Assembly (NCBI RefSeq): GCF_020172665.1
Contig: NZ_CP083985.1
Coordinates: forward strand, 3,586,648-3,628,270
DNA length: 41,623 nucleotides
Direction: 5' to 3'
Source: [Mycobacterium] zoologicum
GTDB lineage: Bacteria; Actinomycetota; Actinomycetes; Mycobacteriales; Mycobacteriaceae
Shown: one piece after another, positions 1 through 41,623 of the stretch
Layout of the letters: each line of letters begins with the position of its first letter
Numbering within the stretch: position 1 is the first letter of the stretch
Notes under the pieces: model-generated
What the model saw: only the letters and a program-made list of their open reading frames with translations
Databases searched by the model: none
What the model was told of the DNA's origin: nothing
Made by a program: the position numbers and the translations under genes

Positions 1-19
1 AGATGTGTATAAGAGACAG
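1..19. other. Tn5/Nextera transposase mosaic-end adapter
   Basis: The first 19 bases, AGATGTGTATAAGAGACAG, are exactly the Tn5 mosaic end used in Nextera library preparation. This is residual adapter at a contig end, not genomic sequence. Any open frame that begins here, such as a plus-strand frame starting MCIRDR, is an artefact. Confidence 0.97.
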
Positions 20-32
20 GGTGGTGGGTGGG

Positions 33-887
33 CTATCCCGCCGCGCAGCGGAACCCGATGTGGCTGGTGGCGGTGTCCTGCGACTGCGGGGACCGCGCCG
101 CCGGCCGGTAACGGTGGCAGTACTCCGGCGCGCACAGGTGGGACCCGCCCTTGAGGGCCTGACTCACGCTCGGGTCGGCGGGGCCGGTCGGCGCGCAGCA
201 GGACTTCGCCGGCGTGTCGAGTCGGTGATGGCCGCTGAACTCGGTGGCGGTCCACTCCCAGACGTTGCCGATCATGTCGGCCAGCCCCCAGCCGTTCGGC
301 GGGAACGTCCCCACCGGCGACGTCCCGGCCCAGCCCCGGGCGCCGTCGTTGCGATGCGGAAACGCACCCTGCCAGGTGTTGGCCATCACCACTCCCCCCG
401 GCTTCTCCTCGTCCCCCCACGCGTAGGTGCTCGCGGCACCGCCGCGCGCGGCGTACTCCCATTCGGCTTCGCTCGGCAGCCGCCGCCCGGCCCAGCGGGC
501 GTAGGCCGCGGCATCCGGGTAGGCCACCTGGACCACCGGGTGATCGCCCTTGGCGGTCAGGTCACTATCGGGCCCCAGCGGATTCCGCCAGTTCGCCCCT
601 GGCACCCACCGCCACCACTGTCGCCAGTCGGTCAGGTCGACCGGCCCGGTGGTCGGGGCGAAGACCAGCGCGCCCGCTTCGGCGCGGTACAGCTTGGCCT
701 CCTGTTCGGCAACGGTCACATACCCGGTGGCAGCGACGAACTCGGCGTACTGGTCATTGGTCACCGGATGTCGTTCGATCCCGAAGGCCGCCACCGCCAC
801 GGTGTGGATCGGGGCCTCTTCCGGGTAGAAGCTCGTCGAGCCCATCCGGAAAACCCCACCCGGGATCTCGACGAGTTCGGTCAGCAT
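33..887 (-). CDS. Formylglycine-generating enzyme (SUMF1 family)
   Basis: This 284-residue protein is a sulfatase-maturating enzyme. It oxidises the active-site cysteine of type I sulfatases to C-alpha-formylglycine. The start MLTELVEIPGGVFRMGS and the end HIGFRCAAG are typical FGE-sulfatase domain borders. The signature GNVWEWT and the C-terminal CAPEYC pair (about C252 and C257) correspond to the two redox cysteines of true FGEs, whereas EgtB-type relatives lack this pair. It starts 4 nt after the stop of the arylsulfatase at 892-3249, so substrate and activating enzyme form one operon. The stop lies 14 bases from the adapter at the contig edge, so the gene is complete. No signal peptide is visible, consistent with cytosolic action before export. 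Confidence 0.93.
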   Translation of the reverse strand: MLTELVEIPGGVFRMGSTSFYPEEAPIHTVAVAAFGIERHPVTNDQYAEFVAATGYVTVAEQEAKLYRAEAGALVFAPTTGPVDLTDWRQWWRWVPGANWRNPLGPDSDLTAKGDHPVVQVAYPDAAAYARWAGRRLPSEAEWEYAARGGAASTYAWGDEEKPGGVVMANTWQGAFPHRNDGARGWAGTSPVGTFPPNGWGLADMIGNVWEWTATEFSGHHRLDTPAKSCCAPTGPADPSVSQALKGGSHLCAPEYCHRYRPAARSPQSQDTATSHIGFRCAAG

Positions 888-891
888 GGCA

Positions 892-3249
892 TCAGTCCCG
901 CGAAAACGCTGCAGCCAGACTCCTTTTCACGTCCAGGTACGGCTCGCCGCTGACGTCGACGGCGACATCGGCAATGGTCCCCCCGGTGAACGCGAACGGC
1001 GCCCGGTACGCCGACGACACCGCCTGGCCGGTGTTGCGCCCGACGCTCACTCCACCACCAGCCAGCGCGAACGCCCCCGGCTGGACGATCATGTCCGCAA
1101 GCGTGGCGACCACGGTGTCATCGATGTAGAGCGAGCCCTCCCCCACCGGCGTGTGGCTTCCCTCGACAGTGCCGGTGCGCTCGAACCGAACACCGAACGT
1201 GTGCTGCCCCAACGGGATCGGATCGGGCGACGACATCCACTGTTCACGCTCACCGAGGAAGTTGTAGACGTAGTGCAGCCGGCCGTCCTGGGCGAAGAGG
1301 ACATGGCCGCCGTGCCGGGCGCCCTGCTTGAACAGCACGCCTTCGGCCGCCGCGTCGGACACGTCGACCCGCGCCAGCACCGTGAAGGACCGGCCGCGCA
1401 ACTCCACGCAGGCCCCCAGCGGCACCTCGGCGGTGTGCGGGTAATAGGTGTAGCCGGTGCGGTCGCCGGACAGATACGGCCGCGTCCGGCCGGTCATCTC
1501 GAAGATGTTGAGGTCGGCCAGCGGCAGCCCGTTGTATTTCTCGGCCTCGGCGAACCACAGCGCCTTGAGTTCTTCGAGCTTCTCCGGCTCCTCACCCGCC
1601 AGGTCATGACACTGGCTGCGGTCGACAGCCAGGTGATACAGCTCCCAGCGATCGGCGTCGAAGTGCCCCCAACCGGACGGAGTTGCCGCGTGCACGGTAT
1701 TGGCGAACCAGCCCTGATGCCAGATGCCGCGGGTACCGAGCATCGAGTAGAACTGCGTCTGCTTGCCCGTGGCGCCATCCGGATCAGCCAGGGCTGCTTT
1801 GAAACTCATGCCTTCCAGCGGCCGCTGCGCAATTCCGCGAACGGTGGCCGGCGGCACGATACCGAGCAGGTCATACACCGTCGGGGTCACGTCACACACG
1901 TTGACGTAGGCATCGCGCACCTCACCGCGGGCGGCGATTCCGTTGGGCCAGCTGACGATCGCCGGGTCGGCGATACCTCCCTCGTGGGAGGCGTAGCGCT
2001 TGTAGAGCTTGTAGGGCGTGTTGAACGCCATCGCCCACCCGATCGGGTAGTGGTTGTAGGTCTCCGGGCTGCCCAGCTGATCGAAGAGCTTCATCGCCTC
2101 GGAGACGGTGTCGATGTAGCCGTTGAAGAACTTGTTCTCATTCGGCGAGCCGTTGGGCCCGCCCTCACCGCTGGCCCCGTTGTCGGAGATCACCACCACG
2201 ATGGTGTTGTCGAGTTGGCCCGACTCCTCCAGGTAGTCCAGGATCCGGCCGATCTGGGCGTCGGTGTAGCTCTGGAAGCCGGCGAACACCTCGGCCATCC
2301 GGGCGAACAGCCGCTTCTCGGTGTCGTCCAGGCTCTCCCAGGGCCGCACCGTGTCCAGCATCGGCCAGGGCTGCCCGTCGGCGCTGGTGACGTCGGCATA
2401 GGGGTTGATCTCGGAGAGTTCGGTGTCCGGCGGAACCAGGCCCAGTTCCTTCTGGTTGGTCAGCACGATCTCTCGATACTTCTCGTAGCCCATGTCGAAG
2501 CGGCCGGCGTAGCGGTCCGCCCATTCGGTGAACACATGGTGCGGGGCATGGCCGGCGCCCGGGCACACGTAGCCGAACCAGGGCTTGTCGGGCGCGATGG
2601 TCTGCGCGTCGCGAATGAATTCGATTGTCTTCTCGGCGATGTCCTTGGACAGGTGGTAGCCGTCCTCGGGTGCTGCCGGCGGCTCTACCGGGTGGTTGTC
2701 GTAGACCAGATCCGGGTACCACTGATTCGTCTCGCCGCCCATGAACCCGTAGAAGCGATCGAACCCCCGCTGGGTGGGCCAATGCCGCCGGGTGGCGGCC
2801 ACGTTGGACTCCTCCAGCGGCGTCAGGTGCCACTTGCCGACGCAGAACGTGCTCCAGCCCGCTTCGCCCAGGACCTCCGACAGCAGTGCGGTCTCGAACG
2901 GTATGCGTCCGCTGCAGTTCGGGAAGCCGTCGGTGAACTCTTCGATGGTGGCCATACCGACGCTGGTGGCGTTGCGGCCGGTGAGCAGTGCCGCCCGGGT
3001 CGGGGAACACAGTGCGGTGGTGTGGAATTGCGACAGTCGGATGCCGCGCTGCGCGATCCGGCTCATGGCCGGCATCTCGACCAGCCCACCGAAGCAGTCC
3101 CAGGTGGCGATCCCGGTGTCGTCCCACACCAGGTAGAGCACGTTGGGCGCGCCATCGGGGGCACTCGGCGCGGCGAACGGACCCCAGTCCGGTTCGGAGT
3201 CCCGGATGTCCAGTTCGATCCTGCCGTTGAAGCCGTTGATCTTCGTCAT
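892..3249 (-). CDS. atsA: Arylsulfatase (type I, AtsA-like)
   Basis: This 785-residue sulfatase hydrolyses sulfate esters. The N-terminal metal-site segment VLYLVWDDTG (about residues 37-46) precedes the signature CSPTRAALLTGR. C81 of that signature is the residue converted to formylglycine. A second sulfatase segment, GKWHL, follows, and VVISDNGASGEGG supplies further metal ligands. The C-terminal third resembles the large AtsA-type beta domain. There is no obvious signal peptide. The FGE gene begins 4 nt downstream. In M. tuberculosis atsA (Rv0711) also directly follows rpsQ and precedes the FGE gene, but here a plus-strand eccE-like gene lies between. The ATG at 3249 is followed directly by a typical sulfatase N-terminus. 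Confidence 0.93.
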   Translation of the reverse strand: MTKINGFNGRIELDIRDSEPDWGPFAAPSAPDGAPNVLYLVWDDTGIATWDCFGGLVEMPAMSRIAQRGIRLSQFHTTALCSPTRAALLTGRNATSVGMATIEEFTDGFPNCSGRIPFETALLSEVLGEAGWSTFCVGKWHLTPLEESNVAATRRHWPTQRGFDRFYGFMGGETNQWYPDLVYDNHPVEPPAAPEDGYHLSKDIAEKTIEFIRDAQTIAPDKPWFGYVCPGAGHAPHHVFTEWADRYAGRFDMGYEKYREIVLTNQKELGLVPPDTELSEINPYADVTSADGQPWPMLDTVRPWESLDDTEKRLFARMAEVFAGFQSYTDAQIGRILDYLEESGQLDNTIVVVISDNGASGEGGPNGSPNENKFFNGYIDTVSEAMKLFDQLGSPETYNHYPIGWAMAFNTPYKLYKRYASHEGGIADPAIVSWPNGIAARGEVRDAYVNVCDVTPTVYDLLGIVPPATVRGIAQRPLEGMSFKAALADPDGATGKQTQFYSMLGTRGIWHQGWFANTVHAATPSGWGHFDADRWELYHLAVDRSQCHDLAGEEPEKLEELKALWFAEAEKYNGLPLADLNIFEMTGRTRPYLSGDRTGYTYYPHTAEVPLGACVELRGRSFTVLARVDVSDAAAEGVLFKQGARHGGHVLFAQDGRLHYVYNFLGEREQWMSSPDPIPLGQHTFGVRFERTGTVEGSHTPVGEGSLYIDDTVVATLADMIVQPGAFALAGGGVSVGRNTGQAVSSAYRAPFAFTGGTIADVAVDVSGEPYLDVKRSLAAAFSRD

Positions 3250-3373
3250 CGCCTACTCCGCTGCCAGCCCCCAGCCCGCTCAGAGACTACCGGCTCGGGC
3301 CCCTTCGAGCAGGGTATGTTTGGCTCGCGCCCCGGTTGGTTACCCCAGCACGCGACACCTCGGGGGGGAACAC

Positions 3374-4507
3374 ATGAGAGCGCAGCACACGTTTGGGTTG
3401 AATCTGTCCTGGATGCGGGTCACCACGGTATTCCTCATCGACCTGGGGATCCTGGCGATCGCCCGGCACTGGCCTGATCAACTCGGGTCTGCCGCCCGAG
3501 CGTGGTGGCCCGGGGTCGGTCTCGCCGCTCTGGTTTCGCTGGCCGCGCTGATCACGCATCGGCGGGTGCCGCTGACGACGGTGGCGGCCGCACGGCTGGC
3601 CGATCGATTCGCTGACCCGGCGACTCTGTTGACCCAGGGCCGCACCGCGGCATTCGATCACCGCCGCCGCTACAGCCGCGACGTCGTCGGCGTCCGGGCG
3701 TACCGGGGCCGTCTGGTCACCGTGATCGCCGCCGCGCCAACGCCGCCCTCGCAGCATCGTCGGGGACCTGAACCGGTGACGTCGCTGCCGGCCGGCCTGA
3801 TCGCCGAGCACCTGCGCCAGTTCGACGTTCGGTTGGACAGTATCGACGTGGTGTCGGTGCACACCGATGAAATCGATGTCCTGGCGACCGGCAACACCTG
3901 GCTGATCCTGCGGATGGATCCCATGCACAACACCGACGCGGTCGCCGTCCGCGACTCGGTGGCCGCCACCCTGGCCGCGGCCACCGAGCGACTGGCACAC
4001 GACTTGCAGGAGTGCCACATCGACACTCGTGTGCTGGAGGCCGCCGAGTTCGACCAGGTCGACGCGGCCGTGTTGGCCGGCCTGCAACCCGCCCGGATCC
4101 GCCGGCGGCGGCGCCGGCTCAAGCAGCGACAACCCGAGGGACCCAAGCACTTTGCGACCACCTTCTGGGTGTCGCCGCGCGACATCGACTCGGCCAATCT
4201 GGAGCAGCTGTGGGAACCCGACGTCGACGCCACCGCGGTCACCGTCCGGCTGGCGGCGCAAAGAGGTCGAACCGAGGTGTCGGTGCTGGCGCGCTACCAC
4301 AGCACTGGCCGGCTGCGACGTAAGGCCTGGGCGGGGCTGAACCGCTTCAACGGCCGTCAGTTGGCCGCCCTGCGCAGCAGCCTGCCGACTCCGACGCGCC
4401 GCATGCTCGCAGTTCCCGCCCGGACCCTGGAGCGTGACGAGGCGCTGGCGGTGCCACTCGGTCCAGCGGCCCGAGAACCGTTGGCACGGATCGAAGTTCC
4501 GGCCTGA
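3374..4507 (+). CDS. Orphan EccE-family type VII secretion protein (EccE5-like)
   Basis: A 377-residue protein. It starts at the ATG at 3374, preceded by GGGGGGAA about 6 nt upstream; the frame is open further up but that part overlaps atsA antisense. The beginning MRAQHTFGLNLSWMRVTTVF and the internal FGRD-like, VGVR and LRQFD blocks resemble EccE5 of ESX-5, as I remember Rv1797. There are two N-terminal membrane helices (about residues 13-31 and 44-62), followed by a soluble domain, as in the EccE component at the periphery of the ESX membrane complex. No eccB, eccC, eccD, mycP or esx genes are in the window. It could be an extra paralogue of EccE5 or a decayed remnant. The reading frame is intact. 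Confidence 0.72.
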   Translation: MRAQHTFGLNLSWMRVTTVFLIDLGILAIARHWPDQLGSAARAWWPGVGLAALVSLAALITHRRVPLTTVAAARLADRFADPATLLTQGRTAAFDHRRRYSRDVVGVRAYRGRLVTVIAAAPTPPSQHRRGPEPVTSLPAGLIAEHLRQFDVRLDSIDVVSVHTDEIDVLATGNTWLILRMDPMHNTDAVAVRDSVAATLAAATERLAHDLQECHIDTRVLEAAEFDQVDAAVLAGLQPARIRRRRRRLKQRQPEGPKHFATTFWVSPRDIDSANLEQLWEPDVDATAVTVRLAAQRGRTEVSVLARYHSTGRLRRKAWAGLNRFNGRQLAALRSSLPTPTRRMLAVPARTLERDEALAVPLGPAAREPLARIEVPA

Positions 4508-4522
4508 CCCGCGAAACGACAA

Positions 4523-4542
4523 AGCCCCGCCGAAGCGGGGCT
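4523..4542 (-). terminator. Hairpin terminator after rpsQ (possibly bidirectional)
   Basis: The 8-bp perfect stem AGCCCCGC/GCGGGGCT closes a 4-nt loop. Read in the rpsQ direction the loop is UUCG closed by C-G, an extra-stable tetraloop, followed by TTTGTCGTTTC. It lies between the convergent ends of the ribosomal operon and the eccE-like gene. Seven A residues (4551-4557) sit between the hairpin and the rpsQ stop. On the plus strand no U-tract follows directly. Confidence 0.7.
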
Positions 4543-4557
4543 CTACCGTCAAAAAAA

Positions 4558-4863
4558 CTACTTGGCCTTCTCCAGGATCTCCACCAGGCGCCAGCGCTTC
4601 GTCGCCGAGAGCGGGCGGGTCTCCATCAACGAGACGCGGTCGCCGATACCGGCGGTGTTGTTCTCGTCGTGCGCCTTGACCTTCTTGGTGGTCCGGATGA
4701 TCTTGCCGTACAACGGGTGCTTCATACGGTCTTCGAGCTCGACGACGATGGTCTTCTCCATCTTGTCGCTGACCACGTAGCCGATCTGCGTCTTACGGCG
4801 GCCCCGCGGCTTCTCCGTGCGGGGAGTGTGCTTGGGGCCCTTGGCCTGTGCCGTCTCTGCCAT
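4558..4863 (-). CDS. rpsQ: 30S ribosomal protein S17
   Basis: This 101-residue protein is the last gene of the S10 operon. The core [19 protein letters not shown] and the end [16 protein letters not shown] are the S17 OB-fold signature. S17 binds 16S rRNA during early 30S assembly. The charged N-terminal extension ([16 protein letters not shown]) is typical of actinobacterial S17. Its ATG overlaps the rpmC stop by one base (TAATG), indicating translational coupling. A UUCG hairpin follows. Confidence 0.97.
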
Positions 4864-5105
4864 TACGATGCCTCGCCTTCAGAACCATCGGGACCGGACG
4901 CCAGGCCCAGTTCCCGTTCGCGCAATACGGTGTAGATGCGCGCGATCTGGTGGCGCACCGTACGGAGCCGACGGTTGTTGCTGAGCTGCCCGGTCGCCAT
5001 CTGGAAACGCAGGTTGAAAAGCTCTTCCTTGGACTCGCGCAGCCGCTCCACGAGCTCGTCGGCGTTCAGCTCGCGCAGTTCGCCGGCGGTAACTCCCACT
5101 GCCAT
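4863..5105 (-). CDS. rpmC: 50S ribosomal protein L29
   Basis: An 80-residue L29, the small two-helix protein near the peptide exit tunnel. Recognisable segments are [20 protein letters not shown] and [17 protein letters not shown]. The start overlaps the rplP stop by one base (TGATG) and the stop overlaps the rpsQ start by one base, so it sits in a tightly coupled stretch of the S10 operon. Confidence 0.97.
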
Positions 5106-5521
5106 CAGAACTGCTCCTCTCGGGTGACGATGCGCGCCTTGATCGGCAGCTTGTGGATCGCCCGGGTCAGTGCGGCGCGGGCGATGGCCTCATTGGGGTA
5201 GCTCAGCTCGAACAGCACCCGGCCCGGCTTGACGTTGGCGACCCACCACTCCGGCGAACCCTTACCGGAACCCATGCGGGTCTCGGCGGGCTTCTTGGTC
5301 AGCGGGCGGTCCGGGAAGATGTTGATCCACACCTTGCCGCCACGCTTGATGTGCCGGTTGATGGCGATACGAGCGGACTCGATCTGCCGGTTGGTGACGT
5401 AGGCGTGCTCCAGTGCCTGGATGCCGTACTCACCGAACGTCACCGCGGTGCCGCCGCTGGCGATACCTCGCTGTTTCGGGTGATGCTGCTTGCGGTGCTT
5501 GACCTTACGGGGAATCAACAT
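5105..5521 (-). CDS. rplP: 50S ribosomal protein L16
   Basis: This 138-residue L16 is a late-assembling 50S protein near the A site. It begins [15 protein letters not shown] and carries the family segments [18 protein letters not shown] and [19 protein letters not shown]. Length and order (after rpsC, before rpmC) are as expected. It starts 3 nt after the rpsC stop. Confidence 0.98.
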
Positions 5522-5524
5522 GAC

Positions 5525-6932
<1,408 letters not shown>

Positions 6933-6936
<4 letters not shown>

Positions 6937-7214
6937 CGGCGCTTAGCCTTCCGGTCGTCTTTGATGTGTCCCTTGAAGGTGCGCGTCGGGGCGAATTCGC
7001 CGAGCTTGTGCCCGACCATCGACTCGGTGACGAATACCGGGACGTGCTTGCGGCCGTCGTGAACGGCGAACGTGTGCCCGATGAAGTCCGGGATGATCGT
7101 CGACCGTCGCGACCAGGTTTTGATGACCTGCTTGGTGTTCTTCTCGTTCTGGACGTCGACCTTCTTGAGCAGATGGTCGTCGACGAACGGACCCTTCTTG
7201 AGGCTGCGTGGCAT
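6933..7214 (-). CDS. rpsS: 30S ribosomal protein S19
   Basis: A 93-residue S19 from the 30S head. It begins [19 protein letters not shown] and contains the family signature of the [19 protein letters not shown] type. Length is standard. It follows rplB by 17 nt with a purine-rich ribosome binding site (GGAGGGAAAGCG). Confidence 0.98.
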
Positions 7215-7231
7215 CGCTTTCCCTCCGATTC

Positions 7232-8068
<837 letters not shown>

Positions 8069-8095
8069 GTCAGTTAGATCTCTCTCTCACTCCGG

Positions 8096-8398
8096 TCAGG
8101 CCGGTGCGGCGAACAGGTCGATCGGCTTGCTGCCGGGCGCCAGGGTCACGATGGCGCGCTTGGTGTCCTTGCGCTTGCCGTAGCTGGCCCGGGCGCGCTT
8201 GCGCTTGCCCGGCCGGTTGGCGGTGTTCACCGAGCTGACCTTGACGGAGAAGATCTTCTCGATGGCGATCTTGATCTGCGTCTTGTTCGAGTCCGGGCGC
8301 ACGATGAACGTGTACACGTTGTCCTCGATCAACCCGTAGGACTTCTCAGAGATGACCGGCGCGAGGATGATGTCGCGGGGATCGGTGATGGTCGCCAT
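8096..8398 (-). CDS. rplW: 50S ribosomal protein L23
   Basis: A 100-residue L23, which forms the docking site for trigger factor and SRP at the tunnel exit. The beginning [20 protein letters not shown] and the segment [20 protein letters not shown] are diagnostic. The ATG overlaps the rplD stop by one base (TGATG). Confidence 0.98.
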
Positions 8399-9048
8399 CA
8401 GGCCGAGACCTCCTGCTTGGTGTGCGACTCGATGTACGCGTTCAACGCCTCAACGCTGAAGATCACGTCGTCGGCACGCAGCACATCGTGGGTGTTGAGC
8501 TGGTCCGGCGACAGGATGTGCACGCCCGGGAGGTTGCGCACGCTCTTGGCGCCGGTCTCGTCGGCCCGGCCGATGACCACCAGCACCTGCTTGCGGTCGG
8601 TGATCGTGCCCAGGAACGCCTTGGCGCTCTTGGTCGACGGGGTCTGTCCGCTCACCAGTTCGGTGACCGCGTGGATGCGGCCGTTGCGCGCCCGGTCCGA
8701 CAGCGCACCGCGCAGGGCGGCGGCGATCATCTTCTTCGGGGTGCGCTGGCTGTAGTCGCGCGGCTTCGGGCCGTGCACCACACCACCACCGGTGAACTGC
8801 GGGGCGCGGGTCGAACCCTGACGGGCGCGTCCGGTTCCCTTCTGGCGGTAGGGCTTACGGCCACCACCGCTGACCTCACCACGGGTCTTGGTCGAGTGGG
8901 TGCCCTGACGAGCCGCGGCCAGCTGCGCGATGACCACCTGGTGCATCAGCGCGATGTTGGCCGGAGCATCGAACAGCTCGTCGGGCAGCTCGACCGAGCC
9001 GCTCTTCTTGCCGTCCGGGGCCTTGACGTCAATCTTGATGGCAGCCAT
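8398..9048 (-). CDS. rplD: 50S ribosomal protein L4
   Basis: A 216-residue L4, whose loop reaches into the exit tunnel. The loop is recognisable as [21 protein letters not shown]4 autoregulates the S10 operon in E. coli; whether it does so in mycobacteria cannot be told from this sequence. The start overlaps the rplC stop by one base. Confidence 0.97.
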
Positions 9049-9701
9049 TACTTCTCACCCTTTTTGATCGCGCTGCGGACCAGAACCAGCCCACCGTTGC
9101 GTCCCGGAATGGCGCCCTTGATCAACAGCACACCGTTCTCGGCGTCCACCTTGTGCACCACCAGGTTCTGGGTGGTGACGCGGTCGTTGCCCATCCGGCC
9201 AGACATCCGGGTGCCCTTGAAGACGCGGCCCGGGGTGGAGCAGCCACCGATCGAGCCGGGCCGGCGGTGCACCGCCTGGGCGCCGTGACCGGCACCCTGA
9301 CCGCGGAAGCCGTGCCGCTTCATGGTGCCGGCGAAGCCCTTGCCCTTGGAGGTGCCGGTGACGTCGACGAACGCGCCGTCGGCGAAGATCTCGGCGGTCA
9401 GCTCCTGGCCGACTTCGTAAGTCGCGGCCGCTGTTTCGTCGGCAAGACGCAACTCGACGAGGTGACGACGGGGATTGACACCCGCGGCGGCGTACTGACC
9501 GGTGACCGGCTTGTTCACCTTGCGGGGGCTGATCTCGCCGTAGGCGAGCTGCACGGCGCTGTAGCCGTCGCGCTCGGGGGTACGGATGCGGGTGACCACG
9601 TTGGGCCCGGCCTTGACGACCGTGACCGGCACGACCTTGTTGTTCTCGTCGAACACCTGCGTCATGCCCAGTTTGGTACCCAAAATACCTTTGCGTGCCA
9701 T
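9048..9701 (-). CDS. rplC: 50S ribosomal protein L3
   Basis: This 217-residue L3 contacts the peptidyl transferase centre. The start [19 protein letters not shown] and the central [19 protein letters not shown] with [15 protein letters not shown] are diagnostic. It begins 15 nt after rpsJ with a GGAGCACCGAAAAACC leader containing GGAG. Confidence 0.98.
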
Positions 9702-9716
9702 GGTTTTTCGGTGCTC

Positions 9717-10022
9717 CTACTGGATGTTTACGTCGACGCTGGCCGGCAGATCGATGCGCATCAGAGCGTCAACGGTCTTCGGCGTGGGATCGAGGATGTC
9801 GATCAGGCGCTTGTGGGTGCGCATCTCGAAGTGCTCCCGCGAGTCCTTGTACTTGTGCGGAGACCGGATGACGCAGTAAATGTTCTTCTCGGTCGGCAGC
9901 GGCACCGGGCCCACCACGCTGGCACCGGTCCGGGTGACGGTCTCGACGATCTTGCGCGCCGAGGCGTCGATCGCCTCATGGTCGTAGGCCTTGAGCCTGA
10001 TGCGGATTTTTTGTCCCGCCAC
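9717..10022 (-). CDS. rpsJ: 30S ribosomal protein S10 (NusE)
   Basis: This 101-residue S10 is the first gene of the operon. It is also a transcription factor (NusE) that links RNA polymerase complexes to the ribosome. The sequence [20 protein letters not shown] and the end [19 protein letters not shown] are nearly invariant in mycobacteria. The start codon is GTG at 10022, with GAGG about 10 nt upstream. The operon promoter should lie in the gap above 10023. Confidence 0.98.
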
Positions 10023-10391
10023 GCTTCTACTACCTCACTCGTACCTGGGGCCCGTCTCCGGACCCGCCCTAGCCGATCCTCGGCCCAATCGGGCCGGGGC
10101 ATTCGGATGCTTGCCGCCGCTGTTTACCTGTCCTGGTCCACCGGTCCCCGCGGTCGGGCGTGTCGCCCGTACGCGGCCTCGGTGCACGGTGAAAAGCTCC
10201 GCGCTGCGAGAGTGGGACCGGACGCGCCCGGGTGGGCGCTGGTCGTATGCCCGGCCAGGGGCCCCCCGGCGCAGGCGAACCTGAACAGTATGCCCCAGAT
10301 CGGGTCAGCGGCCAAATCTCGGCCCGGACGCCTGGGAGACGCCGGCGTAACCAGGCAGAAACATCATCTTACTTTCGAGTAAGGTGGCGGG
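10023..10391. other. Divergent intergenic region: S10-operon leader and promoter
   Basis: These 369 bases lie between rpsJ (minus) and the DUF4442 gene (plus), and I see no convincing gene in them. A GC-rich hairpin, CGGCCC-AATC-GGGCCG (10081-10096, extendable by two pairs), lies about 60-75 nt upstream of the rpsJ GTG and could be a leader structure. At the right end sits the inverted repeat CTTACT-TTCG-AGTAAG. I could not place -10 or -35 boxes for the ribosomal operon with confidence. Confidence 0.5.
10368..10383. promoter_or_regulatory. Inverted repeat (candidate operator) before the DUF4442 gene
   Basis: Perfect 6-bp arms CTTACT and AGTAAG flank TTCG, 8 nt before the ATG at 10392. The right arm overlaps the AAGG of the likely ribosome binding site. 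A bound repressor, or an RNA hairpin with a UUCG-like loop, would therefore block expression. Its arms (TTACT/AGTAA) resemble the catabolic-block operators, but the spacing is different. Confidence 0.4.
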
Positions 10392-10862
10392 ATGACCTCA
10401 AGCAGCACCTATCAAGCCTGGAAACGCCTCGCCGGCCTGCCCGGCGGCACCCGGCTGTTCTCCGTCGCGGCGATGGCCCGGGTGCCCTACTTCGCCTCGG
10501 TGTTGCCGCACGTGGTCCGGATGGAGCCCGGGCTGGCCGAAGTGCTGGTGCCCAAGTGGCCGTTCGTCTACAACCACCTGCACACCGTGCACGCGATCGC
10601 GTCCTGCAATGCCGCCGAGGCGGCGATGGGGATGCTGATGGAGGCCACCGTGCCGACCAGCCACCGCTGGATCCCCAAGTCGATGAACGTGGCCTACCTG
10701 GCCAAGGCGACGACGTCGTTGCGGGCCACCGCGCGACTGGAGGCGCCGGACTTCGCGTCGATCAGCGAGGGCACCGATGTGGTGGTGTCGGTCAGCGTTA
10801 CCGACAAGTCCGGCGCCGAGGTGGTGCACGCCGACATCACGACCTGGGTCACGCCGGCCTGA
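10392..10862 (+). CDS. DUF4442 hotdog-fold protein (PaaI-type thioesterase relative)
   Basis: This 156-residue protein has the layout of DUF4442/hotdog proteins. An N-terminal helix region is followed by KWPFVYNHLHTVHAIASCNAAEAAMG, in which NHLHTVHA corresponds to the hotdog helix and active-site region. Beta strands with IPKSMNVAYLAKATTSLRATARL and VSVTDKSGAEVVHADITTWV then follow. Relatives are acyl-CoA thioesterase-like, but the substrate is unknown. It ends 1 nt before the convergent esterase stop. The gene stands alone between the ribosomal operon and the esterase, probably under the inverted repeat at 10368. Confidence 0.75.
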   Translation: MTSSSTYQAWKRLAGLPGGTRLFSVAAMARVPYFASVLPHVVRMEPGLAEVLVPKWPFVYNHLHTVHAIASCNAAEAAMGMLMEATVPTSHRWIPKSMNVAYLAKATTSLRATARLEAPDFASISEGTDVVVSVSVTDKSGAEVVHADITTWVTPA

Positions 10863-10863
10863 A

Positions 10864-12471
10864 TTACCGGATACCCGCCCAGAACGCGCACTGATGCTGG
10901 GTGGCGAAGTCGGTGACCATCTTGTTCCCGTCGGTCCGCAGCGCCATCCATCCCCCGGTCCCGATCTCGGGCCATTCGGGCTGGCCCACCCCGACCGGTG
11001 CACCGGTGCCGACGAATCCGGTCCAGTACTCGATCATCTGGTCGGACAGCCGGCGCTGGTCGGGGTTGAGCGTCGGCGCACCACCGACGTCGAACAGATA
11101 GCGCATCTCCAGCGAATGGGTGGAGCCGATCTTGAACGGCACCTGGTCGTAGATCTCCGGTGCCGGGGCGTGCGGGTCGTCGAACTGGTAGCCGTATACC
11201 GGTGCGCCGCCGGTCAATCCGTCGGTCATCCGGTCGGCCACGCACGCGAAGATCTCGTCGGTCGCCACGGCCGCGTACGCCAGCGAGGTGCTGCCGCCGA
11301 ATCGGGCAGGCGGATAGTGCTCGGCGACCGCGGCGCCGTCGGACGGCCCGAAGCGGTAGCCCAGCTCGTCGGGGTATTCCGCCGCGGTGATCTCACGCCC
11401 TTCCCGCAGATAGCGCAGCGCGACGAACAGGGTGAACTCTTCGCGGTTGATGCCCACCAACACCGGCACCCTCGCGGCGGTACCTTCGGCGAACACGCGC
11501 ATCGGATCGGTTGGCAGCGAAGGGGTTCCGATCACCGGGCCGCTGAGCCGGTCGGTGCCGAACCGGGCGTACCACAGCGGCTTGGCAAACCGGTCGGCCG
11601 GCAGCGCCCGCAGGCACTCGGCGATACCCATGCCCGCCGGATCGGCGCACCCAAGCGATTCGGTGTACTCGCGGCTGATTCGACGGGCCTCGAGCACCTC
11701 GACCTGCTCCGCGCACGGCCCGCTCTGGATGATCGCGGCCCGGAACAGTCCGGCCGAGTCCGGCGCAGCCAGGTGATCGCAGACCGACATGCCGCCGGCG
11801 GATTCACCGGCGATGGTGACCTTAGCGGGGTCGCCACCGAACTCGCCGATGTTGTCGCGCACCCAGCGCAACGCCGCCTGCTGATCGGCCAGACCGTAGT
11901 TGCCGACCTCACCGAGTGCGGGGTCGGCCAGAAAACCCAAGGCGCCCAGCCGGTAATTGATCGTGACCACCACGACGCGGCCGCGGTCCACCAGGCGTTG
12001 TGCGCCGTAGATGTCGCCGGCTCCGCGCATGAAACTGCCCCCGTGGATCCACACCATGACCGGCAGCGGCTGCGCCGATGATCCGGTCGGCGTCCAGACG
12101 TTGAGCGTCAGGCAGTCCTCGCTGATCGGGTCCACCTCGGCGGTGTCCGGCTGTATGCACCACGGTCCGGGCTTGGCCGCGTCACGCACGCCCGGCCAAG
12201 CCGACATGGGCCCGGGCGGCTGCCAGCGCAACGGCCCAACCGGCGGCGCCGCGTAGGGAATCCCCTGGAAGAGCCGGTGGTCCGGGCCGACGACGCCGCG
12301 CACCAACCCGGTGCCGGTCCGCACCACGTCGGCGTTGAGCGCGACCGCGCGGTGTGGGACGCCCGGTTGCGACTGTGCGCCGTCGGACGTGGCGCATCCG
12401 GCGGCCAGCACCCCTACCAGCGCCATGGCACCGGCCCGCAGTCCCGCGCGGCGCCACAACCCGATCGACAT
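10864..12471 (-). CDS. Type B carboxylesterase, probable lipoprotein
   Basis: This 535-residue carboxylesterase/para-nitrobenzyl-esterase family protein hydrolyses ester bonds. I chose the ATG at 12471 because it creates a clean lipoprotein signal (MSIGLWRRAGLRAG, hydrophobic stretch, VLAAGC with C26). The frame is open 41 codons further upstream, but that part is not protein-like and overlaps the divergent P450. The family features are all present: EDCLTLNVWTP, oxyanion-hole WIHGGSF (about 141-147), nucleophile elbow GESAGG with S224, and the late histidine in STHSLEMRYLF. A -10-like TATGCT lies about 10 nt upstream of the ATG, so the mRNA may be leaderless. It probably acts in the cell envelope. 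Confidence 0.85.
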   Translation of the reverse strand: MSIGLWRRAGLRAGAMALVGVLAAGCATSDGAQSQPGVPHRAVALNADVVRTGTGLVRGVVGPDHRLFQGIPYAAPPVGPLRWQPPGPMSAWPGVRDAAKPGPWCIQPDTAEVDPISEDCLTLNVWTPTGSSAQPLPVMVWIHGGSFMRGAGDIYGAQRLVDRGRVVVVTINYRLGALGFLADPALGEVGNYGLADQQAALRWVRDNIGEFGGDPAKVTIAGESAGGMSVCDHLAAPDSAGLFRAAIIQSGPCAEQVEVLEARRISREYTESLGCADPAGMGIAECLRALPADRFAKPLWYARFGTDRLSGPVIGTPSLPTDPMRVFAEGTAARVPVLVGINREEFTLFVALRYLREGREITAAEYPDELGYRFGPSDGAAVAEHYPPARFGGSTSLAYAAVATDEIFACVADRMTDGLTGGAPVYGYQFDDPHAPAPEIYDQVPFKIGSTHSLEMRYLFDVGGAPTLNPDQRRLSDQMIEYWTGFVGTGAPVGVGQPEWPEIGTGGWMALRTDGNKMVTDFATQHQCAFWAGIR

Positions 12472-12577
12472 GACCGATGAGCATAATCTGCCGAAAACCA
12501 ATATTCCGCTGCCGCAACCCCGACACTGGAGCCCAAGCTGACACCTGTCAAGAAATCCGCGGCGCGAGGAGTCCAGG

Positions 12578-13831
12578 TTGAGTGCACCGATCATCGATGA
12601 GGCCGCCCGGGTCTTCGCCGACCCGACCGCCTACACCGACGAACCTCGCCTGCACGCCGCCCTGACCCACCTGCGGGCCCACGCTCCGGTGTCGCTGGTG
12701 GATCACCGGCCCTACCGGCCGTTCTGGGCGATCACCCGGCACGCCGACATCATGGCGATCGAGCACGACAACGCGCTGTGGATCAACGAGCCCCGGTCGG
12801 TGCTGGCCACCGCCGCGGCCGACGATCTGCAGCACAAGCTGGCGACCTCCGGGATCGGACTGCGCACCCTGATCCACATGGACGACCCGCATCACCACAA
12901 GATGCGCACCATCGTCTCGGATTGGTTCCGCCCCAAGGCGATGCGGGCGATGAAGACCCGCGTCGACGGACTCGCCACCCGTTACGTCGACAAGATGGCG
13001 CAGCTCGGACCGGAGTGCGACTTCGCCCAGGAGATCGCGGTCAACTACCCGCTGTTCGTGATCATGTCGCTGCTGGGCCTACCGGAGTCCGACTTCCCCC
13101 GGATGCTCAAGCTCACCCAGGAACTGTTCGGCGGCGACGACGAGGAGTACCGGCGCGGCTTCACTCCCGAGGAGCAACTGCCGGTGCTGCTGGACTTCTT
13201 CGCCTATTTCTCCGAGCTGACCGCGTCCCGGCGCGCTCAGCCGACCGAGGATCTGGCCTCGACCATCGCCAACGCGACCATCGACGGAGCACCGCTGTCG
13301 GACCTCGATACCTCCTCCTATTACGTCATCATCGCCACCGCCGGCCACGACACCACCAGCGCGGCGATCAGCGGTGGGATGCGCGCGCTCATCGAACACC
13401 CCGACCAGCGCGAGCGGTTGCGCGCCGACCCCGCCCTGATGCCGACCGCAGTCGAGGAGATCATCCGCTGGGTGACCCCGGTCAAGGAGTTCATGCGCAC
13501 CGCCACCGCCGACACCGAAGTACGCGGGGTGCCGATCGCCAAGGGGGAATCGGTTTACCTGTCCTATGTTTCGGCCAATCACGACGAAGACGTATTCGAC
13601 GAGCCGTTCACCTTCGACGTGGGACGCAACCCGAACAAGCACCTGTCGTTCGGCCACGGCGTGCACTTCTGCGTGGCCTCCGCACTGGCCCGCATGGAGA
13701 TCAGCAGTTTCTTCTCCGCCCTGCTGCCCCGGCTCGACGAGGTCGAACTCACCGGTGCTCCGCAACTGGTCTGCACCACATTCGTCGGCGGTATCAAGCA
13801 CCTACCGATCCGCTACCGGCTGCGGGGGTAG
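12578..13831 (+). CDS. Cytochrome P450 (first of three)
   Basis: A 417-residue P450 monooxygenase. The start codon is TTG at 12578, with GAGGA about 8 nt upstream, and no in-frame ATG precedes it. Core motifs are the I-helix AGHDTT, the K-helix EEIIRW (ExxR) and the heme-ligand loop FGHGVHFCVASALAR with C365. It is a soluble class I bacterial P450 and needs a ferredoxin, none of which is encoded in the window. It is divergent from the esterase with a 106-bp AT-richer gap. Its 3' end overlaps the convergent PucR regulator by 38 bp. The CYP family cannot be assigned by eye, and the substrate is unknown. Confidence 0.92.
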   Translation: MSAPIIDEAARVFADPTAYTDEPRLHAALTHLRAHAPVSLVDHRPYRPFWAITRHADIMAIEHDNALWINEPRSVLATAAADDLQHKLATSGIGLRTLIHMDDPHHHKMRTIVSDWFRPKAMRAMKTRVDGLATRYVDKMAQLGPECDFAQEIAVNYPLFVIMSLLGLPESDFPRMLKLTQELFGGDDEEYRRGFTPEEQLPVLLDFFAYFSELTASRRAQPTEDLASTIANATIDGAPLSDLDTSSYYVIIATAGHDTTSAAISGGMRALIEHPDQRERLRADPALMPTAVEEIIRWVTPVKEFMRTATADTEVRGVPIAKGESVYLSYVSANHDEDVFDEPFTFDVGRNPNKHLSFGHGVHFCVASALARMEISSFFSALLPRLDEVELTGAPQLVCTTFVGGIKHLPIRYRLRG

Positions 13832-15191
13832 CCGACCAGTCCGGACCGGGCTCTCGGCGCCCCCAGTCCAGGACCTCCAATGCCACCGCAACGCTCATGT
13901 GGCTGTCGTCTAGTGGCCGCGGAAGCAGTTCGTCAGCCTGGGCAAGCCTGCGCAGCAACGTGTTTCGATGGATGAACAGCCGTGCGGACGTCCGTGAGGC
14001 GCTGTAACGCTCCTGGATGAAGGTCCGTACGGTATGGCGCAGTTCCTCATCCGCCGACGCGAAGCCACCCAGCGTCCGTGTGATGAATCGGTCCGTCCGT
14101 TCCGGGTCGGCGGCCAGCAGCGCGACCACCTCGATATCGGTGAACCGGACAAGTTGGCGCGATGTGCCGGACCGGGCCACCAGGCGCTGCGCGGCCAGCG
14201 CATCGAGATGACTGTGCTGGAAACCGGCGACACCGGCCGATGTCGGGCCCACCGCAAGCCGGATTCCGGAGACCTCGCCCAACACCGCTGCAGCACCGGC
14301 CAATTCCGGGCTATCACGGCCGGGCAACCACACCCACCTGGTGGCGGTGTCGGCCCGCATCACCAGCGGCCGGCGCACCGCGGAGGTGTCGGTCAACGCC
14401 CGCGCGACGCGATCCAGATCGGCACCTTGCACTTGGTGGCCGTCGCAGCGCTCACTCCAGAGCACGGCCGCGGTGTGGTGTTGGTTGAGCGGGTAACCGA
14501 GCCGCTCCTCGGCGTTCGCCGGCGGCGGCTCCCCGTCGAGAATCTGTGTCACGATGTCGAGGACCGCGGGGTCTGTTCCTCGCCGAAGCTGCCCCCGCTC
14601 ATCCCGAATCATCTCGCACAGTTGCACAACCACCGATTCGATGAACGAGGCGATCGACCGCTGGCCCACATCGAGCACATCGCGCAGCCGGCCCGGGTCC
14701 GACGTCACCTGGAACGCCACCGGCATCCAATACCGCAATGCCGCGTTCTGTGCGAGGCGATAGGAGTCCATCAACGCCAACTCGTCCAGGCCTCGCGAGA
14801 CCATGTTGCGGACCGCGATGAACTCCGCCGTCGTCACGTCCGCTGCCACCGGCTCGCCGGGATGACTGATGTTTCCGGCGAGCCAGCGCAGACAGCTTTC
14901 CCGAGTACTTCTGCGGATGGTCTCCGCGATCACCGGATCGTCGGCGACTCGCCGGGTGTATTTCGACGCCAGGGCTCCCTGCTGAATGCCTTCCAGCCAC
15001 CATTCGGTGCTGTCGAGGGTCAGCTGAGCGCAGTGCCGGATCAGCTCGCGCACCACCTCCGACGGGCGTTCCCATTCAACGGCATCCACAGTGGACTCCA
15101 TTCGCACGGTGTCTTGAGCATTATGCAAGCCGAGGTGGACCAACTCACGCAGACGGGACTGGGCGAGTTGGTCCACCGGATCGGGGCTCAC
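13794..15191 (-). CDS. PucR/CdaR-type transcriptional regulator
   Basis: This protein of about 465 residues ends in the PucR-type helix-turn-helix (EELRHTVRTFIQERYSASRT then FIHRNTLLRRLAQADELL). An unassigned N-terminal sensor region and a GGDEF-like middle domain come before it. I favour the GTG at 15191 because it shares GTGA with the stop of the PE-PPE gene, the coupling style seen throughout this window. ATG 15101 (435 residues, MESTVDAVEW) is the alternative. Such regulators often control nearby catabolic or transport genes; here the partner in the operon is a PE-PPE hydrolase. The 3' end overlaps the convergent P450 by 38 bp. Confidence 0.82.
   Translation of the reverse strand: MSPDPVDQLAQSRLRELVHLGLHNAQDTVRMESTVDAVEWERPSEVVRELIRHCAQLTLDSTEWWLEGIQQGALASKYTRRVADDPVIAETIRRSTRESCLRWLAGNISHPGEPVAADVTTAEFIAVRNMVSRGLDELALMDSYRLAQNAALRYWMPVAFQVTSDPGRLRDVLDVGQRSIASFIESVVVQLCEMIRDERGQLRRGTDPAVLDIVTQILDGEPPPANAEERLGYPLNQHHTAAVLWSERCDGHQVQGADLDRVARALTDTSAVRRPLVMRADTATRWVWLPGRDSPELAGAAAVLGEVSGIRLAVGPTSAGVAGFQHSHLDALAAQRLVARSGTSRQLVRFTDIEVVALLAADPERTDRFITRTLGGFASADEELRHTVRTFIQERYSASRTSARLFIHRNTLLRRLAQADELLPRPLDDSHMSVAVALEVLDWGRREPGPDWSATPAAGSGSVGA
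15134..15177. repeat. Perfect 13-bp inverted repeat at the start of the PucR gene
   Basis: Arms GGTGGACCAACTC (15134-15146) and GAGTTGGTCCACC (15165-15177) are separated by 18 nt. The repeat lies between the PE-PPE stop and ATG 15101, inside the coding region if the GTG start at 15191 is used. No U-tract follows on either strand, so a simple intrinsic terminator is unlikely. An autoregulatory operator or an mRNA hairpin affecting regulator translation is possible. Confidence 0.6.
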
Positions 15192-16249
15192 GCATAGGCA
15201 GGGTTGAACAGGTCCTGTAGCGATTCGGACAGGCTTGACCACAGTCCACTGTCGCCGAGGCCATTCGGGAACGCGGCCATCCACGCCGCCGAATCGTTGA
15301 TGACCGTCCCCGGATCCGATCCGTCCGGCATGGTGATGGTCGTGGTCAGGCCATCGGTCACCGCAACGCCGCCGGCCACGTCCGCCGATGTCAGCCCCAG
15401 ATACTCCAGGTGCGTGGTGACGAAGTGGTAGAGCGCACTTCCCAGCGCATTCCACGCGTTGCCCTGGTCGGCAGCAAGGGCTGCGTCCCAATCCTTTTGC
15501 CAGTCCGCAACTCCATCGGTGTGGATCGTGTAGACCGTCGTCTGATACAGATCATCTGGTGTCACACCGGCCAGCGGACCCCCCGGGGAGAATTGGTCCT
15601 CGTTGACGAGTTTGAGCAGGCTTTCCGTGAACGACGTGCCGGATGCGCCGCCGCCGAACAGTTCGACCAGATCCGCAAAGATGTTCGGGGCTATCCCGTC
15701 TGCGGCGCTCGGGTTGCCGATGAACACGAAATGCAGGTCTTCCTCGGGAATGCCGTATTGCGCCAACACGTTTTCTGCCGCGGACGCGGCCATGGCACTC
15801 TGCGAATACGCGAACACCGTCAGCGGGTGCTCCGCACTCATGCCGCCGGAGTCGTATTCGGCTTCCACCGCCTTGATGATGTCGGTCTCGGTGATCAGGG
15901 TGCTCGGCCCCTCCTCGATGAGCTCGGGTGTCGTGAGCACCTGCAACGGGGCGTCGCACGGCGAGGTTCCGCTCATGTCGCAGATGGTGGTGGCGCCGGC
16001 CGCCGGGCCCGCGAAGCCGAGCGGATCCAGATACAGCGTCTCGGCGGTGTGCACCCAGCTTGTCGACGGTGTCGGTTCGAAGGTGCCGCCGACGAACATC
16101 GCGTTGGTGCTGTCCGACAACACCCCGGCCGACGACAACAGGGTCAGGTCGGCGGCGCGCACGGACAGCGGAACCGGCGCGGCGGCCGCGCCGATGATCA
16201 GGGTGACGCCGACACCGAATCCGGCGCTTACGCCAAGACGTTCCAGCAT
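15188..16249 (-). CDS. Stand-alone PE-PPE-domain serine hydrolase, secreted
   Basis: A 353-residue protein. The ATG at 16249 is preceded by GGAGGAA at 7 nt spacing, which decides the start over an upstream in-frame ATG at 16294. It begins with a signal peptide (MLERLGVSAGFGVG, then a hydrophobic stretch to about AAAAPVPLSVRA). The PE-PPE alpha/beta-hydrolase domain follows: MFVGGTFEPTPS, TPELIEEGPSTLITET, and the nucleophile region FAYSQSAMAAS with S151. Such domains are usually esterases attached to PE or PPE heads. Here there is no PE or PPE head, so export by the general pathway is more likely. It is 177 nt downstream of mftG and coupled to the PucR gene. Confidence 0.82.
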   Translation of the reverse strand: MLERLGVSAGFGVGVTLIIGAAAAPVPLSVRAADLTLLSSAGVLSDSTNAMFVGGTFEPTPSTSWVHTAETLYLDPLGFAGPAAGATTICDMSGTSPCDAPLQVLTTPELIEEGPSTLITETDIIKAVEAEYDSGGMSAEHPLTVFAYSQSAMAASAAENVLAQYGIPEEDLHFVFIGNPSAADGIAPNIFADLVELFGGGASGTSFTESLLKLVNEDQFSPGGPLAGVTPDDLYQTTVYTIHTDGVADWQKDWDAALAADQGNAWNALGSALYHFVTTHLEYLGLTSADVAGGVAVTDGLTTTITMPDGSDPGTVINDSAAWMAAFPNGLGDSGLWSSLSESLQDLFNPAYA

Positions 16250-16426
16250 TTCGAACTTCCTCCACTCCCCCGGTGAGCGCGATGAACCAGCCACTCACGC
16301 TTCATTCATGTCGGGACGATGATCTACTTCGATTTGTCCGATAAACAAGGACATCCTGCACAGCAATCGGCCGCCGAACAGTGCGAAATCACCCGCGCGG
16401 CAATGCTTGAGATTCAGGAGCGCGCT

Positions 16427-17854
16427 TCAGGCCCGAGCGAACTCCACCGCCCGCTGCGCCAGCATCGCGATTGTCGCGTGCGGCCCGCGGCTCGGAACCC
16501 GCGGCAGCGCCGATCCGTCGATCACCCACAACCCGTCGACGCCGCGCACCCGGCAACGGGTGTCGAGCACGGCGGTCTCATCGTCGTCGGCGCCCATCGG
16601 TGCGGTGGCGCACAGGTGCTGGGAAGTCGACCAATGTGGGCCCTCCGCCTCGCCTTTCACGCCCAGCATGTCCCGCACCAGGCTCACGCCGCGACGCAGT
16701 GCCGCCAGATCGTCGGGCTCGCTGTCATAGCGGTGTTCGATCCTCGGCGGCACCCGCGGGTCCGCGGAGACCAGCGTCAGGCGCCCTCGCGCCCGCGGCG
16801 CCATCAGCGCCACGCCGATCTGCGGCGGGTCCGCGTGACCTCCACCACCGGTCATTGTCGCGAATCCAGTGGTATAGGGCCGAATTTCGGTCTCCTCGTG
16901 ATGCAACACCGCCTCCAGCGGGGTACGGTCCGGCGTCCCGGGCCAGTCGGCCGCCACCAGCCATTCCGGATGGTCGGCGAAGCGCCTCCCGACCGGCAGC
17001 GCCGCCACCACCTCGACACCTGCGCGGCACAGCATCGCCGCCTCGCCGACGCCGGAGAGCATCAGCAGGTGCGCGGACTCGATCGCCCCCGCGCACAAGA
17101 TGATTCGATCCGCGGTCAACCGCTTCGGGCCATCGGGGCCGACCACGTGCACCGCCACCGCCCGACCGCGCTCGATCTCCACCCGTACCGCGCGGGTCTG
17201 CGTCCGCACCGTCAGGTTCGCCCGGACCAGTGCGGGTAACAGGTAGGCGGCACCAGGACCACAGCGCACCCCGGCGGCCGTGACGTTCAGCGGCACCGCA
17301 CCCACCCCTGGCGGCGCCGCCGAGTCGTTCAGGTCGGCGATCCGGTCGAAGCCGGCCCGAGCTGCCGCGTTCACGAATTGTTCAGTGCCCGAACACATCT
17401 GATGAACACGACGCACCGATATCGGACCGGAGTCGCCGTGCTGGGGACCGCAGAAGTCCAGGTCGGTCTCGATGGCCCGGAAGGATTCCAGCACCTCGGG
17501 CCACGACCAGCCGGGTAACCCAGCGGCGAAATCGGCCGGACGGGCGCGGCAGAAGTAGCCCCCGTTCACCGCACCGGAGCCGCCGAGGGTGGCGCCGCGC
17601 ACCAGCGACGCGCGCTGCCCCGATCGACCCGTCAGCTCGGACTCGTAGCGCCACACCAGTCGGCTACCCGCCCCGATGGGCAAGGCCAGGGCGTTGGCCG
17701 ACTGCGCTGCCAGCCGCTGGTCCGACAGGCCCACCCCGGCTTCCAGCAATGTCACCGTGCGCGATAGGTCAGATGAAAGTTGTTCGGCGACAATGGAGCC
17801 CGCACTTCCGGCGCCCACCACCAGCGCATCGCTGTGCACCTCTCGGCCAGCCAA
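16427..17854 (-). CDS. mftG: MftG, mycofactocin-system GMC oxidoreductase
   Basis: This 475-residue FAD-dependent GMC-family protein has the N-terminal dinucleotide site VVGAGSAGSIVAEQL and the second GMC block RGATLGGSGAVNGGYFCRAR. The C-terminal GMC domain has QHLCATAPMG and VIDGSALPRVPSRGPHATI, the region of the catalytic histidine pair. In mycobacteria MftG passes electrons from reduced mycofactocin (mycofactocinol) to the respiratory chain. It lies 6 nt downstream of mftF as the last gene of the biosynthetic run. The flavin and histidine motifs all look intact. Confidence 0.93.
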   Translation of the reverse strand: MAGREVHSDALVVGAGSAGSIVAEQLSSDLSRTVTLLEAGVGLSDQRLAAQSANALALPIGAGSRLVWRYESELTGRSGQRASLVRGATLGGSGAVNGGYFCRARPADFAAGLPGWSWPEVLESFRAIETDLDFCGPQHGDSGPISVRRVHQMCSGTEQFVNAAARAGFDRIADLNDSAAPPGVGAVPLNVTAAGVRCGPGAAYLLPALVRANLTVRTQTRAVRVEIERGRAVAVHVVGPDGPKRLTADRIILCAGAIESAHLLMLSGVGEAAMLCRAGVEVVAALPVGRRFADHPEWLVAADWPGTPDRTPLEAVLHHEETEIRPYTTGFATMTGGGGHADPPQIGVALMAPRARGRLTLVSADPRVPPRIEHRYDSEPDDLAALRRGVSLVRDMLGVKGEAEGPHWSTSQHLCATAPMGADDDETAVLDTRCRVRGVDGLWVIDGSALPRVPSRGPHATIAMLAQRAVEFARA

Positions 17855-17860
17855 GGCTGC

Positions 17861-19276
17861 CTAGCTGCGGATCTGCGGCTTGAGTGCGGCCAGGTTGCCT
17901 TCCCGCAGCACGCCACCCCACAGGCCGGCCCCGTAGGCCAGGTCGTCGACCCGCTTGAGCAACAGGTAGGCCGGCAGGCCCAGCGGTCGTACCTCGTCGC
18001 CGTCCAGGCGTGCGTGCCGTAGCCAGTCCACCACCCCGTCGCAGACCGCGGCCAACAGCACCACCCGGCGGCAGCGCGGCGACAGGCACGCGGCCAGCAG
18101 CGCTATCGGCCAGTAGTGCCGGCACAACGCCGAGGCGATCTGCAGGCCGGCAGCCGCCAGGCCGCGCAGCGTCACGGTCAGCACATCGCCGGGCGCGGTT
18201 CCCGGGCCGCGCATGGTCCGCGCGACCCGGTGGCCGGTCAGCGCCGCGATCGCCGCGGAAAAAAGGTAGCCCAGCGCCGAGCCCAGGGCCATCAGCGCCC
18301 AGCCCGCCAGGGCCCAGCCCGAGATCACCATCGGCGCGGTCTTGTCTGGGTGCCTAGCCGCCAGCGGAGCCGCCGAGCCACCGTAAAACGCTTTGCGCAC
18401 AACCCAATCGCGGGGACTCACCCGGTGATCGTGGGCGACCAATGCGATCGGCTCGTAGCGCAGTCTGCTGCCGGCGTCCACCAACCGCCAGCACAGGTCG
18501 ACGTCCTCCCCGGAGCGCAGGCCCTCGTCGAAGCCGCCCTGCTCGCTCAGCACCGCGCGCCGGCAGATGATCGCCGCGCTCGGCACGTAGGCGACCTTGC
18601 CGTACGGCACCACGGGAGCCTCGCAGGCACCGAGATCCAGTGACGACCGGATGGCCTCGTATCGGGCCACCAGGTGGTCACTGTCGCTCATCCCGACGAT
18701 CCGCGGTGCCACCAGTGCCACGGTGGGGTCGCAGAAGTGCCCCAGCAACGCCTCCAACCACCCCCGCCGCGGCAGCACGTCGGAATCCAGGAATGCCACG
18801 AAGTCGGTCCCGCAGGCCGCCAGCCCGGTGTTACGCGCGGCCGCCGGCCCACGGCTCGAAGAATGACGCAGCACCTGCACGTTGCAGCAGTGCGCCGGAG
18901 TCAGCTCGTCGGCCCGGACCGGGACCTGTGAGCCGTCGTCCACCACGATCACCCGCAGGCCCCGCAATGCGGCGATCAGCCGCTTGAGGCCGGTGATGTT
19001 GTCCCGCACCGGAATAACCACGGTGACGTCAAGGTGCGACGGCCCGCCGGCTGGGCGGGGGTGCGCCACGGTGGCATCCAGCAGGGTGCGGGCCAGCTGC
19101 GCACTGACCGCGTCGCGTACCTCCAGGCGGCCATCGGACAGCATCGACTGGGCCGCCGGAGCCAGTCGGAGCAGCCGGGTGGGTGAACCACCCAGCAGCG
19201 CCGACCCGCGCCCCAGAACCCGCACCCGCCGGTCCACCTGCACGGCGAATCCGTCGGGCAGTCGCGTCGTCGTCAC
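17861..19276 (-). CDS. mftF: MftF, mycofactocin glycosyltransferase
   Basis: A 471-residue GT2-family glycosyltransferase that attaches the glucose chain to premycofactocin. An N-terminal region of about 75 residues with winged-helix character ([19 protein letters not shown]) precedes the GT-A domain. That domain has [16 protein letters not shown] (111-116), [13 protein letters not shown], the metal-binding FLDSD (D164, D166) and later [18 protein letters not shown]. Hydrophobic helices in the last third suggest membrane association. Its ATG shares ATGA with the mftE stop, giving a 4-nt overlap and coupling. Confidence 0.94.
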
Positions 19277-20025
19277 AGCATGCCGTTCGGCCCGGGAGCC
19301 CAGGCGTCGAGTGCCAGGACGGCGGTGTCGGACATATCGGCGAACAGTCGCCGCCCGTCGGTGGCGCTGGCGGTGGTCGGATCGCCCAGCACCCCGACCG
19401 CACTGACCGCCGCGACACCGCCACTCCGCATCGCCGGTAACAGTTCCGCCAGGGGCGCGCCGTTACCCGCCACCGCCTGGCCTGCTCTCACCTGATCGGG
19501 CGAAAGGTACAGCAGCAGTGATGTTTCGGTGTGCCCGGCATGCGCGTCAGCGCCTGGGACCACACACGGCAGCCAGGCGACGTCGCGTCCTTCGAACCGC
19601 AGCCGCCCTACCGCCTCGACCAGTGCCGCGACGTTGCCGCCGTGGCCGTTGACGAAGGCCACCCGCTGCGCCCAGTCGCAGGCCGAGCGGCCGTACTCCA
19701 GCAGAAGCAGGGTCAGCGCCTCGGTGCCGATCGAGATGGTTCCGGCGAAGCTCTGATGCTCGCCGCTGGCGCCGTAGGCCACCGCCGGGGCCACCGACCA
19801 ACCCGAGCCCAGTCGCTCGGCTGCGGCCCTCGCGACCGCCTGCGCGATGCGGGTATCGGTGTCCAGCGGCAGGTGCGGCCCATGCTGTTCGGTCGATCCG
19901 ACGGGCACCAGCAGGGTCACCGACTGGCCCTGGAGCTGGCTCGATGTTGAACCGCCCAGCTCGCCGCGAACCGCCATCGGAGAATGGTAAGCGAATTCAC
20001 CTGTCGTACACCAGCTATTAGCCAT
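19273..20025 (-). CDS. mftE: MftE, mycofactocin precursor peptidase (creatininase family)
   Basis: A creatininase-fold metallopeptidase that cleaves the MftC-modified precursor and releases the Val-Tyr-derived core. Metal-site motifs are [31 protein letters not shown] and [12 protein letters not shown]. The start is uncertain. ATG 20025 gives 250 residues and ATG 19977 (MAVRGELGG) gives 234; neither has a good ribosome binding site. An out-of-frame GTG at 20000 would read MNS, which matches the beginning of homologues as I remember them. A 95-nt gap separates it from mftD, the largest gap within the mft run. Confidence 0.9.
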
Positions 20026-20120
20026 TCCGACTGGCGGAATTTTTCTCCAGGGCCCCGCTGGCTTTAACGTCCGTCCCGCGCGCCACGGGCGTATCAGGAT
20101 CGAGGCTTACGTCAGGTGGG

Positions 20121-21305
20121 TTACCGGGACGGTACGCCGAGCGCACGGGCGAAGCCGTCCGGAATCAGGAGGTCGTCCGGCGACAGATCGTGCACCGAGG
20201 CCCGCCCGAGTCCCATCAGGGCCGAGTCGATGCCGCCGCGCAGGATGTCGAGGACGTTCTCCACACCCGGCTGGCCGGCCGCGGCCAGGCCCCACAGGTA
20301 GGCGCGCCCGATCATCACCGCGCGTGCTCCCAGTGCCACCGCCTTGACGACGTCGCTGCCGCGCCGGATACCGCCGTCCAGCAGCACCTCGATCTCGTTG
20401 CCCACCGCGTCGGCGATAGCCGGCAGGGCGCGGATCGACGCGGGCGTTCCGTCCAGGTTGTTGCCGCCGTGGTTGGACACCGAGATAGCCGAAACACCCG
20501 CGTCCACAGCACGTTTCGCGTCATCGACGCGCATCACACCCTTGAGCATGAACGGACCGCCCCACAACTCGCGCAGCCATGCGATGTCCTCCCAGGTGGG
20601 CGGCGGGGTGCCCATCCACTGTCCGTAGGCTTCGAAGAACGGCGGTCCGGGCTCACCGCGCCGGGCCTGGTTGGGCACCCGCAGCGTCGGCGGGCGCAGC
20701 GTCTTGGCCCACTGCAGGAACCACCGGGGCCGGGCGACGGCCTCCGGCATCATCTTGATCATGGTTTTCAGATCCATCTTTTCCGGGATCTTGGGGCTGC
20801 CCCAGTCCCGGCCGTGCGAGAAGCTCCAGTCAGTGGTCGCGATCAGGCCGACCGCGCCGGCCTCCCGGGCGCGTTCGGCCCGCTCGGCGATGGCGTCGCG
20901 TCCCCCCAGCCAGTAAATCTGGAAGAAGGTCTTGGGGTTGGCGGCGATCACCTCTTCCATCGGCTTGCTGGCGAACGACGAGAGCCCCATCGCGGTGCCG
21001 CGGGCGGCTGCGGCTCGTGCCACCGCCACCTCGCCGTCCGGGTCGACGGCCTGCACGCCCGTCGGCGAGATCATCACCGGCATCGAGAGTTCTTGCCCCA
21101 TAACCGTTGTGGCCAGTTGCCGGTCCGCCGGCGCGCCCACGACGTGCGGGGCAAAACCCAACTCACTGAACGCCGCGACATTGTCGCCGACCGTCAGTCC
21201 CTTTTCACTGGCGGAGATCAGCGCGGAGTACGACGACTTCGGCAGCCGCTTGCGTGCCCGTTCCTGGGCGATGGCGACCGTTTCGAACCAGATATCACGA
21301 GACAT
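20121..21305 (-). CDS. mftD: MftD, FMN-dependent mycofactocin biosynthesis dehydrogenase
   Basis: A 394-residue L-lactate-dehydrogenase-like (LldD) flavoprotein. In the pathway it oxidatively deaminates the released lactam intermediate to premycofactocin, creating the redox-active alpha-keto amide. FMN-enzyme motifs are present: MPVMISPTGVQAV, the catalytic-histidine motif SNHGGNNLDGTPAS and GGIRRGSDVVKAVALGA. It starts 3 nt after the mftC stop. In M. tuberculosis the orthologue was first named lldD1. The acidic-to-basic order of FMN and substrate residues looks intact. Confidence 0.95.
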   Translation of the reverse strand: MSRDIWFETVAIAQERARKRLPKSSYSALISASEKGLTVGDNVAAFSELGFAPHVVGAPADRQLATTVMGQELSMPVMISPTGVQAVDPDGEVAVARAAAARGTAMGLSSFASKPMEEVIAANPKTFFQIYWLGGRDAIAERAERAREAGAVGLIATTDWSFSHGRDWGSPKIPEKMDLKTMIKMMPEAVARPRWFLQWAKTLRPPTLRVPNQARRGEPGPPFFEAYGQWMGTPPPTWEDIAWLRELWGGPFMLKGVMRVDDAKRAVDAGVSAISVSNHGGNNLDGTPASIRALPAIADAVGNEIEVLLDGGIRRGSDVVKAVALGARAVMIGRAYLWGLAAAGQPGVENVLDILRGGIDSALMGLGRASVHDLSPDDLLIPDGFARALGVPSR

Positions 21306-21308
21306 GCG

Positions 21309-22514
21309 TCAGATGGGACTTTCATCGCAGAGCCGCTTGGGTGGCTTGGTGGGGACGATCGAGACAGGAGCCGGGAGCACGGTCAGGGATCGCGGTCCGC
21401 TACTGCGCTTTCCGCGCGAGTGATCACTGCTCGGACGGGGCTTGCTGCGCTCGTTGGCCAGCGCCTCCTCGCCGAACCCGCGGACGCACTCCGGGTCGGG
21501 CCCATCCATCGGCAGGCCGGTGAAGAACTTGGCCGCCATGCAGCCGCCGCGGCAGGTGTCGAACAGCGGGCAGCTGGCGCAGGCGCCACCGGCCTTCGGA
21601 TCGCGCAGCTCCTGAAAGAGTTCGGAGTGCTTCCACACGTTGTCGAAGCCGCCGTCGGTCAAGACGTTTCCGGCCAAGAACTCTTCGTGGATAGCGAACG
21701 GACAGGCGTAGACGTCGCCGACCGGGTCGATCAGGCAGACCACCCGCCCCGCCCCGCACATATTCAGCCCGGCCAACGCGCCGGATTCGCCTAGCGGCGC
21801 CAGGTGGAAGAACGAGTCACCGGTCAGCACGCCCTCGCCTTTGGCGACCAGCCAGTTGTACAGCTGCTTCTGCTGTGCGGCGGTGGGATGCAGTTCGTCC
21901 CAGACGTCCACGCCCCGGCCCGACGGCCGCAGCCGGGTGATCCGCAAGGTGGCGCCGTATCGCTTTGCCAGCTCGGCGAAGTCGTCCAGCTGGTTGATGT
22001 TGTGGCGGGTGGCGACGACGGAGATCTTGGCGTCTTTGAAGCCTGCGGCGGCCAGGTTCTCCAGCGCCCGGATCGCCATGTCGTACGAGCCTTTGCCGCG
22101 GATCGGGTCGTTGACCTCGGCGGTGGCACCGTCCAGGGAGATCTGGACGTCGACGTAGTCGCTGGCGGCCAGCTTGGTGGCCACCTCCGGGGTGATGCGC
22201 AGGCCGTTGGTGGAGAACTTCACCCCGACGTGGTGGGCGGTGGCGTAGTCCACCAACTCCCAAAAGTCGTCGCGGACAGTCGGTTCCCCGCCGCCGATGT
22301 TGACGTAGAACACCTGCATGCGTTCCAGCTCATCGATGATGTCCTTGCACTGCCGCGTGGACAGCTCGCGCGGGTCGCGCCGGCCCGAGGCGGACAGGCA
22401 GTGCACGCAGGCCAGGTTGCAGGCGTAGGTGAGCTCCCAGGTCAGACAGATGGGTGCATCGAGGCCGTGCTCAAACTGTTCGATCAGCCGGGGTACCGGT
22501 GCTACGGAAGTCAT
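21309..22514 (-). CDS. mftC: MftC, mycofactocin radical SAM maturase
   Basis: A 401-residue radical SAM/SPASM enzyme. It decarboxylates the C-terminal tyrosine of MftA and forms the Val-Tyr lactam cross-link. The SAM-cluster motif CNLACVHC (C32, C36, C39) is followed by GGGEP. The SPASM cysteines appear in [25 protein letters not shown] and RGGC, enough for two auxiliary clusters. The last 60 residues, after the SPASM domain, are Arg/Ser/Pro-rich and look poorly conserved. The ATG overlaps the mftB stop by 4 nt (ATGA). Confidence 0.96.
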
Positions 22515-22813
22515 TGACCCTCCCTCGGGATCAGCATGTTCGATTCGACCAGCACGCCGAGGGCATGCAGGTACGGACCCTGGTCGGCATCGTCGACTCC
22601 GGCTGCGCGGCAGGCGGATCGGACATCGGAGTGGTCGGCCAGTGACCGCACCACCTCGACGATGGTTCGGTTCTTCAAGAACGACAACTTGCGGGTACCG
22701 AAGTGGTAGAGCAGCGCGCCAAACGACTCGGGGCGGAGCGCCACCTGCGGGTGCAGCTCCCAGCCACGGTCGGGGTCGAACACTTCGGCCGCCGACTGCA
22801 CGGCCGCGGACAC
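22511..22813 (-). CDS. mftB: MftB, precursor-peptide chaperone (RRE, PqqD-like)
   Basis: About 100 residues. It binds MftA and presents it to MftC. The fold signature of PqqD-like RRE proteins is seen in [21 protein letters not shown] then [22 protein letters not shown] chose the GTG at 22813, 2 nt after the mftA stop. An upstream GTG at 22831 lies inside mftA and would add six residues (MRGLLT) read from mftA DNA in another frame. The stop overlaps the mftC start by 4 nt, so mftA-mftB-mftC are tightly coupled. Confidence 0.88.
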
Positions 22814-22815
22814 GG

Positions 22816-22911
22816 TCAGTAGACCCCGCACATACCGTCGATGGACACCTCTTCGACCAGGCTCTCGGTCACGATCTCGGCATTGGTCTCGTTCTGCTGG
22901 TTCTCGTCCAT
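22816..22911 (-). CDS. mftA: MftA, mycofactocin precursor peptide
   Basis: This 31-residue peptide is too short for most gene callers. It starts at ATG 22911 ([14 protein letters not shown]) and ends SIDGMCGVY followed by TGA. The C-terminal IDGMCGVY is the invariant mycofactocin precursor motif, and the last Val-Tyr becomes the cofactor core. The upstream part is acidic and Glu/Asn/Gln-rich, as expected of the leader recognised by MftB. AGAGG lies 7 nt before the ATG. It is the first gene of the mft operon, divergent from mftR. Confidence 0.97.
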
Positions 22912-22937
22912 CACGGGGCCTCTCTCACGTTCAGGTT

Positions 22938-22953
22938 CGACAATCGAGTGTCG
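22938..22953. promoter_or_regulatory. Candidate MftR operator in the mftA-mftR gap
   Basis: CGACAATCGAGTGTCG is a 16-bp palindrome with a single mismatched pair, in the 102-bp divergent gap. The core ATCGAGTG recurs 41 bp away at 22984-22991, inside GGCA-TCGAG-TGCC (22981-22993). A -10-like TAGAAT (22973-22978) for mftR lies between the two. TetR repressors usually bind such sites in their own divergent promoter, so this is the best MftR candidate by position and symmetry. Confidence 0.55.
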
Positions 22954-23013
22954 TGGCGGTCACAATCTCGGATAGAATATGGCATCGAGTGCCGAAACGG
23001 AAGAGGGCTTCAT

Positions 23014-23610
23014 ATGGGCGGCATGCCGGGATCACAGCCCCGGGCCGGCCGTCGCCGCTCGACCACCCGAACCGACATCTCGGATGTGGCCATCGATCTG
23101 TTCGCCACCCGCGGGTTCGGCGACGTCAGCGTCGACGACGTCGCCCAGGCCGCGGGTATCGCCCGGCGCACCCTGTTCCGCTATTACGCCTCGAAGAACG
23201 CCATCCCGTGGGGTGATTTCGACGCACATCTGCGTCAGCTCGGCGAGCTGCTCGACGGCATCGATCCCGACGCCCCGATCGGTGACGCGTTACGCGAGGC
23301 ACTGTTGTCGTTCAACACCTTCGACGAGAGTGAGACAGCCCGGCACCGCCGCCGGATGCGGGTGATCCTGCAGACAGACGAGCTGCAGGCGTATTCCATG
23401 ACGATGTATGCGGGCTGGCGTGGCGTCATCGCGGAGTTCGTGGCGCGCCGCGCCGGCGCGCAACCTGGTGATCTACGCCCGCAGACGGTGGCCTGGATGA
23501 TGCTGGGCGTTGCGCTGAGCGCCTACGAGCGCTGGCTGGAAGACGAATCCCTGGAGCTGCCAACAGCTCTCGGCGAGGCGTTCGACACCATCCGCGGCGG
23601 CCTGGACTGA
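23014..23610 (+). CDS. mftR: MftR, TetR-family regulator of the mycofactocin locus
   Basis: A 198-residue TetR-family repressor. The start ATG at 23014 has AGAGGG 7-8 nt upstream; a longer open frame upstream is not protein-like. The helix-turn-helix spans about residues 20-63 ([40 protein letters not shown]). The C-terminal ligand domain runs to the end. The mycobacterial orthologue represses mft genes and has been reported to respond to long-chain acyl-CoAs. It is divergent from mftA and convergent with the F420 oxidoreductase, with 7 nt between the stops. Confidence 0.93.
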
Positions 23611-23617
23611 CTGGGTC

Positions 23618-24664
23618 TCAGCCGGCGAGGCCGCGGTAGGCGGCCACCACCGGCTCGAGTTCGTCGGGGGTGGCGCCGTGCATGATCACCGCGTCGGCGC
23701 CGTAGCCGAATTCGTCCCGAATGCGTTGCGCGCAGCGCTCGGCCGGACCGGTGGCCGCCGGCGCCAACCACTCCTCGGGAATCAGTGTCGCGATGTGTTC
23801 GATCTGGGCGGGGGTGGCTTTGGCGTCGATGCCGCCGGGGATCGATGTCACCACCGAATCCGCCCGGAATCGTTGCAGCACTGCGGGATCCCAGTTGTTG
23901 GTCGCCACCAGCAGATCGCCGTAGCCCTGCAGATAGGTGGCCAGCCGGGCTACAGTCTTCTTCAGCCGCAGTTCCTCGGGCAGGTGATCGCCGACGGTGG
24001 CGAAACACGACCAGACCCGCACCGCATCCGGGTCGCGTCCGGCGCGTTCGGCGGCGTCCTTGACGGTCTTCACGCAACTCCCCAGGGTCTCCGGGGTGAA
24101 GTAGGTGTGCAATACGACGTCGTCGAACAGCCGGCCGCCCAGCGCCAGCGTGTGTGGGCCGAAGGCGACCAGCGCCAGCCGGATGTCCTCGTCGAAGTCG
24201 GGGTCCAGCGCCAGCACCGGGTAGTGGCCGATCGGCCCGTCGTGGCCGATGATCACCTCGCCGCGCCAGAGTCGCCGCATCACCTGCGCCCAGTCGGCCA
24301 TCTGCGCCGTCGTCACCGCCGGAATGCCGAATCCGGCGTAGATCGGGCCGATTCCGCGTCCGATGCCCAGGGTGAATCGTCCACCGGACAGCCGGTGCAG
24401 GGTGGTCGCCCATGATCCGGTGATCAGCGGATGGCGGGTGTTGTGGTTGGTCGCCGCCGTCGCGATCCGCATCCGGCTGGTGACCGCACACGCCGCACCC
24501 GCCAGCGACGAGGCTTCCTTGACGTTCCAGCGTTCGGAGATGAACGCGGTGCCGAAACCGAGTTCCTCACCGCGGCGGGCCTCGTCCATCAGGGTGGCCG
24601 GCCCTTCGCCGCCGGCACCCGCCAGCAGGTAGTAGCCCAGCTCGTCGAGCACTCGTTGGTTCAT
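23618..24664 (-). CDS. LLM-class F420-dependent oxidoreductase
   Basis: A 348-residue luciferase-like protein. The beginning LDELGYYLLAGAGGEGP, then ELGFGTAFISERWNVKEAS and LSGGRFTLGIGRGI, matches the F420-dependent family typified by MSMEG_2249 (TIGR03857), from memory. Coenzyme F420 is the likely hydride donor or acceptor; the substrate is unknown. The start ATG at 24664 overlaps the stop of the alpha/beta hydrolase by 4 nt (ATGA). The open frame 35 codons further upstream lies inside that gene and was not used. It is the last gene of the minus-strand operon beginning at 26048. Confidence 0.86.
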   Translation of the reverse strand: MNQRVLDELGYYLLAGAGGEGPATLMDEARRGEELGFGTAFISERWNVKEASSLAGAACAVTSRMRIATAATNHNTRHPLITGSWATTLHRLSGGRFTLGIGRGIGPIYAGFGIPAVTTAQMADWAQVMRRLWRGEVIIGHDGPIGHYPVLALDPDFDEDIRLALVAFGPHTLALGGRLFDDVVLHTYFTPETLGSCVKTVKDAAERAGRDPDAVRVWSCFATVGDHLPEELRLKKTVARLATYLQGYGDLLVATNNWDPAVLQRFRADSVVTSIPGGIDAKATPAQIEHIATLIPEEWLAPAATGPAERCAQRIRDEFGYGADAVIMHGATPDELEPVVAAYRGLAG

Positions 24665-25766
24665 CGCCTGACCACCTCTCGAAGGAATCGTTCCGTCTCG
24701 GCCTGCACCCGCCGGGAGAAGATGTGTCCGGCATGGCCACCGCCGTGCCAGTAGAGCCGACCGCCCCACCGATCATGCAGTGCCACCGCAGGCTCCGGGT
24801 ATGCCATCCGGTCGTGCCGCGCCGCCACGATCAGCCGACACCGGGCCGGCGGCGCCGGCTCGGTCTCCAGCAGGTCCACCACCGACATCAACGCTGCGGC
24901 GACCTCGGAGCGCAACGCGTCGCAGACGGCTAGCCCCGCCGGGCCCCACCGCCACAGGTGATGCGCGATCATCGAGTTGAGTCCGGCGATCGGCGTGTAC
25001 ACCGCCACGGCATCGACCCCGGCCTCCAGGTGCGACACCAGAGCGGCCACGGGGCTACCCAACGACACTCCGGCCACCGTCACGGTTGTGGCCTGCGGCG
25101 ACACCCAGCGCACCACCGCACGGACTTCGGAGATCGCGCGCATCATCCCGGCGACATTGGCCAGCGGATCGTGCCCCGGGTAGGGCGGCCAGGCGCGGCG
25201 GCGCACACCGTGGCCGGGCTGCACCGGCATCGCGACGTTGAAACCCAGCCGGTGCAATCGCCGCACGCGTGCCACCAGCAGGTCCGGCCAGTTGCCCTGA
25301 CCCGCCCCGTGCACCCAGACCAGCCAGGGCCGCGGACCACCTGCGTGGCGGCAGACCTCTACGACGGCCGTCACCGGGGCACCGAACTCCGCCAACGTCA
25401 TCGGCAGCCGGGGATCGTGGTGGAATCTCAGCTGCTCGACGACCAGGCCCGCCAGTCGCCGCCGCCGAATTCCGGTCACCTGCAACGGTTCCGGCGCGGC
25501 GTGCGCCGCGTCGATACCCAATCCGGACAGCTCTTCGGCGGCAGCCGTGCACTCGGACAGCGGCCGGGCCAGCACCGGAGCCGGCGCCAGCAGCGTCATA
25601 CCGGTCAACGTCAGCTCGTCGAACAGCACCTCGCCCAGCTGGCGCATCCCGCGCGGAGAGGCCGCCGCCCAGTCCGGCGAGTCCCGCAGCGCACCGACGG
25701 CGCGGGGCAGCACGCCGGCGAGGCCCCGGATGATCTGCGGTGCGCGTTGCGCCGATCCCATCGTCA

Positions 25767-25767
<1 letters not shown>
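24661..25767 (-). CDS. Alpha/beta hydrolase
   Basis: A 368-residue protein with an uncharacterised N-terminal part of about 135 residues and an alpha/beta-hydrolase domain. That domain has the oxyanion region WVHGAGQGNW (about 151-160), nucleophile elbow GVSLGS (S235), acid AARHD (D319) and histidine GGHAGH (H345 or H348), so the triad looks complete. The start is ATG 25767 (MTMGS), overlapping the upstream stop as TGATG. ATG 25761 is an alternative, with GGGGTG upstream. The frame open to 26214 is not protein-like and was trimmed. Its substrate is not known; the neighbours suggest a lipid or terpenoid ester or lactone. Confidence 0.8.
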
Positions 25768-26087
<320 letters not shown>

Positions 26088-26108
26088 CTACCGATAGGGT
26101 TACGGTAC
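26088..26108. promoter_or_regulatory. Catabolic-block operator copy 1 (degenerate)
   Basis: CTACCGATAG-G-GTTACGGTAC matches the consensus YTACYGTAAN-C-ATTACRGTAR at the TAC-C/T-G and TTAC-R-GTA cores. It lies in the 92-bp divergent gap between the BVMO remnant operon (minus) and the Rieske operon (plus). It is the weakest copy by symmetry, supported mainly by position. Confidence 0.4.
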
Positions 26109-26140
26109 GGTATTCGGTTGGCACCCGTGAGAGGACGACG

Positions 26141-27151
26141 ATGAGAGTTCCGTTCACCTGGAAGGTCACCGGTTGGTTCATGATCGGCTGGTCGCCCGAG
26201 TTCGAGACGGGCAAGACCCGCGCCCTGCACTACTTCGGCGACGACATGGTCGCCTACCGGGGCGAATCCGGTGAGCTGCATGTGATGGAGGCCCACTGCA
26301 AGCACCTCGGCGCTCACCTCGGTCACGGCGGCAAGGTGGTCGAGGACCGCGTCGAGTGCCCGTTCCACGGCTGGCAGTGGGGGCCCGACGGCTGCAACAA
26401 GTTCATTCCATATCAGCCGGACCGGCCGAACAAGGCGCTGCGGCTTCGGGTGTACCCGGTACACGAGCAGCACGGCTGCGTGTTCATCTGGCATCACCCC
26501 GACGGCGCCGAACCGCAGTGGGACATGCCGGATATCTTCGGCAAGTTCCCGCAGTTCACCACCGGGCCGCAGGACTACTACCGGGCCTACCCGGAGTTCT
26601 CCCGGCGCCTGGAAGGGGAGCCGGTGCACCCCCAGATCGTCGCCGAGAACGCCGCGGACAGTTCGCATTTCCAGTATGTGCACCACGCCACGGTGACGCC
26701 ACGGGTTCTGGACTGGCAGATGGCCGACCGCGAGTGGCACTTCGTGGCCGGTTTTCCGGACGCCGACAGCGACGACCCCGATCAGATGGCCCTGCGCTTC
26801 CACTCGCATCTGTTCGGCCTCGGCGGGGCGATCAGCATCTTCGAGGGCGTGCAGCAGCATCGGTTGATATTCACCTGCACACCGGTCGACGAAGGACGCT
26901 CGGACCTGTTCTATTCGATCTGGTGGCCGCGGATTCCCGGCGACGACTCACAGGCCCCACCGGATCACATCCGGGAGCGGGTGGAGAAGCAGTTCCTGAC
27001 CACGGTGGAGGACGACCTGGGCATCTGGCGCTATCAGCGCTACATTGAGCATCCGGCTCTGGCCAAGACGGATGCGAAACCGTTTATGACGCTGCGGAAA
27101 TGGGCGACGCAGTTCTACGACGCACCGGCGGAAGAGACACTCGGCACGTGA
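26141..27151 (+). CDS. Rieske non-heme iron oxygenase (KshA-like)
   Basis: A 336-residue terminal oxygenase. The Rieske [2Fe-2S] ligands are C53-x-H55 (CKH) and C73-x2-H76 (CPFH). The C-terminal catalytic domain has the mononuclear iron motif ENAADSSHFQYVHH, with N170, D173, H176 and H181. The architecture is like the oxygenase subunit of 3-ketosteroid 9-alpha-hydroxylase, but the substrate cannot be assigned. It needs a reductase, which is not in the window. The ATG has GAGAGGAC upstream. It is the first gene of a three-gene plus operon, and its stop overlaps the next start by 4 nt (GTGA). Confidence 0.9.
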   Translation: MRVPFTWKVTGWFMIGWSPEFETGKTRALHYFGDDMVAYRGESGELHVMEAHCKHLGAHLGHGGKVVEDRVECPFHGWQWGPDGCNKFIPYQPDRPNKALRLRVYPVHEQHGCVFIWHHPDGAEPQWDMPDIFGKFPQFTTGPQDYYRAYPEFSRRLEGEPVHPQIVAENAADSSHFQYVHHATVTPRVLDWQMADREWHFVAGFPDADSDDPDQMALRFHSHLFGLGGAISIFEGVQQHRLIFTCTPVDEGRSDLFYSIWWPRIPGDDSQAPPDHIRERVEKQFLTTVEDDLGIWRYQRYIEHPALAKTDAKPFMTLRKWATQFYDAPAEETLGT

Positions 27152-27795
27152 CGCCGGCGGATCTGGTCGCGCCCGAACACACCGCGATCATCACCCAGGA
27201 ACTCCAGGGCGCCGTCGTCGGGCCCGAAGCCGGCCTTCCGATACTCGCCAACGCGGCCCGCGACCAGGCGCTGCCGAACATCAGCCGGCTGCTGCCGGTG
27301 GCCAGAGCCGCCGGGGTGCAGGTGGTGCACTGCATGGTGCACCGCCGCCCGGACGGCTTGGGCTCCAACCACAATGCGCGGCTGTTCGCCGCGGGGCGCC
27401 GCGCCGTGGACATCACCCCGGGCAGCCCCGGAGCAACCCTGCTGCCCGAGTTCGGGCCCGAGGCCGCCGACCTGGTGCTGAGCCGCTGTCACGGGGTGGG
27501 GCCGATGGGCGGCACCGACCTGAATGCGGTGCTGCGCAACCTCGGGGTGTCCACCGTTGTCGCCGTGGGGGTCTCACTGAACGTGGCCATCCCGAACCTG
27601 GTGATGGACGCGGTCAACGCCGGCTTTCAGGTGGTGCTGCCGCGTGATGCGGTGGCCGGTGTGCCAGCCGAGTACGGGGCTGCGATGATCGAGTACACCC
27701 TGTCCCTGTTGGCGACGATCACCACCACCGAGGAGCTGATGCAGACGTGGCGAGCCCGACCCAGTTCACCGTCCCCGACGTCTTCGACGCGGTAG
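27148..27795 (+). CDS. Isochorismatase-fold (cysteine hydrolase family) protein with degenerate triad
   Basis: A 215-residue protein starting at a GTG that overlaps the Rieske stop. The fold pattern is clear: HTAIITQELQG, the strand-helix RCHGVGPMGGTDLNAVLRNL, then GVSLNVAIPNLVMDAVNAGF. However, the usual Asp is E18, the usual Lys aligns with R113, and the nucleophilic Cys aligns with A147. Classical amidase/isochorismatase chemistry is therefore not expected. It may be a binding or scaffold protein, or use other chemistry. The last 16 residues are encoded within the fadD-like gene, whose start lies 49 nt before this stop. Confidence 0.8.
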   Translation: MTPADLVAPEHTAIITQELQGAVVGPEAGLPILANAARDQALPNISRLLPVARAAGVQVVHCMVHRRPDGLGSNHNARLFAAGRRAVDITPGSPGATLLPEFGPEAADLVLSRCHGVGPMGGTDLNAVLRNLGVSTVVAVGVSLNVAIPNLVMDAVNAGFQVVLPRDAVAGVPAEYGAAMIEYTLSLLATITTTEELMQTWRARPSSPSPTSSTR

Positions 27796-29396
27796 TCGAG
27801 GCGATCCCCGACCGCGACCTGGTGATCCAGGGCGATCAACGCTTCACCTACGCGCAGATCCGCGAACGCTCCAACCGGCTGGCGTCCTACCTAAATGCCC
27901 AAGGGCTGGGCGCGCACACCCCGCGGTCGGACCTGGCGGGCCACCAGAGCGGCCAGGATCTGCTGGGCGTCTACGCCTACAACGGCCACGAGTTCATCGA
28001 GACCCTGTTCGGTGCGTTCCGGGCCAGGGTGGCCCCGTTCAACGTCAACTACCGTTACGTGCGCAACGAATTGGCTTACCTGCTAGCCGATTCCGGTGCC
28101 ACCGCGCTGGTTTATCACGCCGCGTTCGCCCCCACCCTGGCCGAGGTGCTGCCCGACCTGCCGCAGCTGCGGGTGCTGATCCAGATCGCCGACGACTCCG
28201 GCAATCCCCTGCTCGACGGCGCCGTCGATTACGAGACGGCGCTGGCCGACAGCTCTCCGGAACCCCCGGCGGCGCAGCCGGACCCCGACGACCTCTACGT
28301 GCTCTACACCGGCGGCACCACCGGCATGCCCAAGGGCGTGCTCTGGCGTCAGCACGACATCTTCATGGGCTCCTTCGGCGGCCGCAACCTGATGACCGGC
28401 GACGCGGTCAGCTGCATCGACGACATCGTGGGCCCGGTCCGCGCCAACCCCGGCGTCAAGCTGATGATCCTGCCGCCCCTGATCCACGGTGCGGCGCAGT
28501 GGGCGGTGATGACGGCGATCAACACCGGCCAGACCCTGGTATTCCCTTCCGTCGTAGACCATTTCGACGCCGACGACGTGGTGCGCACCATCGAGCGCGA
28601 GAAGGTACTGTCGGTGACCGTGGTCGGCGATGCCATGACCCGACCGCTGATCGCGGCGATCCAGCAGGGCAGCGCCGACGTGTCGTCGCTGATGGTGGTG
28701 GCCAACGGCGGCGCGCTGCTCACGCCCTACGTCAAGCAGCAGGTGGTCGAGACGCTGCCCGGCGCCATGGTGATCGACGGAGTCGGCTCGTCGGAGACCG
28801 GCGCCCAGATGCGGCACATGTCGACCTCGGGAGCGGTGTCCACCGGCACCTTCGGCGCCGGGCCGGACACCTGCGTGGTGGCCGAGGACCTGAGCTCCGT
28901 GCTGCAGCCCGGGCACGACGGCCTGGGCTGGCTCGGGCAACGCGGCTGTGTTCCGTTGGGCTACAAGGGCGATGCCACCAAGACGGCCGGGACGTTCCCG
29001 GTGATCGACGGGGTTCGCTACGCCGTCCCGGGTGACCGGGCGCGCCATCTTCCCGACGGGTCGATCGAGTTGCTGGGCCGCGACTCGGTGACGATCAACT
29101 CCGGCGGGGAGAAGATCTTCGCCGAGGAGGTCGAGACCGCGATCGCCTCGCATCCGGGGGTGATCGACGTGGTGGTCGCCGGCCGGCCCAGCGAGCGCTG
29201 GGGGCAGGAGGTAGTGGCGGTGGTGTCGCTGGCCGACGGGGCGTCGGCCACCGCCGCCGAACTCATCGAGCACGCCGGCGGCTCGCTGGCCCGCTACAAG
29301 CTGCCCAAGGCGATCGTGTTCCGTCCGGCGATCGTGCGCAGCCCGGCCGGCAAGGCCGACTACCGGTGGGCGCGTGAACAGGCCGAGCAGGGCTAG
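27747..29396 (+). CDS. Acyl-CoA ligase (FadD family)
   Basis: A 549-residue ANL-superfamily acyl-CoA synthetase that activates a carboxylic acid through an acyl-adenylate to the CoA thioester. The start is GTG at 27747; the N-terminus FTVPDVFDAVVEAIPDRDLV is typical. Motifs are the AMP-binding P-loop YTGGTTGMPKG (187-197), DGVGSSETG, PGDRARHLPDGSIELLGRDS and the C-terminal GGEKIFAEEVE, with the late lysine in RSPAGKADYRW. It is translationally overlapped with the preceding gene and convergent with an aldehyde dehydrogenase (4-bp overlap). The substrate is probably the acid made by the block's oxygenases and dehydrogenases. Confidence 0.92.
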   Translation: MASPTQFTVPDVFDAVVEAIPDRDLVIQGDQRFTYAQIRERSNRLASYLNAQGLGAHTPRSDLAGHQSGQDLLGVYAYNGHEFIETLFGAFRARVAPFNVNYRYVRNELAYLLADSGATALVYHAAFAPTLAEVLPDLPQLRVLIQIADDSGNPLLDGAVDYETALADSSPEPPAAQPDPDDLYVLYTGGTTGMPKGVLWRQHDIFMGSFGGRNLMTGDAVSCIDDIVGPVRANPGVKLMILPPLIHGAAQWAVMTAINTGQTLVFPSVVDHFDADDVVRTIEREKVLSVTVVGDAMTRPLIAAIQQGSADVSSLMVVANGGALLTPYVKQQVVETLPGAMVIDGVGSSETGAQMRHMSTSGAVSTGTFGAGPDTCVVAEDLSSVLQPGHDGLGWLGQRGCVPLGYKGDATKTAGTFPVIDGVRYAVPGDRARHLPDGSIELLGRDSVTINSGGEKIFAEEVETAIASHPGVIDVVVAGRPSERWGQEVVAVVSLADGASATAAELIEHAGGSLARYKLPKAIVFRPAIVRSPAGKADYRWAREQAEQG

Positions 29397-30838
29397 CGTT
29401 TCTTCAGCCGCCGGCTCGTCCGCTTGCGCGCACGGCGCAGCATCATGTCGGTGTAGCGCCGCATCCCGGGCTTGAACGGCGGCGCGGCGGTTCCGGTCAG
29501 GCTGAACGGCAGGTCGGAGCCGACCACCGTCCGGTGGTGGCTGAACGCGTCGAAGCCCGCCTTGCCGTGGTAGGCGCCCATTCCGCTGCGCCCCACCCCG
29601 CCGAACGGCGCGGCGGCCGGGATCATTTGCGCGGCAAAGTCATTGCGGGCCACTCCACCGCTTCGGGTGCGGCGCACGAAGTCCCGGAAGTTCTTGCCGC
29701 CGGGCCCGAACCAATAGGCCACCAGCGGCGCCGGGCGGGCGTTGATCTGATCGATCGCCTCGTCGAGACTGCGATACGGCTGCACCGCCAGCACCGGTCC
29801 GAAGATCTCCTCCTCGGCGATGCGCATGCTCGCATCGACGTTGCGCACGATGGTCGGGGCGATCTTGCGAGTTCCGCGGTCCGGCAACACCTCCCCGTCG
29901 GGTGCGATGGCCTCCACTACCGCACCCCGTTCCCGTGCGTCGTCGATCAGGCTCAGCACCCGATCGAAGTTGGCCTCGTTGACACTGGAGCAGTAGTCGC
30001 CGTTGGCGACGATGGTCGGGAACATCTCCTGCAGCGTGGAGCGGGCGGTGTCGACGAACGCCTCCAGGTCGGGTTCGGGCACCAGAACGTAATCGGGGCA
30101 CACACAGACCTGGCCGCCGTTGACCATTCGGGCCGTGGCGATCCGTTTCGCCGAGCGTGCGATGTCGGCATCGGGCGCGACGACGACGGGGTTCTTACCG
30201 CCCAGTTCCAAGGTCACCGGCACCAGGTTGTCGGCCGCGGCGCGCTGCACCAGCGCGCCTACCGAGGGTGATCCGGTGAAGAACATGTGGTCGAACGGCA
30301 GTCCCGCGAACTCGGCCGCCACCGCGGCCCCGCCGGTGACGACGACGAGTTCGTCGTCGGCGAAGTAGGACGGCGCGAGTTGCTTCATCAATTCGCCGGT
30401 GTGCGCGGTGATCTCGGACATCTTGATCATCACCCGATTTCCCGCCGCGAACGCCGCCGCCGCCGGCACCACCACCAGCTGAAGCGGAAAGTTCCACGGG
30501 CCGATGATCCCGACCACGCCCAGTGGGCTGGGCTGGACCTCGGCCCGCAACCCGGCAAGTCGCGCCGTCCGCATCAGCTTCGGCGACCGCATCCATTGCC
30601 GGACATGGGATCTGGTGTGCTCGATCACCGGGATCATGCCGACCAGCTCGGTGGCCAGCGACGCATCCCGCGACCTGGTGCCGAAATCCTGCGCCATCGC
30701 GTCCACCAGGGCGTCGGTGTTATCCAGCACCAGAGCCACCAACCGGTCGATCCGGTTGCGCCGCAGGGCCGCATCGGGTGGCCCGTCGGCGACGAACGAC
30801 CGGCGCTGGGCCTCCAGCAGGTTGCGCAGGTCGGTCAC
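29393..30838 (-). CDS. Aldehyde dehydrogenase, coniferyl-aldehyde-dehydrogenase type
   Basis: This 481-residue class 3-like aldehyde dehydrogenase has VVGIIGPWNFPLQL, FFTGSPSVG, the general base in TLELGGKNP (E211) and the nucleophile in NGGQVCVCPDY (C245). The overall pattern, with DFGTRSRDASL near the N-terminus and a basic C-terminal tail (RRARKRTSRRLKKR), is closest to bacterial coniferyl-aldehyde dehydrogenases. The start GTG at 30838 overlaps the upstream stop by 4 nt. It is expected to oxidise an aldehyde to the acid used by the acyl-CoA ligase. Confidence 0.9.
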   Translation of the reverse strand: MTDLRNLLEAQRRSFVADGPPDAALRRNRIDRLVALVLDNTDALVDAMAQDFGTRSRDASLATELVGMIPVIEHTRSHVRQWMRSPKLMRTARLAGLRAEVQPSPLGVVGIIGPWNFPLQLVVVPAAAAFAAGNRVMIKMSEITAHTGELMKQLAPSYFADDELVVVTGGAAVAAEFAGLPFDHMFFTGSPSVGALVQRAAADNLVPVTLELGGKNPVVVAPDADIARSAKRIATARMVNGGQVCVCPDYVLVPEPDLEAFVDTARSTLQEMFPTIVANGDYCSSVNEANFDRVLSLIDDARERGAVVEAIAPDGEVLPDRGTRKIAPTIVRNVDASMRIAEEEIFGPVLAVQPYRSLDEAIDQINARPAPLVAYWFGPGGKNFRDFVRRTRSGGVARNDFAAQMIPAAAPFGGVGRSGMGAYHGKAGFDAFSHHRTVVGSDLPFSLTGTAAPPFKPGMRRYTDMMLRRARKRTSRRLKKR

Positions 30839-31653
30839 GACAGATCCAGCAGTCCGGTCTCGGCCACCGTACGCAGCTGGCCCAGCTCCACGCCCCGGTC
30901 CGCGGCCGCCTCGATACAGGCGGCCACATCCTTGCGCATGAACGGCGCAACGACATCGGCGAAGCTGTCCACTCCCCCGGCCGACCGCACGTATCCCGCG
31001 GCCCGGCTACCGCCGCTGCAGTGCTCCAGCACCGCGAACAGGCTGGCATCGGGGACGTCGAGGTTCTTCGCCAGCTCCACCGCGGCCGCAACCAGTTGCG
31101 CGTTGGAGGCGAACAGCACGTTGTTGATCAGTTTGAGGTTCAGTGCGGTGCCCAGGGCTCCGGTCGTGATCACCGGATCGGCGTAGGCGGTCAGCACCTC
31201 GCGGGCGCGGGCCACCGCGTCATCGGGGCCGCCGAGCAGCACGGTCAGCTTGCCCGCGGCGATGTCGTGGGCGCCGCCGCTGACCGGCGCGTCGACCAGC
31301 ACCGGCCCGTCGGGAAACGCCGTGATCAAGTCGGTCAGCGTGCTGACCGTGCCGGTGGTGTGCGACACCACGATCGCTCCGGGTTCGGCCGTGGCCATCA
31401 GCCCGTCGGGTCCGCCGGCGACCTCACGCAGCTGGGCGTCGGAGAACAGGCAGCTGATCACGATGCCGGCGCCGCGGGCGGCCGCGGCCACCGAGTCGAC
31501 CGCCACGGCGCCGAGGGCCGCCAACTGCTCGCGCACCTCGGCGCGGCGGGCGTACACCTGCACGCGGTACCCGGCGCCGAGCAGGCGGCGCACCATCGGC
31601 TCACCCATCTGGCCCGCCCCGATAAACCCGACGACCTGGCCCGTTGCGCTCAT
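30835..31653 (-). CDS. Beta-hydroxyacid dehydrogenase family NAD(P)-dependent oxidoreductase (MmsB-like)
   Basis: This 272-residue member of the 3-hydroxyisobutyrate dehydrogenase family has the Rossmann motif FIGAGQMGEPMVRRLL at the N-terminus, the substrate-binding segment VDAPVSGGAHDIAAGKLTV and the catalytic lysine helix in LNLKLINNVLFASN. It oxidises or reduces a beta-hydroxy acid or related compound; the exact substrate is unclear. It is first in a two-gene operon with the downstream aldehyde dehydrogenase and divergent from the SDR-P450 operon. Confidence 0.88.
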   Translation of the reverse strand: MSATGQVVGFIGAGQMGEPMVRRLLGAGYRVQVYARRAEVREQLAALGAVAVDSVAAAARGAGIVISCLFSDAQLREVAGGPDGLMATAEPGAIVVSHTTGTVSTLTDLITAFPDGPVLVDAPVSGGAHDIAAGKLTVLLGGPDDAVARAREVLTAYADPVITTGALGTALNLKLINNVLFASNAQLVAAAVELAKNLDVPDASLFAVLEHCSGGSRAAGYVRSAGGVDSFADVVAPFMRKDVAACIEAAADRGVELGQLRTVAETGLLDLS

Positions 31654-31738
31654 TCTCGGCTCCTCAAAGCGGCTTTCGGCTTTCCGGTGGTGGCAACCGT
31701 AGCATTGTCCACCGGAGCCGAATTAGTTACAGTCGAGC

Positions 31739-31759
31739 TTACTGTCGACTTTACGGCTA
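31739..31759. promoter_or_regulatory. Catabolic-block operator copy 2 (degenerate)
   Basis: TTACTGTCGA-C-TTTACGGCTA lies in the 126-bp divergent gap between the MmsB-like gene and the SDR gene. An additional half-site, TTACAGT (31727-31733), stands 12 bp upstream and forms an inverted pair with TTACTGT. The promoter may therefore hold overlapping sites. It is weaker than copies 3 and 5. Confidence 0.5.
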
Positions 31760-31779
31760 ACACCTGAAGGCTGGTGAGG

Positions 31780-32565
31780 ATGGGCAACTCGCAGCGCAAG
31801 GTGGTGATCGTCGGCGCCGGGTCGGGAATCGGCGCCGCGGCAGCCGCGCATTTCTACTCCCGCGGCGACCATGTGCTCGCCGTCGACGTGCGCCCGCAGC
31901 AGACACCCGCAACGCAACATGTCCGCTGCGACCTGCGCGACGCCGGGGCCATCGCCAAGTTCACCGGTGGGCTGGATGACGGCTGGGATCTGCTGGCCCA
32001 CGTCGCGGGCGTGCCCGGAACCGCGCCGGCCGCCGACGTGCTCACGATCAACTACCTGGGGATGCGCCTGATGACCGAGGGGATGCTGCCGCGGCTGCGC
32101 CGCGGCGGCGCCGTGGTCGCGGTGGCGTCTACGGCCGCGCTCGGCTGGGAGCAACGCATCGAGGCGCTCAACGGACTGCTCGACGCGGCCGACGCCGAGT
32201 CGGTGATGCGCTGGCAGGCCTGCCAGGACCCGGCGTTCCCGGTTTACACCACCTCCAAGCAGGCGATGATCCTCTACACCAAGCGACTGGCCGCGACGGC
32301 GCGGGCCCGCTACGGGGTGCGGATCAACACGGTGAGCCCGGGCCCGGTCGAGACGCCGATCCTGCCCGACTTCGAGGCCTCGATGGGCAAGCAGATGCTC
32401 GACTCCGTGCGCGACACCGTCGGTCGGCACGCCCGCGTCGACGACATCGTGCCGCTGATCGACTTCCTCGGCTCTCCGGCGGCCGGGTGGATCAACGGCC
32501 AGGACATTCTCGTCGACGGCGGTTTCGTCACCGCTATCACCGCCGGCACCCCCATCACCGTCTGA
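31780..32565 (+). CDS. Short-chain dehydrogenase/reductase (3-alpha-HSD / coniferyl-alcohol-dehydrogenase-like)
   Basis: A 261-residue classical SDR. The NAD site is GAGSGIG (12-18) and the catalytic set is S117, Y156 and K160 (YTTSK). The compact N-terminal half and the insertion LNGLLDAADAESVMRW between Ser and Tyr resemble 3-alpha-hydroxysteroid/carbonyl reductase and coniferyl-alcohol dehydrogenase subfamilies. It does not show the extended N-terminus of mycofactocin-coupled SDRs that I remember. The start ATG at 31780 has GAAGG 9 nt upstream; a GTG two codons earlier is less well placed. A P450 follows after 18 nt in the same operon. Confidence 0.88.
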   Translation: MGNSQRKVVIVGAGSGIGAAAAAHFYSRGDHVLAVDVRPQQTPATQHVRCDLRDAGAIAKFTGGLDDGWDLLAHVAGVPGTAPAADVLTINYLGMRLMTEGMLPRLRRGGAVVAVASTAALGWEQRIEALNGLLDAADAESVMRWQACQDPAFPVYTTSKQAMILYTKRLAATARARYGVRINTVSPGPVETPILPDFEASMGKQMLDSVRDTVGRHARVDDIVPLIDFLGSPAAGWINGQDILVDGGFVTAITAGTPITV

Positions 32566-32583
32566 GATCTGCGAGAGGACAAC

Positions 32584-33864
32584 ATGACCGTCGATTCATC
32601 TGCCAACGCACCGACATCACCACACCCGTATCACGACCTCGACATCTCCGAAACGGCCTTCTGGGGCAGGGATTTCCGAAGCCGCGATGACACGTTTGCG
32701 ACGCTGCGCAGCGAGCAGGGCCTGACCTGGCACCGGCCGATGCCCGCTGTCTTCCCCCACGAAGAGACCGGCTACTGGGCGGCGACCCGGCACGCCGACA
32801 TCAAGTTCATCAGTCAGCACGAAGAGCTGTTCTGCTCCAGCGAAGGGGTCAGCGTCGACCCGATGCCGGCCGAGATCCAGCGCAACATGACGTTCTTCCT
32901 GGCGATGGACCCCCCGGAGCACACCCGATACCGCAAGCTGATCAGCTCGGGCTTCACTCCGCGGCAGGTCCGTCGCATCGAGGACCAGATCAAGACCAAT
33001 TCCCGCAGCATCGTCGACGACTTGTTGGCGCAGCTGCGCGCCGGTGAGCAGATCGACTTCGTCGCAGCGTGTTCCGGGCAATTGCCGATGCGCACCATCT
33101 CCGACATGATCGGGATCGATCCCGCCGACCAGGAGAAGGTCGCCTACGCCGCCGAGTGCCTGTTCAGCGGCAGCGACGACGAGTACGCGTCCCTGGAGGA
33201 ACGGGCCGTGCACGTCATGACACAGCTGGGCGTACTGGCCGGCTCGGGCGTAGAGCTGGCGCAGCGCCGCCGCACCGAGCCGCACGACGATCTGATGACC
33301 GAGCTGGTCAACGCCGAGGTCGACGGACACCGGCTCACCGACGAGGAACTCGGCTCGTTCATGGTGCTGCTCGGTTCGGCGGGCAACGACACCACCAAAC
33401 AGACCACCACGCACGCCTTCAAGGCCCTGATCGAGCATCCCGAGCAACGCGCCTGGTTGCTGGCGGACTTCGACAACCGGATCGGCGGCGCGGTCGAGGA
33501 ATTCGTGCGCTGGGCGACGCCGGTGCTCGCCTTCGCCCGCCACGCGGTGGCGGACACCGAGGTCGCCGGAACCGAGATCAAGGCCGGGGACAAGATCGGC
33601 CTGTTCTACTGTTCGGCCAACCGCGACGAGACGGTGTTCGACCGGCCGCACGAATTCGACATCACCCGGACCACCAACCCGCACCTGGGATTCGGCGGCG
33701 GCGGTGCCCACTACTGCCTGGGGACCCATGTCGCCCGGATGGAGCTGCGGCATCTGTTCTACGAGCTGCTGACCCGGCTTCCGGAGGTCTCACTCGGCGA
33801 GCCGGATTACCTGCAGAGCACCTTCGTGCACGGCATCAAGCGGCTGCCGATCAGTCTCGCCTGA
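32584..33864 (+). CDS. Cytochrome P450 (second of three; CYP124/125-like heme loop)
   Basis: A 426-residue P450. The I-helix motif is AGNDTT, the K-helix is EEFVRW, and the heme loop FGGGGAHYCLGTHVARMEL has C378. The FGGGGAHxC form of the loop is shared with the mycobacterial lipid and sterol side-chain hydroxylases CYP124/CYP125, which hints at a hydrophobic branched substrate; this is an inference. The start ATG follows GAGAGGACAAC. It is in one operon with the SDR, and a perfect 21-bp palindrome follows 26 bp after its stop. Confidence 0.93.
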   Translation: MTVDSSANAPTSPHPYHDLDISETAFWGRDFRSRDDTFATLRSEQGLTWHRPMPAVFPHEETGYWAATRHADIKFISQHEELFCSSEGVSVDPMPAEIQRNMTFFLAMDPPEHTRYRKLISSGFTPRQVRRIEDQIKTNSRSIVDDLLAQLRAGEQIDFVAACSGQLPMRTISDMIGIDPADQEKVAYAAECLFSGSDDEYASLEERAVHVMTQLGVLAGSGVELAQRRRTEPHDDLMTELVNAEVDGHRLTDEELGSFMVLLGSAGNDTTKQTTTHAFKALIEHPEQRAWLLADFDNRIGGAVEEFVRWATPVLAFARHAVADTEVAGTEIKAGDKIGLFYCSANRDETVFDRPHEFDITRTTNPHLGFGGGGAHYCLGTHVARMELRHLFYELLTRLPEVSLGEPDYLQSTFVHGIKRLPISLA

Positions 33865-33890
33865 CCCTGGCGCTACGACTGCCCCATCAT

Positions 33891-33911
33891 TTACTGTAAT
33901 CATTACAGTAA
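33891..33911. promoter_or_regulatory. Catabolic-block operator copy 3 (perfect 21-bp palindrome)
   Basis: The arms TTACTGTAAT (33891-33900) and ATTACAGTAA (33902-33911) are exactly complementary around a central C. The site lies in the 75-bp gap between two same-strand P450 genes, so the downstream P450 probably has its own regulated promoter. It is the best-conserved member of the set and the reference for the consensus. Confidence 0.85.
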
Positions 33912-33939
33912 CTCACTCCGCACAGACGGGAGACCAGCC

Positions 33940-35154
33940 GTGGAGAGTCAGGTCGACGACGTCGCCGCCGCGCTCGACAAGCCGGCCGGCTACATCCGCA
34001 ACCCGTATCCGTACTTCGAGGACAAGCGCCGACAAGCCGGGATCGCTCCTGGGACGGTCATGGACTACTCGAAGACCCCTGAATCGCTGCGACCGAAGAC
34101 ATCATTCGCCGCCGTCTCGTTCGAGGCGGTCAATCAGGTTTTCCGCGAGGCGGATTCGTTCAACTCGCGCATATACGACATGACGATCGGACTGTTCCTC
34201 GGGCCGACCATCCTGGCGATGGAGGGCGAGCCGCACCGCAAGCACCGCAACCTGGTCTCCTCAGCGTTCAAGCGGAAGTCGCTGGCGCACTGGGAGCCCG
34301 CAGTGGTGCGGCCGGTGTGCACCGCGCTGATCGACGAGTTCATCGAAGCCGGCACCGCCGATCTGGTGGCCGATTTCACCTTCGAGTTCCCCACCCGGGT
34401 CATCTCCAAGTTGTTGGGCCTGCCCGAGGAGGACCTGGCCTGGTTCCGTCAGCGAGCGATGGAGTTGATCAGCTACACGGTCGACTTCGAGCGGGCGTTC
34501 ACCGCGTCGACGCAGCTGAAGGACTACTTCCTGGCCCAGATGGACAAGCGCAAGGCGCACCCCACGGAAGACATCATCGGCGACCTGGTCACCGCGGAGG
34601 TCGACGGCGAGAAGCTCACCGACGAGGCGATCTATTCGTTTCTCCGGCTGCTGCTTCCGGCCGGGCTGGAGACCACCTATCGGGCCACCGGCAACCTGCT
34701 GTATCTGCTGCTGACACATCCCGAACAGTTCGCCGCGGTACGCGCCGACCACGATCTGATCGGCGCCGCCATCGAAGAGGGACTGCGGTATGAGACTCCG
34801 CTGACCACCGTGCAGCGCACCGCCATCCGCGACACCACCGTCGCCGGAGTCTCGATTCCCGCCGGCGCGGTGGTCGACGTCTGTATCGGTTCGGCCAACC
34901 GCGACGAGACACGCTGGGAGCGCCCCGAGGAGTTCGACATCTTCCGCAAGTGGATCCCGCACATCACGTTCGCCGCCGGCGAGCACACCTGCATGGGCCT
35001 GCACCTGGCCCGGATGGAGATGCGGGTGGCGATGGAATGCCTGCTGGACCGGCTCGGCGAGATCGCGTTGATCACCGACGACGACCCGCACATCTACGGC
35101 CAGCCGTTCCGCTCACCGCGCCGGCTTCCGGTGACGTTCTCCGCCAAGGGCTGA
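33940..35154 (+). CDS. Cytochrome P450 (third of three)
   Basis: A 404-residue P450. The start is GTG at 33940, with GGGAGA about 8 nt upstream. The I-helix is PAGLETT with Glu in the acid position. The K-helix is EEGLRY, and the heme loop FAAGEHTCMGLHLARMEM has C351. The loop FAAGEHTC differs from the other two P450s of the window, so it belongs to another family and is not a tandem duplicate. It is transcribed on its own between the palindrome at 33891 and a convergent aldehyde dehydrogenase whose stop is 3 nt away. The substrate is unknown. Confidence 0.92.
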   Translation: MESQVDDVAAALDKPAGYIRNPYPYFEDKRRQAGIAPGTVMDYSKTPESLRPKTSFAAVSFEAVNQVFREADSFNSRIYDMTIGLFLGPTILAMEGEPHRKHRNLVSSAFKRKSLAHWEPAVVRPVCTALIDEFIEAGTADLVADFTFEFPTRVISKLLGLPEEDLAWFRQRAMELISYTVDFERAFTASTQLKDYFLAQMDKRKAHPTEDIIGDLVTAEVDGEKLTDEAIYSFLRLLLPAGLETTYRATGNLLYLLLTHPEQFAAVRADHDLIGAAIEEGLRYETPLTTVQRTAIRDTTVAGVSIPAGAVVDVCIGSANRDETRWERPEEFDIFRKWIPHITFAAGEHTCMGLHLARMEMRVAMECLLDRLGEIALITDDDPHIYGQPFRSPRRLPVTFSAKG

Positions 35155-35157
35155 CCC

Positions 35158-36696
35158 TCACCCCTGGCGCGGCCGGCGGTGTCCGATCGTCTTGGTCTCC
35201 AGGTACTGCGAGAACCCCTCGATCCCGCACTGCCTGCCCACGCCGCTGCTCTTGAAGCCACCGAACGGGGCGTCCGCTCCGTAGTACATGCCGCCGTTGA
35301 CCCCGATCGCGCCGGTGCGAACCCGGCGGGCGATCGCCATCGCGCGTTCGGCCGACGCCGACACCACCGCACCGGCCAGACCGAACGGACTGTCGTTGGC
35401 GATACGCACCGCGTCGTCGTCATCGGTGAACGGCATGATCACCAGCACCGGACCGAACACCTCTTCGCGTGCGATGGCCGCGTTGTTGTCGACGTTGACG
35501 ATCACGGTGGGCGCCATGTAGTGACCGCCCGCCAGGTGGTCGGGCAGTGCGTCGAATGATCCCCCGCCCGTGGTGATCTCGGCTCCGTCGGCGGCGGCCT
35601 GCGCGCAGGCGGCGACCACCCGCTGCTTGGCCTGGGCGCTGATCAGCGGACCGACCAGGGTCTGCGGCAACGCCGGGTCGCCGACCGTCACCGCCGCGAA
35701 CGCCGCGGTCACCGCGGCGACCATCTCGTCGAACAGCGAGGCGTGCACCAGCATTCGTGAGGTGGCCGCGCAGGCCTGCCCGGCGTGCACACAGACCCCG
35801 ACCGCGCCGGGGATGACCTTGGCCGGGTCGGCGTCGTCCAACACGATCAGCGCCGACTTGCCGCCCAGTTCCAAGAAGGTGCGTTTCATCGTGTCGGCGC
35901 CGGCCCGGGTCAGCAGCTTGCCGACGGCGGTGGACCCGGTGAACGACACCATGTCCACCCGCGGATCGGTGCCCAACACCGCTGCGACGTCGTTGGATTC
36001 GGTGGCCACCACGTTGACCACCCCGGCGGGGATGTCCGTTCGTTCGGCGATCAGCCGCCCCAGCCGGGTGGCGTTCCACGGGGTGTGCGGGTCGGGTTTG
36101 AGCACCACGGTATTGCCGGCGGCCAGCGCCGGCCCCAGCTTGTTCAGGATCACTTCGATGGGGAAGTTGGACGGGGTGATCGCCGCGACCACACCGACCG
36201 GCTCCTTGACAACGGTGCGGACGTTGCGGTCGCCGAACACTCCGCCGCCGTCAAGCGTGCGCTCCCATTCGAACTCGTCGATCAGCCGTGCGGGGTACCG
36301 CAGCCCGTCGACCAGCGGCCAATCCAGTTGTGCCAGCTGGGTTGTCATCACTGGACAGCCGACTTCGGCGATCAGCTCGGTGCGCAGCTCCTCCTGCTCG
36401 GACTCCAGCGCCGCCTGCAGCTGCTCCAGACAGCGCCTGCGCAGCGCGCGGTTGGTCGACCAGTCGGTGTCGTCGAAGGCGCGCCGGGCGGCACCGATCG
36501 CGCGGTCCATGTCGGCGCCATCGGCATTGGCGGTGGCGCCCAGGATTCGGCCGGTCGCCGGGCTGACGTTGTCGAACTGCGCGCCGGCGCCGGCATGCAC
36601 CAGTTCGCCGTCGATCAGCAAGCGCGTTTCTGCGTTGCCGGCGGCCCGTTCGCCGATATCCACGCTGGTGATGGCTTGTGCCACGACGTCGGTCAC
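35158..36696 (-). CDS. Aldehyde dehydrogenase
   Basis: This 512-residue NAD(P)-dependent aldehyde dehydrogenase has ITPSNFPIEVILNK (the substrate/cofactor floor), SFTGSTAVGK, the base in FLELGGKS (E276) and the nucleophile in HAGQACAATSRM (C309). The C-terminal GADAPFGGFKSSGVGRQCG is typical. The start codon is GTG at 36696, with GAGGGG about 8 nt upstream. It is a single-gene unit divergent from the CoA-transferase, across a gap holding operator copy 4. It is distinct in subfamily from the aldehyde dehydrogenase at 29393. Confidence 0.92.
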   Translation of the reverse strand: MTDVVAQAITSVDIGERAAGNAETRLLIDGELVHAGAGAQFDNVSPATGRILGATANADGADMDRAIGAARRAFDDTDWSTNRALRRRCLEQLQAALESEQEELRTELIAEVGCPVMTTQLAQLDWPLVDGLRYPARLIDEFEWERTLDGGGVFGDRNVRTVVKEPVGVVAAITPSNFPIEVILNKLGPALAAGNTVVLKPDPHTPWNATRLGRLIAERTDIPAGVVNVVATESNDVAAVLGTDPRVDMVSFTGSTAVGKLLTRAGADTMKRTFLELGGKSALIVLDDADPAKVIPGAVGVCVHAGQACAATSRMLVHASLFDEMVAAVTAAFAAVTVGDPALPQTLVGPLISAQAKQRVVAACAQAAADGAEITTGGGSFDALPDHLAGGHYMAPTVIVNVDNNAAIAREEVFGPVLVIMPFTDDDDAVRIANDSPFGLAGAVVSASAERAMAIARRVRTGAIGVNGGMYYGADAPFGGFKSSGVGRQCGIEGFSQYLETKTIGHRRPRQG

Positions 36697-36721
36697 CGGG
36701 ATCCCCTCGATTTCGGATGCC

Positions 36722-36742
36722 CAACCGTAACCATTACAGTAG
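36722..36742. promoter_or_regulatory. Catabolic-block operator copy 4
   Basis: CAACCGTAAC-C-ATTACAGTAG lies in the 100-bp divergent gap between the aldehyde dehydrogenase and the CoA-transferase. The right half is identical to the perfect palindrome for nine of ten bases, while the left half is degenerate. A -10-like TAGAAT directly follows on the plus strand (36741-36746), so binding would cover the promoter. Confidence 0.75.
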
Positions 36743-36796
36743 AATACTTCAATTGGTTCTCAGTCGGTTCGCACGCCCGAGCAGGAGCGCACTGAA

Positions 36797-38023
36797 TTGA
36801 TCAAGGTCATGGACGGCTTCCGGGTGCTGGAGGTCGCGCAGTACACGTTCGTCCCCGCCGCCGGCGCCATCCTGGCCGACTGGGGCGCCGACGTCATCAA
36901 GGTCGAACACCCGGTGCGCGGCGACACCCAGCGCGGATTCATCCGAATGGGCGGGTTCGAACTCGACCCCGACCGGCACCCCCTGATCGAGCATCCCAAC
37001 CGCGGCAAGCGCAGCGTCGGAATCGACGTGTCCACACCCGGCGGCCAGCAGGTGCTGCACGAGTTGGCCGCCACCGCAGACGTTTTCTTGACCAACTACC
37101 TGCCGCGAGCCCGGCGCAAGAACCGCTTCGACTTGGCCGACATTCGTGCGGTGAACCCGAACATCATCTACGCGCGCGGCAGCGCCTACGGCGACAAGGG
37201 CCCACAACGCGACATCGGCGGCTTCGACGGCACCGCATTCTGGACCCGCAGCGGGGTCGGCCACGCGCTGAGCCCCGAAGAGCTCGGAGCACCCATCTCC
37301 CAAGGCATCCCGGCCTTCGGCGACTCGATCGGCGGGATGAACATCGCCGGGGGGATCGCCGCGGCGCTGCTGCATCGCGAGCGCACCGGGGAGGCGCTGG
37401 AAGTCGACGTCTCGCTGCTGTCCACGGCGTGGTGGGCGGCCGGCGCCAGCGTGACGCAGGGCATGGAGACCGGCGAGGCCATGCGGGCACCGATGCCACA
37501 GTCCGGTGGCTCACCGGCGAATCCGTTTCTGGGTAACTACACCACCTCCGACGGCGGCACCATCAACCTGTGCATCGTCAGCCCGACCGGCTACATCCGG
37601 GATACCTTCGAGCACTTGGGTATCGGCGAGGCCGCCGATGACCCGCGCTTCGCCGACGTGCTGCCGCTGATGCAGAACGCCGAGGCTGCCAGCGACCTGA
37701 TCGTGGCCGCTGTCGCCGCCAAGCCCTTCGCCTATTGGCGCGAGCACCTCAAGACGATGAAGGGCCAGTGGGCGCCGTTCCAGAGCCTGGTCGACCTGGG
37801 CTCCGACGAGCAGGCCCTGGCCAACGACATGATCGCCGAGGTCGAGGCGGCCGATGGCGGGCATCCTTTCAAGGTGGTGCGCGGCCCGGTCCAGTTCAAC
37901 GGTGAGCCGTTGCAGACCACCCGCGCCCCGCAGGCCTCCGAGCACACCGAGACGGTGCTGCTGGAGCTCGGAATCGAATGGGACCGCATCGAAAAGCTCA
38001 AGGAATCAGGCGATATCGCCTAG
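36797..38023 (+). CDS. Class III CoA-transferase (CaiB/BaiF family)
   Basis: A 408-residue CoA-transferase that moves CoA between carboxylic acids. The start is TTG at 36797, with AGGAG 9 nt upstream; ATG 36809 would have no site at a useful distance. Family features are GFRVLEVAQYTFVPAAGAIL, DWGADVIKVEHP, GIDVSTPGGQ and the catalytic aspartate D176 in AFGDSIGGM. It is probably used to activate or recycle an acid intermediate. It is convergent with the thioesterase, with 4 bp of overlap. Confidence 0.92.
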   Translation: MIKVMDGFRVLEVAQYTFVPAAGAILADWGADVIKVEHPVRGDTQRGFIRMGGFELDPDRHPLIEHPNRGKRSVGIDVSTPGGQQVLHELAATADVFLTNYLPRARRKNRFDLADIRAVNPNIIYARGSAYGDKGPQRDIGGFDGTAFWTRSGVGHALSPEELGAPISQGIPAFGDSIGGMNIAGGIAAALLHRERTGEALEVDVSLLSTAWWAAGASVTQGMETGEAMRAPMPQSGGSPANPFLGNYTTSDGGTINLCIVSPTGYIRDTFEHLGIGEAADDPRFADVLPLMQNAEAASDLIVAAVAAKPFAYWREHLKTMKGQWAPFQSLVDLGSDEQALANDMIAEVEAADGGHPFKVVRGPVQFNGEPLQTTRAPQASEHTETVLLELGIEWDRIEKLKESGDIA

Positions 38024-38829
38024 CTTTCCCGCGAGGTCTCCCCGCCGTATTTGCGTTCGGCGTCGAAGTTGAAGTTCGCGATGGCGGTCGACATACCGGC
38101 ACCGATCGGACCCAGCGTGTCGTACAGGCTTGCGCTTCCGGTCGCCACGCCTGCGTCGCTGTAGTGGGTCAGCGCCGCCAGCCCGATGTACTCCCCAACC
38201 GGAAGCCGGCTCAGGGTCAGGGTGTAGTCGGCGTTGATAAAGGCCAGTCCTTTGGTGCTGAAATTGGTCAGCGAGGCGGTGACGTCGACGGCCATCGCCG
38301 CGCGTACGAACGGCGTGAGCTCCTCGCCGTCCACGAGGTCACGTATCTCGCGCAGCCAGGCGTATCGCGGTCCGGCATGCTGCCACGGGAATGTGTTGCC
38401 ACCGTCGTCGCCGTAGGCCCGGATGAACATCGGCACCGACTCGTCGGGCGACGCCGGTTCTTCCGGGAGCGGCGGCAGGCTGACCTCGGTGGTGAAGAAG
38501 TCACCGTCGGGCTGGGGGCCGCGGCGCAGGTACAGCGCCGAGGCACGAGCGACCAGATCGCCGTCCTGGGTCATCTCGGCGTCGATGGAGCGCATCCGCG
38601 AACCGGAGCGGACCACCGACGCGCTGACCCGCAGCGGTGCACCGGCCACCCGGCGCAGGATCTCGACGGTCAGCCGTGCCGGCTGCAGGTCGTCTTCGGG
38701 CACGTGCTGCTCGACGGCACGGGCCAGCAGGCCGCCGACCACCTGACCGCCGAGCGTCGGCCCCCATCCGCCGTGGGCGATGGGGTTCGGCACCAGGTCG
38801 TCGTCACGGCGAACCACGAACGGGATCAT
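38020..38829 (-). CDS. Acyl-CoA thioesterase, TesB-like double hotdog
   Basis: A 269-residue protein with two hotdog-like halves. The first has PIAHGGWGPTLGGQVVGGLLARAVEQ and the second, acyl-CoA thioesterase-like half begins about TSLTNFSTKGLAFINADYTL. It hydrolyses acyl-CoAs; the chain length is unknown. The start ATG at 38829 has GGAG about 8 nt upstream and overlaps the preceding stop by 4 nt (ATGA). The upstream in-frame extension to 38898 lies inside the preceding gene and was not used. Confidence 0.85.
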   Translation of the reverse strand: MIPFVVRRDDDLVPNPIAHGGWGPTLGGQVVGGLLARAVEQHVPEDDLQPARLTVEILRRVAGAPLRVSASVVRSGSRMRSIDAEMTQDGDLVARASALYLRRGPQPDGDFFTTEVSLPPLPEEPASPDESVPMFIRAYGDDGGNTFPWQHAGPRYAWLREIRDLVDGEELTPFVRAAMAVDVTASLTNFSTKGLAFINADYTLTLSRLPVGEYIGLAALTHYSDAGVATGSASLYDTLGPIGAGMSTAIANFNFDAERKYGGETSRES

Positions 38830-39839
38830 GTCTTGCTCCGCTCCAGGTAGAACCGCGCGGCACGGCGGATCGAGTGTTCGGTCGGTTCCGGGTGCCAATC
38901 CAGTTCCCGGGTGGCCTTGCCGTGGGAAGCGGGAGACGTCAACGCCATGAGTCGCGCACCCGTTGCGGTGAACGCGAAGTCACGACGCAGCAGCACCCCC
39001 AGCGCGCCGACGAGGTGTCCCACCATGTGCAGAATCGCCATCGGAATACCAAAGCGCGGCGGCGGGGCCCCGACCGATTCGGCTGCGACGGTGAGCATCT
39101 CGCGCTGAGTCATGTACCGCTCGGAGATGATGTAGCGCTCGCCAATCCTGCCGCGCTCGGCGGCCAGCAGCATCCCCCTGGCGGCGTCGTCGATTCCGAC
39201 CACCTCGGAGCCCACGCCGCGCGCGTAGGCCGGCATCCTGCCCAGCGCGGCAAGCTGAACGAGCGTGCCTTGCCGCGGCTGCCAGTCCGGCGGACCGTAC
39301 GGATTCGACACGTTCGTGACGACGGCCGACAGGCCACGATCGGCGGCGTAGGACAGCACCAGGCGCTCGGCTTCGCGACGGGAGGCGATGTAACCCCCGC
39401 CCTGGTCGGCCCAGTTGAACGGGGTGTCTTCGTCGACTGTTTCACCGTTGCGTCCCACCGCGATGGTGCCGATGGTGCTCAGGAACACGAACCGGTCGAG
39501 GCCGGCCGGCGCGGCGACTTCCAAGACGTTGCGCAGACCTTCGACGTTGGTTCGAAACAGTGGTGCGGGATCGCGCAGTTCCGCTCGGGTGTCGACGACG
39601 CAGTAGTACACGACGTCCCGGTCTGCCATGGCCGCGGCGACCGCATCGGTGTCGAAGATGTCGCCGTAGTGCCGTTGCACGTCGAGTCCGTCGATCCCTC
39701 TGGTGGAACTGGAGCGACGCAGCAGCACGCGCACGTCGTCGCCGCGTGCGACCAGGTGGCGGGTGACGCAGCCGCCGACGTTGCCGCTGGCACCCATGAC
39801 GAGTGCGCGCCGGCGCTCGGCCGCCGATCCATCGTTCAT
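38826..39839 (-). CDS. NAD-dependent epimerase/dehydratase (extended SDR) with YxxxR
   Basis: A 337-residue extended SDR. The start ATG at 39839 has TAGGACG upstream; TTG 39863 (eight residues longer) is an alternative. The Rossmann motif is GASGNVGG, the strand with the catalytic Ser/Thr is FVFLSTIGTIAVG, and the active-site motif is YIASRREAERL. Y150 is kept, but the canonical Lys is R154. The general layout resembles 3-beta-hydroxysteroid dehydrogenase/epimerase proteins. It heads a two-gene minus operon with the thioesterase, divergent from the DUF35-thiolase pair. Confidence 0.85.
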   Translation of the reverse strand: MNDGSAAERRRALVMGASGNVGGCVTRHLVARGDDVRVLLRRSSSTRGIDGLDVQRHYGDIFDTDAVAAAMADRDVVYYCVVDTRAELRDPAPLFRTNVEGLRNVLEVAAPAGLDRFVFLSTIGTIAVGRNGETVDEDTPFNWADQGGGYIASRREAERLVLSYAADRGLSAVVTNVSNPYGPPDWQPRQGTLVQLAALGRMPAYARGVGSEVVGIDDAARGMLLAAERGRIGERYIISERYMTQREMLTVAAESVGAPPPRFGIPMAILHMVGHLVGALGVLLRRDFAFTATGARLMALTSPASHGKATRELDWHPEPTEHSIRRAARFYLERSKT

Positions 39840-39879
39840 CGTCCTACCCGGGTCCCTGGTCAACTCGCGCTATCGTACA

Positions 39880-39900
39880 TTACTGTAAGCATTACAGTTA
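39880..39900. promoter_or_regulatory. Catabolic-block operator copy 5
   Basis: TTACTGTAAG-C-ATTACAGTTA is a near-perfect palindrome with two mismatched pairs. It lies in the divergent gap between the epimerase-like gene and the DUF35 gene. It ends 24 nt before the DUF35 ATG and begins 41 nt before the epimerase ATG, close enough to cover both promoters. Confidence 0.8.
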
Positions 39901-39924
39901 ATAGACCCGTTACGCGGAGGTGCC

Positions 39925-40338
39925 ATGCAGAAGCCGCTTGCCCCCGACATCTCGACCTGGCCGGAGGCGGACCCGCAGTTGGTCGGCAGTCACTGCGCGG
40001 GCTGCGACGCCACGGTGTTTCCGGCCCAGCCGCGCTGCCCGGCCTGCAGCGGCGACCAGATGAGCCGGGCACTGCTGCCGCGCACCGGCACCCTGGTGGC
40101 CTGGACCACCCAGGGGTTTCCGCCCGGCCCACCGTATCTGGGTCCGGCCGGCAAGGAGTTCGTGCCGTTCGGCGTCGGCCTGGTGCAGCTCGGCGACGTC
40201 GTCCGGGTCGAAGGCCGGCTCACCGAAAGTGACCCGGACAAACTGCAATTCGGCATGCCGGTGGCGTTGACCATGATCCCGTTCGCCTCCGACGCCGATG
40301 GCAACGAGATCATCACCTTCGCCTTCCAACCGGTTTAG
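39925..40338 (+). CDS. Zn-ribbon/OB-fold (DUF35) acyl-CoA-binding partner protein
   Basis: A 137-residue two-domain protein. The N-terminal rubredoxin-like zinc ribbon is C24-x2-C27 and C38-x2-C41. The OB-fold follows from about GTLVAWTTQG to FAFQPV. DUF35 proteins form obligate complexes with thiolase-fold lipid-transfer proteins, for instance in steroid side-chain retro-aldol cleavage. Here a thiolase-fold gene begins 9 nt downstream, as expected of such a pair. The start ATG has GCGGAGG 4 nt upstream. Confidence 0.92.
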   Translation: MQKPLAPDISTWPEADPQLVGSHCAGCDATVFPAQPRCPACSGDQMSRALLPRTGTLVAWTTQGFPPGPPYLGPAGKEFVPFGVGLVQLGDVVRVEGRLTESDPDKLQFGMPVALTMIPFASDADGNEIITFAFQPV

Positions 40339-40347
40339 GAGACTGCG

Positions 40348-41496
40348 ATGGCCAACGACGTAGCGATCATCGGGGTCGGGCTGCACCCGTTCGGCCGTTT
40401 CGAAGGAAAGTCGGCGATGGAGATGGGGGCCGACGCCATTTTCGCCGCCGTCGCCGACGCGCGCGTGGACTGGAAGGACATCGGCGCCGCCACCGGGGGC
40501 AGCTGGACGATCGCCAACCCGGACGCGATCGTCGGCATGGTCGGCCTGTCCGGCATCCCGTTCACCAACGTGTTCAATGCCTGTGCCACCGCGGCCAGCG
40601 CGGCCAAGGTCTGCGCCGACGGTATCCGGCTGGGCGACTACGACATCGGCATCGCCGTCGGTCTGGACAAGCACCCGCGCGGGGCGTTCACCGAGGACCC
40701 GGCACTGGTCGGGATGCCGCGCTGGTACGCCGAGAACGGCCAGTATCTGACCACCCAGTTCTTCGGCATGAAAGCCAACCGCTACCTGCACGATCACGGC
40801 ATCTCCCAGCAGACCCTGGCCAAGGTTGCGGCCAAGAACTTCCGCAACGGCGCGCTGAACCCGAATGCCTTCCGGCGCAAGCCGATGTCCGAGGACGAGA
40901 TCCTGGGTTCGACGATGCTGAACTACCCGCTGACCCAGTACATGTTCTGCGCACCGGACGAGGGCGCGGCGGCGGTGGTGATGTGCCGCGCGGACATCGC
41001 GCACCGTTACACCGACAAGCCGGTGTATCTGCGCGCCGTGGAGGTGCGCACCCGGCGCTACGGCGCTTACGAGGTGAACACCACCTTCGCGCCGGTAACC
41101 GAGGACGCCGCGCCCACGGTGTACGCCGCCCGCGCCGCCTTCGAAAAGGCCGGTGTGTCACCCGAAGACGTCGACGTCGTCCAGCTGCAGGACACCGACG
41201 CCGGCGCCGAGATCATCCACATGGCCGAATGCGGGTTCTGCGCCGACGGCGACCAGGAGAAGCTGCTCGCCGACGGCGCCACTGAGATCACCGGCTCGCT
41301 GCCGGTCAACACCGACGGCGGGCTGATCGCCAACGGCGAACCCATCGGAGCGTCCGGCCTGCGCCAGATCCACGAGCTGGTGCGCCAGTTGCGCGGCGAA
41401 GCAGGCCAGCGCCAGGTGCCCGGCGAGCCCAAGGTCGGGTTCGCCCAGCTCTACGGCGCACCGGGCACGGCTGCGGCCACCATCCTGACCCGCTAG
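40348..41496 (+). CDS. Thiolase-fold lipid-transfer-like protein lacking classical catalytic histidines
   Basis: A 382-residue thiolase-superfamily protein of the SCP2/lipid-transfer type. The nucleophile region VFNACATAASAA keeps C79. The HDxF/NEAF position reads QLQDTDAGAE (Q281), the GHPIGASG position reads GEPIGASG (E331), and the C-terminal Cys-Gly-Gly motif reads LYGAPGT with no cysteine. A normal thiolytic or condensing reaction is therefore unlikely. With its DUF35 partner 9 nt upstream, a retro-aldolase or other C-C lyase role, or a different chemistry, is more plausible. It is the last gene of the plus operon starting at 39925. Confidence 0.88.
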   Translation: MANDVAIIGVGLHPFGRFEGKSAMEMGADAIFAAVADARVDWKDIGAATGGSWTIANPDAIVGMVGLSGIPFTNVFNACATAASAAKVCADGIRLGDYDIGIAVGLDKHPRGAFTEDPALVGMPRWYAENGQYLTTQFFGMKANRYLHDHGISQQTLAKVAAKNFRNGALNPNAFRRKPMSEDEILGSTMLNYPLTQYMFCAPDEGAAAVVMCRADIAHRYTDKPVYLRAVEVRTRRYGAYEVNTTFAPVTEDAAPTVYAARAAFEKAGVSPEDVDVVQLQDTDAGAEIIHMAECGFCADGDQEKLLADGATEITGSLPVNTDGGLIANGEPIGASGLRQIHELVRQLRGEAGQRQVPGEPKVGFAQLYGAPGTAAATILTR

Positions 41497-41623
41497 CCTC
41501 GATTTTTCGTAGGACTTGATGTGGGCCGGGTCTGGTGCTGGATTGTGTTGTCCGGTGGTGGTTTTGCGTGGTGGGCGTGGCCGGTCGGCCCGTGTCGCCG
41601 GGTTGGGCGGGCGTCCTTTGGGG
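41497..41623. other. Right edge, strongly G/T-rich stretch with no assigned gene
   Basis: The last 127 bases are conspicuously G/T-rich on the plus strand. On the minus strand all bases could be open for coding in two frames, giving Pro/Thr/Arg-rich text. This could be the C-terminal tail of a minus-strand gene continuing beyond the window, but no family can be recognised. No terminator is visible after the thiolase-fold gene. Confidence 0.35.

Follow-up and report, generated by a model that had tools for sequence, protein, structure and literature searches.

TetR proteins are often repressors (PMC4482099), and most of the closest described systems are mycobacterial members of this family. 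BkaR (Rv2506/MSMEG_4718), a TetR protein, represses both its own gene and a catabolic cluster of branched-chain keto-acid genes; its dimer recognizes a conserved palindrome, with the core GTTA(N)T(N4)A(N)TAAC, that is present at the promoter of the BkaR gene and at those of its targets (PMC3920632). KstR and KstR2 control extensive TetR regulons for the breakdown of ring compounds, whose enzymes include P450, Rieske oxygenase, FadD, and Ltp types, and the TetR-linked palindrome of Rv0767c / G155_05115, motif X, belongs to 14 operons of P450 and dehydrogenase genes (PMC6593523). MftR, also a TetR protein and encoded in genes neighboring those studied here, is acyl-CoA-responsive (PMC8728441).

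Here, a stretch of 41,623 nucleotides of the [Mycobacterium] zoologicum genome (the window) was analyzed, for which an earlier note had claimed five 21-bp palindromes in a catabolic block and an undescribed regulon. Among the matches listed in a literature search by motif letters and subject, which covered the text of mostly non-subscription journals, no description of the regulon or the operator was found, and in this respect the note was borne out.

Palindromes and genes of the catabolic block

All five 21-mers were present where the earlier note had placed them, and in the open reading frame map of the window they correspond to the five gaps able to hold promoters between 26049 and 39924. 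They are listed without strand, and their matrix scores refer to the scan described in the next section. The annotated genes of the block encode enzymes, and the block probably degrades lipid- or terpene-like compounds.

A weak candidate operator occupies 26088..26120 in the hyd(-)/Rieske(+) gap, where the site 26088-26108 overlaps a copy at 26100-26120, giving three half-sites with 12-bp spacing and matrix scores of 6.4 and, for the copy 12 bp on, 7.0. It precedes the gene for a Rieske oxygenase with a KshA-type C-terminal domain (26141..27151, +; Pfam Rieske and KshA_C), whose nearest solved structures are 3-ketosteroid 9alpha-hydroxylases, followed by genes for an isochorismatase-fold hydrolase (27100..27795, +; Pfam Isochorismatase) and a FadD-type acyl-CoA synthetase (27747..29396, +; NCBIfam PRK07798, 729 bits, cut-off 543). 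Encoded on the minus strand are an aldehyde dehydrogenase, aldh1 (29393..30838; Pfam Aldedh), and a 3-hydroxyisobutyrate-dehydrogenase-like oxidoreductase, hibdh (30835..31653; Pfam NAD_binding_2).

The hibdh(-)/sdr(+) gap carries a weak variant at 31727..31759 (matrix 5.7), made of tandem TTACAGT, TTACTGT, and TTACGGC elements with a 12-bp period, of which the note had listed 31739-31759. Downstream lie the genes for a short-chain dehydrogenase, sdr (31774..32565, +; NCBIfam PRK12428, 238 bits, just below the cut-off of 242), and a cytochrome P450 of the CYP268/CYP124 group (32584..33864, +; best solved structure CYP268A2, 6bld, 448 bits); the CYP268 papers among the matches listed did not name the substrate. 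The strongest site (33891..33911, matrix 40.2) reads TTACTGTAAT C ATTACAGTAA, a palindrome without flaw as had been claimed, and it stands directly before the second cytochrome P450 gene, cypB (33940..35154, +; Pfam p450 and synteny).

The two remaining sites are found at 36722..36742 (matrix 26.6), in the aldh2(-)/caiB(+) gap, and at 39880..39900 (matrix 36.2), between the epimerase-SDR(-) and DUF35(+) genes. The former separates the aldehyde dehydrogenase gene aldh2 (35158..36696, -), whose product is related to the Rv0768 equivalog but is not that equivalog (TIGR04284, 616 bits, cut-off 775), from a gene for a CaiB-type CoA-transferase of family III (36797..38023, +; Pfam CoA_transf_3). An acyl-CoA thioesterase-like protein, tesB (38020..38898, -; Pfam 4HBT_3 and 4HBT_3C), and an extended SDR/epimerase, epim (38826..39863, -; Pfam Epimerase; TIGR03466, 219 bits, below the cut-off of 368), are encoded up to the latter site, beyond which lie the genes for an OB-fold/zinc-ribbon partner protein of the DUF35, ChsH2 C-terminal type (39925..40338, +; Pfam OB_ChsH2_C and zf-ChsH2), and a thiolase-fold, lipid-transfer-type protein, ltp (40348..41496, +; Pfam Thiolase domains). 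Its nearest solved structures are the benzoylsuccinyl-CoA thiolase subunit 7pxp, the SCP2-thiolase 6hsj, and the lipid-transfer protein 6ok1, and by sequence Ltp is likely a thiolase or retro-aldolase.

Occurrence and conservation of the motif

The consensus of the earlier note, at no more than 3 mismatches, matched three of the five places in the window (33891, 36722, and 39880), each on both strands, and nothing in 100 dinucleotide shuffles; the degenerate sites 26088 and 31739 miss this cut. With a wider consensus at the same tolerance, six places were obtained in the whole 4,425,202-bp genome, namely the five sites and C1:3650081, all within 38 kb. Since the reversed control of this pattern gave eight places, 3-mismatch sites are not significant alone, and with so permissive a pattern the two weak sites cannot be assessed on this basis alone. 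The core TACTGTAA-N3-TTACAGTA, with up to 2 mismatches, gave four places in the genome (33891, 36722, 39880, and the unlinked C1:833775) against none for its control. The idea of one conserved operator is retained, in this refined form rather than in the note's wording.

A weight matrix was built from 61 unique sites of other, non-Mycolicibacter genomes, which had been chosen by the same consensus. In a scan of 81 kb, the five sites and three more beyond the window edge outranked all else; apart from the five gaps, the best match in the window scored -7.1. At scores of at least 5, first-order Markov sequence gave 4 matches in 4.5 Mb, and sequence of gap composition gave 60 per 900 kb, which for the five gaps, 447 bp in total, predicts about 0.03 chance matches. 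Restriction of the motif to this cluster is ruled out by the strong distant site C1:833775 (matrix 25.8), and some relatives also carry the motif at distant places.

Across 45 mycobacterial loci, 164 sites scored at least 13, none of them inside mapped genes, which make up 64% of the sequence. The exact core was found in 12 of 15 genus genomes and in 0 of 186 other genomes of the family, with no match for the control. The motif is retained at orthologous promoters of mycobacteria and, in a weaker form, at those of Nocardia. In counts that include the window and the training loci, sites of at least 10 were present in 52/55 cypB, 34/35 aldh2, 18/30 caiB, 26/26 epim, and 22/26 duf35 promoters. 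Rieske promoters reached a score of 5 in 40/40 cases and 10 in 35/40, sdr promoters in 17/24 and 3/24, respectively, the former compared with 0.4% of shuffles, and hibdh promoters reached 5 in 7/15. The two sites called degenerate are regarded as weak, and what speaks for them is mainly their position and their conservation.

The distance between site and start codon ranges from 14 to about 85 bp. Each half holds TANNNT, which is the -10 consensus, and together with this spacing it would fit a reading in which the palindrome doubles as a promoter element, with TACTGT/TACAGT halves that work as -10-like boxes on both strands, or in which the TetR protein is an activator. A symmetric 21-bp site in which TACTGTA hardly varies is under much tighter constraint than a -10 box, and few such sites occur in the genome; TetR proteins are, besides, often repressors (PMC4482099). 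We consider this explanation very improbable. The operator is better described as an arrangement of 9-bp elements with a 12-bp spacing, at times in threes; in some operators, about one site in ten, an additional half-site follows at exactly 12 bp.

A candidate TetR regulator

The additional genome match at C1:3650081 precedes, by about 60 bp, a TetR gene at C1:3650162-3650914, as was to be looked for upstream of such a gene; this own site is asymmetric (matrix 19.6). The earlier note had placed the regulator "unlinked or off-window": the gene is off-window, 21.9 kb past the window end, and is not unlinked. The note had also left a TetR- or GntR-type dimeric repressor as alternatives; TetR is retained as the best candidate, and nothing found requires GntR. 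The protein has an N-terminal TetR_N helix-turn-helix (PF00440, 50.3 bits, cut-off 24) and a C-terminal ligand-binding TetR_C_1 domain (PF02909, 42.2 bits, cut-off 21), and its homologues are named TetR/AcrR family regulators. It is the genome's only close homologue of the Mycolicibacterium TetR encoded behind cypB (235.9 bits, the next 36.7).

TetRs of this group are encoded directly behind cypB in 13/45 mycobacterial loci and 0.8-3.1 kb behind it in 9/9 Nocardia loci; the fetched stretches of the other 32/45 mycobacterial loci hold none. Of the 30 TetR loci that matched best, the present genome among them, 29 have a site of at least 10 upstream of the gene, and one (L131) is without a convincing upstream site. 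The recognition helix VGVTSIYWYFR is invariant in 17 aligned TetRs from three groups. A TetR gene near the block could also be co-inherited without its product binding the block operators.

Among 198 genus genomes, with kinship ignored, the motif (up to 2 mismatches) was detected in 139/159 genomes with the TetR versus 5/39 without it, the latter a frequency close to that of the control pattern in the same genomes. True cypB occurs in 121 of the 198, and each of these 121 carries both the TetR and the motif; in 18 further genomes the motif and the TetR occur but true cypB does not. The 20 TetR-bearing genomes without the motif also lack true cypB, and in 7 of them the TetR match is weak (E 1e-41 to 1e-63).

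Three other regulators were weighed against this candidate. MftR, which belongs to the mycofactocin cluster next to the block, is likewise a TetR protein, encoded within the ORF 22429-23610 of the window; its footprinted operator, T-N2-GGCA-N5-TGCC-N2-A (PMC8728441), is unlike TACTGTAA. None of the 30 best matrix matches sits at mft genes, and BLAST does not group the MftR proteins of the window and its relatives with the candidate TetR, which makes MftR a very unlikely regulator of the block. The note's view that MftR is not the regulator is supported, since these sites read TACTGTAA-N3-TTACAGTA and not GGCA-N5-TGCC. An IclR gene inside the downstream cluster, at L085:7953-8849 (C1:3635955-3636848), is linked to the block in M. 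zoologicum, and IclR proteins bind palindromes. A homologue at E<=1e-40 is nevertheless present in only 49/198 genus genomes; by hand count, no more than 36 of the 121 genomes that carry true cypB and the motif have one, and 85/121 lack it at this threshold. Moreover, none of the 30 best matrix matches in 81 kb lies at the gene; we give its role as regulator very little credence.

Control by an Rv0767c-type TetR, the motif X regulator of phytosterol-induced P450/dehydrogenase genes, would suit a regulon said to hold P450s, aldehyde and alcohol dehydrogenases, and SDRs (PMC6593523). The best Rv0768 homologue here (3842325-3843761) has a divergent TetR at 3844018 of its own; the gap between them contains, by eye, GGACA-N2-TGTCC-like palindromes instead of TACTGTAA, and the matrix maximum of that locus is -3.3. 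This assignment, too, appears highly improbable.

The proposed regulon and known systems

Taken together, site conservation, promoter placement, the own-promoter site, synteny, co-occurrence, and the invariant recognition helix make it highly probable, as judged from sequence data, that the palindrome serves as operator for a TetR-family repressor, C1:3650162-3650914, that regulates its own gene and controls a catabolic regulon. A TetR dimer would bind TACTGTAA-N3-TTACAGTA near the start codons and block the divergent catabolic operons of the block, others that lie a short way outside the window, and the repressor gene itself, presumably acting by repression rather than activation. A pathway intermediate, probably an acyl-CoA or a polycyclic/terpenoid compound, may release the protein. 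The regulon, put by the earlier note at about 15 genes, is better given as at least eight promoters in this genome, three of them beyond the window edge, with C1:833775 as a ninth candidate. In this way, poorly annotated oxygenase, dehydrogenase, and thiolase genes are brought into one regulon with a candidate repressor, and because an intermediate of the pathway is the expected effector, screening ligands against a single purified protein would offer a direct handle on the substrate of the block.

In three genomes compared, one TetR is encoded behind the P450 gene and a second about 18-21 kb further, with an asymmetric own site and the same recognition helix. One may tentatively propose, at somewhat less than even chances, that the operator is not a simple dimer site but consists of modular 9-bp near-palindromes (TTACNGTAA) with a strict 12-bp period, shared by two paralogous TetRs and giving graded, cooperative control; together with it, and with the same reserve, that such sharing occurs in many mycobacteria and that the M. 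zoologicum genome keeps only the second TetR.

Regarding known systems, the nearest solved structures to the candidate TetR are those of TetR class A/D (5mru, 8e-17), a weak likeness of 65 bits that includes the same TetR_C_1 domain. The tetracycline repressor has another operator, and no efflux pump was found among the annotated neighbors of the candidate. The C-terminal domain of MftR, in contrast, is TetR_C_14. KstR and KstR2 are known to bind other operators, and by eye the sites do not show the BkaR core. In its proposed autoregulation, and in the binding of a dimer to a conserved palindrome in own and target promoters, the system resembles BkaR, and the regulon is most likely comparable to the KstR and BkaR regulons.

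A proposed operator shared by the promoter gaps of the catabolic block

The observation of a shared palindrome in the promoter gaps of the block was confirmed, and the five 21-bp places indeed lie at 26088, 31739, 33891, 36722 and 39880. With the consensus of the earlier note and at most three mismatches, three places, each on both strands, were found in the window, and none in 100 shuffles. A wider consensus, also with at most three mismatches, gave six places in the complete 4,425,202-bp genome (a single contig, C1), from C1:3612735 to C1:3650101, and this clustering is striking; the reversed control gave eight places, so that 26088 and 31739, each with three mismatches, cannot be claimed from the wider pattern alone. 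The core TACTGTAA-N3-TTACAGTA, with at most two mismatches, occurs at four places in the genome (control, none), namely 33891, 36722, 39880 and C1:833775, the last 2.8 Mb away.

A symmetric matrix was built from 61 unique sites of training loci all outside Mycolicibacter, which were gathered by matching the consensus TTACTGTAA-N3-TTACAGTAA, three mismatches at most being allowed, and are therefore not free of that choice. When 81,352 bp of the source genome (the window and the next 40 kb) were scanned, the nine best matches, all scoring above 5, were the same five sites, with 26088 counted twice at a distance of 12 bp, and three new off-window copies. The new copies are located at C1:3650081 (score 19.6) and, in promoter gaps of crotonase-type operons, at C1:3647594 (L085:19595-19615; 14.1) and C1:3653702 (L086:5703-5723; 13.1). 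A Markov null of 4.5 Mb yielded four matches above 5 and none at 10 or more, and a null at gap composition yielded 60 per 900 kb, or about 0.03 expected over the five gaps, which total 447 bp. The distant copy, C1:833775-833793 (L161), is strong (25.8) and unlinked, lies between acyl-CoA carboxylase carboxyltransferase-like and APH/ecdysteroid-kinase-like (phosphotransferase-like) genes, has identical letters in the relatives G187 and G275, and may represent an unlinked member of the regulon.

The block genes are annotated as a KshA-type Rieske oxygenase, FadD, two aldehyde dehydrogenases, SDRs, a CYP268-like P450 (best structure 6bld), a second P450 (cypB, 33940-35154), a CoA-transferase, a thioesterase and a DUF35 and thiolase/Ltp pair; further genes, for amidohydrolase-2, FadD, crotonase, thiolase and SDR proteins, follow in the next 40 kb. 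The nearest named relatives of cypB are Mycolicibacter-group loci (87-91% identity), which suggests a Mycolicibacter-type mycobacterium as the source. The gene set would suit the stepwise breakdown, side chain and ring alike, of a compound such as a branched lipid, a terpenoid or something steroid-like. The 40 kb at C1:3628-3668 kb (L085, L086), with acyl-CoA dehydrogenases recognized by eye, extends the catabolic region. The downstream cluster also encodes an IclR regulator (L085 7953-8849, C1:3635955-3636848), whose close orthologues, those above 70% identity, occur in 10 of the 198 genus genomes, the source genome among them.

Conservation and architecture of the proposed operator

Orthologous promoters in related genomes keep the sites. 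Orthologues of at least 60% identity whose match begins within 25 residues of the start were counted, the rest being dropped, and a site meant a matrix score of at least 10 within 160 bp upstream unless 5 is stated; the counts take in the window itself, where the gene is present, and the loci that supplied training sites. Sites were found at 52 of 55 cypB promoters, 34/35 for aldh2 (an aldehyde dehydrogenase), 26/26 for epim, 22/26 for duf35, 18/30 for caiB and 35/40 for the Rieske gene (40/40 at a score of 5 or more). The sdr promoters carry a weaker variant, reaching 5 in 17 of 24 and 10 in 3 of 24 (letter shuffles, 0.4%), and on the opposite side of that gap hibdh reaches 5 in 7 of 15. Upstream of operon-internal genes sites scoring 10 are mostly absent (fadD 2/44, ltp 6/40, isoch 0/35, tesB 0/10, cyp268 0/16, LLM 0/4). 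The 9 of 40 at aldh1 perhaps arise where hibdh is missing and aldh1 adjoins the shared gap. Across 45 mycobacterial loci, none of the 164 sites scoring at least 13 falls inside mapped genes, which span 64% of the sequence.

The operator half TTACNGTAA is nearly palindromic in itself, and its partner can equally be read as a direct repeat of it at a distance of 12 bp. Of 300 sites, 39 have a third half-site at exactly -12 and 26 have one at +24, counts in which one triple may appear twice; at each of the 99 remaining offsets that were tested the count is at most 7. In the window this arrangement is seen at 26088-26120 and 31727-31759, where 9-bp elements recur in tandem every 12 bp instead of forming a simple palindrome.

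The exact core was found in 12 of 15 genus genomes versus 0 of 186 other family genomes (reversed control, 0); with two mismatches allowed, some relatives, for example G217 and G230, also carry places outside the cluster. The motif is degenerate in Nocardia, where one of nine loci (L054) has no cypB site at up to four mismatches, and in the stretch examined the Rhodococcus locus L058 has cypB but carries no motif within four mismatches and no TetR of the group.

A candidate TetR regulator

These sequence data are best read as a TetR regulon whose repressor is proposed on the grounds of synteny, an autoregulatory site and co-occurrence, which supports the suggested TetR-type repressor. The earlier note had expected the regulator to be unlinked or off-window; the candidate is off-window but not unlinked, being encoded at C1:3650162-3650914 (L086:2163-2915) with its own motif copy (L086:2082-2102) about 60 bp upstream of the predicted start. 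It is the single TetR of its group in the source genome (235.9 bits; next best 36.7). Such a gene lies immediately 3' of cypB in 13 of the 45 mycobacterial loci (L023-L027, L029, L030, L032-L034, L036-L038), and none was found within the stretch examined in the remaining 32; in Nocardia it follows cypB by 0.8-3.1 kb in 9/9 loci. Identity to the source-genome protein is 50-54% for the cypB-adjacent mycobacterial proteins and 62-69% for Nocardia.

Among the 30 TetR loci with the best match (out of 159 genomes, the source genome being one of the 30), 29 have an upstream site scoring at least 10, often of the form TTACTATAGG-x-CTTACAGTAG, L131 being the sole exception. Two relatives (L133 350, L137 395) have, near their TetR gene, a site that reads TTACTGTATACCTTTC and is stronger than the crotonase-operon copies at C1:3647594 and C1:3653702. 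The segment VGVTSIYWYFR, invariant in 17 TetR proteins from three groups, is expected to be the recognition helix.

Among 198 genus genomes, TetR (E<=1e-40) was present in 159 and the motif (at most two mismatches) in 144. In a hand cross-table, for which 19 TetR-less genomes were assigned as the remainder of the motif listing, the motif occurred in 139/159 genomes with TetR versus 5/39 without (Fisher p 5e-19, not corrected for ancestry). True cypB (E<=1e-145), kept separate from 18 genomes having only a paralogue (1e-131 to 1e-137), was found in 121 genomes, all 121 with both TetR and motif (120/120 excluding the borderline G372, 59% identity); the motif was present in 23 of the other 77, and true cypB is absent from all 20 genomes that have the TetR but no motif. 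By hand count, the TetR is present in more than one copy in at least 40 of the 159 genomes, and in the three examined (G052, G147, G197) one lies behind cypB and another 18-21 kb further. The predicted TetR dimer would sit over the promoters and repress them, and a pathway compound would relieve this repression.

Comparison with known regulators

No description of this operator was found in the open papers searched, and a survey of mycobacterial TetRs gives motifs only as figures (PMC4482099). P450 and dehydrogenase genes belong to a published motif X regulon, which PMC6593523 attributes to the Rv0767c orthologue. In the source genome, the intergenic DNA that separates the best Rv0768 homologue from its divergently encoded TetR (L157, C1:3842325-3844155) yielded no matrix site of our operator and contains, by eye, GGACA-N2-TGTCC-like palindromes, which are possibly the Rv0767c operator. 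The BkaR operator, as given in PMC3920632, differs from the palindrome described here. MftR, the TetR of the adjacent mycofactocin cluster, has an operator known from footprinting (PMC8728441), and this operator is unlike the palindrome, which bears out the claim that MftR has a different site.
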